Part shown: one piece after another, positions 1 to 64,000 of the stretch
How the letters are laid out: the number at the start of each line of letters is the position of its first letter
How positions within the stretch are numbered: the first letter of the stretch is position 1
Source: Dongia deserti
GTDB lineage: Bacteria; Pseudomonadota; Alphaproteobacteria; Dongiales; Dongiaceae
Direction: 5' to 3'
DNA: 64,000 nt
Assembly: GCF_003574735.1 (NCBI RefSeq)
Contig: NZ_QORW01000027.1
Span: 1 to 64,000, forward strand
Position numbers and translations under genes: made by a program
The notes under the pieces: model-generated
Seen by the model: the letters and a program-made list of their open reading frames with translations, nothing else
Told to the model about the DNA's origin: nothing
Database searches by the model: none

Positions 1-101
1 CCATCGAAACCACCTGGCGCGGCATCGGTCAGCTCATCGACGTCTTCACACCACAGGAATGCGCTAACTACTTCAGAAACTCAGGATACGCTCCAGAATG
101 A
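1..101 (+). mobile_element. IS630-family transposase, C-terminal fragment (cut by window edge)
   Basis: The reading frame open from position 3 ends at a TGA at 99-101 and encodes about 32 residues. They include TWRGIGQLIDVFTPQECANY followed by FRNSGYAPE. This matches the conserved tail of IS630-family DDE transposases, which typically end with an ECANYFxNAGY-like sequence. Only the C-terminus is inside the window, so whether the element is intact cannot be seen. The next gene ends only 12 bases away on the opposite strand. The transposon end would therefore lie almost against the YcaO gene, marking a likely rearrangement boundary. Confidence 0.7.
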
Positions 102-113
102 AGGAATCACGCT

Positions 114-1550
114 CTAGATCAGCAGCGGCAGATCGCTGAGGTCCTGGGGTCCGAAACTCCCATCATGCCAGCGCAGCGCACGCGGCACGTCGATCAATCG
201 CTTTAAACCAAGCCGCGGCTTGAAATGGCAGAGACCGGGGACGAAGGCGCGCACTGCCGGCACGCCGATCTCTGTTCGCCGCAAATCAAGGACATAGGCC
301 TCTAGCCCGACGCGGCGCAGCCGTTCGCGTACGAGCTCGATCGTTTGTTCGTCGTCACAGGCGACATTGGGTGGGCGGCGCGCAACCAGCGTCTCGCCGG
401 GCTGCAGGTGCGATAATCGGCCGACCTTCGTCAGCCAGGTCAGCAATCGGCGATCCTCCGCGCGTGCTGCGTCGCCGGCCTGCGCCACCCGCCGCTTGGC
501 GAACGCGATGGACAGTTCCACCTGGCGCATCTCGCGATAGGCGGAGCGGACGGCGCGCACGCGGTCGGCGTGGCAACCGAAGCCAAGCGCCAGCAGGTTC
601 CCATCTGTGTCGCTCAGGATGGCGGCGATAACCGGGATCTCCAGGTCGTGGGTCAGGTCGAGCAAGCGGAGCTGTTGGCCCATGCGCTCGCGCGCTGCCA
701 GCGCCTGGGCGAGCAGATCGTTATCGAGCAGCGACGGCGGCACCGCAGGCCGCTGCACGCCGGCATACCACCAAATGCCGGTCGCATCGCGCTCCACCAG
801 TTCGAGCAGCGCATGCGCCAATGCGCTGTCCCGCGTCGGGCCTGTTGCGCATCCGTTGCTGTCGCCGCGCCAGCTGTGGTCGGTGCAGTCCGCGCGCGCG
901 CCGTAGTGTCCGAAGCAGATCTGCGATGGCAACCAACGCATGGATTGGTCCGTCAGCGCTTCGACCCCAGTCCAATCGATCTCGCCATCGAATGCGTCCG
1001 GCGCGGGGATGGCGTCATAACCTTGCCAGGAAACGTTGAGGGCACGCCATTGATCGCGCTGCGCCGATGCGAAGCCGAGCAGATCCCATGGGTTGATTGC
1101 CCGCTCAGCCAACCCCTGAAAATCGCACCGCTTGGCGCTGTCCCCTGTCCGATAGAGCCACGACTGGAATTCCGCAAACTCGCCAAGGCATGCGCGGATG
1201 GCTTCGTCGGAACGAAGTCCGGTTCCCGAGAATGCCTCGCGCGGTTCGCTGCCATGCTCCTGGATTGCAGCTGCGATCCACACCGTCTCATCTGCAGCCA
1301 CGCCGACCTCGAGGTGGAGATCGAATCGTGCCAGCAGGGCCAGCAGCGCGCGATCGGCCGCCGCATGCGCGCCGCTCCAGCGCCACGCTGCTTCCGATGG
1401 CTGTGCGTTCATCGCCTGAACAAATCCGACGCGCGCCAAATCCGACAGTGTTTTCTCATCGTCGGTGCTCTGCGCATGGAAGGCTGCGTCGTGAGACCAA
1501 CGACTTGCCAGCTCGCCATGCGCGGAGGAGAGAATCATGTTTCCAATCAT
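114..1550 (-). CDS. YcaO-domain protein 1 (putative RiPP cyclodehydratase/thioamidase)
   Basis: YcaO enzymes use ATP to activate peptide backbone amides, giving azolines, amidines or thioamides. The two ATP-site signatures are visible: GTGLRSDEAI followed by GEFAEF (residues about 109-128), and SNGCATGP followed by ELVERD (about 231-255). The C-terminal PAVRAFVPGL segment is also typical of the family. About 90 residues precede the first motif and may help bind the peptide. The frame is open to a TTG at 1595. I chose the ATG at 1550; 1538 is the alternative, and none has a strong ribosome binding site. No E1/ocin-ThiF or TfuA partner is visible. The gene is divergent from the precursor-like gene and the second YcaO gene. 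The C-terminus is DLPLLI, without the PxPxP end of classical azoline-forming YcaOs, so the reaction is open. Confidence 0.82.
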   Translation of the reverse strand: MIGNMILSSAHGELASRWSHDAAFHAQSTDDEKTLSDLARVGFVQAMNAQPSEAAWRWSGAHAAADRALLALLARFDLHLEVGVAADETVWIAAAIQEHGSEPREAFSGTGLRSDEAIRACLGEFAEFQSWLYRTGDSAKRCDFQGLAERAINPWDLLGFASAQRDQWRALNVSWQGYDAIPAPDAFDGEIDWTGVEALTDQSMRWLPSQICFGHYGARADCTDHSWRGDSNGCATGPTRDSALAHALLELVERDATGIWWYAGVQRPAVPPSLLDNDLLAQALAARERMGQQLRLLDLTHDLEIPVIAAILSDTDGNLLALGFGCHADRVRAVRSAYREMRQVELSIAFAKRRVAQAGDAARAEDRRLLTWLTKVGRLSHLQPGETLVARRPPNVACDDEQTIELVRERLRRVGLEAYVLDLRRTEIGVPAVRAFVPGLCHFKPRLGLKRLIDVPRALRWHDGSFGPQDLSDLPLLI

Positions 1551-1915
1551 GATTGCTGCGAGACGATGGAAGGTAGCATGACCCAAGCCGCACAAGATTG
1601 CTATGCGTTGAGGCGAACCTCATACGCAAAAGCTGACGCATCCACTTGATAGTCTCGCGGTCCAACGCCGAAGGACTCTTCGCTGCGCGCATGTATGGCA
1701 CGCTCGAGTATTCGCGCGAGAGCCTTCTCGTACACTCTGGCGACGTGCATGTTGCTTCGACCTTCACACACGCTATCAGCGCTTCAAAGAGCGAAAATTG
1801 TCGACGAGCGTATTGACAAGATTGGCCTCGTATAATAGTACGCGGGCGGGGCAATTGGGTGGATAAGAGTGCCCCGCTAACCTCAGACATCTAGCAAAAG
1901 CGGAAGGAGATGCTC
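1551..1915. other. Divergent intergenic region between YcaO 1 and the precursor-like gene
   Basis: This 365-base stretch separates the minus-strand YcaO gene from the plus-strand peptide gene and must carry the promoters for both. It contains an AT-rich island around 1795-1840 with sigma-70-like hexamers, listed separately. Open frames across it show no family resemblance and no ribosome binding sites. No second precursor peptide was recognised. Confidence 0.5.
1813..1836 (+). promoter_or_regulatory. Perfect -35 and -10 hexamers with abnormal 12-base spacing
   Basis: TTGACA lies at 1813-1818 and TATAAT at 1831-1836, about 80 bases upstream of the precursor-like gene and pointing toward it. 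Both hexamers match the sigma-70 consensus exactly, but the spacer is 12 bases instead of about 17. With 17-base spacing the -10 would be the poorer TAGTAC at 1836-1841. It may be a real promoter using that second -10, a promoter needing an activator, or chance. Confidence 0.35.
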
Positions 1916-2104
1916 ATGACAAGGGCAGGTACGCCTGTAACTTCGGCTGTCCAGCACAAGTCCTTCGCGGACTCAAGGATTTCGCCGCAACCGCTGCTTC
2001 GGTGCAAGTTGGCACCCCTTCCTCAAGAGATGCTTCGCTGCAGAAGCGACGTAACGATTTCGCCGCAACAGCTTTGTCGTTGCAAGGTCGCGGCAGGCAT
2101 CTAA
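1916..2104 (+). CDS. Putative RiPP precursor peptide, 62 aa, three Cys-containing repeats
   Basis: The start is set by GGAAGGAG at 1902-1909, six bases before the ATG at 1916; the in-frame ATG at 1910 overlaps this site. Residues 1-21 (MTRAGTPVTSAVQHKSFADSR) look like a short leader without a transmembrane or Sec signal. Residues 22-58 hold three related units: ISPQPLLRCKL, PLPQEMLRCRS and ISPQQLCRCKV. Each has PQ followed four to five residues later by R-C-K/R. There are four Cys (30, 42, 54, 56). Repeated Cys-bearing cores beside two YcaO genes suggest a modified peptide, with Cys (or Ser/Thr) turned into azolines or the backbone otherwise changed. I recognise no named precursor family. The protein is inferred from the sequence only. 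Confidence 0.6.
   Translation: MTRAGTPVTSAVQHKSFADSRISPQPLLRCKLAPLPQEMLRCRSDVTISPQQLCRCKVAAGI
1979..2089 (+). repeat. Three in-frame core repeats of the precursor-like gene
   Basis: Units 1 and 3 are also similar as DNA: both contain ATTTCGCCGCAAC, then after a variable middle TGCAAG. Unit 2 is more diverged. PQ pairs occur at residues 24, 36 and 50, and RC pairs at 29, 41 and 55, giving spacings of 12 and 14 residues. This pattern suggests internal duplication of a core, as in multi-core RiPP precursors. Confidence 0.6.
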
Positions 2105-2133
2105 CCGCCGCCAAAAAAGTATTCGTCTGCGGG

Positions 2134-2167
2134 GGAACGCTCAGATCCTCTGTCGTTTGAGCGTTCC
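2134..2167 (+). terminator. Perfect 10-bp hairpin after the precursor-like gene
   Basis: GGAACGCTCA (2134-2143) is the exact reverse complement of TGAGCGTTCC (2158-2167), with a 14-base loop. It lies between the peptide stop and the second YcaO gene, 50 bases before its ATG. No strong T-run follows, so it may be a leaky attenuator or an RNA-stabilising structure rather than a full terminator. Such hairpins behind precursor genes often allow more peptide than enzyme to be made. Confidence 0.5.
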
Positions 2168-2216
2168 TCCGTTCTAGCCATCGAAACGTAAGTCGATGTA
2201 AGGGGGGCGCGCGTCA

Positions 2217-3473
2217 ATGGAGGATTGCGGACATAGTCCTTTACGTGCCCTCTCGCAGATCGTGAGTGAGCCATACGCAATACCATGCATGGACGATGAG
2301 CCGTTCTTCCCGAGCTACATCGTCTATGCGGCAGATGGGGCAAATGCTCATGATGTAGTTGGCGAGGGCTCTGACCAATCGCTGAGCGGATTTGGAATTG
2401 CGGCGGAGCACTCGCTTGCTGAGATGAAGGCAGCGGGAGAGTGTCTGGAAAGCATCTGCGCACTGTTCCATAGACCGTCCAGAGACAAAGGGCCGGTTTC
2501 GTCCCAATCGCAGACGCTGGAGTCATCTGATCCGCGCGCATTTCGCGACGCGTTCTTTGCATCCCTCCCGGAGCATCACGAGGTCATAGACCATCAATTC
2601 GGGCTGTTAGAGCAGTGGCCCGTGTTGAACGCACGAACCGGTGAGGTCAGCACATGTCCAGCGCAGCTGATTTCTCTGTCCGCCGACTATGCGTCGGAAT
2701 GGCAACTCCTCTCAGAAAGAACGAGCGCGGGCCTGGCCGCTGGTGAAATTGGAACGCGACGCGCGACCACTGCTGCTGTACTCGAACACGTAGAGCGTGA
2801 CTCTGTGGCCGCCGCGTTCTCGGACCCTGAACGCATGAAGCCATTCGCGGCATTGCCAAGCGCGATCGCTGAACTGGTCAGCTATGTCGAGGGCTTCCGA
2901 CTCAAGCTGTTACTCTTCGACATCACATCTGATCTGGCCGTGCCGACGGTGTTGTGTATGGCACTCGACGAAACAGGACGAGGTCCCTTCTTGTCTGGCG
3001 GTGCGGCAGCGTGCCTGGACTTTAGCAACGCACTCGAAAAGGCGATACTCGAATCGGTCCAAGGACGCACAGTTCTGCGCCAACACGCGGCGGAATTTGC
3101 AGCCCTGAATGTCAAGTCCAGGCAATCGATCTCGTGTGGCATGGATCGTGTCGCCTACTGGTGGGATGTGGCACGGCACGCAGAACTGGACTTCTGCCTG
3201 CGAAGAGCGGAGCGGGACGGAGTGGACCCTGAGCCAGTCGCTTCCGTGCCCTCGTGCGAGTGTCTGCTGAATAACCTGTCAGTCAAAGGCTACGAGGTAT
3301 GGCTTGCTGACATCACTCTACCTTCTATCCGTGAGAGGGGATTTGAAGTCGTCCGCGCTCTTGTGCCAGGCCTGCACAGATTGCACCACAGCGAGGCCAA
3401 TCGGGAAAGCTACAGTCGACATTACGGGAACCTAGTGTGGGAGCAACATTGCCCACCTCATCCTATTGCGTAG
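2217..3473 (+). CDS. YcaO-domain protein 2
   Basis: This is a second YcaO-family enzyme of 418 residues. ATP-site signatures are SGFG (57-60) with GECLES (74-79), and TSAGLAAG (169-176) with EHVERD (190-195). A VVRALVPGL segment lies near the C-terminus. The protein ends in PPHPIA, resembling the proline-rich tail that classical azoline-forming YcaOs place in their active site. It is co-directional with and 112 bases downstream of the precursor-like gene, with a hairpin between. A purine-rich AAGGGGGG stretch precedes the ATG. The two YcaO proteins are only distantly similar, so they may act on different residues, as the two stand-alone YcaOs do in bottromycin synthesis. Confidence 0.82.
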   Translation: MEDCGHSPLRALSQIVSEPYAIPCMDDEPFFPSYIVYAADGANAHDVVGEGSDQSLSGFGIAAEHSLAEMKAAGECLESICALFHRPSRDKGPVSSQSQTLESSDPRAFRDAFFASLPEHHEVIDHQFGLLEQWPVLNARTGEVSTCPAQLISLSADYASEWQLLSERTSAGLAAGEIGTRRATTAAVLEHVERDSVAAAFSDPERMKPFAALPSAIAELVSYVEGFRLKLLLFDITSDLAVPTVLCMALDETGRGPFLSGGAAACLDFSNALEKAILESVQGRTVLRQHAAEFAALNVKSRQSISCGMDRVAYWWDVARHAELDFCLRRAERDGVDPEPVASVPSCECLLNNLSVKGYEVWLADITLPSIRERGFEVVRALVPGLHRLHHSEANRESYSRHYGNLVWEQHCPPHPIA

Positions 3474-3561
3474 GGCTTCGGTGATGAGACTTTGTAGGGA
3501 TGCCATACATCGCTCCGACGGGCCGTGGGGTGCCGGCCACATTCTCGTGGGGTAGTTCCAG

Positions 3562-5625
3562 ATGACGATCTCGATAGAGCCGGCCTGCTACACCAATCCG
3601 AAGCACAAGATTCTATTCGAGCCTGTAAGGATCGGACCGGTCGTCGCTCCTAACAGATTTTATCAGACGCCCTATGCAACGGGATTTGGCTTCCGGGATC
3701 CGAAGGCAAGCGCCAAGTTCCGAGAAGTCAGAGCTGAGGGTGGATGGGGCGTCGTCGGCACCGAGCAGACCGAAATTCATTCCTCTTCAGACATGACGCC
3801 GTACATAGAAGGCAGGCTTTGGGACGACAGCCACATCGCCGGGCTTGCGCTGAGCGTCGATGCGATCCACCGGCACGGTGCCTTGGCTGCGCTGGAACTG
3901 TCCCATGGCGGCTTGAATGTCATGAACGCGATTACTCGCGACGATGTCCTCGGCCCAAGTTGCCTGCCGCTGACACAAACATTTCCCACGCTGCCTGAAC
4001 CAGGCCACTGCCGAGCGATGAGCCTGGAAGACATAAAGACCCTTCGGGAGTGGCATGCGCAGGCGGCTGTCCGCGGGCTGAAAGCAGGCTTTGACATCAT
4101 ATATGTCTATGCCAGCTTGGTGCTGTCGCTGCCTGCCCAGTACCTGTCACTGCGCTACAACAAGAGAACCGATCAATACGGCGGCGCGCTAGAGAATCGC
4201 GTCCGCTTACTGCGGGAACTCATTGAAGACACAATCGATGCGGTGCAAGGGAAGTGCGCGGTGGCTGTACGCATAACCCTCGATGAGCTGTTGGCGTCTC
4301 CCGTCGACGGCAAGTCCGAACTTGAAGAATTCTTTGCCATCGTCGGGGAGTTGCCTGATCTTTGGGACATCGTGGTCGGCGGCTACGGAAACGATTCTGG
4401 ATCGGCACAATTTGGTGGCGGCGACATTGCGACGTCAGTCGTGAAGCGGGTGAAAGCGTTGACCACCAAGCCAGTCGTGAGTGTGGGCTGCTTTACCCAG
4501 CCGGACATCATGACGAAACTGATTCTGGAGGGCGTGGTGGACCTGATCGGTGCGGCACGTCCGTCGATTGCCGACCCATTCCTTCCGAAGAAGATCGCCA
4601 GCGGAAGAGGGAACGACGTTATCAAGTGCGTGGCATGCAATCTCTGCGTCGCAAGCGATTTCTCCAGCGCGCCGATCCGGTGTCCACAAAACCCGACGTC
4701 AGGCGAGGAGCTGAGACGTGGTTGGCATCCCGTGCATGTTGGTGCTGTATCGCGAAAGCGCTGCCTGGTAGTGGGCGCGGGCCCGGCAGGGCTGGAGTGC
4801 TCCAGGCTACTCGCCGCAGCCGGGCATGAGGTAACGATCGTTGAGCAGCAAGACTATGTTGGCGGTCGTGTGACTTTGGAGTCACTGCTGCCCGGCATGA
4901 GTCGATGGCGAGACCTCGTCTCCTGGCGACATGAAGCGTTGCTCAAGGACCCTGCCGTCAAGATTAAGACCAGTACACGTGCGGTGGCGGGGGCGTGGTT
5001 GTCGGATCGCTACGATCACATCATTCTCGCGACGGGTTCGCGATGGCGGAAAGACGGCATTGGTCAGTCCTGTCATTTTCCAGTACAGATCGACGGCGAT
5101 GCCGTTCCGTTGACGCCTGACGACGTGCTGAGGCGAATCCAAGGTGGTCAAACTCACTGGCCGAAGTCCGTAACGGTTTACGACGACGAGCACTACTACG
5201 TTGGGAGCTTGGTTGCTGAGCACCTTGCCGCGATGGGATGTCACGTTACCTTCGTGACACCGGCCGCCGAGGTGGCGGTCTGGACACATAAGACGATGGA
5301 GCAGACGTACTATCAATCCAGGATGATAAGGAGTGGCATCACAATTCTACCGCACTATCGCATGGCGCACATTTCCAGGAACTGGTGCCAGCTCGAGAAT
5401 GTGTTTGTCGGGTCGGTTGTTGAGGTTGCCCATGATGCGATCGTTCTAGTGACCGCACGAGAGCCGAACCGCGAACTCCATGATGCGCCGTTCATCGCCC
5501 TACCGACAGTGCGACCGACATTGGCAGGCGACGCGTCAGCCCCTGGGACGCTTGTGCATGTCACCTACGATGCCCATCGCGTTGCGAGAACCATAATTGA
5601 AGCCGACTCTTTGGTGGCGGCCTAG
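3562..5625 (+). CDS. TMADH/2,4-dienoyl-CoA reductase-type flavin and Fe-S oxidoreductase
   Basis: This 687-residue protein has an old-yellow-enzyme TIM barrel (about 15-350), a cluster motif CVACNLC...C with Cys 356, 359, 362 and 374 (CX2CX2CX11C, one [4Fe-4S]), and a dinucleotide-binding half with GAGPAG at 405-410. That order is diagnostic for trimethylamine dehydrogenase, 2,4-dienoyl-CoA reductase and related FMN/FAD enzymes. The barrel motif NKRTDQYGGALENR (200-213) is conserved. Known members remove N-methyl groups or reduce or oxidise unsaturated substrates. In this locus an inferred role is peptide tailoring, such as azoline oxidation or side-chain dehydrogenation. The stop abuts the next ATG with no gap, implying translational coupling. 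Confidence 0.85.
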   Translation: MTISIEPACYTNPKHKILFEPVRIGPVVAPNRFYQTPYATGFGFRDPKASAKFREVRAEGGWGVVGTEQTEIHSSSDMTPYIEGRLWDDSHIAGLALSVDAIHRHGALAALELSHGGLNVMNAITRDDVLGPSCLPLTQTFPTLPEPGHCRAMSLEDIKTLREWHAQAAVRGLKAGFDIIYVYASLVLSLPAQYLSLRYNKRTDQYGGALENRVRLLRELIEDTIDAVQGKCAVAVRITLDELLASPVDGKSELEEFFAIVGELPDLWDIVVGGYGNDSGSAQFGGGDIATSVVKRVKALTTKPVVSVGCFTQPDIMTKLILEGVVDLIGAARPSIADPFLPKKIASGRGNDVIKCVACNLCVASDFSSAPIRCPQNPTSGEELRRGWHPVHVGAVSRKRCLVVGAGPAGLECSRLLAAAGHEVTIVEQQDYVGGRVTLESLLPGMSRWRDLVSWRHEALLKDPAVKIKTSTRAVAGAWLSDRYDHIILATGSRWRKDGIGQSCHFPVQIDGDAVPLTPDDVLRRIQGGQTHWPKSVTVYDDEHYYVGSLVAEHLAAMGCHVTFVTPAAEVAVWTHKTMEQTYYQSRMIRSGITILPHYRMAHISRNWCQLENVFVGSVVEVAHDAIVLVTAREPNRELHDAPFIALPTVRPTLAGDASAPGTLVHVTYDAHRVARTIIEADSLVAA

Positions 5626-6555
5626 ATGACCCGGGAACACACGATCAGTAAGCAGGCATTCGGGGTTGTGACGCTTGGCGTCCTGTGGAGTGTTCAGCCG
5701 GCTATCGTCAAATACTCTGCCATCACCAATATGTCTCCGTCCGCCTTTCTGCTTGGCGCCTCCGCCACAGTTGCCATACTGCTCTGTGCGTACAATGTCG
5801 CGACCCGCCACTCGCTCCTTTCCATCGTTACGAAGTGGCGATTTTATCAAGCTTCGGCGTTGACTGGGTTCTTCTTTCCGCTTCTCGTCCGAATCTATAT
5901 TTCAGACACGGTGCCGCTCTACATTCTCACCGTTGCCGTTGCGCTGACTCCCGCATTTGTCGCTCTCATAACCCGGTTCTATCTGGGGCAAGCGCTATCC
6001 ACGCTGGCGGCTTGGTCGCTTATCCTTGGTGTTTGCGGCACAATCATAAGCGTTCTTCCGGACATCGCTGACGGAGACACCGCTCTTCGCATGAAGAGTC
6101 TGGCGGTAGTGCTCATTCCATTCTCCTACGCAGTCAATCAGGTGTTCGTGTGCAGGGCATTTCCAACGGATAGCACTTCGATACAGGTGGCCGCAGGCGA
6201 GAGCGCCCACACACTTCTTATCACCGTCTGCTTTGTCATAAGCATGGTGCTTCTCGGACGCGATGAGATTGGTGATCCGTTGGATGTATCGGCCGTCTCA
6301 GGTGCTGTGCTTTTCTGGGGAATAGTCACCGCGCTGGAGACAGTCGCGTTCTTCTGGTTCTCTGCTCGGGCACACCCGATAAGTGTTTCCGTCGCGGTCT
6401 ATACGTCGATCGGCTTTAGCATCTTCGGTGGCTGGCTGGTCTTCGGGGAGGAGGTAAGCGCGAGCAGCCTGTTGGGGGTAATTCTGATTGTGCTGTCTGC
6501 TACAGGGATCGCATATCAGGAAGGCCGCAAGACCAGCCGCACGGGCGTAACGTAG
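5626..6555 (+). CDS. EamA/DMT-family transporter
   Basis: This 309-residue protein is mostly hydrophobic, with about ten predicted membrane segments in two five-helix halves, the usual EamA layout. The glycine-rich last segments around GWLVFGEEVSASSLLGVILI match the conserved end of the second EamA repeat. Family members export or import metabolites such as amino acids. Its ATG directly follows the stop of the oxidoreductase gene, so the two are almost certainly co-translated. The likely role here is export of a small product or self-protection. Peptide export by EamA proteins is not established, so the cargo is open. Confidence 0.8.
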   Translation: MTREHTISKQAFGVVTLGVLWSVQPAIVKYSAITNMSPSAFLLGASATVAILLCAYNVATRHSLLSIVTKWRFYQASALTGFFFPLLVRIYISDTVPLYILTVAVALTPAFVALITRFYLGQALSTLAAWSLILGVCGTIISVLPDIADGDTALRMKSLAVVLIPFSYAVNQVFVCRAFPTDSTSIQVAAGESAHTLLITVCFVISMVLLGRDEIGDPLDVSAVSGAVLFWGIVTALETVAFFWFSARAHPISVSVAVYTSIGFSIFGGWLVFGEEVSASSLLGVILIVLSATGIAYQEGRKTSRTGVT

Positions 6556-6613
6556 CGCTAGGAGAAAGCACCTGCGCTCTGTGAAGGCACGCTAGCTGAA
6601 AACGGAGGATGCC

Positions 6614-6802
6614 ATGCCACTAATTCGAGTCGAGTTCTTGAAGGGAAGAACGCAGGAGGAGAAGAAGAAGCTCATTCGTGCACTAACCAACACGTATGCG
6701 GAAGTGATGGGGAGCGATCCGGAAAGCATCTATGTAATTATTGAGGAGAGGGAGTGGACCGACTGGGCCCTTGGCGGCGTGCCGTTCTCAGAGCGACCAT
6801 GA
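6614..6802 (+). CDS. 4-oxalocrotonate tautomerase-family protein
   Basis: The 62-residue length and the Pro directly after Met are hallmarks of the 4-OT family, where Pro1 is the catalytic base after Met removal. The opening MPLIRVEFLKGRTQEEKKKL fits the beta-alpha unit, and VIIEEREWTDWALGGVPFSE fits the usual second half. GGAGG sits five bases before the ATG. Family members shift keto-enol double bonds and assemble as hexamers. It is 58 bases downstream of the transporter and likely in the same operon. A tautomerase in a YcaO locus is unusual. Confidence 0.78.
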   Translation: MPLIRVEFLKGRTQEEKKKLIRALTNTYAEVMGSDPESIYVIIEEREWTDWALGGVPFSERP

Positions 6803-7123
6803 TCAGCTGCGGGCGCTGAGATCAGCGGTGCGGTTCGGGAATTGGAACAGAGCTTAGGGGCCTCGACCGGCCGATCGTTGGCTCAGTTGGTAGAGAGTTC
6901 TATGGCCACTTTCTCGCCCGACTAGGCCCATAACGGAAAAGTCCACAAGCTCACCAACATGTGTGCGGTTGCCTTCGCCCGGCCACTCGCTTCTTTTCCT
7001 CATCAAACGCGCATCGGTGGGGCTTGCCAACCAGCCATATGTACTGGGAAGAAGAGTCGTGGAGCTGGGCGACGATCCTCGGGATTCCTCTGAGTCGAGC
7101 AGGAACTGGGACGTAGTAACCGC
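6803..7123. other. Intergenic region with tRNA 5'-half-like remnant at 6880-6895
   Basis: This 321-base gap contains GGCTCAGTTGGTAGAG at 6880-6895, identical to the D-arm region common in bacterial tRNAs. No matching anticodon arm, T-loop or 3' acceptor follows, so it is at most a broken tRNA or an attachment-site remnant. The open frame on the minus strand across it (6854-7138) includes LYQLS, the antisense reading of that tRNA motif, and is not a credible gene. Nothing else was recognised. Confidence 0.45.
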
Positions 7124-9169
7124 ATGTTGACGGCGCACCTGCTTGGCGGATTCAGCCTCAGCGACCCCAAGGGCCGCGATGTCTCGCCGCGCTCGCGCAA
7201 GGCACGCGGGCTGCTCGGCTATCTGCTGCTATCGGACCTAGGCAGCGAGCGGCGCGAGAAACTGGCCGGACTGCTGTGGAGTGAGAGCCCAATCGAGCAG
7301 GCTTATGATTCCCTGCGGCATTGCGTGGCAGAGCTACGGAGGGTTGGCCAGGCTGCCGGCATCGCCTTTCTCAATGCCGACCGGCAAAGCGTGCGCATCG
7401 ATCGGTCGCAGATCAGATGTGACGTTGTTGACCTGAAAGCCAACCTTGCCGCCGCGCGCACCGCGGATTGCCGTCACCTGCTGTCAGCGCCCGATCTCAC
7501 CTTGATGCCGGGCTTGGAGGCGGACGATCCGACCTTCGACAACTGGCTTCTGGTCGAGCGCGAACGCAATGCCGAGATCCTCGTGCGCGAGATGCTGGTA
7601 CTCCTGCAGCGCCCGGGCATCGAGCCGCGCGACCGGGTTGACCTGGCCCGCGCGATCGAGCGGCTCGATCCCTATCAGGAGGATGCCGTCCGCATTCACA
7701 TGGAGCAGCTGGCGGCGGAGGGCAATATCGCCGCCGCGACCGCCTATTTTGAGCGATACCGTGCACGATTGCTCCGCGAATACGAGGTCGAGCCATCGGA
7801 AGGGCTGGTAGACTTTGTCGAAGGCCTCGCCGCGCGCCGGAGCGGTGCCAGCCGCAAGCCAAAGACTGTGGAACCGGCTTCCTTGGAGCCTGCGATCGCG
7901 CCTCAGCCGGAGGCGGGACGCCACGGCGTTCCGATCATTGCGGTTCTTTCGGTGCCGAGCGCGCAGCAATCTGATCAGCTTAGGTACCTCTCAGAGGCCT
8001 TCATGCAGGAGCTTGTGTCCACCCTGTGCCGCTTCAAGGATTGGACCGTGACTGTCCCCGGCACGCCAATGGAAGAGAAGGTTCAGTCGAGTGCTGACGC
8101 TGCGCTCGCTGAATTGTCGGCCCGCGGCGTGGATTTTGCCCTCGTCGCGTCCATTGCCGCGGTCGCCGGCGCAACGGCCATCAATGTAAGGCTGGTCGAG
8201 TGCGACAGCCGTGCTGTGGTGATCTCCGATCAATACCCTGCTTCGTCGGAGAACTGGCTCGCGGCGTTGAATGACATCTGCTGCAGGATCGCGTCCCGGA
8301 CCAAGATTAGCTTGGTGACCGCCCGGTTGCGACGAGTCGCGGGGCGATCGATCGAACGGCGCCAAGCTTATGACCTTTGGCTGGAAGGTCGGGTCATGGC
8401 TAACATCTGGGAGCCTGAGACCGAAGAAAAGGCGGTCGAGCTGTTCTCGCGTGCCGTGCAATTGGACGGCAATTTGGCGGACGCCTACTCATGGTGGGCC
8501 TCAGTGCTGAATTCTCGCTGGATTGTCCATCCCGGCGCGATCGCTGATGAGGGGAACCGCGAACGGGCGTACCAGCTCGCCAAGCGCGCGGTGGCGCTGG
8601 ACCCGCTGAACAACCTTACGCAAGGCAATCTCGGGTGGAGCCACCTTCTCGCGCGCCGCTTTGAGTCGGCGGAATTGCACTTTCGCCTGGCGTACGAACT
8701 CAATCCCTCTAGCCCGGACAATCTGCTGGCGTGCGGACTGGCGAGCGCGTTCTGCGGTGATCATCCACGCGCCCGGGAGCTTTCGCGGCGCGCCTTCGAC
8801 CTCAACCCGTTTCCGCAGCCTTATTACTATGGATATCGTGCTAGCATCGATTTTCTCGGACGCGACTTCGTGGCCTGCATCGAGGCGGTCAATCGCGTGC
8901 CCGACTTGTTCCCTGACATCCAGGGCTGGGCGGCGGTGTCGCATGCCCATCTGGGCCAGCTTTCAGCCGCGAGTTCTGCGCTCGACCGCTATCAGGAGGA
9001 CATGCGCAGATGTTGGGCAGGCCCGTCGAACCCGAACGGCGAGGACCTATGTACGTGGTTTGCCACGGCCTTCCCCATTCGCCTTGAGGCCGATCGCCAG
9101 CTGATTGCAGACGGCCTCGCGATGATACGGCAGCAGGTACAGGCCCTCGCACGCCGAATGTCGTCTTAG
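7124..9169 (+). CDS. SARP-type transcriptional activator with BTAD and TPR domains
   Basis: This 681-residue protein begins with a winged-helix DNA-binding segment (about 1-90, including LLGGFSLSDPKGRDVSPRSR and REKLAGLLWSE). A bacterial transcriptional activation domain follows (about 95-235). A middle part (about 265-390) resembles the TolB-like or adenylate-cyclase-associated region, and a long C-terminal half is made of TPR-like helices (about 400-660). SARP proteins often activate secondary-metabolite clusters, and this one sits between two unusual loci. Its stop overlaps that of the convergent NHLP-like gene. The ribosome binding site is weak. Confidence 0.78.
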   Translation: MLTAHLLGGFSLSDPKGRDVSPRSRKARGLLGYLLLSDLGSERREKLAGLLWSESPIEQAYDSLRHCVAELRRVGQAAGIAFLNADRQSVRIDRSQIRCDVVDLKANLAAARTADCRHLLSAPDLTLMPGLEADDPTFDNWLLVERERNAEILVREMLVLLQRPGIEPRDRVDLARAIERLDPYQEDAVRIHMEQLAAEGNIAAATAYFERYRARLLREYEVEPSEGLVDFVEGLAARRSGASRKPKTVEPASLEPAIAPQPEAGRHGVPIIAVLSVPSAQQSDQLRYLSEAFMQELVSTLCRFKDWTVTVPGTPMEEKVQSSADAALAELSARGVDFALVASIAAVAGATAINVRLVECDSRAVVISDQYPASSENWLAALNDICCRIASRTKISLVTARLRRVAGRSIERRQAYDLWLEGRVMANIWEPETEEKAVELFSRAVQLDGNLADAYSWWASVLNSRWIVHPGAIADEGNRERAYQLAKRAVALDPLNNLTQGNLGWSHLLARRFESAELHFRLAYELNPSSPDNLLACGLASAFCGDHPRARELSRRAFDLNPFPQPYYYGYRASIDFLGRDFVACIEAVNRVPDLFPDIQGWAAVSHAHLGQLSAASSALDRYQEDMRRCWAGPSNPNGEDLCTWFATAFPIRLEADRQLIADGLAMIRQQVQALARRMSS

Positions 9170-9558
9170 CCGTGCTTGCAGCGGCCGAACATGTATTCCC
9201 CGAAGCGGAAGAACATGGCTTTACGCGGGAAGCGGCTATCATCGATATAGTCCGGCGTTCCCGGCCGGTATTCGAGCGGATAGACGCTGGTCTGCTCGTC
9301 GATGCGGTCCATGGCCCGATCGACGTCGTCCTTCCACGGCAGCACCATGTGCGTCACGTCACGGGTATCTTCGTGAACGATGATGGTGTGCTTCACAATC
9401 TTGCCGTTCTCTTCCCTGTCGGCCGGAATGTCGACGAACTTGCTCAGCGTCCCGATCGGGTCTTCAACCAATTGCCGCCTTGCACCGCCAATATCCTGGG
9501 CAGCCTTGATGATGAGTTCGCCCAGTTCAACCTTGTCCTTTACGCGCAGCTTTGCCAT
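9166..9558 (-). CDS. NHLP-leader-like (nitrile hydratase leader peptide) domain protein
   Basis: The start at 9558 is supported by AAGGAG nine bases upstream; the frame extends further, but without a ribosome binding site. The 130-residue product opens MAKLRVKDKVELGELIIKAA, continues with RRQLVEDPIGTLSKF, then HTIIVHEDTRDVTHMVLPW. That series (Ala/Asp helix, LxxDP, VHEDTxxxxHxVLP) resembles the NHLP leader domain, derived from nitrile hydratase alpha subunit and used as a long leader by some RiPP precursors. About 55 residues follow, ending FGEYMFGRCKHG. It is the last gene of a minus-strand operon with a haem peroxidase. It could be a RiPP precursor or an accessory subunit. Confidence 0.6.
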   Translation of the reverse strand: MAKLRVKDKVELGELIIKAAQDIGGARRQLVEDPIGTLSKFVDIPADREENGKIVKHTIIVHEDTRDVTHMVLPWKDDVDRAMDRIDEQTSVYPLEYRPGTPDYIDDSRFPRKAMFFRFGEYMFGRCKHG

Positions 9559-9607
9559 GTGCGGGCTCCTTGTCTGACGATGTTGCTTGCTGGATGTGTG
9601 CTCCAGT

Positions 9608-11266
9608 CTAAGCCAGTGTTTTGACGATGACCTCGGCAAGATCGGCATCGGGCATCGCCGGGACCTTCAGCAGGTGCGGCAGCTTCACGATGCCGGTGGG
9701 TTTCAGGATCCGATCGAAGTCGAGCCCCCTTTGCCCTGCAGGCGTCGCATAGGTCTGCGGAGCTTTCTTCAACGCATACAGGATCGCCGCCGCGAAAATG
9801 TGGGAGCCGAGCGGCCCGAGGTAGCGTCCGTTGCCGCCAAGCACCGCGGCTTCCTGCAGCAGATAGTAGGAGAGCGGCGTCTCCGTCAGGAATTCTGGAT
9901 GCGCCTGCAGTGCGGCCGTCAGCTTCTCCGCCGGGTGCAGGTTGGAGAATGCCGGTCTTGGCAGCATGTCCTCTTGTGTCAGAATCTTCTTCGACGCAGA
10001 GCCGAACAGCTGGCGCGCGCACTCCTGCCCCGTGGGAATCTCGAACTGATAACACCGCCAGAGATCGTGGAACGAGAGCGAGCCCTCGAAGTCGGTGCGT
10101 CGGTTCTTGAGATCGCTATGAACGAAGGTCGGCGCCAGGAATGGCGAAATCCGCCGGGCGCTTTGCGGCGTAACTCGATCCTCCATCTCTCCATCGTCCA
10201 TCTCGAGCAGCTGGCGCCAATCGACGACCCAGTCCGCCGGCAGCGGCAGATTGGCGCCCGGCGAACTGGAGGAGAACGACATCAGCCGGCCCAGGCCGCT
10301 GGCACCCAGACCGATATGATTGTTGATCGTGTACGCCGCGCGGACCATCGCGTGCCCGACGCGCGCAGCACCGAACACGAATTCGATCGGCAGATGGTCC
10401 TGCGATGCGATCTTTCCGGCTTTCAGATCGCCATAGACCGCAGGCAGCAGGAGAAGCTGCAGATAGTCGTGCACGACGATGCGGCGGTATGCTATCAGAA
10501 CGAAGTGCCGCGCGAGCTCGAAGCTCTCCTTCTTCGACAGCGGCCGGTTCGCGTCGGCGGGATCGCCATTGTGATGCAGGTAGCGCGCAACCCTATTGTG
10601 CACGAGCATGAACTGCGCCGTGAGCTGTGCCAGGATAAGGTTGTCGTCGTTGCGCGCGTCGCGTACCAACGGCGTTATGCTTGTCCCTGCAGACCACCCC
10701 CCGGCCGCACCGGCTCTCGGAAGGTCATAGGGAAGGCCTTCGCCCTGCTCCCAATTCTCCGGTAGTGCCGCCTTGGCAGTACGCCCCAGATGGAACAGGT
10801 ACTGGCCGTCATCCTCGATATCCTGCGGCCGGTTCAGATAACCCGCCTCATACGGCGCCTGATAGAGGTGAGGGCATTGCGTCGGACCGCCGCCGTAGAT
10901 CGTGTCCAGGTCGAGGTTCGGCGTCATCAGATTCTGCAGCGTGACGGATGCTCCGCCCTGCCCCGAGCCGGCAATGCTCTGGGTCAGGTCGTGCACGACC
11001 AGCTGGCCGAAGTACGTATATCCCGCAGGGATGTTGTCGCGATCGTCCTTGGGCGGATCATCGACACCGCTGGATCGCGCATCCGCGATCTCGGCGATCG
11101 CATTCCTGTCCAGTGCCGCGCTGCCGCGCTTTGCCGTCGTGCCCGCAGCGAACAGGTTGCTGTAGTGCTTGACCGGGCATTGCACGTGCGTGCCTTCGCT
11201 GCCGCTCGCCGATGCTGCTGACGAGAGATTGCTGCCATGAATGTCGGAAAGATTACCGTGCCGCAT
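9608..11266 (-). CDS. Animal-type haem peroxidase
   Basis: This 552-residue protein matches the animal haem peroxidase superfamily (myeloperoxidase/cyclooxygenase fold). Its distal-site motif YFGQLVVHDLT holds His92 and Asp93. A second block, VRDARNDDNLILAQL followed by FMLVHNRVARYL (201-230), corresponds to the family's conserved DxRxxxNxxL...HNR region. RRIVVHDYLQ (261-270) is a candidate proximal-His segment. The ATG at 11266 has GGAGG five bases upstream, better than the longer frame to 11302. No signal peptide is evident, so it may be cytoplasmic. Bacterial members oxidise fatty acids, halides or peptides using peroxide. It is the third gene of the four-gene operon. Confidence 0.85.
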   Translation of the reverse strand: MRHGNLSDIHGSNLSSAASASGSEGTHVQCPVKHYSNLFAAGTTAKRGSAALDRNAIAEIADARSSGVDDPPKDDRDNIPAGYTYFGQLVVHDLTQSIAGSGQGGASVTLQNLMTPNLDLDTIYGGGPTQCPHLYQAPYEAGYLNRPQDIEDDGQYLFHLGRTAKAALPENWEQGEGLPYDLPRAGAAGGWSAGTSITPLVRDARNDDNLILAQLTAQFMLVHNRVARYLHHNGDPADANRPLSKKESFELARHFVLIAYRRIVVHDYLQLLLLPAVYGDLKAGKIASQDHLPIEFVFGAARVGHAMVRAAYTINNHIGLGASGLGRLMSFSSSSPGANLPLPADWVVDWRQLLEMDDGEMEDRVTPQSARRISPFLAPTFVHSDLKNRRTDFEGSLSFHDLWRCYQFEIPTGQECARQLFGSASKKILTQEDMLPRPAFSNLHPAEKLTAALQAHPEFLTETPLSYYLLQEAAVLGGNGRYLGPLGSHIFAAAILYALKKAPQTYATPAGQRGLDFDRILKPTGIVKLPHLLKVPAMPDADLAEVIVKTLA

Positions 11267-11408
11267 GTTCCCCTCCGCGAAAAGCGATACCCGCTTGCCC
11301 AAACAGATCGGCGACGAAGGCCTATGCTACTCGTGCTTGCGGTATCCCGCTTGTGTCAAAATGCGTGTGGGTTAGGGGCGGCACATCATGTGCGCCGCCC
11401 GCTCCTGA

Positions 11409-11714
11409 TCACCCCGTCGGAAACCAAAGGCTGGCGTGAAGAATCTCGTCAACGATGCTGTCCCTGGTGTGCGCAAGCGGCCGATCGTACGTCTTCACCG
11501 CCTTGATACGAATATCTTCCGCATGCAGTTCGGCGTATTTCGCACGCAGTGCTTCGAAGATCGCCGAAAGCCGATCTGCCCATGGCTCCGGACCGATGTT
11601 CAGGTTCGCTGGCTTCAAGCCAACGTTATACTCATCCTCCGGGATCAATGTCGGCACCAGGACGTGAAACATGGCTCGATTCACGTCGTAGTTCACCTGT
11701 ATGCGGGTAGGCAT
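11409..11714 (-). CDS. Small conserved-looking protein B, paralogue of the upstream gene
   Basis: This 101-residue protein has a GGGAG ribosome binding site six bases before the ATG. I recognise no family. It aligns with the product of the neighbouring upstream gene. Shared positions include DVN..M, an L-x-P with a following E/D-K/E-Y, PW or DW then L..IF.A.R.KY, and PLA.T...IV..I. It is soluble, without a signal or membrane segment. The gap to the peroxidase gene is 142 bases. A role as a substrate-binding or scaffold partner of the peroxidase is inference from context. Confidence 0.65.
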   Translation of the reverse strand: MPTRIQVNYDVNRAMFHVLVPTLIPEDEYNVGLKPANLNIGPEPWADRLSAIFEALRAKYAELHAEDIRIKAVKTYDRPLAHTRDSIVDEILHASLWFPTG

Positions 11715-11739
11715 CGTACTCTCCCTCAGCCGCCGCCAT

Positions 11740-12135
11740 TCAACTCGCCTGGCGCGCCGGGGCTTTGGTCGTGGAACCCAGGACGCGGCGCTTGAATGCG
11801 TGTCGCAGCGATGGCGAAAAAATTCTCCCGACGATCAGCTGATGCGTGGTCGCCAGTGGCAGTGCCAACGTGGCAGCAATATCCTGCTGCGATGGCCGCG
11901 GCGGCAGGACCGGGTACTTCCGGCGCACCGCCTGGAATATGGACGTCAGCTGCTCCGTCCAGTCGGGTGTTGTCGCATTCCAGTCCTGCTGCGGAACCAG
12001 GGCCAGATCGTATTTCTCGGCATCGACTGGTTTGGGAGTGAGCGCGTCGTACATCGTCTGGTTGACGTCATGCGCGACGGTGATCGGGTCTGGCACCATC
12101 AAGGCTGCCCTTTCCAAAGCTGTTAAAGTCTGCAT
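11740..12135 (-). CDS. Small protein A, paralogue of the following gene
   Basis: This 131-residue product starts MQTLTALERAALMVPDPITV; GGGAGAA precedes the ATG. It is the first gene of the minus-strand operon (A, B, peroxidase, NHLP-like), only 25 bases from gene B. The central segment DVNQTMYDALTPKPVDAEKY and later QLTSIFQAVRRKYPVL pair with matching positions in B, so the two arose by duplication. It carries a short extra N-terminus and a basic C-terminal tail. The function is unknown; conserved domains were not recognised by eye. Confidence 0.65.
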   Translation of the reverse strand: MQTLTALERAALMVPDPITVAHDVNQTMYDALTPKPVDAEKYDLALVPQQDWNATTPDWTEQLTSIFQAVRRKYPVLPPRPSQQDIAATLALPLATTHQLIVGRIFSPSLRHAFKRRVLGSTTKAPARQAS

Positions 12136-12311
12136 TGTGGTTCTCCCTCGGTATGAGTGGTGACGGGGGCAAGATGACCAAAAGTGCCGTGAAGCCAGCG
12201 TGAATAACCGAATCTCTGGAATCACAAGTATTTAGCTGCTCCTTTCACGCTGATGCGCGGGCTCTGCGCGTCGGTTAGATTGCAGATCGATCAACGACGA
12301 ACGGAATTTCT

Positions 12312-12767
12312 GTGGTGCTCTCAATTGCTCGCGAATCCCCCCGCCAGGACGACGTCATCACCCTCATCCGTCAGTCGGACGCGCTGATGCAGTCGCTCTA
12401 TCCGGCGGAAAGCAACCACCTCGTCGACATCGATTCCCTGGCGCAGCCGCACGTTCATCTGCTGGTGGCGCGGGAAGACGGGCGGGCGCTCGGCTGCGGT
12501 GCCTTCGTGCTTGGCACGGACGGCCAAGCGGAGATGAAGCGCGTCTTCGTGGCCCCTGTCGCGCGCGGCAAGGGCATTGCACGCGCGATCTTGGAAGCGC
12601 TCGAGCGCGCGGCCGCGCAACAGGGCGTCACGCTCATGCAGCTCGAGACCGGCATCAGGCAGCCGGAGGCGATCGCGCTCTATCGCAAGTTCGGCTACGT
12701 CGAGCGCGGCCCGTTCGGTAGCTACCAGCCCGACCCACTCAGCCTGTTCATGGAGAAGCAGTTCTGA
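12312..12767 (+). CDS. GNAT-family N-acetyltransferase
   Basis: This 151-residue protein has the GNAT core: a beta-strand LLVAREDGRALGCGAFVL, then MKRVFVAPVARGKGIARAIL. The R-G-K-G-I-A segment is the acetyl-CoA pyrophosphate-binding motif (V-x-P-x-x-R-G-x-G). It is followed by LMQLETGIRQPEAIALYRKF and GYVERGPF, the usual motif B. It starts with GTG at 12312; another GTG follows directly. The substrate is unknown. It diverges from the peroxidase operon and may share the 175-base intergenic region. Confidence 0.85.
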   Translation: MVLSIARESPRQDDVITLIRQSDALMQSLYPAESNHLVDIDSLAQPHVHLLVAREDGRALGCGAFVLGTDGQAEMKRVFVAPVARGKGIARAILEALERAAAQQGVTLMQLETGIRQPEAIALYRKFGYVERGPFGSYQPDPLSLFMEKQF

Positions 12768-12825
12768 TCATTGGAACCGGCATGTGCCAAGCACTCTATC
12801 GGATCGTCTGCGACTCATCCAAAAA

Positions 12826-12854
12826 GCGGGCGCCGACCCCCGGCCGGCGCCCGC
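12826..12854 (-). terminator. Rho-independent terminator for the bufferin-like gene
   Basis: GCGGGCGCCG (12826-12835) pairs with CGGCGCCCGC (12845-12854), a 10-bp GC-rich stem with a 9-base loop. AAAAA at 12821-12825 on the plus strand reads as a T-run immediately after the hairpin on the minus strand. It lies 20 bases beyond the stop of the minus-strand lipoprotein gene. Confidence 0.7.
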
Positions 12855-12875
12855 TGAAAGAGAGGGAGATCGCGG

Positions 12876-13133
12876 CTAGAGGACAGTGCCGCCCTTGCTG
12901 GTGCATTCCTCGGCCGAGGCGGTCGGAAGCCAGCCGTGGCCTTTGCAGGCGTTGAGGCCTTTGCATGAGCTGCTTGCGGTCTTGCACGCGCTCTGGCCTT
13001 TGCAGGCGTTGATGCCCGAACATTGCACTTCCGCCGACTGGGTCGGCTTGTCATAGCTGGAACAGCCCGCCACCAGTAGCAGAGCCGCCGCGGCCGCCAG
13101 GGACGCCCCCGAAGCGATACGCATATTGCTCAT
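12876..13133 (-). CDS. Bufferin-like (BufA2-type) Cys-rich lipoprotein, putative metal-binding RiPP
   Basis: This 85-residue protein has a signal sequence ending LLLVAGC, a lipobox, so Cys24 is probably lipidated. The mature part has paired motifs INACKGQSACKTASSSCKG and LNACKGHGW, ending EECTSKGG. This resembles BufA2-type bufferins, periplasmic copper-binding RiPPs whose cysteines are modified by a DUF692 (MNIO) enzyme. GGGAGGAG precedes the ATG. No BufB (DUF692) or BufC partner is in the window, so this is an orphan. It may be modified in trans, or act unmodified as a metal-binding lipoprotein. Typical bufferins use plain Sec signals, so the lipobox is odd. Confidence 0.68.
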   Translation of the reverse strand: MSNMRIASGASLAAAAALLLVAGCSSYDKPTQSAEVQCSGINACKGQSACKTASSSCKGLNACKGHGWLPTASAEECTSKGGTVL

Positions 13134-13327
13134 CGTCTCCTCCCATTGTCATGGAGTCACGGATCGCAGCAGCATCACCGTAAGGAGGGAGAGCACCCGG
13201 GGAGAAATCACCAATACGTGAGAGTGCCCCGGCGCTGTCCATCTCATGGTGCCGTGCGGCGCTGGACCTCGCGTGGCGCAGCGCATAGTCTCTACGTGCC
13301 GGGGGAGAGATCGGATGCCAGGAACCA

Positions 13328-14197
13328 ATGCTAGGCAACGGATCAGGCGTGCAGGTTAACGTTCATCGCTCCGGCACCCACAATTGGGCGCTCATCACGC
13401 GCGCGCCCGATGCGGGGCTCCAGCCCTATGTCATCGATTACCAGGGCTATCGGGAGCTTGCGCGCGTGCCGATGCGCCGGCTTCAGCCGCCGTTCGATGG
13501 CATCCCGATGATCGTCACGTTCGGCCCGAGCATCGACATCGTCAATGGCGACCGGCCTTTGGAGCGGCGCCTCTATCGCTCCTTCCTGGCCGGGCTGCAC
13601 GACGTGCACGTGTTCACCGAATATGAAGGCCGGCAGAGCGGGTTCCAGGTGAACTTCACGCTGCTCGGCGCCTATCGGTTTCTCAACATCACCATGTCCG
13701 ACATCGCCAATCGCTGCCTCGATCTCGGCGATCTGCTCGGCGACGGCGAAGCGGAGCGCCTCGTGGATTCCCTGCAGGACGCTGCGGACTGGCCGACGCG
13801 CTTCGATCTCATGGACCGCTTCCTGCTGGAGCGCTTGCGGCACGGCCGGCCGATGTCGCCGGACGTCGCCTGGGCGCTGAAGAACCTGCAGGCGACCCAC
13901 GGCGCGCGCTCCATCGGCGCGCTCAGCCGCGATCTCTCCTGCAGCCGCAAGACCCTGATCCAGCGTTTCCACGCCCAGATCGGCCTCAGCCCGAAGGCAG
14001 TCGCCAACATCCTGCGCTTCGCCCACGCGGTCGAGCGCATCAGGGCCGCCGACGAGGAGAGCTGGGCCGACCTTGCCATTGCTTGCGGCTATTACGACCA
14101 AGCCCATTTCAACCGCGACTTCCGCCGCTATTCTGGCCGAACCCCGCGCGAGTTCCAGGCAGCCTTGCTGCCCGACGGTGGTGGAATCGCCGGGTAA
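13328..14197 (+). CDS. AraC-family transcriptional regulator
   Basis: This 289-residue protein has a C-terminal double helix-turn-helix (about 190-280), including LSRDLSCSRKTLIQRF, WADLAIACGYYDQAHFNRDF and RRYSGRTPREF, the standard AraC recognition and closing motif. The N-terminal part (1-180) is a ligand-sensing domain without an obvious family. AGGAACC precedes the ATG. The divergent bufferin-like gene is 194 bases away, and three VOC-family genes lie downstream. The VOC genes are its likeliest targets, but no operator was identified. Confidence 0.88.
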   Translation: MLGNGSGVQVNVHRSGTHNWALITRAPDAGLQPYVIDYQGYRELARVPMRRLQPPFDGIPMIVTFGPSIDIVNGDRPLERRLYRSFLAGLHDVHVFTEYEGRQSGFQVNFTLLGAYRFLNITMSDIANRCLDLGDLLGDGEAERLVDSLQDAADWPTRFDLMDRFLLERLRHGRPMSPDVAWALKNLQATHGARSIGALSRDLSCSRKTLIQRFHAQIGLSPKAVANILRFAHAVERIRAADEESWADLAIACGYYDQAHFNRDFRRYSGRTPREFQAALLPDGGGIAG

Positions 14198-14266
14198 AAT
14201 TCATCCAAGACCAGCCCCGGCGCTGGCTCTAGCGTGGCGGCATCGTGTCAGAGAATGGAGAGCGTC

Positions 14267-14677
14267 ATGGCCGACCAATCGAAAACCGGCGCACCGAACA
14301 TCTTTCCCTGCCTGCGCTACGAGAACGCGCCCCGGGCGATCGAATGGCTGAACAAGGCGTTCGGCTTCGAGAAGCAGTTCGTGGTGCCGGGCGAGAACAA
14401 CGCGGTGGCGCACGCGCAGCTCCGCCTCGGCGCCGGCATGATCATGATGGGCTCCGGCGGCAAGCCGGACCCGAAGAACCCTTGGGCAACGGAGCACTTC
14501 GGCACCTATGTCGTCGTGCCGGACATCGACGTGCACTACACGCGCGCCAAAGCGGCCGGAGCGAAGATCGAGCGGCCGCTCGCCAATACCGAGTACGGCT
14601 CGCGCGAATATTCGGTGCGCGATTGCGATGGGCACTTGTGGAGCTTCGGCACGTACGACCCCTATGCGGAGTCATGA
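14267..14677 (+). CDS. VOC-family protein (PhnB/glyoxalase-like)
   Basis: The 136-residue product starts at MADQSKTGAPNIFPCLRYEN, with GGAGAG upstream; the frame is open to 14234 but the extra residues lack family character. FPCLRYENAPRAIEWLNKAF and the later DIDVHYTRAKAAGAKIERPL, EYGSREYSVRDCDGHLWSFG are typical of the PhnB branch of the vicinal-oxygen-chelate fold. Such proteins include resistance proteins and dioxygenase-like enzymes; the substrate is unknown. The stop overlaps the next start (ATGA), so the two are translationally coupled. Confidence 0.85.
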   Translation: MADQSKTGAPNIFPCLRYENAPRAIEWLNKAFGFEKQFVVPGENNAVAHAQLRLGAGMIMMGSGGKPDPKNPWATEHFGTYVVVPDIDVHYTRAKAAGAKIERPLANTEYGSREYSVRDCDGHLWSFGTYDPYAES

Positions 14678-15030
14678 GCATGAAGGTCAAACGCATTGTC
14701 GCCAATATTTCGACCAAAGACGTGGCCGCAGCCAAGCACTTCTATCAGGATATCCTCGGCCTCGACATCCTGATGGATCACGGCTGGCTTGTGACCTACG
14801 GCTCGGCTGAGAAAATGACTGTGCAGGTCGGCGTCGCATCACAAGGCGGCTCGGGAACACCGGTGCCGGATCTTTCGATCGAGGTCGACGATCTGGATGC
14901 CGCGCTACAGGGTATGAAGAACGCGAAGATTCCGATCGAGTACGGCCCCGCCGAAGAACCCTGGAACGTGCGCCGCTTCTATGTGCGTGACCCGTTCGGA
15001 AAGCTCGTCAACATTCTCGTGCATCTCTAA
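14674..15030 (+). CDS. VOC-family protein (glyoxalase/bleomycin-resistance fold)
   Basis: This 118-residue protein contains VAAAKHFYQDILGLDILMDH at the start and VRRFYVRDPFGKLVNILVHL at the end, the conserved opening helix-strand and closing metal-site strand of a VOC domain. The ATG at 14674 overlaps the previous stop by four bases. With its partner it probably forms a co-expressed pair, perhaps a heteromer or two single-domain dimers. The function is not recognised. Confidence 0.85.
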   Translation: MSMKVKRIVANISTKDVAAAKHFYQDILGLDILMDHGWLVTYGSAEKMTVQVGVASQGGSGTPVPDLSIEVDDLDAALQGMKNAKIPIEYGPAEEPWNVRRFYVRDPFGKLVNILVHL

Positions 15031-15160
15031 GAGACCGTTTGAAAACGGGGTGGCGGTTTGAGGCGGTCCATGATTCAAGCTTCTGATGTGGACAGCAGCG
15101 AGTCGGGCCTGGATGGCCGCCGGTGTTGGGGGCACCTCAAGCGTCCGTTGTTAGACTAGG

Positions 15161-15200
15161 CGACACCTTGTGGATTGGAACGACACCTTGGAGATTGCAA
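15161..15200 (+). repeat. Imperfect 20-bp tandem duplication
   Basis: CGACACCTTG at 15161-15170 recurs at 15181-15190, and the ten bases after each copy agree at seven positions. It lies just before the third VOC gene and covers its ribosome binding site region. It may be a replication slip. Confidence 0.5.
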
Positions 15201-15202
15201 AC

Positions 15203-15640
15203 ATGGCGCTCAAGCGGATGGACAACGTAGGAATCGTCGTCGAAGACCTTGGAGGGACGATTGATTTCTTTCGCGAACTCGGCCTCGAGCTCGAAGGACG
15301 GGCCACGATCGAAGGAGAATGGGCCGGACGTGTCACTGGACTGGGCGATCAGCGTGTCGAGATTGCCATGATGCGCACACCGGACGGCCACAGCCGGCTC
15401 GAGCTCTCCCGCTTCCTCACGCCGCCTGTCGTCGCAGATCACCGGAACGCTCCGGTCAACGCCCTGGGCTACCTCCGCGTCATGTTCGCCGTGGACGACA
15501 TCGACGAGACGCTTGAAAGGCTCCGCACGCGCGGCGCGCAGCTCGTAGGCGAAGTAGTCCAGTATAAAGACGCGTATCGGCTCTGCTACATCCGTGGGCC
15601 TGAAGGGCTTCTCATCGGACTCGCCCAAGAACTCACCTGA
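15203..15640 (+). CDS. VOC-family protein
   Basis: The 145-residue product opens MALKRMDNVGIVVEDLGGTI and has a full-length VOC domain, with RVEIAMMRTPDGHSRLELSR in the centre and YIRGPEGLLIGLAQEL at the C-terminus, where the Glu-Gly-x-x-I/L end strand carries a metal ligand. The ATG at 15203 has GGAG upstream; the longer frame begins with GTG at 15170. It is separated from the other two VOC genes by 172 bases, which show remnants but no gene. The substrate is unknown. Confidence 0.83.
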   Translation: MALKRMDNVGIVVEDLGGTIDFFRELGLELEGRATIEGEWAGRVTGLGDQRVEIAMMRTPDGHSRLELSRFLTPPVVADHRNAPVNALGYLRVMFAVDDIDETLERLRTRGAQLVGEVVQYKDAYRLCYIRGPEGLLIGLAQELT

Positions 15641-15823
15641 GCGCAATACAAGGACAATAGCGAAGAGTAACCAATGTCAGCGAGCGCGTCCGAGGCCGAC
15701 CCGCCTGTTCGAGGTCCATCCCTCCACGGTCGGCCGCGTTCTCGCTAAGCACGATTAGATCGTCAGCCCGGGCCGGGTCGCTCGGGAAAGCCGCCGTCAG
15801 CAGTCTAAAGGCGAAAATGCGCC

Positions 15824-16285
15824 TTAGGGTGCGCGCTGCGCTCGCTGCACTGCTTGCTCCAGCGCGTTCAGGAAATTCGTGCGGTCCCTCTGAGAGAAAG
15901 CGGGACCGCCACCTTTGATCTCGCCCATGTCGCGCAGCTGCGATGAGAGCTCGCGCATTGCCAGCGCCGCCCCGATGCTGTTGACCGTGAAAGCCCGCCC
16001 ATTGTGGCCCAACGCTTGCGCGCCCGCCTTCAGGCAGCGATCCGCCAGCTGAATGTCGCCCGTGATGACGATGTCGCCAGGCGCGAGATGCTCCACGATC
16101 CAATTATCCGCCGCATCGAACGCATCGCCCACCAGCACGTTGCGGATCAGCGGATGATCGGAGGTGCGAAACCCGCGATTGCTCACCAGATGCACAATTA
16201 TCCGATGCCGTTCGGCCACGCGGCGGATCTCATCCTTCACCGGGCAGGCATCGGCATCGACGTAGATTTGCGGGCCGCTCGGCAT
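15824..16285 (-). CDS. YaiI/YqxD-family (DUF188) protein
   Basis: The 153-residue protein has the full signature of the family: IYVDADACPVKDEI at the N-terminus, VLVGDAFDAADNWIVEH and DIVITGDIQLADRCL in the middle, and a C-terminal FLNALEQAV helix. The fold is PIN-like, with conserved acidic residues suggesting a metal-dependent nuclease, but the function is not established. Length equals the usual 150. It is a single gene with a 130-base gap to the next one. Confidence 0.92.
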   Translation of the reverse strand: MPSGPQIYVDADACPVKDEIRRVAERHRIIVHLVSNRGFRTSDHPLIRNVLVGDAFDAADNWIVEHLAPGDIVITGDIQLADRCLKAGAQALGHNGRAFTVNSIGAALAMRELSSQLRDMGEIKGGGPAFSQRDRTNFLNALEQAVQRAQRAP

Positions 16286-16417
16286 CGCTTGCTCAGCCTT
16301 CTTCTACCGTCATGGTCGTGCTTGGCACGGCCATCCACGAGTTCGTGTGCAATTGCTCAGTCATTCTGGCTAGGCTATGTCTTGATCGATGGAACGTCAA
16401 AGGCTCACGGCCAGCCA

Positions 16418-16873
16418 ATGCGATTTGAGATCAGGCACCCACACCGCGACGAGCATGATCGCGTCCAGTCTTTAGTTTCGACGGTCGTCAATGAAACCTA
16501 TGGCAGCATATGGCCGACTACGCCAATACAGGTCGGCGACGAAGACTGGGGCTCTGGTTGGGTCGCAGCCATTGCTGATGATTTGTTGGGTTGGATTTTG
16601 ACAAGGGATCACTGGGTCGAGGATCTCTGGGTGTTATCGGGCTGTCGCGGGCAGGGTGTCGGATCAGCGCTCTTGACACATGGGGAAAAGGAAATCGCTG
16701 CACGCGGCGTGGCAACGGCGCATCTGTATGTCATAGCGTCGAATGCGCCGGCTATTGCGTTCTATGAGCGATGCGGATGGCAGCATCTGCGCGAGGTGCC
16801 GCATGAACTGTTGTCGATCCCAAGATTGGAAATGACAAAGACCATGACTCGGCGGAGACACTACCCCACGTAA
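16418..16873 (+). CDS. GNAT-family N-acetyltransferase
   Basis: The 151-residue protein begins MRFEIRHPHRDEHDRVQSLV. It contains EDLWVLSGCRGQGVGSALLT, where RGQGVG is the acetyl-CoA pyrophosphate loop, followed by AHLYVIASNAPAIAFYERCG (motif B with the conserved N-x-x-A-x-x-F-Y). The frame is open upstream to 16004, but that part is antisense to the YaiI gene and not credible. The end overlaps the convergent lysR gene by 13 bases. Confidence 0.83.
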   Translation: MRFEIRHPHRDEHDRVQSLVSTVVNETYGSIWPTTPIQVGDEDWGSGWVAAIADDLLGWILTRDHWVEDLWVLSGCRGQGVGSALLTHGEKEIAARGVATAHLYVIASNAPAIAFYERCGWQHLREVPHELLSIPRLEMTKTMTRRRHYPT

Positions 16874-17757
16874 TCTGCCAGCGCCGGAAACTGCAGCGAG
16901 AACAGAGCCAGCGTGATCGGCGCCAGAGGTTCGCGGTTGGGGACGATGAGCCCGACCTTGCGCGAGACTTCGGGTTCCACCAGATCGAGCGCAACCGCGC
17001 CGGACGGCATGCCCAGCACCTGGATCAGGGTCTTGGGCACAATGCTGGAGAGCCGCCCCGAACGCACATGGGCGCAGAGATTGACGACGGAATTCGTCTC
17101 CAACTGCGGGCGCGGGCTGCAGTCCAGGGACTTGAAGATGCCGTCCATGATACGCCGGTTCTGCATGTTGGGTGTCAGCAGGCAAAGCGGCAGGTCCGCT
17201 GCCTCGCGCCAGCTTGCGCTGATGCGGCCGGCCAGCGGCCCATGCTCCGGCGTCAGCAGCACGTAGCGCTCGACATAGAGCTCGCGCGCGAGCACGCCGT
17301 GCAGCGGCTCGTTCTCGATATAGGTCATGCCGGCATCGAGCTCGAACTGATCCAGTCCCTTCTGAATCTCGATCGAGCTGGTTGACCAGACCGTCACCTT
17401 CACCTGCGGATGGCGGTCGTGCAGCGGGTCAGTCACGGCGGGCACGAGGGGCAGCGCGGAGGGAATGACGCCGAGCTTGAGATTGCCGGTCAGGGAGCGC
17501 CGCGCATTCTGGATGCCTTGCCGCAGGGAGTCCTCATCCGCCAGCATGCGCCGCGCCCACAGCAGCACCTCCTGGCCTTCCGGCGTGAAGCCGTTGAAGC
17601 GCTTGTCGCGCTCCACCAGCATGACGCCCAGCTCCTCCTCGAGCTGGCGGATGGCGGCGGACAAGGCCGGTTGCGTGATGTTGCAGGTGGCGGCGGCGCG
17701 GGCGAAATGGCGCTCCTTGGCGAGCGCGACAAGATAGGAGAGTTGCCGCAACAGCAA
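16861..17757 (-). CDS. LysR-family regulator, probably of the fds operon
   Basis: This 298-residue LysR-type regulator has an N-terminal helix-turn-helix (AAATCNITQPALSAAIRQLE, about residues 21-40) and a periplasmic-binding-like effector domain (about 90-298). It begins five bases after fdsD on the same strand, so it is the last gene of the formate dehydrogenase operon. LysR-type FdsR proteins control fds genes in other proteobacteria, often from a divergent position. Here it lies at the 3' end, so activation would be self-reinforcing. The inverted repeat at 23838-23856 is a candidate binding site. Confidence 0.85.
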   Translation of the reverse strand: MLLRQLSYLVALAKERHFARAAATCNITQPALSAAIRQLEEELGVMLVERDKRFNGFTPEGQEVLLWARRMLADEDSLRQGIQNARRSLTGNLKLGVIPSALPLVPAVTDPLHDRHPQVKVTVWSTSSIEIQKGLDQFELDAGMTYIENEPLHGVLARELYVERYVLLTPEHGPLAGRISASWREAADLPLCLLTPNMQNRRIMDGIFKSLDCSPRPQLETNSVVNLCAHVRSGRLSSIVPKTLIQVLGMPSGAVALDLVEPEVSRKVGLIVPNREPLAPITLALFSLQFPALADYVG

Positions 17758-17762
17758 GGAGG

Positions 17763-17999
17763 TCAGGCCGACTTCTTGTCGGCGTCCTTCTGGGCGATGC
17801 GTTTCACGGCCTCCAGGGCAACGTGGGACAAGCCGGCGCCCGCCTTCTCCGCCAGATGCGTCTCGATCTCGCGCCGCATGCGCGGATCCCAGAAACTCTT
17901 CAGGTGATTGGCGGTGCCCTCGACCGCCTCGGCCTCGGGGTAGGAGGCGAAAAAGGCCGCCACCTGATTGGCCATATGCACCAGCCGCTGGGTCGTCAC
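17763..17999 (-). CDS. fdsD: Formate dehydrogenase subunit delta
   Basis: The 78-residue protein begins (GTG start) TTQRLVHMANQVAAFFAS and contains HLKSFWDPRMRREI, the hallmark of the small FdsD subunit of NAD-dependent molybdenum or tungsten formate dehydrogenases. FdsD helps maturation and is required for activity. It is encoded 28 bases after fdhD and directly before lysR. AGAGGGC precedes the GTG. Confidence 0.93.
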   Translation of the reverse strand: MTTQRLVHMANQVAAFFASYPEAEAVEGTANHLKSFWDPRMRREIETHLAEKAGAGLSHVALEAVKRIAQKDADKKSA

Positions 18000-18027
18000 G
18001 GGTTTGCCCTCTTCATCGGATCAGATT

Positions 18028-18873
18028 TCAGTATACGCGTTCGGGATGGCTGACAAGTACCGCGCTGTCGTGGCGCGCCAGCGCGATCAGCGTCAGATTG
18101 TGCGCCTCCGCCAGCCGCCGCGCCATCAGCGTGGGCGCGGATACGGCCGCCAGGATCGGGAACCCCGTCACCACCGCCTTCTGCACCATCTCGTAAGAGC
18201 AGCGACTGGTGATCAGGCAGACGCCCGAGGCCGGGTCCATCCCGGCGCGCAGCAGGGCGCCGATCAGCTTGTCGAGCGCGTTGTGCCGCCCGACATCCTC
18301 GCGCACCAGCTTGAGCTCGCCCTGCGGCGTCGCGAAGGCCGCGGCATGCATGGAGCGGGTTGCGCGGTTGTGGGTCTGCGCTTCGGGGAGGTTGTCGAGT
18401 GCGCGATGGATCGCATCCAGCGGCGCCTTCAGATCGGCCGTTACCGGCTGCATTACGCGCACCGTCTGCTCCAGGCTGTCGACCCCGCACAGTCCGCAGC
18501 CCGTGCGCCCGGCGAGGGTGCGACGGCGTTCCTTCAGCCGCCAGAAGGCGCGGGAGGAGAGCTCGATGCGCACCTCGATGCCGGCCTCGACGGCGACCGC
18601 CTCGATCGCACCGACATCGTCCTTGCTGTCGGCAATACCCTCGCTCACGGAAAAGCCCAGCGCGAATTCCGCGAGATCGGCCGGGCTCGCCATCATCACC
18701 GCGTGGCTGATGCCATTGTAGACGAGGGCGATCGGCGTTTCTTCCGCCAGCACATCGATGCGGTCGATGGCGGTGCCGTCGCGCGCCACCCGCCGCACGT
18801 TCGCCGGCTGGGTCACCGGCGGCAGCGGACGGCTCTCTTCCGTCGCGTCAGCCTTGTGGGGCTCGGTCGTCAT
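18028..18873 (-). CDS. fdhD: Formate dehydrogenase accessory sulfurtransferase
   Basis: This 281-residue protein transfers sulfur from a cysteine desulfurase to the molybdenum cofactor of FdsA, which is essential for formate oxidation. The motif GRTGCGLCG (Cys126 and Cys129) carries the persulfide loop, and the C-terminal half has the conserved DVGRHNALDKLIG and SRCSYEMVQKA motifs. The gene is also called fdsC in fds operons. It overlaps the end of fdsA by four bases (ATGA). Confidence 0.95.
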   Translation of the reverse strand: MTTEPHKADATEESRPLPPVTQPANVRRVARDGTAIDRIDVLAEETPIALVYNGISHAVMMASPADLAEFALGFSVSEGIADSKDDVGAIEAVAVEAGIEVRIELSSRAFWRLKERRRTLAGRTGCGLCGVDSLEQTVRVMQPVTADLKAPLDAIHRALDNLPEAQTHNRATRSMHAAAFATPQGELKLVREDVGRHNALDKLIGALLRAGMDPASGVCLITSRCSYEMVQKAVVTGFPILAAVSAPTLMARRLAEAHNLTLIALARHDSAVLVSHPERVY

Positions 18874-21713
18874 TCCGCCGCAGTGGCCGCCACCTTGCGC
18901 GTCGCCTCGCGCAGCTGCTCATAGGAGCGCTGCCATTCCGACTTCTGGTTCGACAGCCGCACCTGAACGGCCGTGACCTTATATTCGGGGCAGTTAGTCG
19001 CCCAGTCGGAGTATTCCGTGGTGACGACGTTGGCGCCAGTCAGCGCATGATGGAAGGTGGTATAGACCACGCCCGGCTGCATGCGTTCGGAAATCTTGGC
19101 GTGCAACGTGGTTTCTCCGACGCGGCTTGCCAGCGAGACCACGTCGCCATCGCGGATGCCGCGGCTCTCCGCATCGAACGGATGGATCTCCAGCACGTCC
19201 TCCGGATGCCAGGCGATATTGTCGGTGCGCCGCGTCTGCGCGCCGACATTGTACTGCGAGAGGATGCGCCCGGTCGTGAGGATGAGCGGGAAGCGCGGCC
19301 CCGTACGCTCGTCGGTCGGCACGAAGGCCGTGATCATGAACTTGCCCTTGCCGCGCACGAAGCCCTTCTCGTGCATGATCGGCGTGCCTTCCGGGGCGGC
19401 GTCGTTGCACGGCCACTGGATAGAACCGAGCTCGCGGATCCGATCGAAGCTGACACCCTTGAAGGTCGGGGTCAGGCGGGCGATCTCGTCCATGATCTCG
19501 CTGGGGTTCTTGTAGTTCATCGGATAGCCGAGCGCGTTGCTCAGCAGCATCGTGGCTTCCCAATCGGCATAGCCGGCCAGCGGCCGCATCGCCTTGTTGA
19601 TCAGCGAGATGCGGCGCTCGGCGTTGGTGAAGGTGCCGTCCTTCTCCAGGAACGACGAGCCGGGCAGGAACACGTGCGCGTAGTTGGCCGTCTCGTTGAG
19701 GAAGATGTCCTGCACGACCACGCATTCCATGGCGGCAAGTCCCGCCGTCACGTGCTGCGTGTTGGGATCCGACTGAGCGATGTCCTCGCCCTGGATATAG
19801 ATGCCCTTGAACGAGCCCTCGACCGCGCTGTCCAGCATGTTAGGGATCCGCAGACCCGGCTCTGCGTCGAGCGTCACGCCCCAGGCCTGTTCGAACGACT
19901 GACGCACCGTGTCGTCCGACACATGGCGATAGCCGGTGAACTCATGCGGGAAGGAGCCCATGTCGCAGGCGCCCTGCACATTGTTCTGGCCACGCAGCGG
20001 ATTCACGCCGACGCCGTTGTGGCCGATGTTGCCAGTCGCCATGGCGAGGTTCGCCATGCCCATGACCATGGTCGAGCCCTGGCTGTGCTCGGTGACGCCA
20101 AGGCCGTAATAGATTGCGGCATTGCCGCCGGTGGCATAGAGCCGCGCCGCCGCGCGCACAGTTGCCGCCGGCACCTTGGTGTATTGCTCGACCGCTTCCG
20201 GCGAATTCTCCGGCAGCGCAACGAAATCGCGCCAGTGCTTGAAATCCTCCGGCTCGCAGCGCTCGGCGACGTATTTCTCATTCACCAGCCCCTCGGTCAC
20301 GATCACATGTGCCAGGGCGTTGATCATGGCGACATTGGTGCCGGGCATCAGCTGCAGGTGATAGTCGGCTTCAACATGCGCCGTCTTCACCAGCTCGATG
20401 CGGCGCGGATCGACGACGATCAGCTTCGCACCCTCGCGGATGCGCCGCTTCATGCGGCTTGCGAACACCGGATGGGCGTCGGTCGGATTGGCGCCGATGA
20501 CCATCATGACGTCGCTCGCTTCGACCGAATCGAAATCCTGGGTGCCGGCGGAGGTGCCGAAGGTCGTCTTCAGCCCATAGCCCGTCGGCGAGTGGCAGAC
20601 GCGCGCGCAGGTATCGACATTGTTGTTGCCGAAGCCGGCGCGGATCATCTTCTGCACCAGGTAGGTCTCTTCATTGGTGCAGCGGGAAGAGGTAATGCCG
20701 CCGATCGAACCGCGGCCGTACTTCTTCTGGATGCGCTTGAACTCGGAGGCGGCGTAGTTGATCGCCTCTTCCCAGCTCACTTCCTTCCACGGGTCGGTGA
20801 TCTTGGCGCGGATCATCGGCTTGGTGATGCGGTCCTTGTGGGTGGCATAGCCCCAGGCGAAGCGGCCCTTCACGCAGGAATGGCCGTGGTTCGCCTTGCC
20901 ATCCTTATACGGCATCATGCGCACGACCTCTTCGCCGCGCATCTCCGCCTTGAAGGCACAGCCCACGCCGCAATAGGCGCAGGTCGTGAGCACGGTGTGC
21001 TCCGGCTGGCCGCTCTCGATGATGCTGTTCTCCATCAGCGTAGCCGTCGGGCAGGCCTGCACGCAGGCGCCACACGACACGCACTCGGAATCCAGGAAGT
21101 CCTGTTTCTGGCCCGGCGACACGACGGACGCGAAGCCGCGCCCGTCGATCGTCAGCGCGAAAGTGCCCTGCACCTCCTCGCACGCGCGCACGCAGCGCGA
21201 GCACACGATGCACTTGGCCGGATCGAAGGTGAAATAGGGGTTGGAGGTATCCTTCTCAGCCGTCAGGTGGTTGGCGCCGTCATAGCCGTAGCGCACTTCG
21301 CGCAGGCCGACTTCGCCCGCCATGTCCTGCAGCTCGCAATCGCCGTTGGTCGCGCAGGTCAGGCAGTCCAGCGGATGGTCGGAGATATAGAGTTCCATCA
21401 CGCCGCGGCGCAGCTTGGCAAGGCGCGACGTCTGGGTCTTGACCTTCATGCCCGGCTCGACCGGGGTAGTGCAGGAGGCCGGCGTGCCCTTGCGGCCTTC
21501 GATCTCCACCAGACACAGGCGGCAGGAGCCGAAGCTGGCCAAGCTGTCGGTGGCGCATAGCTTCGGGATCTTGGTGCCGATCTCGACCGCAGCGCGCATG
21601 ACGGACGTGCCGGCCGGTACGGTCACGCTCTCGCCGTCGATCTCCAGCGTCACCATGGCCTCGGTTTTCGAGGGGGGCGTCCCGTAATCAGTTTCTTTGA
21701 TCAGCATGGCCAA
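18870..21713 (-). CDS. fdsA: NAD-dependent formate dehydrogenase, catalytic subunit alpha
   Basis: This 947-residue subunit has an N-terminal [2Fe-2S] domain (Cys53, 64, 67, 81) and a histidine-type cluster segment around 113-126. Two ferredoxin clusters follow (CIVCSRCVRAC at 168 and CVSCGACVQAC at 211), then the CAYCGVGC [4Fe-4S] near 245. The rest is the molybdopterin domain. The metal ligand is cysteine in CARVCHSPT (about 373), not selenocysteine. It oxidises formate to CO2 and passes electrons to FdsB and FdsG, and related enzymes can also reduce CO2. It starts ten bases after fdsB. All cluster cysteines look intact. Confidence 0.96.
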   Translation of the reverse strand: MAMLIKETDYGTPPSKTEAMVTLEIDGESVTVPAGTSVMRAAVEIGTKIPKLCATDSLASFGSCRLCLVEIEGRKGTPASCTTPVEPGMKVKTQTSRLAKLRRGVMELYISDHPLDCLTCATNGDCELQDMAGEVGLREVRYGYDGANHLTAEKDTSNPYFTFDPAKCIVCSRCVRACEEVQGTFALTIDGRGFASVVSPGQKQDFLDSECVSCGACVQACPTATLMENSIIESGQPEHTVLTTCAYCGVGCAFKAEMRGEEVVRMMPYKDGKANHGHSCVKGRFAWGYATHKDRITKPMIRAKITDPWKEVSWEEAINYAASEFKRIQKKYGRGSIGGITSSRCTNEETYLVQKMIRAGFGNNNVDTCARVCHSPTGYGLKTTFGTSAGTQDFDSVEASDVMMVIGANPTDAHPVFASRMKRRIREGAKLIVVDPRRIELVKTAHVEADYHLQLMPGTNVAMINALAHVIVTEGLVNEKYVAERCEPEDFKHWRDFVALPENSPEAVEQYTKVPAATVRAAARLYATGGNAAIYYGLGVTEHSQGSTMVMGMANLAMATGNIGHNGVGVNPLRGQNNVQGACDMGSFPHEFTGYRHVSDDTVRQSFEQAWGVTLDAEPGLRIPNMLDSAVEGSFKGIYIQGEDIAQSDPNTQHVTAGLAAMECVVVQDIFLNETANYAHVFLPGSSFLEKDGTFTNAERRISLINKAMRPLAGYADWEATMLLSNALGYPMNYKNPSEIMDEIARLTPTFKGVSFDRIRELGSIQWPCNDAAPEGTPIMHEKGFVRGKGKFMITAFVPTDERTGPRFPLILTTGRILSQYNVGAQTRRTDNIAWHPEDVLEIHPFDAESRGIRDGDVVSLASRVGETTLHAKISERMQPGVVYTTFHHALTGANVVTTEYSDWATNCPEYKVTAVQVRLSNQKSEWQRSYEQLREATRKVAATAAE

Positions 21714-21722
21714 GCTCCTGAC

Positions 21723-23282
21723 CTATTCGGCCGCGCGCGCCGTTTTGCGCGGTGCACGGTGAAAGTCTTCGGGGAAATGCTTTAACGCGCTCTGAACAGG
21801 GAAGGGGGTCAAGCCGCCCAGCGCGCACAGCGAACCGTCCAGCAGCGTCTCGCACAGATCGTCCAGCACAATGAAGTTCCTGTCGCGCTCTTCACCGGCC
21901 ACGATGCGGTCGATCACTTCCACGCCGCGGGTCGAGCCGATCCGGCAGGGCGTGCACTTGCCGCACGATTCTGTCGCGCAGAACTCGAAGGCAAAGCGCG
22001 CCTGCTGCGCCATGTCGACGCTATCGTCGAACACAACGATGCCGCCGTGACCGAGCATGCCCTTTTGCGCCGCCATCGCCTCGTAATCGATCGGCGTATC
22101 CAGCAGGCTTGCCGGGAAATAGGCGCCCAGCGGACCGCCAACCTGGACTGCGCGGATCGGACGGCCGCTGGCCGTGCCGCCGCCGAATTCTTCGATCACC
22201 TGGCGCAGGGTCAGGCCGAAACCTTTCTCAACAAGCCCGCCGCGCTTGATGTTCCCCGCCAATTGCAGGGGCATCGTGCCGCGCGACCGCCCCATGCCGT
22301 AATCCTTATAGAATGCGGCACCCTTGTCCAAAATTGTCGGGACCGCGGCGAGGGATAGCACGTTGTTGATCACCGTTGGCTTGCCGAACAGGCCGGAAAT
22401 GGCCGGCAGCGGCGGCTTCGCCCGCACCATGCCCCGCTTGCCCTCCAGGCTGTCGAGCAGCGAGGTCTCCTCGCCGCAGATGTAGGCGCCGGCGCCGAGC
22501 CTGAGCTCCAGTTGAAAGGCCTTGCCGCTCCCCCGCACATTGTCGCCGAGATAGCCCTTGGCATTGGCGACCTCGATGGCGCGCTGCATCTGCGCGAACG
22601 AGATCGGATATTCGCTGCGGATATAGACGTAGCCCTTGGTGGCGCCGACAGCGAGGCCGGCGATGGTCATGCCTTCGATCAGCAGGAACGGATCGCCTTC
22701 CATCAGCATGCGGTCGGCGAAGGTGCCGCTGTCGCCCTCGTCGGCGTTGCAGACGATGTATTTCTGATCCGCAGGTGTGGCGAGCACTGTCTTCCACTTG
22801 ATGCCGGTCGGGAAGCCCGCGCCGCCGCGCCCGCGCAACCCGGACTCGGTCACGGCCGCCACGATATCCGCCAGCTGCATCTTCAGCGCGTTGGTGAGGC
22901 CCTGATAGCCGCCGTGGGCGATGTAATCCTCGATCGACAGCGGATCGATGACGCCGCAGCGCGCGAAGGTCAGGCGCTCCTGGTTCTTGAGGTATGGAAT
23001 CTCTTCGGGATTGCCGCGGCGCAGCGCATGCGCGCCGCCCTGCAGGAAACCCGCTGCAAACAAGCCAGCGACATCGTCCTCGCCAATCGGGCCATAGGCA
23101 ATGCGGCCCTGCGGCGTTGCCACTTCCACCATCGGCTCCAGCCAGAACAGTCCGCGCGAGCCGTTGCGGATGATCTTGATCTCGGTCTTGCTGCGATCGG
23201 CCTCGGCCTGGATCGCGCGCGCCACTTCGTCGGCGCCGAGCGAGACCGCCGACGCATCACAAGGAACATAAACTGTGATCAT
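21723..23282 (-). CDS. fdsB: NAD-dependent formate dehydrogenase subunit beta (NuoF-like)
   Basis: The 519-residue protein binds FMN, NAD and one [4Fe-4S] cluster and is the diaphorase part. It starts at MITVYVPCDASAVSLGADEV. An N-terminal thioredoxin-like [2Fe-2S]-type domain without obvious cluster cysteines (1-120) precedes the NuoF part, with GLRGRGGAGFPTG (FMN), a GEETSLLDSLEG motif (NAD) and ESCGKCTPCR (cluster). The ATG at 23282 overlaps the fdsG stop by four bases. The frame is open farther upstream, but that part is antisense-type noise inside fdsG. Confidence 0.95.
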   Translation of the reverse strand: MITVYVPCDASAVSLGADEVARAIQAEADRSKTEIKIIRNGSRGLFWLEPMVEVATPQGRIAYGPIGEDDVAGLFAAGFLQGGAHALRRGNPEEIPYLKNQERLTFARCGVIDPLSIEDYIAHGGYQGLTNALKMQLADIVAAVTESGLRGRGGAGFPTGIKWKTVLATPADQKYIVCNADEGDSGTFADRMLMEGDPFLLIEGMTIAGLAVGATKGYVYIRSEYPISFAQMQRAIEVANAKGYLGDNVRGSGKAFQLELRLGAGAYICGEETSLLDSLEGKRGMVRAKPPLPAISGLFGKPTVINNVLSLAAVPTILDKGAAFYKDYGMGRSRGTMPLQLAGNIKRGGLVEKGFGLTLRQVIEEFGGGTASGRPIRAVQVGGPLGAYFPASLLDTPIDYEAMAAQKGMLGHGGIVVFDDSVDMAQQARFAFEFCATESCGKCTPCRIGSTRGVEVIDRIVAGEERDRNFIVLDDLCETLLDGSLCALGGLTPFPVQSALKHFPEDFHRAPRKTARAAE

Positions 23283-23755
23283 CGCCGGCCCTCCAGCGCG
23301 TCCACCAGCTGATTGAGGCGCCTGGGTGTGACGCGGCCATAGAGCTTGCCGTCGATCATGGCGGAGGGGCCGCAGGCGCAATTGCCGAGGCAATAGACCG
23401 GCTCGAGCGTGTAGCGCCCGTCGGCACTGGTTTCGTGGAAGTCGGTGTTGAGCCGGTCCTTCGCATGCGCTTCGCTGTCGCGACCTCCGACGGACTGGCA
23501 CGCCTCGGCACGGCAGATCTTCACGATGTGCTGCCCCGGCGCGTGCTTGCGGAAATCGTGATAGAAGCTCATCACGCCATGGACTTCAGCGCGGCTGAGG
23601 CTCAGCTCATCTGCGATGATCGGCACAGCCGCCTCATCCACATATCCGAATTCGTCCTGTATGGCGTGGAGAATGGGGAGCAGAGCTCCCTCAAGGTGTT
23701 TCAAGGCGCGGACGATTCCGCGCCCAGTCTCCGCGTCCCAATCTCTCACCGACAT
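23279..23755 (-). CDS. fdsG: NAD-dependent formate dehydrogenase subunit gamma (NuoE-like)
   Basis: The 158-residue subunit is the first gene of the operon. It carries a thioredoxin-like [2Fe-2S] fold with four cysteines in CRAEACQSVGG and CLGNCACGPS, the family pattern. EFGYVDEAAVPIIADELSLS followed by VMSFYHDF is the characteristic N-terminal region. The frame also has a GTG at 23764; I chose the ATG at 23755. It passes electrons with FdsB. Confidence 0.94.
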   Translation of the reverse strand: MSVRDWDAETGRGIVRALKHLEGALLPILHAIQDEFGYVDEAAVPIIADELSLSRAEVHGVMSFYHDFRKHAPGQHIVKICRAEACQSVGGRDSEAHAKDRLNTDFHETSADGRYTLEPVYCLGNCACGPSAMIDGKLYGRVTPRRLNQLVDALEGRR

Positions 23756-23837
23756 CGCTTTCACTCGCTAGCGGCCCTGACCTTAAGCATTAGACGCCTA
23801 AATGCGACATCCGATCAAATCGGAAAGGCTGATCCGC

Positions 23838-23856
23838 TGATAGATTTTATTTATCA
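23838..23856. promoter_or_regulatory. Candidate LysR (FdsR) operator upstream of fdsG
   Basis: TGATA (23838-23842) and TATCA (23852-23856) form an inverted repeat with nine bases between, within TGATAGATTTTATTTATCA. This has the T-N11-A form bound by LysR-type regulators. It lies about 85 bases upstream of the fdsG start in an AT-rich stretch of an otherwise GC-rich window. The 243-base gap between fdsG and the next, divergent gene holds no other gene. Confidence 0.55.
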
Positions 23857-24001
23857 CGCTTTGCAGATCAATAACTTACTTCTCTGAATCCGGCCCAGAA
23901 CGCTCCAAAACCGCCATTTTGCGACGCGTCAAGACCTTTACTTGCCGGACGAACCACCGTGGGCTACCCAGACCAACCCTTACCTCCTGGGAAATCTGAC
24001 C

Positions 24002-25114
24002 ATGCCTGCCATCCTGCGTTTCGCCGAATCAGAGGCGGATCACGACGCGATCTATCGCCTGCGCTACGAAATCTACGTCGAGGAGATGGGCTATGCCTTC
24101 CCCGGCGTGGATCATCAGGGGCGACGGCTGGTCGAGCCGTTCACCCTCCCAACCCGGCTCTTGATGGCCGAGGAAGATGGATCGCTGGTCGGCACGCTGC
24201 AATTCAACTGGGGCGCCGAAAGCGCCTTCACGGATGAGGAGCGGCGAATCTATCGCCTGTCCGACTTCGTCGCCCTGGTGGGCGATGAGGAAATCATGAT
24301 CGCCAGCCGGTTCATGACGCGGCCCAGCCATCGCGACAGCGACCTGCCGGCACGCATGCTGGATGCGATGTTCGAATTCGCACTCGACAATAATGTGCCG
24401 CTGCTGTTCGCGGATTGCCGTCCGCACCTCATCAATAACTATCTGCGGCTCGGCTTCCGCACCTTCGCCAAGACCTACAATGACCCGATCGCCGGCATGC
24501 TGGCGCCACTGATCTTCGTGATCGACGATCTCGCACACCTGGAGCGCATCAAGTCGCGCCTGTTGCCCTTGTTCAGGGCGAAGCGGCCAGCTGGCCCAGA
24601 TGCGATCGTGTCGAAGGTGCTCGCCCTGTTGCCGGCGTCCACGCCGGTACAACTGCTGAGCAACCCGGCCGGTTCGCCCGATTGGACCGGCCTCCAAACC
24701 ACGCTGGCGGAGGACGAGATCTCCATCTTCCACGGCATGGAGCCGGAGGACGTCGCCCGGCTGATCGAGATGAGCCCGGTCATCAATTGCGCGTCCGGCG
24801 ATCGCATCGTGGGCCAGGATCTGGCGGAACGCAGCGTGTTCGTGGTGTTGGATGGCGCAGTCGAAGTGATGCGCGACGGCAAATCGATCGCGCTCCTGAC
24901 TCGCAGTGCCGTGTTCGGCGAGATCGCGTTCCTGCTCGGCATCGAGCGCACTGCCGACGTCGTCGCGGTGGGCGAGACCAAAGTGATCTCCTTGCGCGAA
25001 CGCGCGCTCAATGAGCTGATTGCGTCGGAATCAAAGCTGGCCGCGCGCTTCCTGCTCAACCTCGCGCGCGTCGCCTGCCTGAAGCTGGTGGAGACGGATC
25101 GCGCCGGTCACTAG
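24002..25114 (+). CDS. FeeM-like N-acyl amino acid synthase fused to a cyclic-nucleotide-binding domain
   Basis: This 370-residue protein has two parts. Residues about 1-190 match the GNAT-like N-acyl-amino-acid synthase family (FeeM/autoinducer-synthase type): IYRLRYEIYVEEMGYAFPGV and IASRFMTRPSHR are typical. Residues about 235-370 are a cNMP-binding/Crp-like domain: VFVVLDGAVEVMRDG and SAVFGEIAFLLGIERTADVV form the phosphate-binding cassette (GE...R). The family transfers acyl groups from acyl-ACP to amino acids. The fusion suggests signalling control by a cyclic nucleotide. The start is the ATG at 24002; a TTG frame extends upstream to 23942. Confidence 0.8.
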   Translation: MPAILRFAESEADHDAIYRLRYEIYVEEMGYAFPGVDHQGRRLVEPFTLPTRLLMAEEDGSLVGTLQFNWGAESAFTDEERRIYRLSDFVALVGDEEIMIASRFMTRPSHRDSDLPARMLDAMFEFALDNNVPLLFADCRPHLINNYLRLGFRTFAKTYNDPIAGMLAPLIFVIDDLAHLERIKSRLLPLFRAKRPAGPDAIVSKVLALLPASTPVQLLSNPAGSPDWTGLQTTLAEDEISIFHGMEPEDVARLIEMSPVINCASGDRIVGQDLAERSVFVVLDGAVEVMRDGKSIALLTRSAVFGEIAFLLGIERTADVVAVGETKVISLRERALNELIASESKLAARFLLNLARVACLKLVETDRAGH

Positions 25115-25148
25115 CGGGGCGCGATAGGTAAAAGCTCTGTCTAGAGGG

Positions 25149-26924
25149 TCACTTGGTCAAGGCTGTACCCATGCATTCCGGCAGGCGATTGCGTGGGTCG
25201 ATCTGGGACGCGACCGACGCGGGTGCGCAGAGCGGCATGCCGGCTCTGCGGGCGCCGTCAAAGAACAGAGCCGCTGAAGAGCCGCCTGGCTGATAGAAGT
25301 CCTTGTCCACCCACGCTTCAGCACTGAACGCGGGCTCGACTTCAAGCACCTTCCTGACCTGCTCCGTTGCTTCCTGAGCTCGCCCCACCATGGCATAACT
25401 TAACGCAAGCATCACCCGCACCTCCAGGTCTGGATCCGGCACTTTCTCTAGGGCCAACACGGCCTCATCGTAGTGGCGCGCGAAGTACATGGTTATGCCA
25501 AGGCTCATGAACTCGTACGGTGTGTGCAGAGGATTCAGTCGAAGCGCGCGTTTGACAAGCTCGACACCTTCCGCTGCGCGCTCTACGCCGAGTGCAATTG
25601 GAAGCTGGGTTCCAATCGGACGAATGACTGTACTATCATTCGGGCTCAGCGAAAGAGCCCTGTCCCATGCAGCGGCACCCAGGGACGTATTGTCCTGAAG
25701 AAAATACGACATCCCGAGGACGAGCTGGGCGTGTCCATTGTTCGGGTCCGCCTCGGCTGCCTTCCGAGCAGTGTCGTGAAACTGTCGCCAGGCAGATGCC
25801 GGGTCCTCGTCCCACCCTAGGAATGCGGCGTCCCAGTATACCCAGGCCAACAGTGCGTACGCATGCGAGAACCCCGGATCGAGGGTTATGGCGCGGTCAA
25901 GCAATCGCTGCGCTTCCGCGTTGCTCTGCGGGGTGTGACGTCGATACGCCGCCAAGGCCAGCTTGAGATTATCATAGGCATCGAGGCTGTCGGGTGGCTT
26001 GCTCCGCGCGATCTTTTCGCCGCCGGTAGCAAGTGGGCCAGCTATGCCCGTCAGCGTCGCCACAATTTGCGCCGTCACCTCGTCCCGCGCGTCGAACAGT
26101 TGATCCAATGGACGGTCATACCGTTCGGACCAGAGCTGCGCACCGGTCGTCCCGTCGACGAGCTGTGCAGTGATTTGAACACGTTTAGCGTCGGTCTGGA
26201 GGCTGCCCTCCATACGTACCTTACACCCAGCTCCTGGCTGACCTGTCGGACGCTTACGGAGGCGCCATAGGTAGAGCTGGAGTCTGCGGCGATCACGTAA
26301 ACGCCAGAATGTCGGCCGAGGTCGGCGATGATGTCTTCGCTTATGCCGGCCGCGAAACGCTGCGTCGTGGCGTCGTCCTCAAGGGCTTGAAACGGTCGCA
26401 CTGCGATTGATGGGCGGTCGAAGAGTGGCGTGGGGTCTGTCAGGCCTGGGCTGCGAGTCTGGCTCCACCACAACCAACCGCCAATACCTGTTGCAGCGAA
26501 CAAGAGCAGTACGAGAACCAGTGCAGCGTTCCCACGAAGCTGGGCACGGGGCAAAGTGCTTCCTGCCACTGGCGAGGCACCGTTCCCATTCGGCATACGG
26601 TTCTCAAGATTTGCGCCAGGTTCGAAAGCGTAGCCGCGTTTCACATACGTCACGATGATCTGGTGATTTTCATCGCCCAGCGCCTTGCGGATCTCGGTAA
26701 CGCATTGAACTAGGCTGTCGTCGGTCACTGCAGTGTTGGGCCAGACCGCTTGCATCAACTCGTCTTTGGTGACGAGCACGCCCGGTTGTCGCAAGCAGCC
26801 TCAGGACCTCGGCTGCCTGCGCTCGGAGTGTCACCACCCCGCCCGCGGCATCCGTCACCAACCCACGCTGAAAGTCGACCATGCGGCCATTCAGGCGAAG
26901 CGGCATCAGCCTCGAGCCATCCAT
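25149..26924 (-). pseudogene. CadC-like winged-helix/TPR regulator broken by two frameshifts
   Basis: Three overlapping frames on one strand together spell one protein. The first, from ATG 26924, is a winged-helix N-terminus (MPLRLNGRMVDFQRGLVTDA). The frame is lost near 26787-26794 and continues as RQPGVLVTKDELMQAVWPNT, then a membrane segment (AALVLVLLLFAATGIGGWLW) and a TolB-N-like domain. At 26211-26213 it shifts again: QELGVRYV is followed in another frame by MEGSLQTDAKRVQITAQLVD and TPR-like repeats to the end. The second site is explained by one missing base, the first by one extra or two missing. It is a decayed CadC-type sensor-regulator, or the assembly has errors. Confidence 0.75.
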
Positions 26925-27135
26925 TGGAATGCTCCCGGCGGCGGAGACGGTCTTAAGCTTCCTTTACTGCAATTCTACCGTACAGTGTGCGGCTCCACCA
27001 CGCGGATTTCGGAGGTCCTTCGTCCCATTTCGTCCACCGATCGTCCCGTTTTCGTGACCAGTGACGCCCATCGCGCTCACAGTTCGTCATCAGCCACGCG
27101 CTTGGCGGGAAGCACCCGCCGGAAACGGAGGCGTC

Positions 27136-27912
27136 ATGATCGAACTGGTGATCGCAGCATGCCTTGCGACGGGAGAGTGCAAAGAAGCCCGTCTTACCTA
27201 CGATGCGCAGGATGTCTCGCTGATGACCTGCATGATTACTGGTCAGGTCGAGGTTGCGCGCTGGCAGGAGCGACATCCGGTCTGGCAGATCAAACGATGG
27301 CATTGCGACGTTACCGGTCAGGACGACCGAGCCGCATCCCGGAGTGTATCGGGACAGCAAGATTCGGAAGTGCTGCTCGTGCAAACCGCCGCAGGGGCAC
27401 GGGGTTCTAGCGTAGCCGCGGTCCACAACGCCGAAAGTCTTCCTGTCTGGAAAACGATCATTCTGGGCACTTACCGCACGCCCGACGACCTTCGCGACGC
27501 TTTACGACGAAAGCGGATTTGGATTGGTCATGCGGCAAACCCGCTGCTCGACTTGTCTTCACCCGCACTTCAGCAAGTGGAGGCACCAATTGACCTCGCG
27601 GTTATTTCGGTTGCAGAACTCGGCTTCGCTGAGGATGGCGCGTCGCTATCCGATGTCATTTTCCGTGCGAAGCGGCTTGGTCTCACGCCTTGCCTACCGG
27701 AAGTCGCTTTCCAATTACCCCTCCAGTATCAGCATTGGCCGCTCGGGGAGTTCCTGCTCATTGCAACGGAGCCCATCGCGCCGCCTGCCGGCGAACCGGT
27801 AGCGCTGCTTGTAGGCAATGGTGGCGCTGGCTTGGTAATTGTCGGACGCCGCGCGGATTACGATGACTTGATCGCACCTGAGACGAAATTGGTGTTTGCC
27901 GCTCCACGGTAA
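27136..27912 (+). CDS. Two-part conserved hypothetical protein
   Basis: The 258-residue product has an N-terminal segment (about 1-62: MIELVIAACLATGECKEARL ... VWQIKRWHC) that resembles small stand-alone hypothetical proteins known from other alphaproteobacteria. The second segment (about 100-258) contains PIDLAVISVAELGFAEDGAS and VGNGGAGLVIVGR, which I associate with another hypothetical family. A linker of polar residues joins them. This looks like a fusion. No catalytic motif or membrane segment is recognised. The start is chosen at ATG 27136; the frame is open upstream to 27061. Confidence 0.65.
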   Translation: MIELVIAACLATGECKEARLTYDAQDVSLMTCMITGQVEVARWQERHPVWQIKRWHCDVTGQDDRAASRSVSGQQDSEVLLVQTAAGARGSSVAAVHNAESLPVWKTIILGTYRTPDDLRDALRRKRIWIGHAANPLLDLSSPALQQVEAPIDLAVISVAELGFAEDGASLSDVIFRAKRLGLTPCLPEVAFQLPLQYQHWPLGEFLLIATEPIAPPAGEPVALLVGNGGAGLVIVGRRADYDDLIAPETKLVFAAPR

Positions 27913-28014
27913 AGGCGTGGCAATGGTCACTTTGTCCTTTGGTGATCGTTCCACAGAGAAGGAAGCCAAGCGTGGATACTCGTCCGTCTGAATCAGATCA
28001 ATGCGTAAAGAAAC

Positions 28015-28944
28015 TTAGGCCAATCCTTCCCTGGCCAGGAAGTCCATCGATGCATCGGCCAGTTGCACGGGCGCGGTGTAGCAGAGCGTGTGGGCTACGT
28101 CCGGAATGATCATCAGCTCGCCGTCGGGGAGGCCGCGCGCGACCTGCGTAGCCCATTCCGGCCGGCAGATGGGATCAAGTTCGCCGCGTACGACGAGAGA
28201 CGGTGCGCGGACGCGGTGCAACTTGTCTTCCGGTCGATCGACGAGCGAGTAGTGGAAGGTTTTCAGCGCGCGAACGTAGCCGCACTTTTTGTAGTCCTCC
28301 GAAGCGATCTCGCCGGTTTCAGGCGGATTGAACTTCGCGTTCTGCCGCCAACGGACGACCTGGTCGAGCCAGGTCCGTTCCTTCGGCGGTGTCGTCGGTC
28401 CTTGCAGGACGGCCGCGGTCAACAGATCAGGATAGCGCGCCGCCATGTCGATGATGATCTGGCAAGCGAATGAATTGCCGACCAGGGCGACGGGCCGAGC
28501 CAGTACCGTGCCGAGCCAGGCCGCGAGCGCGTCGGCGAGCCCTGGTACGTTAAGGGTCTCCTCTGGCTTGTCACTGTCACCGAAACCCGGGAAATCAGGG
28601 ATGTAAACCTCGGCGTGAGAGACGAGCTGCGCGGCGGTCGGGATCATGTAGCGTCCCGACAAAGCGAGGCCATGGACCAGCACGATGGTCGGCGCGTTCG
28701 GCGGCGGCGTAGCGGATGCCAGCGAATAGATCGAGAGACCGTTTACGTCATGGCGCTTCGGTGTAAGGCCGGCTGCTTCGGCCGATGGGAGTTTGGATCG
28801 TCTTGCTCCTGGTGCCGTGCCCGTTGCTCCGCATGCAGCGAGTAGTGGGAACAGGATGGCCGGCGCGAGGACATCCCGAGCGAAGCGCCGCCGACTCACA
28901 AGCGGGGACGAGCGGCCATCCATATGGATTCGCTTTCCTGGCAT
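28015..28944 (-). CDS. Exported alpha/beta hydrolase
   Basis: This is an alpha/beta hydrolase of about 309 residues. A Tat-like SRRRFARD is followed by a hydrophobic stretch and a lipobox-like LLAACG, so the enzyme is probably a periplasmic or lipid-anchored protein. TIVLVHGLALSGRYM holds the oxyanion-loop HG, VALVGNSFACQII the nucleophile Ser in G-N-S-F-A, and PDVAHTLCY the catalytic His. The substrate is unknown. The ATG at 28944 or 28923 is plausible; the frame extends to 28992. Confidence 0.8.
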   Translation of the reverse strand: MPGKRIHMDGRSSPLVSRRRFARDVLAPAILFPLLAACGATGTAPGARRSKLPSAEAAGLTPKRHDVNGLSIYSLASATPPPNAPTIVLVHGLALSGRYMIPTAAQLVSHAEVYIPDFPGFGDSDKPEETLNVPGLADALAAWLGTVLARPVALVGNSFACQIIIDMAARYPDLLTAAVLQGPTTPPKERTWLDQVVRWRQNAKFNPPETGEIASEDYKKCGYVRALKTFHYSLVDRPEDKLHRVRAPSLVVRGELDPICRPEWATQVARGLPDGELMIIPDVAHTLCYTAPVQLADASMDFLAREGLA

Positions 28945-29062
28945 CGGGATCAATACCTCGACGCGGTGGTTGTTCCTGTCCGGGGTGAACAACTTGACCC
29001 GGCCGCCGTATCCGGCGGATCCGGCTGCAGAGAGCTTTGAAGAACTGTGAACAGGACGTTAC

Positions 29063-30457
29063 ATGAGATGGGCTCCTCATCCCCCGCCGGCGATTGCGAC
29101 CTTCGATTCGGCAACCGCGATGGCAATGGCGATTGCACGGTCTCTGGATGGCAAGGACTTTCCCGATCTTGGCCAGTCGCCGTTTCTCCACGCTCCGGTC
29201 GCGGCGTCGGATCTCGTGCCGCGCGGGCTTCGCAGCTACCTGTTCGCCGTGGCGGGCGCACGCGAAGGGGTCAGGCCCGATCGCATCGAAACGGTGAACA
29301 GTGCCAAGCTGGCGAATTGGCTCGTCTCACTCTACCCGCAGCGAAAGTTCCCCATTGTCGCGCTTGGCTCGTCGTGCGGTGCATTCGTCCACCTCTGCGC
29401 AGCCGCCGGAATCCCCTGGTTGCCTCAAACCGTGTTGGTGCCGGTACGTCGTGAACGAGCGGGCGATCCCGAAGATGCTTGCGAAGCGCTGGCACTCGGG
29501 AGCGCTCCGGGAGAAAGATTGCTGGCCTGCAATCCGGATGTACAACTCCATCAACTGCACGATCCCAACCAGGATCGCCTGATGGTCCGCTACATGCTGT
29601 ATTTCCGGCTGAAGTGGCGTTGCCTGCCGGAGCCCTATCGCGACTTTCTCGAGCGGTCGCTCGCACCCGGCGGAACGATTCTGCTCGTGGCGTGCCGGCG
29701 TTCGTGGCCGACCGTGCGCGTGGGGCCACGCCATGTCTTTCAGCATGGCGCAGTCGGTGGCGCCAATGAGGACGAATACTATTCCGGTTCGGAGCGCGTG
29801 TCCGAGCATTTGCGGCACATCGGATCCGCGCGCCCCCGCTGGGTCTCGCCCGTTTCAGATGGCATCAGTCCGGAAGCGGAATGGGGATTCGAGGATGCGC
29901 TTGTCGACAGCGTCGTCGCATGGGCACGCGCTCGAGGAACGAGGGTCCTCCTGCTGTCATTCGATCGCCCAGAGGATCTGAGTGCCCCGATCGCGGATCT
30001 CTACCGGACCTGGTATCGGCGCCGCAGTGTACCGGAGGATCGGCTACACGTTCAATCCTTCATTATGCTGGAGCCTCATTGGACGATGCGTCTCGGGCTC
30101 GTGCCGTTCTGGATGGTGTTCAACATGGAGCGTTCTGCGGATCGGCTGGAGAAATTTCTCGATGAGAGGCCGCCATTCGAAGAGATCGCGCTGACTTTGT
30201 TCGCACACGGCGTCGACAGTGTCGGCTTGCCGCCGATCGAGCGCTGGCACCAGCTGTTGTCGCGCGCACGCCGACGAGGACGCTTCGTCGGCGTGAACAC
30301 GCGAACCTACCCGGCGCACTTCTCGGTCTTCGCGAGATATCAAGCAGCGTTGCGCAAGCTGAAAGGACCGCGCATTCCCTTCAAGCAGATGTCCGCCGAA
30401 GAGGCGCTTCACACGCTCGCCGAAGACCACGCGATGAGGCTAGAGCAACTCTGCTAA
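29063..30457 (+). CDS. Hypothetical protein, 464 aa, no recognised family
   Basis: The open frame starts at ATG 29063 and is strongly GC-biased at third positions, as in its neighbours. I recognise no domain. It contains FPIVALGSSCGAFVHLCAAA, with a GSSCG segment of the G-x-S-x-G type followed by a hydrophobic helix, reminiscent of alpha/beta hydrolase elbows. A second acid/His pair is not evident. A later LAPGGTILLVACRRSW stretch is beta-rich. No signal peptide is clear. It diverges from the hydrolase gene, with 118 bases between. Confidence 0.55.
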   Translation: MRWAPHPPPAIATFDSATAMAMAIARSLDGKDFPDLGQSPFLHAPVAASDLVPRGLRSYLFAVAGAREGVRPDRIETVNSAKLANWLVSLYPQRKFPIVALGSSCGAFVHLCAAAGIPWLPQTVLVPVRRERAGDPEDACEALALGSAPGERLLACNPDVQLHQLHDPNQDRLMVRYMLYFRLKWRCLPEPYRDFLERSLAPGGTILLVACRRSWPTVRVGPRHVFQHGAVGGANEDEYYSGSERVSEHLRHIGSARPRWVSPVSDGISPEAEWGFEDALVDSVVAWARARGTRVLLLSFDRPEDLSAPIADLYRTWYRRRSVPEDRLHVQSFIMLEPHWTMRLGLVPFWMVFNMERSADRLEKFLDERPPFEEIALTLFAHGVDSVGLPPIERWHQLLSRARRRGRFVGVNTRTYPAHFSVFARYQAALRKLKGPRIPFKQMSAEEALHTLAEDHAMRLEQLC

Positions 30458-30488
30458 CGCCAGCCGCGCATGCCCGCCGTGTGCCGGC

Positions 30489-30899
30489 TCAGGCCTTGCC
30501 CCGCGCTGCGTCGACCGACCAGGGCCCGGCTCCTATGAAGGCGAAGTAGAGGAACACGAAGCAGTACAGCGCCGCCAATTCACCCTCATTGAGCAGCGGG
30601 AAGAAGCCGCTCGGTGCGTGGGCAATCCAATAGGCAGCGGCCATTAGGCCGCTCAGCACGAAGGCAACCGGCCGCGTGAACAGGCCGATGACGATCAGCG
30701 TGCCGCCAACCAGCTCGAACATACCGGCGATACCGCCGAGGGAGGTCGGATCGACGCCGGTCATCTGGCTCTGTGGAAAGCCAAGATACTTGCTGGTGCC
30801 ATGCTGCAGGAAGAGCAGGCCGGTCATGATACGCAGGATCGAACGCACGCGCGGCGCCCACTCTGTCGCGGTTTCAGCAATTTCAGTAATGGCAGCCAT
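30489..30899 (-). CDS. DoxX-family membrane protein
   Basis: This 136-residue protein has four membrane segments. The family signature is visible in RIMTGLLFLQHGTSKYLGFP, with the conserved H-G-x-x-K, and in GMFELVGGTLIVIGLFTRPV. Family members are related to the small subunit of thiosulfate:quinone oxidoreductase and to redox-stress membrane complexes. AAGGGGA precedes the ATG. The neighbour is a ferredoxin-NADP reductase gene, but an intergenic gap of 107 bases separates them. Confidence 0.85.
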   Translation of the reverse strand: MAAITEIAETATEWAPRVRSILRIMTGLLFLQHGTSKYLGFPQSQMTGVDPTSLGGIAGMFELVGGTLIVIGLFTRPVAFVLSGLMAAAYWIAHAPSGFFPLLNEGELAALYCFVFLYFAFIGAGPWSVDAARGKA

Positions 30900-31006
30900 A
30901 TCGTTCCCCTTGGAATGGGTTGCGAATCAGTCGCAAATGTAATTGTGGGTGTAGCGGATAACCGATTGGCCGGCTCAACGTCCCATCACGGATGCGTGAG
31001 CGACGA

Positions 31007-31780
31007 TTATTTTTCTACGAATGCCTTTTCGATCACGAAGTGACCGGGCCTGCTGTGGCTGCCTTCAGTGAAGTTGCGCTCGGCCAGGACCGTTTGCAGG
31101 TCGGCCAGCATGTGCGGGCTGCCGCAGAGCATCACGCGATCGTTCTCGCGATCGAGCGACGGCAGGCCGATATCCTCGAACAGCTTCCCGGTTTCGATGA
31201 GGGCGGTGATGCGTCCGTTGTGACGGAACGGCTCTCGCGTCACGGTCGGATAATAGATGAGCTTCTCGCGCACGAGCTCGCCGAGGTACGGGTCGTCCGG
31301 CAGCTGCTCGGTGATGGTCTCCATGTACGCGAGCTCGGCGATGCGCCGGCAGCCATGGACCAGCACCACGCGTTCGAACTGCTCGTAGATTTCTGGATCC
31401 TTGATCAGGCTCAAAAACGGGGCGAGGCCGGTGCCAGTTCCAAGCAGATAGAGGTTCTTGCCGGGCAGCAGATTGTCGCTCAGCAGCGTGCCGGTCGGCT
31501 TGCGCCCGACCAGGATCTTGTCGCCTTCGTTCAGGTGCTGGAGCCGCGAGGTGAGGGGGCCGTTCGCCACCTTGATGGAGAAGAACTCCAGGCGCTCCTC
31601 GTAATTGGCGCTCGCCATCGAATAGGCACGGAGCAGCGGCTTGCCCTCGATCCAAAGGCCGATCATCGTGAACTGGCCGTTCTGGAACCGGAAGCCCGGA
31701 TCGCGTGTGGTCACGAAGCTGAATAGATTGTCGGTCCAGTGGCGGACTGCGAGGACCCGCTCCTCATTCAAATTACTCAT
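31007..31780 (-). CDS. fpr: Ferredoxin--NADP+ reductase
   Basis: This 257-residue protein is the usual length for bacterial subclass IA Fpr. It has the FAD-binding motif RAYSMAS near residue 54, GTGLAPFLSLI (NADP-binding glycine loop) and RVMLCGSPHML, and ends GHFVIEKAFVEK. The C-terminal extension past an aromatic residue is typical of this subclass. It reduces ferredoxin or flavodoxin with NADPH, in redox stress or biosynthesis. The start is the ATG at 31780. Confidence 0.93.
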   Translation of the reverse strand: MSNLNEERVLAVRHWTDNLFSFVTTRDPGFRFQNGQFTMIGLWIEGKPLLRAYSMASANYEERLEFFSIKVANGPLTSRLQHLNEGDKILVGRKPTGTLLSDNLLPGKNLYLLGTGTGLAPFLSLIKDPEIYEQFERVVLVHGCRRIAELAYMETITEQLPDDPYLGELVREKLIYYPTVTREPFRHNGRITALIETGKLFEDIGLPSLDRENDRVMLCGSPHMLADLQTVLAERNFTEGSHSRPGHFVIEKAFVEK

Positions 31781-32027
31781 TGTTTCAAGCACCTAGCTTT
31801 TGTTCGATGCGGCCGCGCGGTCGCTCCTCAAGCCAAGCGCAGCATTCGCTATGTACTACTCGATATATCGTCAATCTTTTGCAATGCAACACGAGTTGCT
31901 CGCCAAATTTGGCAAAGCAGCCATGCGAAATGTGAAACCACAGATTCAGTGTGAAATCTAGGCGGCCGCGCCCCCGCGTTTTACGTCCGATCGGAACCAG
32001 GCATCCGCTCGAGTGCTGTAGTCGCGT

Positions 32028-32954
32028 CTAGCAAGATGTCCGGCACGCGCCACCCATCGAGGCGAGCAGCTGGACCGCCGGCTGGTTGCCTTTGGTGCGC
32101 GCGATGTCGAGGGCGGTCGCGCCGTCGAACGCAGCGGGCAGATTCACATCCGCGCCGTGTTGCGCCAGCAAGGTCGTGATCTGCGCGACGGCAGATGGTT
32201 CCAGATTGTCGGCGCCGAACATGAGATTGTGGATGGGCGCGCCGCCCTTCGGCCGCATCGCGTTGGCGTCCGCGCCGGCGCGGAGCAAGTTGGTGACCAG
32301 CGCCGTCGTGTATTCCGCCGGCCGCGCCACTACGGCGCGATGGAGCGGCGTCGAGCCCTTCTCGTCCAGCGCGTCCACATCGGCACCCGCCGCGATCAGC
32401 TGCTGCACCAGCGCGAGTTTGCCCGACCGGATGGCGATGAAGATCGGAGCGGCCGGCGTGCTGCTGTCGCTGGCTGTGCTCGGCGCATTGACATCGGCGC
32501 CGGCCTTGATCAGCGCTGCGGTGATCTGCGGCTGATCCAGCGTCATGGCGAAGGCCAGCGGGGTCATGCCGATCGAGTCCGGGATGTTGGCATCCACCTT
32601 GGCATTGATCAGCGACACTGTGCCGGGTGTGCTGCCGACCGACATCGCGGTGAACAGCAGCGGATCGCCACGATGGTCCCTGGCGTTGGGATCGGCGCCG
32701 AGGCTCAGCAGCGTATCGACCAGCATCTGGTTCTGCAGCACGAGCGCGCGATAGAGTGGCACGCGCCCTTCCGCATTGGGCTCGTTGGGATCGGCGCCCT
32801 GATCGATGGCGACGCGCAGCGAGGTCGCATCCTGGGCGTTGATCGCCGCCCACATGCGGTCGGTCGCCGTCTCGGCCTCCGCCGGGGCCGCGAATGGGCC
32901 GATCAGCAGGACGAGAGCGATGATGCGGCGAATGATGTTCCTGAGAAAGCGCAT
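32028..32954 (-). CDS. Secreted ankyrin-repeat protein
   Basis: The 308-residue protein starts MRFLRNIIRRIIALVLLIGP and has a Sec signal with cleavage near APAEAE. After it come about seven ankyrin repeats, each with TPLxxA and LxxxGADxN spacing: GADPNEPNAEGRVPLYRALV, GADPNARDHRGDPLLF and GADVDALDEKGSTPLHRAVV among them. The periplasmic location is inferred. It lies 37 bases downstream of the ATP-grasp gene, so they form a pair. Ankyrin proteins serve as protein-binding scaffolds; the partner is unknown. Confidence 0.85.
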   Translation of the reverse strand: MRFLRNIIRRIIALVLLIGPFAAPAEAETATDRMWAAINAQDATSLRVAIDQGADPNEPNAEGRVPLYRALVLQNQMLVDTLLSLGADPNARDHRGDPLLFTAMSVGSTPGTVSLINAKVDANIPDSIGMTPLAFAMTLDQPQITAALIKAGADVNAPSTASDSSTPAAPIFIAIRSGKLALVQQLIAAGADVDALDEKGSTPLHRAVVARPAEYTTALVTNLLRAGADANAMRPKGGAPIHNLMFGADNLEPSAVAQITTLLAQHGADVNLPAAFDGATALDIARTKGNQPAVQLLASMGGACRTSC

Positions 32955-32991
32955 GTGTTCGGTTTCCGAGACGATCCGTGATGAGAGAGCT

Positions 32992-41381: not shown

Positions 41382-42416
41382 TCATGCCAGCTTTAGCACC
41401 ATGCGGCCAAGGATCTTACCGGCGCGCATCTGGTCGAAGATCGCGTTGACCTGCTCCAGCGGCACCTTCTTGATCCTAGCAGTCACCAGGCCGTTGGTGG
41501 CGAAGGCGACGGCTTCGGCCAGGTCCAACCTGGTTCCGACATTGGAGCCGCGCACACTCAGCTCCCAATTGGTGATGGCGGAGATGGAGGCGCGGATCGC
41601 GTCCTTATCGCCGCCGGGCAGGCCGATATAGCAGACCGTGCCGGCTGGTCGCAGCATGGCGATCGCCTGCTCGAACGCCTGGGGCGCAACGGCGGTCACG
41701 ATCGCGCCGTGGACTCCGCCGATCTTGTCCTGCAGGACCTGCGGCGCGTTCTTCTCGCGCCCGTTCACCGCGAGTTCGGCGCCGAGCTTCTTGGCAAGGC
41801 GCAGTTTCTCATCGGCGACATCCACCGCAGCGACGCGATAGCCCATCGCCTTGGCATATTGCACGGCAATGTGGCCGAGCCCGCCGATGCCGACCACCGC
41901 AACCCATTGGCCGGGCCGCGCATTCGTGCGCTTCAGGCCGCGATAGGTGGTGACGCCGGCGCACAGGATCGGCGCCAGCTGATAGAAATCGGCGTTCTTC
42001 GGCAGGCGCGCGACGAAGGCCGCGTCCGCTACCATGTATTCGGCATAGCCGCCGGGCTTAGTATAGCCGCTGGCTTCCCCGGCCTTGCAGATTGTCTCCA
42101 TGCCGGCGAAGCAGAACTCGCATTGCCCGCAGGCGCTGTACATCCACGGCACGCCGACCGCATCGCCCACCTTGAGATCGCTCACGCCTTCGCCAAGGCC
42201 GACGATGTGACCGGCGGCCTCATGCCCCGGAATCAGCGGCAGGTTCGGCAAGGGCGACCAATCACCATCGATCGCGTGCAGGTCCGAATGGCAGACCCCG
42301 CAGGCCGTGACCTTGATCAACACGTCGCCACGCCTCGGTTCAGGCACAGGCACCTGCTCGATGCGCAGCTTGTCGCCGATCTTGTGCAGTACGGCGGCCT
42401 TCATGGTCTTCTTCAT
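41382..42416 (-). CDS. adhP: Zinc-dependent alcohol dehydrogenase
   Basis: The 344-residue enzyme is a medium-chain NAD(P)-dependent alcohol dehydrogenase. CGVCHSDLHAIDGDW and GHEAAGHIV give the catalytic zinc ligands, CGQCEFCFAGMETIC the structural zinc, and VAVVGIGGLGHIAVQYAKAM the Rossmann motif. It resembles AdhP-type ethanol-active enzymes. The start at MKKTMKAAVLHKIGDK follows a TTA-type gap; the frame is open to 42443. Its product could oxidise short alcohols. Confidence 0.87.
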   Translation of the reverse strand: MKKTMKAAVLHKIGDKLRIEQVPVPEPRRGDVLIKVTACGVCHSDLHAIDGDWSPLPNLPLIPGHEAAGHIVGLGEGVSDLKVGDAVGVPWMYSACGQCEFCFAGMETICKAGEASGYTKPGGYAEYMVADAAFVARLPKNADFYQLAPILCAGVTTYRGLKRTNARPGQWVAVVGIGGLGHIAVQYAKAMGYRVAAVDVADEKLRLAKKLGAELAVNGREKNAPQVLQDKIGGVHGAIVTAVAPQAFEQAIAMLRPAGTVCYIGLPGGDKDAIRASISAITNWELSVRGSNVGTRLDLAEAVAFATNGLVTARIKKVPLEQVNAIFDQMRAGKILGRMVLKLA

Positions 42417-42570
42417 GGTTCCCCCAATTAGTGTCCGCGCCACGGAGCGAAGGGGCGAGCTTAGTCGAGCGTGCCGCGCATTGTCATCTGACCTTCAGTG
42501 CGCGCAAGCAGAGTTGCGCGGCGCCGGGCTTTGGGCTCAGATAGCGGCACGACAGGAAGAGAGGCCATCC

Positions 42571-43173
42571 ATGACCAGCGAACTCATGACCGTTCCCGCG
42601 CGGCGGGGCAGGGCGCAGCGTCTAACCAAGGGGCAGTCGATCAAGATCATCAACACCCATGGCAGCCAAGTGGTCGATACTTGGTGCTTCAGCGCCGAGG
42701 ACCCGCGTGAGTTCATGTCGATGGAGCATATGCGCCCGACGCTCGGCCGGCTGTGGCCCCGCAAGGGAGACGCGCTGCATACCAACCGCCGACGGCCGAT
42801 CCTGACCATGGTGGAGGACACCTCGCCCGGCCGCCACGACACCATCATGGCGGCGTGCGACGACTACCGCTACGGCCTGCTCGGCTGCAAGGAGTATCAC
42901 GACAATTGCACCGACAACCTGAAAGCTGCGATGCGCCAGATCGGCCTCGAAGCCCCGGAAGTGCCGCAACCGCTGAATCTCTGGATGAACATTCCCGTGG
43001 CTCCGGACGGCAGCACCGCGTGGGGCGAGCCATTGTCGAAGCCGGGTGACTATGTGGTGTTGCGCGCGGAGATGGATTGCATCGTCGCGATGTCGGCATG
43101 CCCGCAGGACATCCTGCCGATCAACGGCAAAGCCTGCCATCCGACGGAAGCGCACTATCAAGTGCTCGGCTAA
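42571..43173 (+). CDS. DUF1989 (urea carboxylase-associated family) protein
   Basis: The 200-residue protein has the conserved N-terminal GQSIKIINTHGSQVVDTWCF, then MSMEHMRPTLGRLWPRKGDA, CDDYRYGLLGCKEYHDNCTD and the tail CPQDILPINGKACHPTEAHY. This is the DUF1989 family, present beside urea carboxylase genes and related to barbiturate or guanidine metabolism; the reaction is unsettled. It stands alone here, without urea carboxylase. An AGGAAGAGAGG stretch precedes the ATG. Confidence 0.9.
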   Translation: MTSELMTVPARRGRAQRLTKGQSIKIINTHGSQVVDTWCFSAEDPREFMSMEHMRPTLGRLWPRKGDALHTNRRRPILTMVEDTSPGRHDTIMAACDDYRYGLLGCKEYHDNCTDNLKAAMRQIGLEAPEVPQPLNLWMNIPVAPDGSTAWGEPLSKPGDYVVLRAEMDCIVAMSACPQDILPINGKACHPTEAHYQVLG

Positions 43174-43410
43174 CTGCGCACCGTTTCTTTCTTCCCGCGC
43201 CAATTCGCCGGCGCCTAATACTTCCGTATTGGGCTGTGCCGACCGATGCTATGCACTGCCCGCAGCGCTCCGCGAACTTTGCTTCGTTCAGCGCGCCCGA
43301 TCTTGATGGCGACGATCCAGCATTCTGCGGCGTTCTGTCGCTTGGCGGCAGAGCCGCGGAAACACCACATGCAGCAGCGTCAGGGAAGTCGCGTTCTAGA
43401 GGATGTTATC

Positions 43411-43578
43411 ATGTCTCGACTTGTCCTGATCGGCCGCTATCTGCGGTCGTTCGTCGACGCTTTCAGCGCAGCGCGGGCAGTCGCTGCCGCAGTCGAAGCG
43501 CACCGTCAGCCCAGCGCCGCCGCGCTCAAGATCCTGGGGATAGACCCCGAACAGTTCCGCACCATCCGGTTCGCCTGA
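43411..43578 (+). CDS. Small hypothetical protein, 55 aa
   Basis: This 55-residue product opens MSRLVLIGRYLRSFVDAFSA and ends ALKILGIDPEQFRTIRFA. AGAGGA lies just before the ATG. It is a compact helical protein of the type that accompanies many alphaproteobacterial genes; no family was identified. The frame is open upstream to 43246, with no family character. Confidence 0.55.
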   Translation: MSRLVLIGRYLRSFVDAFSAARAVAAAVEAHRQPSAAALKILGIDPEQFRTIRFA

Positions 43579-43746
43579 ACTCAGAAGTTAGAAATCAGAC
43601 GGGCACCGGCTGCATCCGACTTCAGACGTTCTGACCTCCGTTGCGGCGTCACGTCCTCCCGCCCGCGCGGTCTGACGCAACACATCTGGTCAAAATGCTC
43701 AGGTGGGTCATAATGCGCAGACCAGGCAGGGTGATGGGGCGGGCAC

Positions 43747-45009
43747 ATGACCTATCCGGTTCCGGCCAACGAAACCGAGCGCGTGACGGCCGTGCGCGCC
43801 ACCGGCCTGCTCGATAGCGCGCCGGAGATCGCCTACGATGACATCGGCGAGTTGGCAGCGCAGATCTGTCAGTGTCCCGTCGCCTATGTCGGATTCATGG
43901 ATGACGACCGCCTGTGGCTGAAAGCCAAATACGGCCTGCCGCCCGATTTCAACCAGTGTCCGCGCGAGATCGCCTTCTGCACGAGCACAGTCTGCGGCGT
44001 GGAAATGGTGAACGCGCCGGACGTGACGGAGCATCCCTGGTTCAAGAACCTGCCCTTCGTGGTCGGCCCGCCACATTTCCGGTTCTATTGTGGCATTCCG
44101 TTGGTGACTGCCGAGGGCTATGCCCTCGGAACATTGTGCGTGATGGATTTCCAGGTGCGGCATCTGACGCCCGAGCAGCTGGAGTCCCTCCGCCGGTTGT
44201 CGCGCCAGCTGCTCGGGCAGCTCGAGCTGCGGCGGCGCCTTGTCGAGCTGGATCAGGCGCAGAGAGAGGCGGCGGCCGAGCGGGAGCGCTCGGAATCGCT
44301 GCTGGCCAATGTCCTGCCGCGGCCTGTGGCGGATGAGCTGAAGGGCACTGGGAAGGTGGCGCCGCGCTACTTCTCGGCCACGACGATCCTTTTTGCCGAC
44401 ATGAAGGAGTTCACCAGGCTGACTGAGCTGGTGGAGCCGGCTGCGCTGATCAATCTGCTGGATCAGTACTTCACCACCTTCGACGACATTTGCGTGCGTC
44501 ACCAGCTCGAGCGCATCAAGACCATGGGCGACGCCTATCTCGCGATCGCCGGGGTGCCGCATGCGAATCCTGCGCACGCGATCGATGCCTGTTTGGCGGC
44601 GCTCGAGATACAGGCGACCGTCGCGCGTATGAAGGCGCAGCGTGAGAGGGCGCGCTTGCCGGCGCTCGAGGTGCGGATCGGTCTGCACTCCGGGCCGGCG
44701 ATCGCCGGCCTCGTGGGCAAGCGCCGCTTCAGCTACGACGTGTGGGGCGATGCCGTGAATATCGCCGCATCGATGGAGGCGAACGGCGCGCCCGGGCGCA
44801 TCAACATCTCGGATACGCTTGCGGGGCAGGTCTCGAAGCTGTTCGAGTTGGAGCCGCGCGGCAGCGTCGAAGTCAAGAACAAGGAAGCGATGCGCATGCA
44901 CTTCCTCAACGGTCTTTCGGCCGGCTTGGCGCGCGAGCCGGAGCGCTGGCAGCCGAACGAACGCTTTACTGCCGAACGCAACCGGCTGCTGACGGGTTAC
45001 GCCGGATAA
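43747..45009 (+). CDS. GAF-domain adenylate/guanylate cyclase (class III)
   Basis: This 420-residue protein has a GAF domain (about 15-160), a short coiled coil (about 165-200) and a class III cyclase domain (about 205-375). Visible are the metal motifs FADMKEFT and KTMGDAYLA, and the base-binding YDVWGDAVN. The transition-state Asn is present in VNIAASME, but the Arg usually found four residues later is Ser. Activity may therefore be reduced or specialised. It converges with the SDR gene, touching at 45009/45010. Confidence 0.87.
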   Translation: MTYPVPANETERVTAVRATGLLDSAPEIAYDDIGELAAQICQCPVAYVGFMDDDRLWLKAKYGLPPDFNQCPREIAFCTSTVCGVEMVNAPDVTEHPWFKNLPFVVGPPHFRFYCGIPLVTAEGYALGTLCVMDFQVRHLTPEQLESLRRLSRQLLGQLELRRRLVELDQAQREAAAERERSESLLANVLPRPVADELKGTGKVAPRYFSATTILFADMKEFTRLTELVEPAALINLLDQYFTTFDDICVRHQLERIKTMGDAYLAIAGVPHANPAHAIDACLAALEIQATVARMKAQRERARLPALEVRIGLHSGPAIAGLVGKRRFSYDVWGDAVNIAASMEANGAPGRINISDTLAGQVSKLFELEPRGSVEVKNKEAMRMHFLNGLSAGLAREPERWQPNERFTAERNRLLTGYAG

Positions 45010-45879
45010 CTAGGGCGTCACGTCCTTTACGTACGCCGCGAACTGGTCCTTCCAGTCGGGGTGCCAGCGTGAGAGCGCGGGACGGTTCTGGATGATGTCG
45101 TCCGCCGCCCATTGGATGCGCCGCGCATCGAGGGCGTGCGGCACGTCGTTGTCGGGGCAGAGGACATAGAAGTCCCCGTCGTTCAGGTGCTCCAGCATGA
45201 AATCGACGGTCTGCTCCGGTGTCCAGGCGCCTTTCGGCTTTTCGCTGTCCGCCTGATCTAGCTTGCGTCCGGTGATGCCGGTCCAGACATGGCCGGGGAT
45301 GAGCAGATGCGCGGTGACCTTGCCGCCTTCGATGTTGCGCAAGGCATGCGCCAGCCCTTCGGTGATCACCTTCACGCCCGCCTTGCTGACGTTATAGGCC
45401 GTATCGCCCGGCGGCGTGGTGATGCCCTGCTTCGATCCGGTGTTGATGATCGCCGCCGGCGTGCCTTGCTCCACCATCGCCTGGGTGAAGACCTGGGCCC
45501 CGTTGATCACGCCCCACAGGTTCACGCTGAGCACGCGCTGCCAGCGCTCGTAGTGCTCGAACGGACCGCCGCCATTGCCGATGCCGGCGTTGTTCATCAG
45601 CACGGCCACCTCGCCGAAGCTCTGGTAGGCGATCTGCTTCATCCGCTGCACGTCCTCCAGCACCGCAACGTCGGTCGGCACCGCGCGCACGTCCGCCTGG
45701 CCGCCCTTCGCGACCGTAGCGACAGATGCGGCAGCCTGGTCCAGCGCGTCGCCTCTCAGATCCGCGAGCACGATCTTCATGCCCGTCGCGGCGAACTTGT
45801 GGGCGGCGGCGAGGCCGATACCGGAAGCGCCGCCGGTGATGACCGCGACCCGGCCCGGGGCAATGGCGGGGTGTGACAT
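45010..45879 (-). CDS. SDR-family oxidoreductase
   Basis: The 289-residue protein has the classical SDR layout: cofactor loop VAVITGGASGIGLAAAHKFA near residue 11, NNAGIGNGG at about 90, and active site Y-N-V-S-K at about 151-155 (TAYNVSKAG), with Ser in INTGSKQG. Acidic D after LAD (VLADLRGD) favours NAD. The substrate is unknown. GAGAGGA precedes the ATG. Confidence 0.93.
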   Translation of the reverse strand: MSHPAIAPGRVAVITGGASGIGLAAAHKFAATGMKIVLADLRGDALDQAAASVATVAKGGQADVRAVPTDVAVLEDVQRMKQIAYQSFGEVAVLMNNAGIGNGGGPFEHYERWQRVLSVNLWGVINGAQVFTQAMVEQGTPAAIINTGSKQGITTPPGDTAYNVSKAGVKVITEGLAHALRNIEGGKVTAHLLIPGHVWTGITGRKLDQADSEKPKGAWTPEQTVDFMLEHLNDGDFYVLCPDNDVPHALDARRIQWAADDIIQNRPALSRWHPDWKDQFAAYVKDVTP

Positions 45880-45997
45880 GCTGTTCGTCCTCTCTATCTT
45901 CGTTTGGATCGTTTCATAGCATAGTCCGGCGCAAGTCCCGCTTGGAAGCGCCGCGCCGCCGCAACTAAGATGAGGCCTGAGACGTTTCTGGACTCTG

Positions 45998-46465
45998 ATG
46001 GCCGATCCAGACTTCCTCGCCGATTGCCACGAGCGCGTGCGCGCGATCTATCGCTATTGGGACAGCAAGCGGAAGGGGCGCCTGATGCCGGCCCGGGCGG
46101 ACCTCGATCCGCTGGACATTCCGCGTCTCCTGCCGGACATCTGCCTGGTCGACGTGGTGCCGGACGAGCGTAAATACCTTTATCGCCTGATTGGCACCAA
46201 CGAGGCTGCGATGCGCGGCCGAGATCCCACCGGCCTGGCGGTTGGGGATGCCTATTTCGGCACCAGCAAGCAGTCGGTGTTTCTCAACTATGACGCGGTC
46301 ACGGAGACCCGTGCGCCGCGCCTCGACCGTGACCCCAGCATCACCAGCGACAACCGCTTCATCCAGCACGAATCCATCTTCCTGCCGCTGTCGGACAATG
46401 GCGAGACCGTGACCATGATCCTGGTCCTCACCGTTTACGGCCCGGCGCCGAAGAAGCGATTTTAA
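45998..46465 (+). CDS. PAS_5-domain protein
   Basis: This 155-residue protein matches the PAS_5 family: MPARADLDPLDIPRLLPDIC, then LYRLIGTNEAAMRGRDPTGL, and HESIFLPLSDNGETVTMILV at the end. PAS_5 proteins are usually single-domain and numerous in Rhodospirillales; the ligand is unknown. It is 118 bases from the divergent SDR gene. The start is ATG 45998. Confidence 0.87.
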   Translation: MADPDFLADCHERVRAIYRYWDSKRKGRLMPARADLDPLDIPRLLPDICLVDVVPDERKYLYRLIGTNEAAMRGRDPTGLAVGDAYFGTSKQSVFLNYDAVTETRAPRLDRDPSITSDNRFIQHESIFLPLSDNGETVTMILVLTVYGPAPKKRF

Positions 46466-46533
46466 GGGGAACAGGCGCAACCGGACGCCCCACGCCGGTG
46501 TTGTGGAGTCTGGAACAAGCGGAGCGCCGCTCC

Positions 46534-46875
46534 ATGCTGTCTGGCCCACCGCGCTTCTGGAAACTCTCGGCCCTGGCGATCGCCGCATTGCTGCTGGGCA
46601 ACCTGCCGGCGGACGGCATCGAGCGCGCTGCGGGCGAGATCGGCACCGAGGCGCTGCTGAAGGAAGCGGGCGCCGCCTGCCAGATCGCGAGCGAGCTGGA
46701 GCAATCCCGCGTGGTGTGGAGCAGCCCGGACTACGAGCATCACGCAGCTTTGATCGTTGGCGGCAAGTCGCCGGAGAGCGAGGGCAACGGGGAGCAAGCT
46801 TACAAGCTCTGTCTGTTCGACAAGCAGACCGCGAAAGTAGAGCTGCAGGAGATCGGGCCTGAGCTCTTCAAGTAA
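46534..46875 (+). CDS. Small exported hypothetical protein
   Basis: Starting from MLSGPPRFWKLSALAIAALL, this 113-residue protein has one hydrophobic segment that fits a signal peptide or N-terminal anchor. Two cysteines (ACQIA and LCLFD) lie in the mature part. No family is recognised. The frame is open from a GTG at 46498. It overlaps the end of the convergent next gene by 8 bases. Confidence 0.5.
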   Translation: MLSGPPRFWKLSALAIAALLLGNLPADGIERAAGEIGTEALLKEAGAACQIASELEQSRVVWSSPDYEHHAALIVGGKSPESEGNGEQAYKLCLFDKQTAKVELQEIGPELFK

Positions 46876-47356
46876 CCGGAACTTCAGCGGACTGGCCGAA
46901 TTCCAATGCCAGCAGGGTGCTTACATGGCGCGGAAAATCCGGCAACAGCGGTCCATAGAGCGAGCGTGCTTCATCGCCGTAACTGCCGAGCAGTCCGTTC
47001 ATGGTGCCATAGACAAGACGGATGTCCGGATCGAGCTCTGTCATGAGTCTAGCCACACTCTTAGCGCGTCTATCTTTGTCCTTCTCCGGATCGTCGCTGA
47101 AGGGCAGACCGAACGTAGCGATCGCCATCGACGACATCGCGCTCCAGACGCAGCCCTGGCGACGCGTAATGATCTCGCATGCCTTCGCGAGGTAAACGGG
47201 CACTTGATGGATCCGGTCGTCCCTTACTTGCAGCAGAATGAAACAGAGTTCCGTCGGCTCGGGCGGTCGGCGATGCCCCGCCGGGCGGTTGACAAGCTCA
47301 TCGATGATCTCGTTGGACAGATAATCCAAGAAGGTGGACCGGAGTTTCTTCCGCAT
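46868..47356 (-). CDS. Hypothetical protein, possible degenerate nucleotide-cyclase-like fold
   Basis: The 162-residue product begins MRKKLRSTFLDYLSNEIIDE. It contains ELCFILLQVRDD, AKACEIITRRQGCVWSAMSS and LVYGTMNGLLGSYGDEARSL, followed by GPLLPDFPRHVSTLLAL. The order is reminiscent of a class III cyclase homology domain, but the metal-binding Asp motif is absent. This is a weak match. It may be a sensor-type pseudo-enzyme. Confidence 0.45.
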   Translation of the reverse strand: MRKKLRSTFLDYLSNEIIDELVNRPAGHRRPPEPTELCFILLQVRDDRIHQVPVYLAKACEIITRRQGCVWSAMSSMAIATFGLPFSDDPEKDKDRRAKSVARLMTELDPDIRLVYGTMNGLLGSYGDEARSLYGPLLPDFPRHVSTLLALEFGQSAEVPVT

Positions 47357-47516
47357 CCGCCAGCGTTGCAGTGACCACATGCACGATCTCGATCTGGTAG
47401 AGTCCCCGCAGCAGGATAGCGCCCCGGTCAATGGGGCAACAGGGGCTGTTCCGGGCGGTTTACAAAAAAGAGCGAGGACGCAATCTCCGCATGTCAGGAA
47501 TCAGAGGAGAGAGCGA

Positions 47517-47684
47517 ATGGTGAGGAGCAGAAACCGGGACTGGCCCGCCTCTGCCACACGACAATGGGGCAGCAAGAGGGACCAGCGCACCGTGGTGATC
47601 GCGACTCCGGCTGCAACGACGGGTAACGCGCCGCGGAAGGTTACCGTGAGGGCGGCCAGCAGCAACGGCCACGCATGGCAATGA
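47517..47684 (+). CDS. Possible small basic protein, 55 aa
   Basis: The ATG at 47517 has GGAG seven bases upstream. The product, starting MVRSRNRDWPASATRQWG, is rich in Arg, Ser and Thr and shows no family. A plausible frame on the other strand overlaps it. It may be a spurious frame. Confidence 0.25.
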   Translation: MVRSRNRDWPASATRQWGSKRDQRTVVIATPAATTGNAPRKVTVRAASSNGHAWQ

Positions 47685-47780
47685 ACGACTGAAAGTGAGC
47701 GGCGGAAGCTTCTCTCTTTCCTGATATGAAATGCACCCGCTCTCCCGCTTCTCATGGGAAAGGCTAGGGAGAGGCAAGGC

Positions 47781-48002
47781 ATGGTTCATGGAAGGCGCAA
47801 CTTCGGCCCCACACCGAAGCACAAGCCGGACGAGGTCAAGGAAGAAGCACGCAAGTCGGCGGAAGAAGCGGCCAATGAACGCATCTCCGCCACACGCGGC
47901 GGTCTGCCGCACGAGCGCGGCGACGAGGACCTCAAGCGGGGCTTTGAGGCTGAGCACGACGGCCATTATCAGCGCAGAGCGCAGCGGCAGCAGCGTTCGT
48001 GA
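47781..48002 (+). CDS. Small hydrophilic hypothetical protein
   Basis: This 73-residue, very charged product begins MVHGRRNFGPTPKHKPDEVK and contains RKSAEEAANERISATRGGLP. GGGAGAGG lies before the ATG at 47781. Composition suggests a disordered or helical cytoplasmic protein. The family is not recognised. It converges with the MOSC gene, six bases apart. Confidence 0.55.
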   Translation: MVHGRRNFGPTPKHKPDEVKEEARKSAEEAANERISATRGGLPHERGDEDLKRGFEAEHDGHYQRRAQRQQRS

Positions 48003-48008
48003 GTGCCG

Positions 48009-48551
48009 CTAGACCGGCAAGAGCGGGCGCTGCTCGCCTTCCGGCATCTGCACGTGGATGCCATCGCCGGTCTGCACGTCGCCGCCGGTTAGCACCACAC
48101 CCATAATCCCAGCTTTCCGGATGAGGTTGCCATCGGTGTCGCGGCCGAGCACGGCCTGCATCAGGCCCGGCTGAAAACGATCAAGTTGGACACAAGGGTT
48201 GCGCAGGCCGGTGACCTCGATCACCGCCGTGCCGATCACCAGGCGCGTGCCGGTGGGGAGGGCGAGGAGATCAAGGCCACGTGTGGTGATGTTCTCGCCC
48301 ATGTCGCCGGGCTTCACGCGGAAGCCAGCCGCGTTCAGTTCATCGTGCAGCTCGGCATGGATCAGGTGCACCTGGCGCAGGTTCGGCTGGGTCGGGTCGC
48401 GTGCGACGCGGGAGCGGTGCTTCACCGTCTCGCCGGCATGCGCATCACCCTCCACGCCGAAGCCGGCAATCAGGCGGATGGAAAGGGCAGGGGCCTTGCT
48501 GAAGCTGTGCGCGGGGCTGCTGTGGACGGCGAGGACAGTGGGATTGGGCAT
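48009..48551 (-). CDS. MOSC-domain protein
   Basis: This 180-residue protein is a single MOSC domain (molybdenum cofactor sulfurase C-terminal). GVEGDAHAGETVKHRSR, RQVHLI, GDMGENITTRGLDLL and the conserved C in NPCVQLDRF are visible. MOSC proteins bind or transfer sulfur-metal groups, as in YiiM and YcbX. Fds also needs a molybdenum cofactor, but the genes are far apart. AGGAGA precedes the ATG at 48551; the frame extends to 48668. Confidence 0.88.
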   Translation of the reverse strand: MPNPTVLAVHSSPAHSFSKAPALSIRLIAGFGVEGDAHAGETVKHRSRVARDPTQPNLRQVHLIHAELHDELNAAGFRVKPGDMGENITTRGLDLLALPTGTRLVIGTAVIEVTGLRNPCVQLDRFQPGLMQAVLGRDTDGNLIRKAGIMGVVLTGGDVQTGDGIHVQMPEGEQRPLLPV

Positions 48552-48575
48552 GATTCTCCTGAGCCTGCATTCTCT

Positions 48576-48614
48576 CCGCGTGTCATCCCGGCTCAAGGCC
48601 GGGATGACACGCGG
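48576..48614. repeat. Perfect 17-bp palindromic intergenic element
   Basis: CCGCGTGTCATCCCGGC (48576-48592) is the exact reverse complement of GCCGGGATGACACGCGG (48598-48614), with a TCAAG loop. It sits just upstream of the MOSC gene, between it and the ABC exporter gene. GTCATCCCGGC-type palindromes occur as dispersed repeats in alphaproteobacterial genomes. It may also terminate transcripts from the ABC exporter gene. Confidence 0.75.
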
Positions 48615-48654
48615 AGTGTGTCGCCGGGATTGAGCTACACACTCCAGTTCCTGT

Positions 48655-50475
48655 CTAGCCCGCTTCAACCAACAACCCGCCGACTTGTCGATCGAACAGG
48701 CGGCGGTAGACGCCTTTCTCGCGCTGGATCAAGGCACCGTGGTCGCCTTCCTCGATGATCCGGCCGCGGTCGAAGATGAGGATGCGCTTCAGCGCCCGGA
48801 CGGTCGACAGGCGGTGCGCGATCACGATCGTCGTGCGGCCCTGCATCAGGCGCTCGGTCGCCTCCTGGATCAGCGCCTCCGATTCCGAATCGAGGCTGGA
48901 GGTCGCCTCGTCCAGCACCAGGATCGGCGCATCGGCCAGGAACGCACGGGCGAGGGCCACGCGCTGGCGCTCGCCGCCGGAGAGCTTGATGCCGCGCTCA
49001 CCCACCAGCGTTCCGTAGCCCTTGGGCAGCTTGGCGATGAAATCGTGCGCGTTGGCAAGCTTCGCCGCGCGCTCCATCTCCGCCTGCGTTGCGCCGGGCT
49101 TGGCATAGGCGATGTTCTCGCTGAGCGAGCGATGGAACAGGATCGGCTCCTGCTGCACGATCGCGATCTGCGCGCGCAGGCTCGCCTGCGTCACCTGCGA
49201 GATGTCGTGCCCGTCGATCAGGATGCGCCCGCCATCCACGTCGTGCAGCCGCTGGATCAGCTTGACGAACGTGGTCTTGCCAGAGCCGGAGAGGCCGACC
49301 AGCCCGATCTTCTCCCCCGCGCCGATCGCGACGCTGAGGCCGTCGTACAGCGGCTGATGATGACCGCGGTAGTGGAAGCGGACGTCTTCGAATGCAATTC
49401 GGCCTTGCCGAATTACGATCGGCTCAGCGCCGATGCGATCCTCGATCCCCAATGGCTGGGCATGGATCTCCACCAGCTCCTCCATGTCGTTCACCGACTT
49501 CTGCAGATCGCGGATATACATGCCGACGTCGCGCAGATAGCCCTGGATCACGACATAGGCCGTCATCACATACGCGACCTCGCCGGCGGTCGCTTCGCCC
49601 ACCCACCACAGATAGAGCGCGAGGCCTATGACCGCGGTGCGCAGGATGATGAGCGCCAGGATCTGGCCCGAGCTGCTGTTGGTGTGGCGCATCCAGGTGC
49701 GATAGGTGCGCTTCTTCCATTTGCCGAGCACGCCGAGCAGGCGCGCGTCCTCGCGATGCTCCGCGCCGAAGGATTTGACCACGGGGTTGCACGTGACGGC
49801 GTCGGCCAGCGCGCCGCCGGTCCTGGTGTCCCACTGGTTGGATAGGCGGGCGGCGGGTCCGATATAGCCGATCGATAGAGATGCCGTCATGCCGATGAAG
49901 ACGAGCGCGCCCACGGTCACGGCGAGTCCCATCAGCGGCCAGTGCCAGCCGAGCAGGGCGGTCGAGCCGACCAGGACGACAAATGAAGGCAGCAATGCCA
50001 GCAGCACAGTGTCGTTGAGCAGGTCAATCGCCCACATGCCGCGCGTCACCTTGCGCACGATCGAGCCGGCGAAGGTGTTGGCGTGCCACTCCGCCGCGAA
50101 ACGCTGCACCTTCCAGAAGGCCTCGCGCGCCACGTCCACCATCTGCACCAGCGTCAACCTGCACACGCCGATGAAGGCGAGGTGGCGCGTCACCAGCATG
50201 AGTAGGCCGAGCGCGATCATCGCCGCGAGGGCCCAGAAAGCCTCACGCAGGCTCGCTGCGCGATCGGCGGCCTCGCCCGGCTGTACCGCGGGCGCGAGCG
50301 CGTCGATCAGCCGGCCGACATAGACCGGCAGCAGCACGTCGGCGAGCGTCATCAGCAGCACGCCGATGGTGATGAGAACCACCCGCGCCCTTTGCCGGCG
50401 CCAGTGGCTGAAGCTGAAGGCGAGCACGTCGCGGAAGGGCGCCGCGCGGTCGCGAAAACGGGCAAGAACGCTCAT
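48655..50475 (-). CDS. ABC exporter half-transporter (fused membrane and ATPase domains)
   Basis: This 606-residue protein has an N-terminal six-helix exporter domain (about 1-330) and a nucleotide-binding domain (about 350-606). Walker A is GLSGSGKTTF, signature LSGGERQRVALARAF, and Walker B ILVLDEATSSLD with the switch His in IVIAHRLSTV. It is the MsbA-like type and works as a dimer, exporting lipids or drugs. The ATG at 50475 is chosen; a GTG extends the frame to 50493. Confidence 0.92.
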   Translation of the reverse strand: MSVLARFRDRAAPFRDVLAFSFSHWRRQRARVVLITIGVLLMTLADVLLPVYVGRLIDALAPAVQPGEAADRAASLREAFWALAAMIALGLLMLVTRHLAFIGVCRLTLVQMVDVAREAFWKVQRFAAEWHANTFAGSIVRKVTRGMWAIDLLNDTVLLALLPSFVVLVGSTALLGWHWPLMGLAVTVGALVFIGMTASLSIGYIGPAARLSNQWDTRTGGALADAVTCNPVVKSFGAEHREDARLLGVLGKWKKRTYRTWMRHTNSSSGQILALIILRTAVIGLALYLWWVGEATAGEVAYVMTAYVVIQGYLRDVGMYIRDLQKSVNDMEELVEIHAQPLGIEDRIGAEPIVIRQGRIAFEDVRFHYRGHHQPLYDGLSVAIGAGEKIGLVGLSGSGKTTFVKLIQRLHDVDGGRILIDGHDISQVTQASLRAQIAIVQQEPILFHRSLSENIAYAKPGATQAEMERAAKLANAHDFIAKLPKGYGTLVGERGIKLSGGERQRVALARAFLADAPILVLDEATSSLDSESEALIQEATERLMQGRTTIVIAHRLSTVRALKRILIFDRGRIIEEGDHGALIQREKGVYRRLFDRQVGGLLVEAG

Positions 50476-50991
50476 CGAATCAATCGGCGCCACGCAGGCG
50501 GCAGCCGCTCCAATCGAAAATGCAGAGACTCAGGGACAGCGCAAACACACGAGCCCAACGGGGCGGTGGATCGCGGCTGCCGGTATTGCTTAGGGGTTTG
50601 ATGGGGCAGGCGGTGGTGAACCAGCCTGCGCGTCGGATGTCCTAATGCTCGGACGGGCCGGGATCGATCGGCACAAACATATAACCCATGCATGCCTCCC
50701 GGCGATTCGAAGTGGAAGAGGATCGGAAGATAACCCCATTGCGCGCAGATGGCAAGATGGCACGCTGGCTCCTGTGCCTCGCTCACCAACATCCCACTTG
50801 ACACCGAGACCCACATACGAGTCCGGGGTGACGTAAGAGTGGATGGTGACAGTGGTGTACTCACTCGCACGAACTCCCCTCAAAAAAACCCCTCTCCCGC
50901 TGACGGATGCTGGTATTCGCTCGGGGGGATGGCGAGTAGCTGCATCCGCTGCGCGGAGAGGGTAGTGGGAGCCTGTGCGTAAGATCCTTTC
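50476..50991. other. 516-base region without a supported gene
   Basis: Overlapping minus-strand frames of 97 and 132 codons span it, but neither has a convincing ribosome binding site or family. One contains VGLGVKWDVG, perhaps a decayed gene. No terminator or repeat was recognised. Confidence 0.5.
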
Positions 50992-51666
50992 CTAGAAAAC
51001 CTCTGCGCTGGTTTCGCCCCAAGTGGAGACCTCGACCTCGCCGTCAGTGACAGCGATCGAGCCGCCGGCATCCGCGCTGGCAGCGCCTTCGCCCGTCACG
51101 TCGACGCTGGTCTTGGTGGTGATGCGGCCGGCACCCTTCTCCACGGCCTCGACATCGTCCGGCACGCGCACTCTCGCGACCGCTTTGGCGACCGCCATAT
51201 TGCCCTCCCCGTCGGCCGCGAAGCTGTAGGATCGGGTCACGCTCCTGATGACGCCGCTCGGGGTCGTGACGGTGCGCGTAACCGTGCGGCTCCAAAGCCG
51301 GCTATCCGCGGCGTCTCCTTCGACCGCGACGTCCGCATCAGCGCTTGCCTCGGCTACTGGCGCCAGATCGGTGGCCACTCCCAGCGCGGCTGGCTTGGTC
51401 CCCAGAGACCTCGCAGCGGCGGCGCCTTCTGCGACGCGGGGCTCCGCGGCAGCCGCGTTCGTCGCCGCAAACCCGCGTGCGCCGAAACCGTCTATAGACC
51501 GCAGGTCCGCGGCGACACCGGCTCTTGCCTTGTCCTGGCCCTGACCTCCGTCATGGGCGGACTCGATCACCGCGTGCGCCTGGCCGAGGCCGAGCGTCAG
51601 CGCGATCGCGCCGGCAGCGATGGCGCGCAGCCAGCGCGCAGCCGTGCACCAACCGTCCTGTCCCAT
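50992..51666 (-). CDS. Exported Ala-rich low-complexity protein
   Basis: This 224-residue protein has a signal peptide (AIAAGAIALTLGLGQAHA) and then an Ala/Gly/Asp-rich chain. The C-terminal half has SRLWSRTVTRTVTTPSGVI and the unit VDVTGEGAASADAGGSIAVT, which resembles the G-x-G-S repeats of the larger protein at 53406-54998. It is the last of four same-strand exported proteins. The function is unknown; a cell-surface structural role is a guess. Confidence 0.6.
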   Translation of the reverse strand: MGQDGWCTAARWLRAIAAGAIALTLGLGQAHAVIESAHDGGQGQDKARAGVAADLRSIDGFGARGFAATNAAAAEPRVAEGAAAARSLGTKPAALGVATDLAPVAEASADADVAVEGDAADSRLWSRTVTRTVTTPSGVIRSVTRSYSFAADGEGNMAVAKAVARVRVPDDVEAVEKGAGRITTKTSVDVTGEGAASADAGGSIAVTDGEVEVSTWGETSAEVF

Positions 51667-51694
51667 GTGCCTCTCCATCCCGGTCTCCGCGGCG

Positions 51695-52138
51695 CTACTC
51701 CGACTGCTGGCGTTGCGGCTTCACGGTGGCGCTGGACTCGGCCTTGGCGGAGCAGCCATCGCCTTCGACCACCTTCAGATCGTGATCGCTGTCCTCGACA
51801 TCACCGGCCTTGGCATGGGCGCTCGCTTCCGCCTTGCACTTGCCCTTCTGGCCGCTCGTGGTAACGGAGCTCGACGCCGACGAAGAGGCCGAGGCGGACG
51901 ACGAACTGCCGGTGGATTGCGTGCTGTCGGCGATCTGGCCGCGGCGTGGTTCGGGCGCGAGCCTGGGCTCCAGGCGCGGCGCTCCAGGGTAGGCGTCGGC
52001 CTGGGCATGAACGGTGAGGAACGAGGGCTGCGTCCGATCGATCGCGAAAGCCGGCAGGGGGATGAGCGTGCCAAGGCCGATAGCGCCCAGTCCAAACGCC
52101 GCCAGTCCCGTCGCCAGAAGCTGGAACTTGTCTGTCAT
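51695..52138 (-). CDS. Exported Ser/Ala-rich hypothetical protein
   Basis: This 147-residue protein has a signal peptide (LLATGLAAFGLGAIGLGTLI) and a mature region with SSSSASASSSASSSV, followed by KCKAEASAHAKAGDVEDSDH and two cysteines. Low complexity prevents family assignment. It lies 28 bases before the previous gene in the same direction. The frame extends four codons upstream to 52150. Confidence 0.55.
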   Translation of the reverse strand: MTDKFQLLATGLAAFGLGAIGLGTLIPLPAFAIDRTQPSFLTVHAQADAYPGAPRLEPRLAPEPRRGQIADSTQSTGSSSSASASSSASSSVTTSGQKGKCKAEASAHAKAGDVEDSDHDLKVVEGDGCSAKAESSATVKPQRQQSE

Positions 52139-52296
52139 CACTGCCTCCAAATCTTTGGCTCCCTGATTGGGTGCCCGAAGCGGACTGCAATCTCCGAGGG
52201 AGCCTCAATCATTCGGAAATCACTGCACCGCTTCGGGCGAGGATTGCGGCCAAACCCGACGCAGGCCTGCAATCCTCATTGTCTCCATTCGTCTGA

Positions 52297-53322
52297 TCAT
52301 CGCGAGCTCGCGATGAACGCGACGCTCGCGCGCGCCACGCCGGCCGGCACGGGGCGCACCTCGGTCTTGAAGTTCGCGCGCTCGCCCGGCCCGAGCGTCT
52401 GCACCGGCGGCCGGAACTGCCAGCGCCGAACTTCCTGCCCGGCGCTGGTCTCGAGGCTGCCTTGCATGAGCGGGATCGTGCGCATCTCGTTGCTGGTGTT
52501 GATCACCACGCCCTGGACGATGAGGCCGTCGTTCCGGCGGACCGGATCGACCAGTGCGATCTGCAGCCCTTCGGCGCTGGCCACCGGGGTCGCCGGCTGG
52601 GCAGGCGTTTGCACGATCGCTGGAGCGGGCTCCGGCGCCGAGAGACTTGCAAGGCCGCCATTCGACGTCACGCCGGCGTTAGGGGAGTCAGAGGGTGCCG
52701 GCAACGCGGCGCTCGGCGTCCCGCCCGCAGCCGTGCAGGTGCGATAAGCATTGCCTTCGTAGCGATCGACGCAGTTCGCGGCGGAATATTGCCGCTGGTC
52801 GACGCTGTTCCACGCGACACCCACGCGCGCCTGCCGTGCGCCGGGAACGCTCAGCGTGTAGAGGCCCGGTTGCAGCGGCGTTGTCGGCACCACATGCACG
52901 ATGCTGGTATCACCCGGCGGTGACTCGTAGTGGAAGGGCACGGAGAAAGGCTCGATCGGCGCGACCGCCCATTCGCTGCCGGCGACCGGCATCGCCTGGC
53001 CCTGCGCGTTGATCTCGCTGCGCACCCAGGCGACGCGCCACAACTCGACGGAGCCGCGCGCGGAACGGCCGGCAAGGGCAGGCTCGCTGATCACGAAATG
53101 CACGTTGGATGGCATGCGGGACCGCTCCGGCCAGGTCTCCACTTCAAAGTCCCGGTCGCCGTCGAGGCGGTAGAGGTCGTCCCCCGTGGTGAAGGCATAG
53201 ATGCCGGGTTCGTCCGGGATAGGGTAAGACGGCTCCCGCGTTCCTGCGCAGGCAGAGACACCGACGAGCACGGAAAGGCATATCGCGCTCTGCGCGATCC
53301 TTTTGCTGGCTGGTGCAAGCAT
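52297..53322 (-). CDS. Lipoprotein with C-terminal immunoglobulin-like (FxLYD-type) domain
   Basis: This is a 341-residue product. The signal ends VGVSACAG with a lipobox. A middle region with a Pro/Ala linker precedes the last 90 residues (VQGVVINTSNEMRTIPLMQG and LGPGERANFKTEVRPVPAGV), which look like a beta-sandwich of the FxLYD type found in exported bacterial proteins. AAGGAG lies seven bases before the ATG at 53322, so the GTG at 53340 is unlikely. It belongs to the exported-protein run. Confidence 0.6.
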   Translation of the reverse strand: MLAPASKRIAQSAICLSVLVGVSACAGTREPSYPIPDEPGIYAFTTGDDLYRLDGDRDFEVETWPERSRMPSNVHFVISEPALAGRSARGSVELWRVAWVRSEINAQGQAMPVAGSEWAVAPIEPFSVPFHYESPPGDTSIVHVVPTTPLQPGLYTLSVPGARQARVGVAWNSVDQRQYSAANCVDRYEGNAYRTCTAAGGTPSAALPAPSDSPNAGVTSNGGLASLSAPEPAPAIVQTPAQPATPVASAEGLQIALVDPVRRNDGLIVQGVVINTSNEMRTIPLMQGSLETSAGQEVRRWQFRPPVQTLGPGERANFKTEVRPVPAGVARASVAFIASSR

Positions 53323-53405
53323 GGTGAGGCTCCTTTTCACTCATCGGCCCGAGCGAGGCCCGCGATCCGGAGATCGCGAGCCCATTTCACTCGAGCATCA
53401 CGCCG

Positions 53406-54998
53406 CTACTCCACGGTCGCGGACGTGTTGGTCTGGGTATTCAGCAGCACGTCGACTGCCGGTGACAGCGCTTCCTCCGGAGCCTCCGCCGAACCGTCGG
53501 CGGTGGCGTCCGCGTTGGCAGCGGCGCTGTCGTCGCTGACTGCGGCAGAGCCGGATGCATTGGCCGCCGCGTTCGGGTTGAGGCCAGCCGCGGCGGCGGC
53601 AGCCTGCGCGGCCGCGTTCGCTGCATTGCCGTTGTGGCTCAGGCCGACATCGACTTCCGCGGTCGTCTCTGCCGAGCCGTTGCCTTCGACCTCCGCTGTG
53701 GAGCCCGCCTCGGCCGCGACCGCCTTCGTGGTCTTGCTCCTCGCCAAGTTGGCGGCGGAGTTGAGGTCGATCGATCCTTCGCCGTCGAGCGTGCCGTCAG
53801 CCGAGGTTTCGGCCGAACCAAGGGTTTCGCCGTGGAGAACCAAACTGCCGGACGCATCCGTGCTGGCGTTGGCGCTGCCATCGCCGACAACGTCGGCGCT
53901 CGCGTTGGACTCGGCACTCACGCCGACCGTCTCTTCGTCCACGTTGTGGCTGACCGCCGAGTCCGAATGCGCGGCCAGCGACCCCGGTCCGTTCAGCGTC
54001 GCATCGACATGCGAACTGGCCGCGGCCGGGTCGGCAAAGGCCGCGTTCGTGTCGGTCGTCACGCCGGCTGTTCCATCGCCCTCCAGATTGGAGACCGCAC
54101 CGGCCGCCGCATCGATCTGTTGATCGTCGCCTTCCGTGTTGGCGGTGACGCCGGCCGCGCTTCCGACGGAAGCGGAGCCATCCCCTTCGAGCACGGCGTC
54201 GGCATCCGCACTGGCTTCGCCGCTGATATTGCCGTCATCGAAGCCGGCACCGCTGCTGGTCGAAGCGTTGCCCGTGCCGTCGCCATCGATCGAGACCGCG
54301 GCACCGCCCGTCGATTGCACGGTCGACGTTCCACCTTCCGAAGACAGGCCCGCCGAAGCCGCCGACGCTGCGCCGATCGAGCCGTCGCCCGTCAAGCTTC
54401 CCCCTGCCGAGGATTCGGAGCCGCCGCTGAGGCCGGCACCCGAAACGTCGACGCTGGCATTGGTGTCTACCGTGGCATCGGTGCCAGTCGCGACACCATC
54501 CGAGGTCGATTGCGCGCCGAGCAGGGTCGTGCCGCCCGATGTACTGGCTTGCGAGCCGGCCGAAGAGGATGCACTGGCCGAGCCCTCGCCCGAGGTGCTG
54601 GCCGAGGTCGAACTGGTTGCCGAAGCGGAGACACCGCTCTCATCCGCGGTGGCGCCGGCATCGGCATCGCCGCTGGCCGTCGTCCCGCTGTCCGTGGTCG
54701 CTCCGTCATCGGTGCTATCGGTGCCGGAGGTGTCGTCTGCATCGACCGAGGCGTCGGCATCGGCACCCGCATCGGCGCCCGCACTCACGCCATCACTGTC
54801 GACGCCCGCATCGGCGCCGGCGTCAGCCCCGGCGCTCGCGCCGCCGCTGACATCGGCAACCTGAATCACAGAGTCCGTTAGTTTGGGCGTGCCGCTCCCT
54901 TGCACCAGCGACGCCGCCTGACTGGTCGACATGCCGAATCCCAAGGCCAACGCACCCGCTGCACTCAACAGGCTCCAACGGGTTGTTTCCTTCCGCAT
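53406..54998 (-). CDS. Exported Ala/Ser/Gly/Asp-rich repeat protein, possible beta-solenoid
   Basis: The 530-residue product starts with a signal peptide (LLSAAGALALGFGMSTSQAA). Residues 50-200 are very rich in Ala, Asp, Ser and Gly. Residues 202-460 hold eight units of about 34 residues, each opening with [LV]-x-G-x-G-S/T. It has almost no aromatic residues and no cysteine. A ribosome binding site (GGAAGGAG) precedes the ATG. The regular, acidic repeats suggest a calcium-binding or adhesive surface beta-solenoid, but RTX nonapeptides (GGXGXDXUX) are not present. The family is not recognised. Confidence 0.65.
   Translation of the reverse strand: MRKETTRWSLLSAAGALALGFGMSTSQAASLVQGSGTPKLTDSVIQVADVSGGASAGADAGADAGVDSDGVSAGADAGADADASVDADDTSGTDSTDDGATTDSGTTASGDADAGATADESGVSASATSSTSASTSGEGSASASSSAGSQASTSGGTTLLGAQSTSDGVATGTDATVDTNASVDVSGAGLSGGSESSAGGSLTGDGSIGAASAASAGLSSEGGTSTVQSTGGAAVSIDGDGTGNASTSSGAGFDDGNISGEASADADAVLEGDGSASVGSAAGVTANTEGDDQQIDAAAGAVSNLEGDGTAGVTTDTNAAFADPAAASSHVDATLNGPGSLAAHSDSAVSHNVDEETVGVSAESNASADVVGDGSANASTDASGSLVLHGETLGSAETSADGTLDGEGSIDLNSAANLARSKTTKAVAAEAGSTAEVEGNGSAETTAEVDVGLSHNGNAANAAAQAAAAAAGLNPNAAANASGSAAVSDDSAAANADATADGSAEAPEEALSPAVDVLLNTQTNTSATVE
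53619..54395 (-). repeat. Eight ~34-residue repeats
   Basis: Units begin at residues 202, 237, 270, 305, 335, 370, 404 and 437: LTGDGS, IDGDGT, LEGDGS, LEGDGT, LNGPGS, VVGDGS, LDGEGS and VEGNGS. The spacings are 35, 33, 35, 30, 35, 34 and 33 residues. DNA identity among units is low, so the repeats are old and kept by selection on protein structure. Confidence 0.7.
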
Positions 54999-55440
54999 GG
55001 CATACTCCTTCCTTGTGATCGGAAGCTCCCGCGCAGAGAACCGGGCGCAAAGTCGAACGTTGCAATCGGTGTCGCTGAATTCTTTGGGATAGGTGCAAGA
55101 AAGCCGCTATTTACAGGGCTTTCTCTAATCTCGCGCTCACAAAATCTTTCGCAATGTTTCCACTCGAGATTAATGGAAGCTGAATATCGAGAACAGCGCA
55201 GGAATGAATTGCGGCAACATTGTGCAAGCGGCCCAAACGACTCGAGAGTCAGCCATTAAAAGACGATGAATCGGGCCTGGTACGCGGGAACACTGTGATC
55301 TTTCGGGAACGGCGGGCAGCAAGTTGTTGCCGCGGCGCGCGCGATGTTCGCACCACATTTCGCCACAATTGTTTGGCTAGATGTGATTGCAGCGAGCCGC
55401 AGCTGAATCTCGTCTCGCAGGTGAATTTGCGTGGAGTCGC
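54999..55440. other. 442-base intergenic region
   Basis: The part next to the repeat-protein gene (54999-55130) is less GC-rich and probably holds its promoter. No strong -35/-10 pair, hairpin or small gene was recognised. Open frames across it are short and lack ribosome binding sites. Confidence 0.45.
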
Positions 55441-55917
55441 TCACGCCTTCTTTAGAAGGCCGTGCGCGCGGTGCCATTCCTCGAGCGATTGGTCGGGATA
55501 GTGTTCGAACTGCTGATCGCCTGGCGTGCCGTCGAGAGGCACCCAGTCGGCCTTCGAGTCGAGCAGGATGTGCACGTGTTCCGGCGCCTTGGGTAGCTTG
55601 CTGTCGATCGCGCTGGCGAAGGGATGGATGAGGTCCGGCCAATTCGGATCCCAGACCCAGAGAGCACTGCCGCATTTGCTGCAGAAGCTGCGCTCGCCAG
55701 AGCTCTTCTGGCCGTTGATCTTGGCGTTGAACCTGGTGATGAATTTTCTGCCGCGCACCTTCAGGCTCTTGGCCTTGGCGCCGAGGTTGATGGCATAACC
55801 GCCGCCGCCCGCCGTCTTGCGGCAGATCGAACAGTAGCAGCGCATGTACGGCACCGGCGCGTAGGCCTTCACCTCGAACTTCACCGCGCCACAATGGCAG
55901 GAGCCTTTCAACTGCAT
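55441..55917 (-). CDS. GFA-family (glutathione-dependent formaldehyde-activating type) protein
   Basis: This 158-residue protein has the GFA fold: GSCHCGAVKFEV at the N-terminus, YCSICRKT and FCSKCGSALWV give the two zinc sites (C-x-C and CxxC). The family includes enzymes that speed the reaction of formaldehyde with glutathione, although most members are uncharacterised. It is a single gene near an AraC regulator, with a 32-base gap. Confidence 0.92.
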   Translation of the reverse strand: MQLKGSCHCGAVKFEVKAYAPVPYMRCYCSICRKTAGGGGYAINLGAKAKSLKVRGRKFITRFNAKINGQKSSGERSFCSKCGSALWVWDPNWPDLIHPFASAIDSKLPKAPEHVHILLDSKADWVPLDGTPGDQQFEHYPDQSLEEWHRAHGLLKKA

Positions 55918-55949
55918 GAGCCACTCCGTGCTTGAGGGAGACCGCCGCC

Positions 55950-56759
55950 TCAGGCGGCGCGTTGCAGGGTGATGTAGCGGCCCGGTGTCAGGCCGAGATG
56001 CGCCTTGAAGTGGCGCGTGAAGTGACTCTGGTCCGCAAAGCCCGCACCGGCCGCCGCTTCGGCCAGGCCGGCTCCGGCTGCCAGCAGGCGCTGCGCCCGC
56101 GCGACGCGGCGCGCCACCAGATAGCGATGGGGTGAGCTGCCGAAGGCGGCGCGGAACGCGCGCGCCAAGGCATAGCGGTTGAGTCCCGTAACCTGCTCCA
56201 GCTCCGCCGAGGAGATCGCGGGATCGGTGGTCTCTTCGAGCAATTGCCGCGCGCGCTCTGCCGCCGCCAAGGGGTGCCGCGCGCGCGGACGCTGGGGCCG
56301 CCGGTCGCTGCGTCGGTCGAGGTTGTCGGCCAGGCGCGCGATGGTAGCGTCCACTGCCATCGACGCCAGCGGGTTCGGAAAATCCTCGAATGCCTCGGCG
56401 ATGATGGCGGCAAACTCGTCATCCCGTGCGACGGCTTCGCGCACGAAGGGCGGCGGCGCGCCGTCGAGCGCAGCGCAGATCAAGGCCGGATCCACGTAGA
56501 GCATGTGATAGGTGAAGCCATCCTCGATGCCGGCGTGACCGTCATGCGCTTCGTCTGGATGCAGCACCATCGTTTGCCCCGTGCTGCTGGCTCGCTCGGC
56601 GCCGCGATAGTGGAATGCCTGCACGCCGGCCAAAGTCACACCCACCGCGTAGCACTCGTGGCGGTGGGGATCATAGGCGTGGCCATGGAAACGCGCCGCG
56701 AGCCGGCGAAAGCCGGGGGCGGGTTCGTCCTGCTTCAGGAAGTCTGGCGCTTCAATCAT
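55950..56759 (-). CDS. AraC-family regulator with cupin-type sensor
   Basis: This 269-residue protein has an N-terminal AraC-type cupin (about 20-100, HAYDPHRHECYAVGVTLAGV) and a C-terminal HTH pair with AELEQVTGLNRYALARAFR and AGFADQSHFTRHFKAHLG, the standard motif. The start is ATG 56759. It diverges from the DUF2000 gene and probably regulates it. Confidence 0.9.
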   Translation of the reverse strand: MIEAPDFLKQDEPAPGFRRLAARFHGHAYDPHRHECYAVGVTLAGVQAFHYRGAERASSTGQTMVLHPDEAHDGHAGIEDGFTYHMLYVDPALICAALDGAPPPFVREAVARDDEFAAIIAEAFEDFPNPLASMAVDATIARLADNLDRRSDRRPQRPRARHPLAAAERARQLLEETTDPAISSAELEQVTGLNRYALARAFRAAFGSSPHRYLVARRVARAQRLLAAGAGLAEAAAGAGFADQSHFTRHFKAHLGLTPGRYITLQRAA

Positions 56760-56806
56760 GCACAAACGTTCAAGACCAGAGGACCGGAGCCCCCATTATT
56801 GCAGAC

Positions 56807-57217
56807 ATGATCTATCCGACAAAGACCGCGCTGGTGCTGCGCCGCGATTTGTTGCCCTGGCAGGTTGCCAATGTCGCCGCCTTCCTGACCGGCGGCCTTG
56901 CCGGCACCTATCCGGAGCTGGTGGGGGAGCCGTATCGCGACGGCAGCGGCCGGTTCTATACGCCGCTGGTGCGCGAGCCGGTCTTTGTCTATGGCGCCGA
57001 CGCCGCCAACCTGGCGCGGACGCATCAGCGGGCGTTGTCGCGCACGCTGCGGGTTGCAATCTATACCGCGCCCCTGTTCAAGACCAACAATGACATGGAC
57101 AACCGCGCCGCAGTCGCCGAGCAGGCCACCGAGGCGCTCCACCTGGTCGGCATCGGCATCCATGCGGAACGCAAGGTCGTCGACAAGGTGATCAATGGGC
57201 TGAAGTTTTTCGTGTGA
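56807..57217 (+). CDS. DUF2000-family protein
   Basis: This 136-residue protein opens MIYPTKTALVLRRDLLPWQV and contains ANVAAFLTGGLAGTYPELVG, VREPVFVYGAD and NDMDNRAAVAE. This matches the DUF2000 family of uncharacterised proteins, often next to AraC regulators, as here (47 bases apart). Length equals the usual about 135. The frame extends upstream to 56615, antisense to the regulator. Confidence 0.85.
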   Translation: MIYPTKTALVLRRDLLPWQVANVAAFLTGGLAGTYPELVGEPYRDGSGRFYTPLVREPVFVYGADAANLARTHQRALSRTLRVAIYTAPLFKTNNDMDNRAAVAEQATEALHLVGIGIHAERKVVDKVINGLKFFV

Positions 57218-57410
57218 CGAGGCCATAGGATCGCCCCCGTGAGCGCGGCAAACTCGCCCGCTGACGCGGGGCTGCCCATCCGGACTGTACGGGCGCCGCC
57301 AACTTCGGGGATCGCGAGCTTATGGTTTCTTTGGTTTTTCGCGGCGGTGAGGTGCGGCAAGCCGAAGCGCGCCTCCAACGAGGGATTCGTGCGGCGTCTG
57401 GGAGGCTCAC

Positions 57411-57560
57411 GTGGACGTGACGGAGAAGCACGTGCGCCGCACCTATGACGAGAGCCGCGCCGCGATCGAGCAGAGCGAGCTCGGGCTCCCGGAGAATGCT
57501 GTTGCCTACCTCTTCAAGAATGCGGCGCCTGCTGCGGCCGCCTATGCCATCAGTTCATAG
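57411..57560 (+). CDS. Possible small protein, 49 aa, strong ribosome binding site
   Basis: GGAGG at 57401-57405 lies five bases before a GTG at 57411. The frame reads (M)DVTEKHVRRTYDESRAAIE and ends AAPAAAAYAISS. The product is hydrophilic, then Ala-rich. The family is not recognised. Nothing else supported lies in the 580 bases between the DUF2000 gene and the next small gene. Confidence 0.35.
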   Translation: MDVTEKHVRRTYDESRAAIEQSELGLPENAVAYLFKNAAPAAAAYAISS

Positions 57561-57797
57561 ATGCGCCGGCAGGCTGCCGGCGTCTGCGTTTGGGTACCAA
57601 ACGGGGGTTAGAGGCGCGTCCGCGCGGTGGCCGAGTTGTGCCAAAAACGGCCGCTTTGGAAACTGCCCGAAGGATCGCTTCTTGTCCTTTTGTGAACGAA
57701 TAGAGGGTACATCTGCAGTAGCGCTTTTGAGTTCAGTGCGCACATGAAGGTGGGGTGCGTCCCACTCTGCAGATTCGATCCTTGGAAAGGAACTCCC

Positions 57798-58031
57798 ATG
57801 TCGGACGAAAAAAGCCCAAGCGCTTGTCTGAAACTGCTGCGCAGCACGCTCGTGCGGCGCCGGCGACAAACCGCTCAAGCTGCTTGGGATGCGCAGCAGG
57901 GGGACCGCGTCCTCGGCTTGGCGGCGGATCTAGGCGCCAAGCTTAAGTCCATTCAGGATGCGATCGAGGCGGTTGATAGAGCCATAATCGATGAGGAAAC
58001 CGTCACGGCTGCCGACTTCGCCGCGCGATGA
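57798..58031 (+). CDS. Small hypothetical protein, 77 aa
   Basis: This 77-residue helical, charged product begins MSDEKSPSACLKLLRSTLVR and has one cysteine. AAAGGAA lies just before the ATG at 57798. No family recognised. The next about 250 bases are non-coding and lead to a terminator. Confidence 0.5.
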   Translation: MSDEKSPSACLKLLRSTLVRRRRQTAQAAWDAQQGDRVLGLAADLGAKLKSIQDAIEAVDRAIIDEETVTAADFAAR

Positions 58032-58283
58032 TGCTTGAGAGCGCATCCGCGCGACCGGTGAATGCCGGGTGATTCCCCTTTCGAGCGCTGATGCGGTCGC
58101 AAGCGAGTAGTAAAGCTGCGCTTGTACTCAGTTTCAATGCATCCAAGTCCGATAGCCGGTCCAAGAAAGCCGGCCACCATAGTTCCGTCCCACCATTCCG
58201 CGGAAATCGAAGAAAACTTCATATATTGCGGGCAGGAGGATCGCAGCCGATTGGCCTGGGGTGGGGCGCCCGTCGGACGAAAG

Positions 58284-58309
58284 AGCACGGCCCCAGATGG
58301 GGCCGTGCT
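58284..58309. terminator. 11-bp hairpin, probable terminator of the iron-binding protein gene
   Basis: AGCACGGCCCC (58284-58294) pairs with GGGGCCGTGCT (58299-58309), with an AGAT loop. On the minus strand it follows the stop at 58341 by 32 bases and leads into CTTTC, a partial T-run. The 308 bases from 58032 to 58340 hold nothing else. Confidence 0.6.
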
Positions 58310-58340
58310 GCAAAAGAAGACACTATAATTCGATGAGATC

Positions 58341-59381
58341 CTACGCCCAGGCGGCGCGGTCCATGATCTTGACGGCCTCGGCATTGTTCTTGCCGAGCTC
58401 GACCACGTTGATCGTGTCTTCTTTGAACTTGCCCCAGGAGGCGATGACCTGCGCCTGCTCGGCGCCGTCGCGCACCGGATACTCGAAATTGGCGCCGGCG
58501 AAGATCGCCTGCGCCTCGGGCGAGATCATGAACTCGAGGAACTTGGTGGCATTGTCCTTGTTCGGTGCGTGCGCCGCGACGCCGGCGCCGGACACGTTCA
58601 CATGCGTGCCGCGGCCGTTCTGGTTGGGGAAGAAGACCTTGATCTTGGTGAGCTTCTCCTTCAGCGCGTCGTCATCGCCCGACAGCAGGCGCGCGAAGTA
58701 GTAGGTGTTGGAAACCGCGATGTCGCCTTCGCCGGCGACCAGTGCGTTGATCTGATCGGTGTCGCCGCCCTTGGGCGGGCGCGCCATGTTGGCGACGATG
58801 CCTTCGCACCATTTCTGCGTCGCTTCGACGCCGTTGTGGTGGATCATGGAGGCGACCAGCGACTGGTTGTAGATGTTGCTGGAGGAGCGGATCAGGATGC
58901 GCCCCTTCCATTTCTCGCTGGCCAGATCCTCGTAGGTCGAGAGGTCCGCTTCCTTCACCTTCGTGGTGTCGTAGATGATCACGCGCGCGCGCTTGGCGAA
59001 GGAGAACCAGCGGCCGGACGGCTCGCGCAGATTGGCCGGAATGTGCTGCTCCAGCTCCGCGGAGCTGATCGGCTGATAGATGCCTTCCTCCTGCGCGCGC
59101 CAGAGATTGCCGGCGTCGACGGTGACGAAGACGTCGCAGGGCGATTGCTCGCCCTCTAGCTTGATGCGCTCCATTAATTCGGCGCCGGTCCCCTTGATCT
59201 GGTTGACCGCGATCCCGGTCTGCTCCGTGAAGAGCGCGAACAGTTGTTCGTCGGCAGGATAGTGCCGCGCCGAATAGAGATTGACCTCGCCGGCGGCGCG
59301 GGCGCGACGCAGGGGAAGGGCGGACAGGCCGGCAAGGCCGGCTGCGGACAACATGACCGAGCGGCGGGTGAAGCTGGACAT
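58341..59381 (-). CDS. Ferric-iron ABC transporter, periplasmic binding protein
   Basis: This 346-residue protein has a Tat-like signal (TRRSVMLSAAGLAGLSALPL). The mature part begins with the family motif VNLYSARHYPADEQLFALFT. The tyrosine pair that binds Fe(III) is seen in SNTYYFARLL. These are features of FbpA/FutA. The permease and ATPase genes are not adjacent, so uptake partners are elsewhere. A Fur-box-like palindrome lies upstream. The start is the ATG at 59381; the frame extends to 59447. Confidence 0.9.
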   Translation of the reverse strand: MSSFTRRSVMLSAAGLAGLSALPLRRARAAGEVNLYSARHYPADEQLFALFTEQTGIAVNQIKGTGAELMERIKLEGEQSPCDVFVTVDAGNLWRAQEEGIYQPISSAELEQHIPANLREPSGRWFSFAKRARVIIYDTTKVKEADLSTYEDLASEKWKGRILIRSSSNIYNQSLVASMIHHNGVEATQKWCEGIVANMARPPKGGDTDQINALVAGEGDIAVSNTYYFARLLSGDDDALKEKLTKIKVFFPNQNGRGTHVNVSGAGVAAHAPNKDNATKFLEFMISPEAQAIFAGANFEYPVRDGAEQAQVIASWGKFKEDTINVVELGKNNAEAVKIMDRAAWA

Positions 59382-59442
59382 CGCATAACTCCAGGTGGGA
59401 GGGAGGGGTTCGCAGACCAGCATAGGATGCGCCCCGATCGGA

Positions 59443-59463
59443 TGCAACTGCGACTTATTTGCA
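59443..59463 (-). promoter_or_regulatory. Fur-box-like palindrome
   Basis: This 21-base site has TGCAA at one end and TTGCA at the other, and reads TGCAAATAAGTCGCAGTTGC plus A on the minus strand, close to the alphaproteobacterial Fur/iron-box pattern TGCAAATNATTNNCANTTGCA. It lies about 62 bases upstream of the iron-binding-protein start, where repression would be expected. The 380 bases between this gene and the next plus-strand gene otherwise hold no gene. Confidence 0.6.
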
Positions 59464-59762
59464 CCCCCATCACGGCGCCGTGATCGGGGTTGGCGCAGGC
59501 ATTTGATGTTAGGCGCCCCTCGGCCGTCGCCGCGGCGGGGAGGCTAGTCTGCTCCTAGACGGAGATTTCGCCACGTACGCACGCATTCCTAAGGATAGCT
59601 AGCCTCTCGACCGCCGCCGTCCCAAGCTCCAGTGGGCCGCTGTGGCGTACGTCACAGCCATTGCCTGGCATCTCGCTTACATCCACCGCGTATTCATCGA
59701 GCGGCGGTCGCAACGAATCCCGCCTGCGCCGCTCCAGGCTGATGAACTGTTCGGAGTGCAAG

Positions 59763-61397
59763 ATGCGCAAATACCTTCTGAGTGCTGCCGCCGTGATCGC
59801 CCTGACGGCATCCGGCGCTTTGGCCCATGACATGCCAGCGACCTTGATCGATGGGCTCGGCGACCATCACCACATCATCGCGACATCTCAGAAGGATGCA
59901 CAGCGCTTCTTCGACCAAGGCCTGATTCTGACCTTCGCCTTCAATCACGCGGAGGCGATCCGCTCGTTTCAGCGCGCGGCCGAACTGGATCCCAGTTCGC
60001 CCATGCCGCTCTGGGGCATGGCCTACGCGCTGGGCCCCAACTACAACCTGCCGGCGGGCCCGGAGCAATTGAAGCAGGCTTACGAGCTCGTGCAGAAGGC
60101 GCTGAAGCTGGCGGAGAAAGCGCCGGCGCGTGAGCGTGCTTATGTCGAAGCCTTGGCTGCGCGCTATTCCAGCGACGCCGGTGCCGACCAACAGAAGCTC
60201 GCGGAAGCGTTCAGCGCGCGCATGAAGGCGCTGAGAGAAGCCTATCCGGACGATCTGGATGCCGCGACGCTCTATGCCGAGAGCATGATGAACCTCAATC
60301 CGTGGAACCTGTGGACCAAGGACGGGCAGCCTTGGGACAAGACAATGGAAATCGTCGCCGTGCTGGAACACGTGATGATGCGCGATCCCAGCCATCCCGG
60401 CGCCAATCACCTGTACATCCATGCGGTCGAGGCGTCGCCTCATCCCGAATGGGCGCTGGCGGCGGCGAATCGCCTGGAGACCATCGCGCCGGCTTCCGGC
60501 CATCTGGTGCACATGCCATCGCACATCTATATGCTCGTCGGCGACTACAAGGCTGCGGCCGATTCCAACGTGATCGCAGCCGGTGTCGATGAGAACTACA
60601 TCGACAACGAGCATGTGAAAGGCGCCTATCCCATGCTCTATTTCCATCACAATCTGCACTTCATCGCCGCGGCGCGCGGCATGGAGGGGCGCTACGGCGA
60701 TGCGCGCAACGCGGCGTCCCGCCTGACCAAGAGCCTGCACAGCCATGGCGGCGACATCCCGGAACTGCGAAACTTCGTCACGGAGTATTTCGGCATGTAT
60801 CCGCTGATGACGGCCGTGCGGTTCCACGATTGGAAGACCGTCCTGGACGCGCAGGAGCCGGCAGAGGATCTGCCCATCTCGCGCGGTCTGCGCCACTATG
60901 CGCGCGGCGTGGCGTTCGCTACCAAGGGGGACGCCAAGAGCGCGAAGGCCGAACGGAACAGCCTGGCGAAGGTTGCCGCCGCGCTGCCGATGGAAAGCCG
61001 CTACGGCAACTCGCCCGCCAGAGAAGTGCTGAATATCGGCCTCGCCATCGTCGATGCGCGGATCGCCGCGCAAAGGGGCAACTTGGAGAAGGCGATCAGT
61101 GATCTCGAAGTCGCGGTCGCGATGCAGGACAAGCTTGCCTACAACGAGCCGGCCGACTGGCACTATCCCGTGCGGGAAAGCCTGGGCGCCATGCTGCTGA
61201 AGGCCGGCCGAGCCGGCGAGGCCGAAGCGGTCTTCCGCGCCGACCTCAAGAAGAACCCGCGCAGCGGCCGATCCTTGTTCGGTCTCGCCGAGTCGCTGGC
61301 CGCGCAGGGCAAGGGCGACGACGCGACGCTGGTGCGCCAGGAGTTCAACGACACCTGGCGGACAGCGGAAATCGAGCCGAACCTCAACGCGATGTAA
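59763..61397 (+). CDS. Exported TPR protein
   Basis: This 544-residue protein has a signal peptide (MRKYLLSAAAVIALTASGAL) and then TPR-like repeats. AQRFFDQGLILTFAFNHAEA, FQRAAELDPSSPMPLWGMAY and HLYIHAVEASPHPEWALAAA are typical of a family of exported or periplasmic TPR proteins of unknown role. The ATG at 59763 has GGAG in front; the frame extends upstream to 59661. Confidence 0.8.
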   Translation: MRKYLLSAAAVIALTASGALAHDMPATLIDGLGDHHHIIATSQKDAQRFFDQGLILTFAFNHAEAIRSFQRAAELDPSSPMPLWGMAYALGPNYNLPAGPEQLKQAYELVQKALKLAEKAPARERAYVEALAARYSSDAGADQQKLAEAFSARMKALREAYPDDLDAATLYAESMMNLNPWNLWTKDGQPWDKTMEIVAVLEHVMMRDPSHPGANHLYIHAVEASPHPEWALAAANRLETIAPASGHLVHMPSHIYMLVGDYKAAADSNVIAAGVDENYIDNEHVKGAYPMLYFHHNLHFIAAARGMEGRYGDARNAASRLTKSLHSHGGDIPELRNFVTEYFGMYPLMTAVRFHDWKTVLDAQEPAEDLPISRGLRHYARGVAFATKGDAKSAKAERNSLAKVAAALPMESRYGNSPAREVLNIGLAIVDARIAAQRGNLEKAISDLEVAVAMQDKLAYNEPADWHYPVRESLGAMLLKAGRAGEAEAVFRADLKKNPRSGRSLFGLAESLAAQGKGDDATLVRQEFNDTWRTAEIEPNLNAM

Positions 61398-61420
61398 TCA
61401 CGCCTCATGAGGTGACTGCG

Positions 61421-62251
61421 ATGCTGACTGAGCAATCCATTCGGCTGCCCAATGGCGTCGCCCTGTGCTATGTCGAACAGGGGCCGGCGGGCGCCATACC
61501 GATCATCCTGCTGCACGGATATCCGGACTCGTGGCAGTCTTATGAGGCGGTGCTGGCGCACATGCCACGTTCGATCCGCGTCATCGCCCTATCGCAGCGC
61601 GGCTTCGGAAACTCCGACAAGCCGGCCGCTGGTTACCATCCGCGTGATCTGGCGGCCGATCTCGCGGAGTTCATGAAGCGGCGGAAGATTCCCGAGGCCG
61701 TCATTGTCGGTCACTCGATGGGTGCGCTGGTTGCGCAGCGCGCCGCACTCGATTTTCCGGAGCTCGTCGCCGGCCTGGTTCTGATCGGTACCTTCAGGAA
61801 GCAAGCCGATAATGCCGAGCTCAACGAGATGATGAGCACGCTGCGTCGCATGACGGATCCGATCGAACTCGATGTCGTGCGCGCTTTCCAGGCTTCGACC
61901 CTGGCGCAGCCCGTGAGGGATGAGTTCTTCAAGGTTGTGGTGGCTGAGAGCGCGCGATTGCCGCTTAGAATCTGGCGCGCTGCCTTGAAGAAGCTCGCGA
62001 CCTACGACGATTTCGTGGAGCTCTCCGGGATCTCCGCGCCGACCCTGCTCTATTGGGGCGAATGCGATGGGTTCTCGACCTACGAGCAGCAGCAGGAGAT
62101 TGCGCGTGCGATTCCGGACGCCGAGCTTCGGGTCTATGCCGGCGCCGGCCACAGCTTGCATTGGGAAGAGCCGAAGCGTTTCGCAACCGATCTCGTCACC
62201 TTCATGAACGCGCTCGGCAGGCGCCGCCTGAAAGGGCGGGCACGCGCCTGA
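61421..62251 (+). CDS. Alpha/beta hydrolase
   Basis: This 276-residue protein has the epoxide-hydrolase/esterase layout: ILLHGYPDSWQSYE (oxyanion), nucleophile Ser in VIVGHSMGALVAQ, and catalytic His in YAGAGHSLHWEEPK. The acid is probably in YWGECDGFS. No signal peptide. GAGGTGA precedes the ATG at 61421; the TPR gene ends 23 bases earlier, so the two may be co-transcribed. The substrate is unknown. Confidence 0.88.
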   Translation: MLTEQSIRLPNGVALCYVEQGPAGAIPIILLHGYPDSWQSYEAVLAHMPRSIRVIALSQRGFGNSDKPAAGYHPRDLAADLAEFMKRRKIPEAVIVGHSMGALVAQRAALDFPELVAGLVLIGTFRKQADNAELNEMMSTLRRMTDPIELDVVRAFQASTLAQPVRDEFFKVVVAESARLPLRIWRAALKKLATYDDFVELSGISAPTLLYWGECDGFSTYEQQQEIARAIPDAELRVYAGAGHSLHWEEPKRFATDLVTFMNALGRRRLKGRARA

Positions 62252-62305
62252 TTGCATTCTCCGGCGCATCGCTCGAACGCGCAGAGGGGCGATGCGCAAT
62301 TGGGG

Positions 62306-62346
62306 GCCGCCGCCCGGGCCAGCCCTGAAAAAACCCGGGTGGCGGC
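62306..62346 (+). terminator. 13-bp hairpin after the hydrolase gene
   Basis: GCCGCCGCCCGGG (62306-62318) pairs with CCCGGGTGGCGGC (62334-62346), with one G-T wobble, and a 15-base loop. There is no T-run downstream, so this may act only as a weak terminator. Confidence 0.35.
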
Positions 62347-62490
62347 AAACAATTGTCCTCACGCGGTTTTGACGCCCTGTGGTCTTGTTCACAGCGACCC
62401 AGCCTGCGCATCCTTACATGGATCGGTGGCGGCACCGACACATCGAGTCGGCGCCGTCACGGCGAGCAGAGCCTCGCGGGAAGGATCGAT

Positions 62491-62697
62491 ATGAAGCGCG
62501 TTAAACAAATGATCATTTCGGCCACGCGAAAGGCAAAGACGCACGATGCGCGTGCGGTGCCGCTGCTGGTTCCGCATGGCGGCGCCGATGCGGGTCGGGA
62601 CTTTGAAAGCGCTTTCGAACTGTTGCAGGGTGATGAAAGGGCGTGTGAGTTGTGGCATCGTGGGTGCGTCAGGATCCCGTTCGCACCTGCATCATAA
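62491..62697 (+). CDS. Small hypothetical protein, 68 aa
   Basis: This 68-residue product starts MKRVKQMIISATRKAKTHDA. GGGAAGGA lies about seven bases before the ATG. It is basic at the N-terminus and has two cysteines in CELWHRGC. No family recognised. It may be a small regulatory protein. Confidence 0.4.
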   Translation: MKRVKQMIISATRKAKTHDARAVPLLVPHGGADAGRDFESAFELLQGDERACELWHRGCVRIPFAPAS

Positions 62698-62800
62698 TCT
62701 GCCGATCGGCCGGAACTTTTCTGTTTAAGCCTTGTTTACTAACTGGTGCGCGCCGCGCTGAGGGGCGCGCTTCTCGTGTCAAAAGATCAGGAACAGGGCG

Positions 62801-63013
62801 ATGCGATACATGCGGCGACGCATTCAGCGTGTTTCGGGCGTCACCATTCGCGACGAGCGAGTCGAGAGCCGGGATTTCTCGGTACCGTCATGGCGAGAGG
62901 ATTGGGACGATCTGGCTGCGGATCGGACTCCAAGGCGGCGCGAGCATGGCGCGCCGGAACGTGACATGCCGTCGTTCAAGACGCAGGGGATCGGCTACCG
63001 CCAGCGCACCTAG
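62801..63013 (+). CDS. Small Arg-rich hypothetical protein, 70 aa
   Basis: The product begins MRYMRRRIQRVSGVTIRDER and continues SWREDWDDLAADRTPRRREH. It is highly charged with no cysteine, signal or membrane segment. An AGGAACAGGG stretch precedes the ATG. No family recognised. Confidence 0.4.
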   Translation: MRYMRRRIQRVSGVTIRDERVESRDFSVPSWREDWDDLAADRTPRRREHGAPERDMPSFKTQGIGYRQRT

Positions 63014-63065
63014 ATCAGGCTGCGCCTTCCAAATCGGAGTGACGCCGCGCTAAAGTCCGCGCCAA

Positions 63066-63767
63066 ATGCGCGGGCTCACCACCATCGGATTCGACGCGGA
63101 CGACACGCTCTGGCACTCGGAGCGGGTATTCCGCTTGACCGAAGAACGTTTCGCCGCGCTGCTGGCGGACTACGTCGATTCCGAAGGTCTGTCGCAGCGC
63201 CTGCTGGAGACGGAGAGGCGCAATCTCGATTTCTATGGGTTCGGGCGGAAGGGCTTCGTCCTTTCCATGATCGAGACGGCGATCGACGTGACCGATGGCA
63301 AGGTCCCGACCTCGGTCCTCAAGGATCTCATCGACCTCGGCCGTGACATGGCGGCCCATCCGATCGAGATCCTGCCCAATGTGCGAGAGACTTTGCACGA
63401 GGTCGCGGAGCGCTATCGCATCCTGCTCATCACCAAAGGCGACCTGCTGGACCAGGAGCAGAAGCTGGCGCGCTCGGGCTTAGGCGAACTGTTCCAGGCA
63501 GTGGAGATCGTCAGCGACAAGTCGCCTGCCACCTACCAGCGCATCTTCGCGCGCCATGGCGACGGGCCGGAGCGCAGCGTGATGGTGGGCAACTCGCTGA
63601 AGTCCGACGTCGTGCCGGCGATCGAGGCGGGCGGCTGGGGCATTTTCATTCCGCATCCGCTGACCTGGGCGCTGGAGCATGTGGAGGCACCCATGCACGC
63701 ACCGCGCTTTCGCCAGATCGAGCGGATCGGCGAGCTGCCCGCACTGCTGGCGAGCATCGAAAGCTGA
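63066..63767 (+). CDS. HAD-superfamily hydrolase
   Basis: This 233-residue protein carries the four HAD motifs: TTIGFDADDTLW (D-x-D nucleophile), LLITKGD (Thr), a Lys in SDKSPAT, and MVGNSLKSDVVPAIEAGGW (acidic pair). The cap is helical and long. It is a phosphatase-like enzyme of unknown substrate. The start is ATG 63066. Confidence 0.93.
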   Translation: MRGLTTIGFDADDTLWHSERVFRLTEERFAALLADYVDSEGLSQRLLETERRNLDFYGFGRKGFVLSMIETAIDVTDGKVPTSVLKDLIDLGRDMAAHPIEILPNVRETLHEVAERYRILLITKGDLLDQEQKLARSGLGELFQAVEIVSDKSPATYQRIFARHGDGPERSVMVGNSLKSDVVPAIEAGGWGIFIPHPLTWALEHVEAPMHAPRFRQIERIGELPALLASIES

Positions 63768-63784
63768 CGACGGCTCCCTAGAGC

Positions 63785-64000
63785 CTATCGCTCGCGCGTG
63801 ACCTGGCCGATGACAGGGACGGTGATGGTCGGCTGGTCGGGGTGGTCCGTCTCGATCGAGATCGTGCCGGTGAAAGGCCCCACGCGCAGTTCGTCGGCGC
63901 GAAGCCCAATGATCAGCACATGAGTGCTGTCCGGACGTGTGGCTTCCGGCGTGATGGTGAGGAAGGGCAGATCGGAAGCGGCGCGCACCGCTATTGGCGC
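63785..64000 (-). CDS. DUF1573-like exported protein, C-terminal fragment (cut by window edge)
   Basis: The frame is open to the window end on the minus strand. The last 31 codons read GPFTGTISIETDHPDQPTIT, followed by VPVIGQVTRER. This resembles the end of a DUF1573-type beta-sandwich domain, which has a G-x-F-x-G...T-D/N-x-P-x-x-P signature. Only the C-terminal about 71 residues are in view, so the N-terminus, signal peptide and partners are unknown. Confidence 0.6.
   Translation of the reverse strand, partial: APIAVRAASDLPFLTITPEATRPDSTHVLIIGLRADELRVGPFTGTISIETDHPDQPTITVPVIGQVTRER

Follow-up and report, generated by a model that had tools for sequence, protein, structure and literature searches.

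Positions 114–9169 of the stretch of Dongia deserti DNA analysed here (64,000 nt, hereafter the window), which had been read from the sequence alone as one RiPP cluster, probably comprise two modules, a cassette and a host locus. The cassette (1.9–6.8 kb) encodes a 62-aa peptide, a YcaO protein (YcaO2), a histamine-dehydrogenase-like flavoenzyme, an EamA transporter and a 4-OT-family tautomerase, while the host locus consists of YcaO1 and a SARP/TPR regulator, together with a 130-aa small protein and a haem peroxidase located beyond 114–9169. The genes named by the sequence-only reading were found where it had placed them, those of both YcaOs, EamA and the regulator with matches above Pfam cut-offs, and its statement that no described system has this composition held in the literature searched, in which neither this set of genes nor a set of YcaO, Cys-tail protein and haem peroxidase was found. 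Of the proposed RiPP locus, the pair of YcaO2 and Cys-repeat peptide stood, having a parallel in Denitrobaculum; the idea that both YcaOs cooperate in one locus with a SARP regulator did not. On balance, we consider it somewhat probable that an acquired cassette splits a host locus between YcaO1 and the regulator, with thiazoline chemistry for the peptide–YcaO2 pair and with YcaO1 acting on an Arg-Cys tail. For this explanation we rely on the genes observed, their repeats, a pairing seen in two genomes, synteny and composition, and infer from them which substrates are modified, that azolines are formed, what every accessory protein does and that the insertion came by transfer.

YcaO1 (114..1595, minus strand; PF02624 1.3e-60, 205.9 bits, cut-off 25.7) has a LynD/TruD-like YcaO domain and no fused E1/RRE half. 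Its best solved relative was LynD (2.5e-42 over 121–486), and it scored below the SagD model TIGR03604 cut-off (175.6 vs 219.25 bits). Relatives were found in a genome of the same genus (G001, 52%) and in Mesorhizobium huakuii, and the SARP/BTAD-TPR regulator (7124..9169, plus strand; BTAD 26.1 bits, cut-off 22.1) showed 58% and 35% identity to its counterparts in these two genomes, respectively. In G001, YcaO1 and the regulator diverge at a distance of 59–89 bases, set by the choice of start, and no YcaO2 was present; in M. huakuii, peroxidase, small protein, regulator and YcaO follow the window's order and orientations. The host locus is therefore syntenic in M. huakuii and, without the peroxidase (none visible in the 20 kb inspected by eye), in G001, with the cassette absent between YcaO1 and regulator in both. 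Because YcaO1 and the regulator are adjacent without the cassette in both genomes, the single-cluster reading is disfavoured. YcaO1 and the small protein were each present in 2 of 17 genomes of the order, the same two. A DMT transporter of M. huakuii was ruled out as a homologue of the cassette EamA protein (best 18.9 bits). Window base 1 is the contig end, and sequence beyond YcaO1 lies off the contig.

GC3 of the five cassette genes was 0.60–0.66, and that of YcaO1, regulator, small protein and peroxidase was 0.74–0.77; values as low as the cassette's (0.60–0.61) also occurred in 2 of 36 other genes, which counts against the composite explanation. The cassette would have been acquired and inserted between YcaO1 and the regulator of the host locus, and an alternative history could be two losses of the cassette instead of one gain. 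No direct or inverted repeat exceeding shuffles was detected between 1551–1930 and 6791–7130, and the G001 spacer aligned at the right side only (regulator start) and not at the left. The divergent control region (1596..1915, GC 0.54) had been given as 320–365 bases long, a length that was confirmed and that is set by the choice of YcaO1 start. It contained no sigma-70-type promoter match, and promoter, terminator and Rfam scans returned nothing.

The 62-aa putative multi-core precursor (1916..2104, plus strand) starts behind an AAGGAG motif and has candidate cores around LLRCK, MLRCR and LCRCK. The three Cys repeats noted earlier beside the second YcaO were reproduced: the peptide has four Cys, three within RC(K/R), and its best self-match, first versus third repeat, was equalled by 0/1000 shuffles. 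BLOSUM62 sums for the three 9-aa units were 31, 37 and 29 in the coding frame (best pair across the five other frames, 25), and differences by codon position were 8/8/11, a weak third-position excess. The hexamer score of the ORF was negative (−0.36 per codon, lowest of six frames, model trained on the window), whereas 124/124 stretches taken in frame from YcaO2, the flavoenzyme and EamA exceeded 0.05. The ORF was absent from the gene caller's predictions and had no relative in 72,556 plasmid records (E up to 1). Between the peptide gene and YcaO2 lies a stem-loop (2129..2172, plus strand; 18 pairs including G-U, z −4.6 vs 200 shuffles), for which we infer a role as attenuator or mRNA processing element.

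YcaO2 (2217..3473, plus strand; PF02624 5.6e-36, 124.9 bits, cut-off 25.7) is a stand-alone YcaO with a Pro-rich C-terminal tail, whose best match, the SagD model TIGR03604, remained below cut-off (113.0 vs 219.25 bits). MJ1094 was the only solved chain found for it by sequence. Residues E75, E78, E190, E193 and R194 were invariant in 7/7 aligned YcaOs, the conserved Glu residues being those of the ATP/Mg site. In the tree, YcaO2 and YcaO1 fell in different parts, and YcaO2 grouped with SagD-type YcaOs, apart from the genome's own TfuA-partnered YcaO (supports 0.81–0.95). The nearest relative found was a Denitrobaculum YcaO (~31%, L006/L019), its sister with support 0.996. Directly upstream of that gene is a peptide of 76 aa containing five repeats of 10 aa, each with a single Cys; the repeats were equalled by 0/1000 shuffles and differ by codon position as 28/29/73, as expected for selected protein sequence. 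Its hexamer score was also the lowest of six frames (−0.26) despite this clear protein-level selection, so the hexamer test tells little on such peptides. As the sole clear YcaO2 relative found is likewise preceded by a Cys-repeat peptide, YcaO2 and the 62-aa peptide look, by their sequences, like a RiPP precursor/enzyme pair, a pairing of repeat-bearing short ORF and modifying enzyme known from two loci only, whose repeats have little in common beyond one Cys per unit.

The precursor, with its three Arg-Cys-(Lys/Arg) cores, would be made together with YcaO2, which would use ATP to activate the amide carbonyl before each Cys and close thiazolines (−18 Da each, at up to four Cys). By analogy with the family, thiazolines would most likely form at Arg-Cys, and an oxidation step may follow. 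Among seven plasmid matches of YcaO2, five were opened: those of Rhizobium, Haloplanus and Corynebacterium were ordinary partnered TOMM YcaOs by annotation, the Lactobacillus neighbours were annotated as hypothetical proteins only, and the Tistrella record had no annotation. Two contig scans for relatives employed short back-translated patterns, so distant relatives were missed, and three genome scans scored at most four initial candidates per genome. AlphaFold models of the small protein and YcaO2 (pLDDT 39 and 40) were too poor for structure search.

The 130-aa NHLP-like small protein (9166..9558, minus strand) is the proposed YcaO1 substrate. It ends in GEYMFGRCKHG and its relatives in LGEYTLRRCKN and LGDYVMSRCK. 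The NHLP model TIGR03793 gave 15.7 bits for the window protein and 13.2 bits for one other of six small proteins (cut-off 50.9), with no match in the other four, and profile search against solved structures returned one weak match (8vd6, 'CAP REPEAT', E 0.0007). Arg precedes a tail Cys in 5/6 small proteins and 3/4 of the Cys of the 62-aa peptide, compared with 20/218 Cys in window gene calls. The earlier expectation of a small Cys-repeat peptide beside YcaO homologues was borne out for the one YcaO2 homologue and not for those of YcaO1, although the latter are accompanied by a small protein with an RCK ending. Scanning of the M. huakuii stretch revealed no convincing Cys-repeat peptide, and the only one in G001 was an 85-aa lipoprotein-like CKG-repeat peptide ~4 kb away, of a kind that the window has too.

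Next to the small protein is an animal-type haem peroxidase (9608..11302, minus strand; PF03098 6.2e-9, 35.4 bits, cut-off 25), with its best plasmid match in the M. huakuii locus (8e-69). Two related ORFs without a Pfam family (11409–11714 and 11740–12225, minus strand), also present beside the G001 locus, are of uncertain membership. In a genome scan, 15 genomes besides the window's own were matched, with open frames of 693–1076 aa (12) and 455–535 aa (3), and neighbourhoods were fetched for the latter three only (G388, G287, G363). By eye, the small-protein/peroxidase arrangement was absent from G388. G287, G363 and a further genome, G815, combine a small protein ending in HLIR(S/C)CxxC with a YcaO and a haem peroxidase above Pfam cut-off. 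In total, a haem peroxidase occurs at five loci together with a YcaO that has no fused E1 half and a small protein whose C-terminal tail bears Cys. In the tree, the three YcaOs of the YcaO1 group and those of G287, G363 and G815 formed two separate lineages, so the arrangement is not one clade, and RCK and RCxxC small proteins aligned poorly (3 invariant columns). That haem peroxidases neighbour YcaOs in general was rejected: of 37 records with a match to the peroxidase, the two opened that had annotation, from Microvirga and Salinibacter, did not show this, and an S. meliloti stretch was unannotated. YcaO1 would most likely carry out similar chemistry on the NHLP-like protein, at its Arg-Cys tail, and the peroxidase would serve as the oxidative partner. 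Rather doubtful, in our estimate, is a wider reading, in which a YcaO without E1 partner, haem peroxidase and TPR regulator make up an undescribed system that heterocyclises and then oxidises a small folded protein at its Arg-Cys tail, and the inserted cassette copies the Arg-Cys motif three times; within it, insertion of a cassette with the triple motif in the system's control region would give the two modules a common target motif.

The FMN/[4Fe-4S]/FAD enzyme of the TMADH/histamine dehydrogenase type (3562..5625, plus strand; 3k30 3.1e-178) keeps four cluster Cys and has Ala aligned to the flavin-linking Cys of histamine dehydrogenase; these are presumably the positions of the 6-S-cysteinyl-FMN and [4Fe-4S] Cys of TMADH and histamine dehydrogenase. 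The EamA/DMT-type transporter (5626..6555, plus strand; PF00892 38.9 bits, cut-off 28.2) begins directly behind the flavoenzyme stop codon with no base between, and the 4-oxalocrotonate-tautomerase-family protein (6614..6802, plus strand; PF01361 1.1e-17) has Pro after Met. Possible roles are oxidation of rings or of an amine side chain for the flavoenzyme and product export for the EamA protein.

It is possible, if less than an even prospect, that flavoenzyme, EamA and tautomerase form a separate amine/aromatic-catabolism operon merely travelling with the peptide–YcaO2 pair. Solved relatives of the flavoenzyme are mostly amine dehydrogenases, and for five close plasmid homologues opened, the annotation within 5 kb listed no YcaO, EamA or tautomerase. 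Four of them are surrounded by methylamine/choline-type, aldehyde-dehydrogenase or transport genes, and the fifth, from Sulfitobacter, has toxin-antitoxin and LysR genes as neighbours. Denitrobaculum has none of the three among the five neighbours scanned, so they may be unrelated to the peptide. However, flavoenzyme and EamA are on the YcaO2 strand with gaps of 88 and zero bases, the deviating GC3 is common with the peptide and YcaO2, and with Ala in place of the flavin-linking Cys the ordinary flavoenzyme activity may be changed. An arrangement as in bottromycin, with YcaO1 and YcaO2 acting on the same 62-aa precursor in one cluster, is unlikely: the control region is common to both YcaOs and RC(K/R) is similar to the RCK tail found in the protein linked to YcaO1, but YcaO1 has its own syntenic partners without the cassette in two genomes, the YcaOs sit on different tree branches and GC3 differs between the modules.

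Formation of a thioamide or amidine by YcaO2 instead of thiazoline is given a similarly low probability. YcaOs without E1 partner have been tied to such chemistry, with a macroamidine postulated for bottromycin (PMC4603692) and thiovarsolin thioamides made with TfuA from APR repeats (PMC6511847), and MJ1094 was the only solved chain retrieved; against it stand the SagD-type placement of YcaO2, a Cys kept in every repeat and the lack of TfuA among neighbours scanned. The earlier observation that no E1 or TfuA partner is visible agreed with the scans: for the E1-like partner (TIGR03882) the whole genome gave one weak partial match (28.2 vs 36.9 bits) and none over cut-off, while controls gave matches in 5/14 genomes, none over cut-off, and no TfuA was matched among window proteins scanned (114–14197 except ORF 12312–12767). 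The only TfuA seen in the genome is on another contig (C18), beside a third YcaO with nine SARQCVEPTR repeats. No SagB-type gene was found among neighbours scanned, no methyltransferase among window proteins scanned (114–14197), a difference from bottromycin, and no leader peptidase was seen. We regard it as quite improbable that the 62-aa ORF arose by chance across repetitive DNA or encodes a regulatory leader peptide, with YcaO2 acting on another protein. The hexamer score, the lack of plasmid relatives, the weak third-position excess and a strong stem behind the ORF that could be an attenuator favour this; the good ribosome-binding site, repeat agreement best in the coding frame and the repeat peptide that Denitrobaculum independently has at this position, with an equally poor hexamer score, speak against it.

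If the composite explanation is true, the cassette would include a multi-core YcaO RiPP reduced to two genes (Cys-repeat peptide and YcaO, no adjacent E1/TfuA), which occurs in two members of one bacterial class that are only distantly related, and the host locus would be a YcaO/haem-peroxidase module with the C-terminal Cys tail as candidate substrate. These would be concrete candidate enzyme–substrate pairs for YcaOs without C protein, which, where their substrate is unknown, the 2015 TOMM survey (PMC4603692) named as an open question.

Compared with linear azol(in)e peptides of the SagBCD type, YcaO2 is alike in matching the SagD model best, but it falls under its cut-off; the genome yielded no SagC-type partner above threshold, and the neighbours scanned included no SagB-type gene. 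NHLP/proteusin azoline systems (MprC/MprD/MprE) resemble the host locus in that YcaO1 goes with LynD-like YcaOs and the small protein is weakly NHLP-like with a C-terminal Cys; the differences are that YcaO1 has no counterpart of the RRE-holding N-terminal half of LynD-type fusions, that the oxidase there is the FMN enzyme MprD and not a haem peroxidase, and that the small protein is under the NHLP cut-off. Thiovarsolin-type YcaO-TfuA RiPPs (Streptomyces varsoviensis) share a repeating precursor adjoining the YcaO and Arg in the repeats, but YcaO2 has no adjacent TfuA, the window repeats carry Cys and the other accessory enzymes differ, so that the closer counterpart is this genome's third YcaO. 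In bottromycin two stand-alone YcaOs act on the same precursor, and the window also has two YcaOs without C/E1 partner in one region, but here they seem to be members of separate modules, and the precursor seems multi-core.

The sequence-only reading had placed two YcaO genes and their neighbours in a single locus. Its genes were all confirmed at their positions, but they probably do not form one cluster, as YcaO1 (114–1595, − strand) and the SARP/TPR regulator (7124–9169, +) adjoin one another without the intervening genes in a same-genus genome (G001) and in Mesorhizobium huakuii. The region is probably two YcaO modules, one inserted into the other. In G001, a YcaO1 relative (52% identity) lies divergently 59–89 bases from a regulator 58% identical to that of the window, a small protein ending LGEYTLRRCKN follows behind the regulator, and no YcaO2 is present. 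Plasmid pMhuNZP2235a of M. huakuii NZP2235 carries, in order, a peroxidase, a small protein terminating in LGDYVMSRCK, a regulator (35% identical) and a YcaO. The window matches this order and these orientations, its small protein (9166–9558) and haem peroxidase (9608–11302) lying beyond the right border first proposed, plus five extra genes separating YcaO1 from the regulator. The window covers bases 1–64000 of a 68.5 kb contig, one of 51 that make up the 6.1 Mb genome; as base 1 is the contig end, the far side of YcaO1 lies outside the available sequence.

GC3 was 0.60–0.66 in the five cassette genes versus 0.74–0.77 in the flanking four; elsewhere in the window it averaged 0.80 (sd 0.07) over 36 gene calls, each 150 aa or longer, with two of the 36 at 0.60–0.61. 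Across 17 genomes of the order, YcaO1 (E ≤ 1e-20) and the small protein (E ≤ 0.01) were each found in the same two. Loss of the cassette on two occasions would also yield this synteny and distribution, which a single insertion in the window lineage explains more simply; borders of such an insertion were sought and none mapped. In a FastTree phylogeny (28 YcaOs, 378 columns), YcaO2 was sister to a Denitrobaculum homologue (support 0.996), apart from a cluster of YcaO1 with the G001 and M. huakuii proteins (0.993). Adjoining the host locus are two related short ORFs without a Pfam family (11409–12225, −), both halves of which occur in a single G001 ORF (L011:5556–6344). An 85-aa lipoprotein-like CKG-repeat peptide (ACKGQSACK...ACKGHGW; 12876–13133, −), which resembles bufferin-type peptides, is also present in G001 (L011:4772–5029, +).

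YcaO2 (2217–3473, +) is rare within the searched genomes. At E ≤ 1e-20 the single sequence matched one of 17 genomes in the order (its own) and 2/385 in the class (its own and Denitrobaculum tricleocarpae R148, likewise Alphaproteobacteria in NCBI); a two-row profile matched only its own among 398 genomes of a phylum sample, and a YcaO2-type search of the Denitrobaculum order (E ≤ 1e-15) only that genome out of 61. Pattern scanning of a named genome collection gave zero matches with the single sequence; the two-row alignment yielded a single locus there, the Denitrobaculum gene itself. Directly upstream of the latter lies a 76-aa peptide of five tandem units (EVKASSHCGK, EVTASSQCRA, EVEGSAQCGI, EVTASNSCKE and EVKASSQCGK), whose pairwise differences at codon positions 1, 2 and 3 (28, 29 and 73) point strongly to maintenance of the repeats at the protein level. 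The five larger neighbours scanned there (carbonic anhydrase, a no-family protein, short-chain dehydrogenase, PhzF-like and JmjC) included no TMADH-like flavoenzyme, EamA transporter or tautomerase, and peptide plus YcaO may therefore be the minimal unit. A 1059-aa protein with, by eye, a Cas9-like start is encoded nearby (L006:809–3988).

The ORF for the three-repeat Cys peptide proposed earlier (62 aa; 1916–2104, +) is in place: SPQPLLRCK, LPQEMLRCR and SPQQLCRCK are present, none of 1000 shuffles equalled its self-match, and a good ribosome-binding site lies upstream. The ORF is absent from gene-caller output and its hexamer coding score (−0.36 per codon) is the lowest among six frames; the Denitrobaculum peptide, for whose coding nature there is good support, shows a matching pattern (−0.26, also lowest of six).

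The nearest solved relatives of the flavoenzyme (3562–5625, +) are histamine dehydrogenase (3.1e-178) and TMADH. All four cluster Cys are retained, and Ala occupies the position that corresponds to the flavin-linking Cys of histamine dehydrogenases. None of five close plasmid homologues examined had a YcaO annotated nearby, and a role for the flavoenzyme in the peptide pathway is thus a proposal. The EamA protein (5626–6555, +), with no plasmid relatives at E ≤ 1e-5, would export the product, and the tautomerase (6614–6802, +) could contribute some step.

YcaO1 has LynD, TruD and MusD as best solved relatives, the match being limited to residues 119–489 against the second half of those chains. 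A three-row profile (E ≤ 1e-40) found 16 of 385 class genomes including its own; twelve of the other 15 had open frames of 693–1076 aa, and the three short-frame genomes were examined. Two of these, G287 and G363, share one gene order: first a TPR/cyclase-type regulator (cyclase domain below the Pfam cut-off in G363), next a small protein with HLIRSCASC or HLIRCCAAC at its C terminus, then YcaO and finally a haem peroxidase. The G287 YcaO matched three of seven genomes in a searched order, among them G815, which has the same arrangement and a small protein terminating in HLIRCCSEC. The combination of a YcaO of 465–516 aa, a small protein with a C-terminal Cys tail and a peroxidase thus recurs at five loci, those of the window, M. 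huakuii, G287, G363 and G815; by eye, no peroxidase was seen in G001. In the tree, YcaO1 and its G001 and M. huakuii relatives form one lineage and the G287/G363/G815 trio another, rather than a single clade. As the window and G287 peroxidases are, moreover, 24% identical, the association is either old or repeated. The small proteins score below the NHLP model and are therefore labelled NHLP-like only; their six-row profile found no further members in a 398-genome phylum sample.

In five of the six small proteins a tail Cys has Arg directly before it, as do three of the four Cys in the 62-aa peptide, versus 20 of 218 Cys across the window gene calls. These frequencies suggest that both YcaOs might act at Arg-Cys.

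Among the literature matches listed, as far as their entries show (including PMC4603692, PMC12455567, PMC6511847 and PMC8120280), we found no description of these gene combinations: none united YcaO with a haem peroxidase and an NHLP-like protein, and none connected a YcaO RiPP to either a TMADH-like enzyme or a tautomerase. A few of the genome papers listed (e.g. PMC9867215, PMC8776678) contain the words YcaO and peroxidase together.

A YcaO-modified peptide is of a known kind, and other YcaO loci were met alongside. Short repeat ORFs near a YcaO in comparison genome G388 (L042:11519–12916; ...SDEALDPAPAQEAAVCVFPVCY) are candidate cyanobactin-like multi-core precursors. Also close to a YcaO, on Tistrella mobilis pTM3 (L013:6322–6696), is an unannotated ORF whose tail is rich in Cys and Thr (GCCCTCTPACCCTAG); it is likely an ordinary TOMM precursor. 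On contig C18 of the window's own genome (L007:9190–11765), a third YcaO occurs with TfuA, and the 187-aa ORF directly upstream, with nine 10-aa repeats (SARQCVEPTR; a 30-bp tandem repeat of 9.3 copies in the DNA), is a repeating YcaO-TfuA precursor, in a locus that resembles thiovarsolin in layout.

Follow-up and report, generated by a model that had tools for sequence, protein, structure and literature searches.

A putative multi-core RiPP precursor encoded ahead of a stand-alone YcaO in Dongia deserti

A 62-aa peptide encoded at positions 1916-2104 (+ strand) of Dongia deserti is probably a multi-core RiPP precursor, the cysteine units of which are modified by the stand-alone YcaO protein encoded next to it (YcaO2). 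It lies in a contig stretch of 64,000 nt that was analysed as a whole, here called the window. The sequences reveal three repeated units in the peptide, a gene order in which the peptide directly precedes YcaO2, a multi-core peptide before a YcaO2 relative in another alphaproteobacterium, and a motif shared with the peptides of a neighbouring YcaO cassette. Judged on sequence, the candidate fits the general description of a RiPP precursor, i.e. a short ORF with core-like units beside a RiPP-type modifying enzyme.

Repeat units and coding potential of the peptide

The ORF starts with an ATG at 1916, 6 nt behind a Shine-Dalgarno sequence (AAGGAG, 1904-1909, + strand), and stops with TAA at 2102-2104. 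Following a 21-residue front, it encodes three PQx[LM]xRC[K/R] units on the + strand, PQPLLRCK (1985-2008), PQEMLRCR (2021-2044) and PQQLCRCK (2063-2086), spaced by 36 and 42 nt (12 and 14 codons, both multiples of three). All three match [LM]xRC[KR], and the third has a second cysteine two residues before its conserved one. The original prediction had reported a strong ribosome binding site six bases from the ATG and the spacings of 12 and 14 residues, both of which were confirmed. Its leader-like front of 21 residues is present and carries no recognised leader motif.

Pairwise comparison of the units by BLOSUM gives a lowest score of 31, whereas 2,000 shuffles reach 18 at most. By repeat score the peptide ranked first among the 201 ORFs of 50-80 aa within the window, and when 1,715 ORFs of 50-100 aa from all loci were scored blind for repeats, it came first and a peptide of genome G348 second. 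The units score a summed BLOSUM of 97 in the annotated frame, whereas the other five frames reach 27-47. Three such in-frame units greatly exceed chance expectation, and their similarity peaks in the coding frame. At the DNA level, units 1 and 3 lie inside a 44-nt repeat (1970-2013 and 2048-2091, 77% identical) and 22 nt are common to all three units at 77%, which indicates that the array arose by duplication. The earlier claim that two units share DNA sequence was therefore right about the sharing and too low in its count, as all three do.

Codon usage of the ORF is not gene-like, scoring under all windows of the neighbouring genes, and the few synonymous changes among the three units give no clear or significant excess. 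An 18-bp hairpin without a T run (2129-2172, + strand) is located between the peptide and YcaO2, in a 112-nt gap with a folding z of -4.3, and could possibly serve as an attenuator or stabiliser. The DNA repeats (44 nt, 77%), the codon usage and the strong hairpin 3' of the ORF would all suit an alternative in which the ORF is untranslated and open by chance, the repeats being a non-coding direct-repeat element that provides binding sites or a leader RNA for the YcaO2 operon. We regard this as quite unlikely, given that the Shine-Dalgarno sequence and start are well placed, the spacings are multiples of three, the units resemble one another far more in the coding frame than in the others, the motif matches that of the companion peptides described below, the G348 counterpart displays clear protein-level selection, and no Rfam family matches. 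That Rfam search returned no family for the region, and scans for sigma-70 promoters and intrinsic terminators gave no match. Perfect TTGACA and TATAAT hexamers, only 12 nt apart, occur at 1813-1836, about 80 nt upstream of the peptide ATG.

Searches for sequence homologues of the peptide in its own genome, in plasmids, in 385 Alphaproteobacteria and in ten genomes carrying the cassette described below yielded none, only weak matches, many of them crossing stops. The original prediction had made a conserved homologue beside related YcaO genes its own test, and none was detected. A match in a viral contig was dismissed as a chance match, as it spans 16 residues with no sensible ORF.

The YcaO2 operon and its counterpart in genome G348

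YcaO2 (2217-3473), a stand-alone YcaO of a rare clade and the likely modifier of the peptide, is followed on the + strand by a flavin/4Fe-4S enzyme of the TMADH/histamine dehydrogenase family (3562-5625), an EamA-type transporter (5626-6555) and a 4-oxalocrotonate-tautomerase-like protein (6614-6802). YcaO2 has a YcaO fold resembling LynD and methanogen YcaOs, and retains the paired ExxE, with E75, E78, S170, E190, E193, R194 and E279 invariant. When a PxPxP ending was looked for, the C-terminus proved partly Pro-rich (PPHPIA), and the G348 relative ends in PSPFV; a Pro-rich C-terminus is characteristic of azoline-forming YcaOs (PMC8442711).

The best NCBIfam matches of the 3562-5625 product are FadH/OYE-like, a generic name that was replaced after comparison with its best solved relatives, histamine dehydrogenase and trimethylamine dehydrogenase (3k30, 6de6, 1djn; E 3e-178 and 2e-121). 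Near full-length similarity and the kept 4Fe-4S cysteines argue for membership in this family, whereas the alignment places Ala at the position of the Cys that we take to be the covalent-FMN attachment site of TMADH-type enzymes. Unlike these relatives, this putative TMADH-type enzyme is part of a YcaO operon.

We infer translation of the ORF, a substrate-enzyme pairing with YcaO2, thiazoline chemistry, cleavage and export. The precursor would consist of a short front followed by three units, each with one conserved Cys in [L/M]-x-R-C-[K/R]. YcaO2, encoded 112 nt downstream, would activate the peptide backbone at these units with ATP by phosphorylating the amide before each Cys, and the Cys would most likely be cyclised onto the preceding Arg carbonyl to form a thiazoline, giving a product with Arg-thiazoline-Lys at up to three units. 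As guesses, the TMADH-like flavoenzyme may oxidise this product further and the EamA transporter may export it.

Catabolic pathways commonly include TMADH-like enzymes, EamA transporters and tautomerases, and some YcaO proteins have functions other than RiPP formation. Both facts would accord with a catabolic or regulatory operon whose YcaO2 targets another protein and whose TMADH-like enzyme breaks down an amine, with the peptide serving as a small regulator or a Cys-based metal binder; roles of YcaOs outside RiPPs have been mentioned (PMC8442711). However, a peptide of Cys-containing repeat units directly before a YcaO recurs in G348, and the companion peptides, encoded next to a different YcaO, have a conserved Cys motif at their ends, so that we consider such an operon very unlikely.

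A search for YcaO2 in the 385 Alphaproteobacteria returned six weak to moderate matches besides itself, the best being in G348 (E 9e-28). The two proteins are about 31% identical and are joined in the tree with 100/99 support on long branches. The clade had no match in 299 genomes across the phylum, and no further close member was found in plasmids, phages or viral contigs, or near G348; within the genomes and collections searched, it comprises these two known members only. The possibility that YcaO2 is a recent duplicate of the second YcaO in the window (YcaO1) was rejected by the tree.

The G348 YcaO gene, the only close relative of YcaO2 (locus L015, 7932-9155, - strand), is preceded 91 nt upstream on the same strand by a gene for a 76-aa peptide with GGAGG before its ATG (L015 9246-9476, - strand). 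This peptide consists of five repeats of 10 residues with one Cys per unit (EVKASSHCGK, EVTASSQCRA, EVEGSAQCGI, EVTASNSCKE and EVKASSQCGK; pattern EVxxSxxC). Among the repeats, 73 of 130 pairwise nucleotide differences fall at third codon positions and 42 codon differences are synonymous, and repeat similarity is 288 in frame versus at most 22 in the other two forward frames. The excess at third positions together with the in-frame similarity makes protein-level selection clear, and the G348 peptide is clearly under purifying selection. Its repeats have only the Cys and the layout in common with the units of the window. That the enzyme and the layout recur although the peptide sequences differ is the best support for reading the 1916-2104 peptide as multi-core. 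The multi-core precursor originally proposed gains from the multi-copy, one-Cys-per-unit peptide of G348 and from RC[K/R] at the C-termini of the companion peptides, and loses from the lack of a conserved homologue and of an RRE protein nearby. JmjC and PhzF-like genes are also present near the G348 peptide and YcaO.

The neighbouring YcaO1/peroxidase cassette

The YcaO2 operon is flanked by parts of a second gene set. This comprises YcaO1 (114-1595, - strand), which belongs to a clade tied to a peroxidase cassette, a BTAD-TPR (SARP-like) regulator (7124-9169, + strand), a companion peptide of 130 aa ending in FGEYMFGRCKHG (9169-9558, - strand) and an animal-type haem peroxidase (9608-11302, - strand). 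Beside the peroxidase lie genes for two short proteins that are homologous to each other and belong to no known family (11409-12225, - strand); in the congener they are fused as one 262-aa protein (L014 4556-5344). The window begins at the first base of its contig, and the region downstream of YcaO1, past the short stretch 1-113, lies outside it. The combination of YcaO1, BTAD-TPR regulator, peptide of 130-165 aa and haem peroxidase was found at 14 further loci in Mesorhizobium and other Alphaproteobacteria, including the congener (L014/L030), Mesorhizobium (L027, L031-L034, L036-L038), Pararhizobium (L035), genomes G1012 (L066), G882 (L067) and G245 (L020), and an Acetobacteraceae MAG in which the cassette is partial at a contig end (L039). 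The YcaO1 proteins form one supported clade in a tree calculated without L067.

About 60 nt separate the divergent, neighbouring regulator and YcaO1 genes of the congener, whereas in the window the YcaO2 operon stands between them, with a GC content of 0.53-0.58 versus 0.63-0.65 for YcaO1 and the regulator. Based on this adjacency and the low GC, the YcaO2 operon appears to have been inserted between the divergent YcaO1 and regulator genes of the cassette. A 13-nt repeat shared by the upstream regions of the two divergent genes was discarded, as it does not exceed chance with two mismatches allowed.

Most companion peptides end in RC[K/R], as do the units of the 1916-2104 peptide. Their C-termini include VMSRCK, VMTRCK, IMTRCR, TLRRCKN, MFGRCKHG and LLKRCR as well as the diverged TIAQCG and SISNCQ, and the Cys motif mostly follows G[DE]Y. 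In Pararhizobium, a quite different peptide of 146 aa (L035 6535-6975) still ends in LLKRCR. Across 14,873 residues of long ORFs in the window, [LMFI]xRC[KR] appears a single time, and one of 212 cysteines sits within RC[KR]. The RC[K/R] motif had been named in the original prediction, before the cassette was known. Given the similar [L/M/F]xRC[K/R] motif at the end of the cassette peptide, the YcaO2 operon and the YcaO1/peroxidase cassette may make related products.

The same tail raises the alternative that the peptide is a true precursor modified by YcaO1, with or without the peroxidase, its RC[K/R] units copying the tail of the YcaO1 substrate. The tail is conserved in the cassette, and YcaO1 is transcribed divergently from the same intergenic region as the peptide. 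However, in other genomes the YcaO1 cassette carries a single long peptide and none that is multi-core, the 1916-2104 peptide is transcribed in the same direction as YcaO2, and the relative of YcaO2 has a multi-core peptide of its own; we therefore judge modification by YcaO1 to be unlikely.

The cassette itself is a probable undescribed RiPP family. Membership of its peptide (9169-9558) in the NHLP family (TIGR03793) was rejected at 14.9 bits versus a curated cut-off of 50.9, seven relatives of the peptide likewise gave no NHLP match, and its AlphaFold model is too uncertain for use. Matches in Pseudonocardia and Actinotalea (L040-L042) were set aside as another YcaO arrangement with no link found; in Pseudonocardia (L040, L042), an OYE-family gene lies about 6-7 kb from two adjacent YcaO genes.

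In the open-library literature searched, we met no YcaO cassette that includes a haem peroxidase, old yellow enzyme or amine dehydrogenase, and no precursor peptide associated with a histamine dehydrogenase. Speculatively, and with rather low confidence, the YcaO2 clade could represent a separate RiPP group of stand-alone, RRE-less YcaOs acting on multi-core peptides with one Cys per unit. In D. deserti, a TMADH-type amine dehydrogenase would then add a modification undescribed in RiPPs, and the operon would have been inserted into a second YcaO/peroxidase pathway with a similar core motif. If so, this would add a small group of multi-core precursors with its own stand-alone YcaO clade, and next to it a YcaO/haem-peroxidase cassette, apparently undescribed, that occurs across Mesorhizobium and other Alphaproteobacteria and whose peptides share a conserved Cys motif at the C-terminus. 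Both gene sets are short and would show whether isolated Arg-Cys-Lys sites can be acted on by a YcaO that has no RRE.

Comparison with known YcaO-dependent and multi-core systems

With regard to LAP/TOMM systems, YcaO2 provides a YcaO D protein with ATP-binding residues, and Pfam and NCBIfam scans of the neighbouring genes detected no C protein or RRE, although a diverged RRE inside the YcaO N-termini is possible. As in azoline-type systems, the YcaO adjoins a short Cys-containing peptide and azoline chemistry is probable. Unlike systems with a C protein/RRE, such a partner and a SagB/McbC-type dehydrogenase were not found here, and azoline-type cores are rich in Cys, Ser, Thr and Gly, whereas this peptide carries isolated RC[K/R] units. 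Near 1916-2104, neither a protease nor an azoline dehydrogenase of any known type was recognised, and the TfuA partner of thioamidated RiPPs is absent among the neighbouring genes scanned.

Bottromycin and streptamidine systems also operate a YcaO without a C protein, as in the window, and two YcaOs per cluster, likewise as in the window, are found in bottromycin and some streptamidine-like clusters (PMC4603692, PMC8442711). However, no radical-SAM methyltransferases were detected among the genes scanned, the contig ending left of YcaO1, no AmiC-type hydrolase was identified, and the window precursor is multi-core. Since the tested defining features fail, the peptide was not assigned to TOMM/LAP, thioamide RiPPs or bottromycin. 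Several repeated units per peptide, as in the window, are known from the multi-core precursors of cyanobactins and microviridins (PMC5934393), whereas recognised cleavage signals, PatA/G proteases and an ATP-grasp ligase are lacking here. Taken by its sequence and gene context, the 1916-2104 peptide appears to behave like a YcaO-dependent RiPP precursor.

Follow-up and report, generated by a model that had tools for sequence, protein, structure and literature searches.

A gene cluster at about positions 114–12135 of the window (the first 64,000 nucleotides of contig NZ_QORW01000027.1 of Dongia deserti) probably turns the tail of a small protein, which bears a cysteine, into a modified peptide by means of a YcaO and an unusual haem peroxidase. 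It recurs in Mesorhizobium and in one deep-sea bacterium. Four of its genes, those for proteins A and B, the peroxidase and an NHLP-like protein, had been described in an earlier note as a closely spaced group on one strand, which is correct: all lie on the minus strand, with gaps of 25, 142 and 49 bp and good ribosome-binding sites. The same note took them for a second system, separate from the YcaO genes, but they form half of a larger cluster, and belong with the two YcaO genes at 114–3473 because the gene order is conserved across loci. The cluster comprises:

114–1595, minus strand: YcaO1, a YcaO cyclodehydratase of the azoline-forming type (likely start, ATG at 1550; PF02624, TIGR03604)
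1916–2104, plus strand: candidate multi-core precursor of 62 residues with three in-frame PQxxxRC[KR] units (ribosome-binding site GGAG upstream)
2217–3473, plus strand: YcaO2, a second YcaO, divergent from YcaO1 (PF02624, E 5.6e-36)
3562–5625, plus strand: OYE/FadH-type Fe-S flavin oxidoreductase (PF00724, E 3.8e-53)
5626–6555, plus strand: EamA/DMT transporter (PF00892, E 1.3e-9)
6614–6802, plus strand: 4-oxalocrotonate tautomerase family protein (PF01361, E 1.1e-17)
7124–9169, plus strand: BTAD-TPR (SARP/AfsR-like) regulator (PF03704, E 1.2e-5; TPR_2)
9166–9558, minus strand: NHLP-like protein of 130 residues, candidate precursor (sub-threshold TIGR03793; conserved tail)
9608–11266, minus strand: animal-type haem peroxidase of 552 residues (PF03098), without both covalent haem-link carboxylates
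11409–11714, minus strand: protein B, 101 residues, genus-restricted paralogue of A (BLASTP, genome searches)
11740–12135, minus strand: protein A, 131 residues, genus-restricted paralogue of B (BLASTP, genome searches)
12186–12205, minus strand: direct repeat TTCACGC-TGGC-TTCACGG with an 11-bp period, candidate box for the BTAD regulator

YcaO1 lies beside the start of the window, which is also the edge of the contig. The D. deserti genome has three YcaO genes, two of them in the cluster. The regulator is convergent with the NHLP-like gene and overlaps it by 4 bp, while YcaO1 is separated from the regulator by YcaO2, the OYE-type enzyme, the transporter and the tautomerase; apart from this the genes keep the relative orientation seen in other genomes. 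The top NCBIfam match of the OYE-type enzyme is mycofactocin OYE_2, at 320 bits against a cut-off of 793.

The conserved unit consists of the peroxidase, the NHLP-like protein, the convergent BTAD-TPR regulator and a YcaO cyclodehydratase. Eight loci of Mesorhizobium carry it, as do Pararhizobium and Paroceanicella, with the genes arranged and oriented in much the same way. When only YcaO1 and its two relatives were used as seeds, a scan of 84,980 species returned 13 loci, one of which is from the same genus (G003). Eight proteobacterial loci (L017–L024) carry the peroxidase, NHLP-like and regulator genes in the same order; in the seven from Mesorhizobium, tblastn places peroxidase, NHLP-like protein, convergent regulator and divergent YcaO one after the other. 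The Pararhizobium locus (L021) has matches to the peroxidase, the regulator and the YcaO, and its NHLP-like gene is recognised by position and tail, the ORF at the expected place ending in ...LLGTILLKRCR. The instances in M. huakuii and Paroceanicella profunda were reached independently, starting from the peroxidase. In P. profunda, PF03098, BTAD (below its cut-off) and YcaO were found by Pfam, the small protein ends in ...RLGDYVLQHCD, and the YcaO gene is on the same strand as the regulator, unlike the opposite-strand arrangement elsewhere. A YcaO1 counterpart is present in every conserved locus, and the BTAD regulator is kept in every proteobacterial locus having the NHLP-like gene. In M. 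huakuii a DMT transporter precedes the peroxidase; by tblastn it has no match to the transporter of the window. An Acetobacteraceae MAG contig (L025 5031-8312) carries a YcaO and a BTAD regulator, with no recognised peroxidase or NHLP-like gene within its 9.6 kb. Paired neighbouring YcaO genes occur in Pseudonocardia and Actinotalea (L026 10001-11882, 18433-20136; L028 10001-11844, 18213-20156; L027 6963-9268); they resemble the YcaO1/YcaO2/OYE group of the window, the Pseudonocardia loci having an OYE enzyme several kb off.

The start of the NHLP-like protein had been placed at 9648, where the gene would overlap that of the peroxidase; the ATG at 9558, preceded by AAGGAG, is far better. The domain for which the protein is named is real and recognisable but weak, with TIGR03793 giving E 0.01–0.018 and about 15.7 bits against a cut-off of 50.9. 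The stretch DPIGTLSKFVDIP...IIVHEDTRDVTHMVLP aligns with nitrile hydratase/NHLP, and the local match to nitrile hydratase alpha is DP..L...VDIP...I.VHEDT...HMVLP (hhalign E 7e-4, probability only 26%). The Mesorhizobium relatives match no library model. Fold prediction for the protein (pLDDT 49, best Z 3.6) was uninformative.

The candidate core is the C-terminus, RFGEYMFGRCKHG (about 9169–9207), which in the window contains one Cys and no Ser or Thr, leaving a single cyclisable residue. No Gly-Gly cleavage site precedes it. All 12 NHLP-like proteins share this conserved tail, usually [LF]G[DE]Yxxx.RC[KR], which is near-invariant, not hypervariable. Its Cys is invariant (12/12); Arg precedes it in 11 of the 12 and His in Paroceanicella, and the residue that follows is Lys, Arg or Asp. 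In Paroceanicella HCD takes the place of RC[KR], and in Pararhizobium the tail is without the tyrosine. YcaO proteins of E. coli and methanogens act on whole proteins, and conceivably the NHLP-like protein is likewise left uncleaved, its C-terminal Cys being modified by YcaO and peroxidase (as a thiazoline, thioamide or cross-link) in a full-length redox or metal-binding protein. The near-invariance of the tail would suit such a product, as would the well-conserved body within Mesorhizobium (62–93% identity to M. huakuii) and a cluster with no visible protease or peptidase-type exporter. Between families, however, the body diverges strongly (about 17–32% identity for the Pararhizobium and Paroceanicella proteins) while the tail Cys stays, and the triple-repeat ORF between the YcaO genes resembles a multi-core peptide more than a folded protein; we consider an uncleaved product unlikely.

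That ORF (1916–2104) encodes the repeats SPQPLLRCK, LPQEMLRCR and SPQQLCRCK, at spacings of 36 and 42 bp, each divisible by three. From copy to copy the codons of the conserved Pro and Arg change, but not the residues. Three RC[KR] were obtained in 0 of 100,000 amino-acid shuffles of the ORF, and in the six frames of the window no other stretch has three. RC[KR], common to this ORF and to the NHLP-like tail, is the likely substrate motif. The other loci have neither triple RC[KR] peptides nor a homologue of the ORF. A scan for sigma-70 promoters and terminators between the YcaO genes found none; perfect TTGACA and TATAAT elements occur upstream of the ORF at 1813–1836 (plus strand), 12 bp apart, which is too close for normal sigma-70. 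An alternative is that the small protein resembles NHLP by chance and serves the peroxidase or YcaO as a dedicated subunit or chaperone. The sub-threshold NHLP score, the low-confidence model and the low hhalign probability speak for it. Against it, the C-terminal Cys motif recurs in a separate peptide, the weak score falls on the diagnostic region (VHEDT..VTHMVLP), and G003 has the protein but no peroxidase; we rate this alternative as very improbable.

YcaO1 matches PF02624 at E 1.3e-60 and TIGR03604 at E 1.4e-51, the latter below that model's cut-off; this SagD-family cut-off of 219 bits is missed, with 175.6 and 113 bits. The residues E139, E142, E265, E268 and R269 of the ATP/Mg motifs are invariant in YcaO1, YcaO2 and their relatives. 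The nearest solved relatives of YcaO1 are LynD/TruD/MusD, enzymes that make azolines. For an E1-like/RRE partner, TIGR03882 has no match above its cut-off in the genome, with the contig ending beside YcaO1. The missing partner is not fatal, because partner-free stand-alone YcaO enzymes are known from bottromycin, where two YcaO proteins occur without partners and one forms a thiazoline at one Cys (PMC8442711).

The peroxidase falls in PF03098 (E 6e-9, 35.4 bits against a cut-off of 25). Its frame of 564 residues opens at a TTG at 11302, and the ATG at 11266, with a GGAGGGG site, gives 552; by inspection there is no obvious signal sequence. The distal site had been called intact, which is so for Gln100, His104 and Arg217, with the proximal His317 also present, but the equivalents of Asp108 and Glu258 are Val and Asp. 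These two carboxylates (lactoperoxidase numbering) are the covalent haem links; they are typical of, and established for, the mammalian enzymes, and are not needed for Pfam membership. In an alignment of 21 sequences, with lactoperoxidase placed by profile match, both haem histidines are retained in each of the 11 cluster peroxidases, which have V, F or A at the Asp108 position and D or L at the Glu258 position; nine stand-alone relatives have D and E there. One very divergent Paracoccus sequence, on an extreme branch, lacks both carboxylates. The cluster peroxidases do not form one clade in the tree, and since Pararhizobium and Paroceanicella sit apart on long branches, the shared residue changes may be convergent, or the tree placement wrong. 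Peptide patterns of the peroxidase had no match in genome or viral contigs.

As the neighbourhood search proposed in the earlier note bears out, the peroxidase of the cluster clade does not lie alone; in each of the ten further loci where it occurs (eight in Mesorhizobium, one each in Pararhizobium and Paroceanicella), which span two orders, the next gene downstream is the NHLP-like one. This constant position, and the cluster-specific residue changes, count against its being a detoxification or signalling enzyme that is merely co-regulated, with YcaO and the NHLP-like protein forming a peptide system without it. That quite improbable account would fit other PF03098 relatives, which lie without YcaO, and it would fit G003, which keeps A-B, the NHLP-like gene, the BTAD regulator and YcaO and has no match to the peroxidase anywhere in its genome. 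Because it is missing from this same-genus locus, the peroxidase is not essential in every version of the cluster. On a Spirosoma plasmid (L052 2887-6286) genes for a YegP-family protein and a ThiF-family adenylyltransferase come after that of a PF03098 peroxidase, another possible pairing of haem peroxidase with peptide-activating chemistry.

Proteins A and B are paralogues, as first read, with 33% identity (BLASTP E 2e-14). They had also been taken as part of the core of the system, but neither Mesorhizobium nor Pararhizobium has them in its loci, and among the genomes sampled their relatives are confined to the genus. A search of plasmids and about 400 genomes of the phylum found them only in the window and in the same-genus genome, where A-B is one continuous frame (66% identity for A, 50% for B). 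Neither contains a cysteine, and A is predicted, with low confidence, to be mostly helical. As NHLP-Burk precursors they were rejected, there being no cysteine and no TIGR03795 match. AlphaFold models (mean pLDDT 61; Foldseek best E 1.1) gave nothing usable, nor did sequence matches (Flavoprotein 390 at E 0.65). The direct repeat is some 50 bp upstream of A, and the same-genus locus has it in the equivalent position; the genome of the window contains no other copy. Direct repeats with an 11-bp period are the layout of SARP boxes, so the BTAD regulator is a candidate to bind at 12186–12205. G003 has a second copy of the TTCACGCTGGCTTCACGGC box (L032, C2:410864-411022), the third in all, which precedes a very short ORF away from the cluster and could point to a further target of the regulator. 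At 12876–13133 on the minus strand, within 1 kb of A, there is a BufA2-family bufferin precursor (NF050166, 86.9 bits against a cut-off of 60), itself a copper-related RiPP.

The earlier proposal, a RiPP-like system in which a peroxidase accompanies an NHLP-type substrate, is still the best reading, and its NHLP resemblance survives, shorn of the separate system and the A/B core. We regard it as fairly probable that this is a YcaO-dependent RiPP cluster in which the NHLP-like tail is cyclised by YcaO1 and oxidised by the peroxidase, with the 62-residue peptide as a second substrate. From the genes, their order, the tail, the repeats and the peroxidase residues we infer the product, all of the chemistry, which enzyme does which step, and how the peptide is processed and exported. 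The NHLP-like protein (9166–9558) would be the main precursor, with its nitrile-hydratase-like body as leader and its C-terminal tail, ending in RCK, as core. YcaO1 would activate the Arg carbonyl with ATP and cyclise the invariant Cys to a thiazoline. The peroxidase would then oxidise the tail: the ring might be aromatised to a thiazole, or the conserved Tyr hydroxylated or joined in a radical cross-link. It could take the place of the SagB dehydrogenase that the cluster lacks, or have the Tyr of GEY/GDY as its target; since this Tyr is absent from Pararhizobium, the Cys or its ring is the more plausible guess. The 62-residue peptide would bear the same recognition motif in its three RC[KR] units, the SARP-like regulator would control the cluster genes, the DMT transporter is a candidate exporter, and A and B may, as a guess, supply precursor recognition.

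This RiPP reading is supported because searches seeded with YcaO1 and with the peroxidase both reach the conserved unit, the tail Cys persists in 12/12 proteins despite diverged bodies, RC[KR] appears thrice between the YcaO genes, YcaO1 is nearest to azoline-forming enzymes, and the peroxidases carry a cluster-specific signature. It is weakened by the lack of an E1/RRE partner (none above cut-off in the genome with TIGR03882), of an NHLM-type ABC exporter (no match above cut-off) and of a SagB-type dehydrogenase among the cluster genes, and by an NHLP match far below cut-off. The invariant tail with its single cyclisable residue, the triple-repeat ORF without homologues in other loci, the same-genus locus without peroxidase, the HCD tail of Paroceanicella and the missing Tyr of Pararhizobium weaken it further. 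If it is true, animal-type haem peroxidases join the enzymes that tailor ribosomal peptides, and there is a class of YcaO precursor with an invariant single-Cys tail, of a kind that escapes precursor finders because these are tuned to Cys/Ser/Thr-rich cores. The invariant tail and the peroxidase signature together make a simple search rule, with a directly testable product.

In PQQ and mycofactocin, the C-terminal residues of a small precursor are invariant. The precursor C-terminus is likewise invariant here, suggesting one conserved product, and there is a small chance that the cluster makes a single small molecule or cofactor of this sort, with YcaO and a peroxidase with non-covalent haem acting on the C-terminal Arg-Cys-Lys and the tandem-core peptide as a second source. 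The OYE-type enzyme resembles the mycofactocin OYE_2, with a score far below cut-off; unlike both pathways, the cluster has YcaO and no radical-SAM enzyme. The peroxidase resembles lactoperoxidase and bacterial PF03098 enzymes in its distal Gln-His, Arg and proximal His, and differs from lactoperoxidase at the Asp108 and Glu258 positions. YcaO1 is nearest in sequence to the cyanobactin heterocyclases LynD/TruD, and two YcaO proteins occur as in bottromycin; in contrast to both, there is no N-terminal RRE/E1 domain, the precursors are different, and the layout is leader rather than follower. NHLP/TOMM RiPP clusters have proteusin-type leaders (Haft et al. 2010, PMC2887384), and the present cluster is like them in its putative nitrile-hydratase-like leader region and in the clustering of a precursor gene with a SagD-type YcaO. 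Unlike them, it has no fused E1-like/YcaO protein, no NHLM exporter and no GG site before the tail, a single invariant Cys in place of their Cys/Ser/Thr-rich variable core, and a haem peroxidase instead of the SagB dehydrogenase. In NHLP-Burk (TIGR03795) pairs one member ends in Cys or Cys-Cys (PMC2887384), and the NHLP-like protein here nearly ends in Cys; these pairs are in tandem and fused in some genomes, as A-B is in G003, but A and B are without cysteine and TIGR03795 matches nothing in the cluster. The earlier note knew of no named system of this make-up, and a literature search (subscription journals mostly outside its coverage) agrees, having found none combining YcaO with a haem peroxidase, and no paper joining the two with a RiPP. 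The components are of known kinds and their combination appears to be new, a variant of the YcaO/NHLP-type RiPP clusters.
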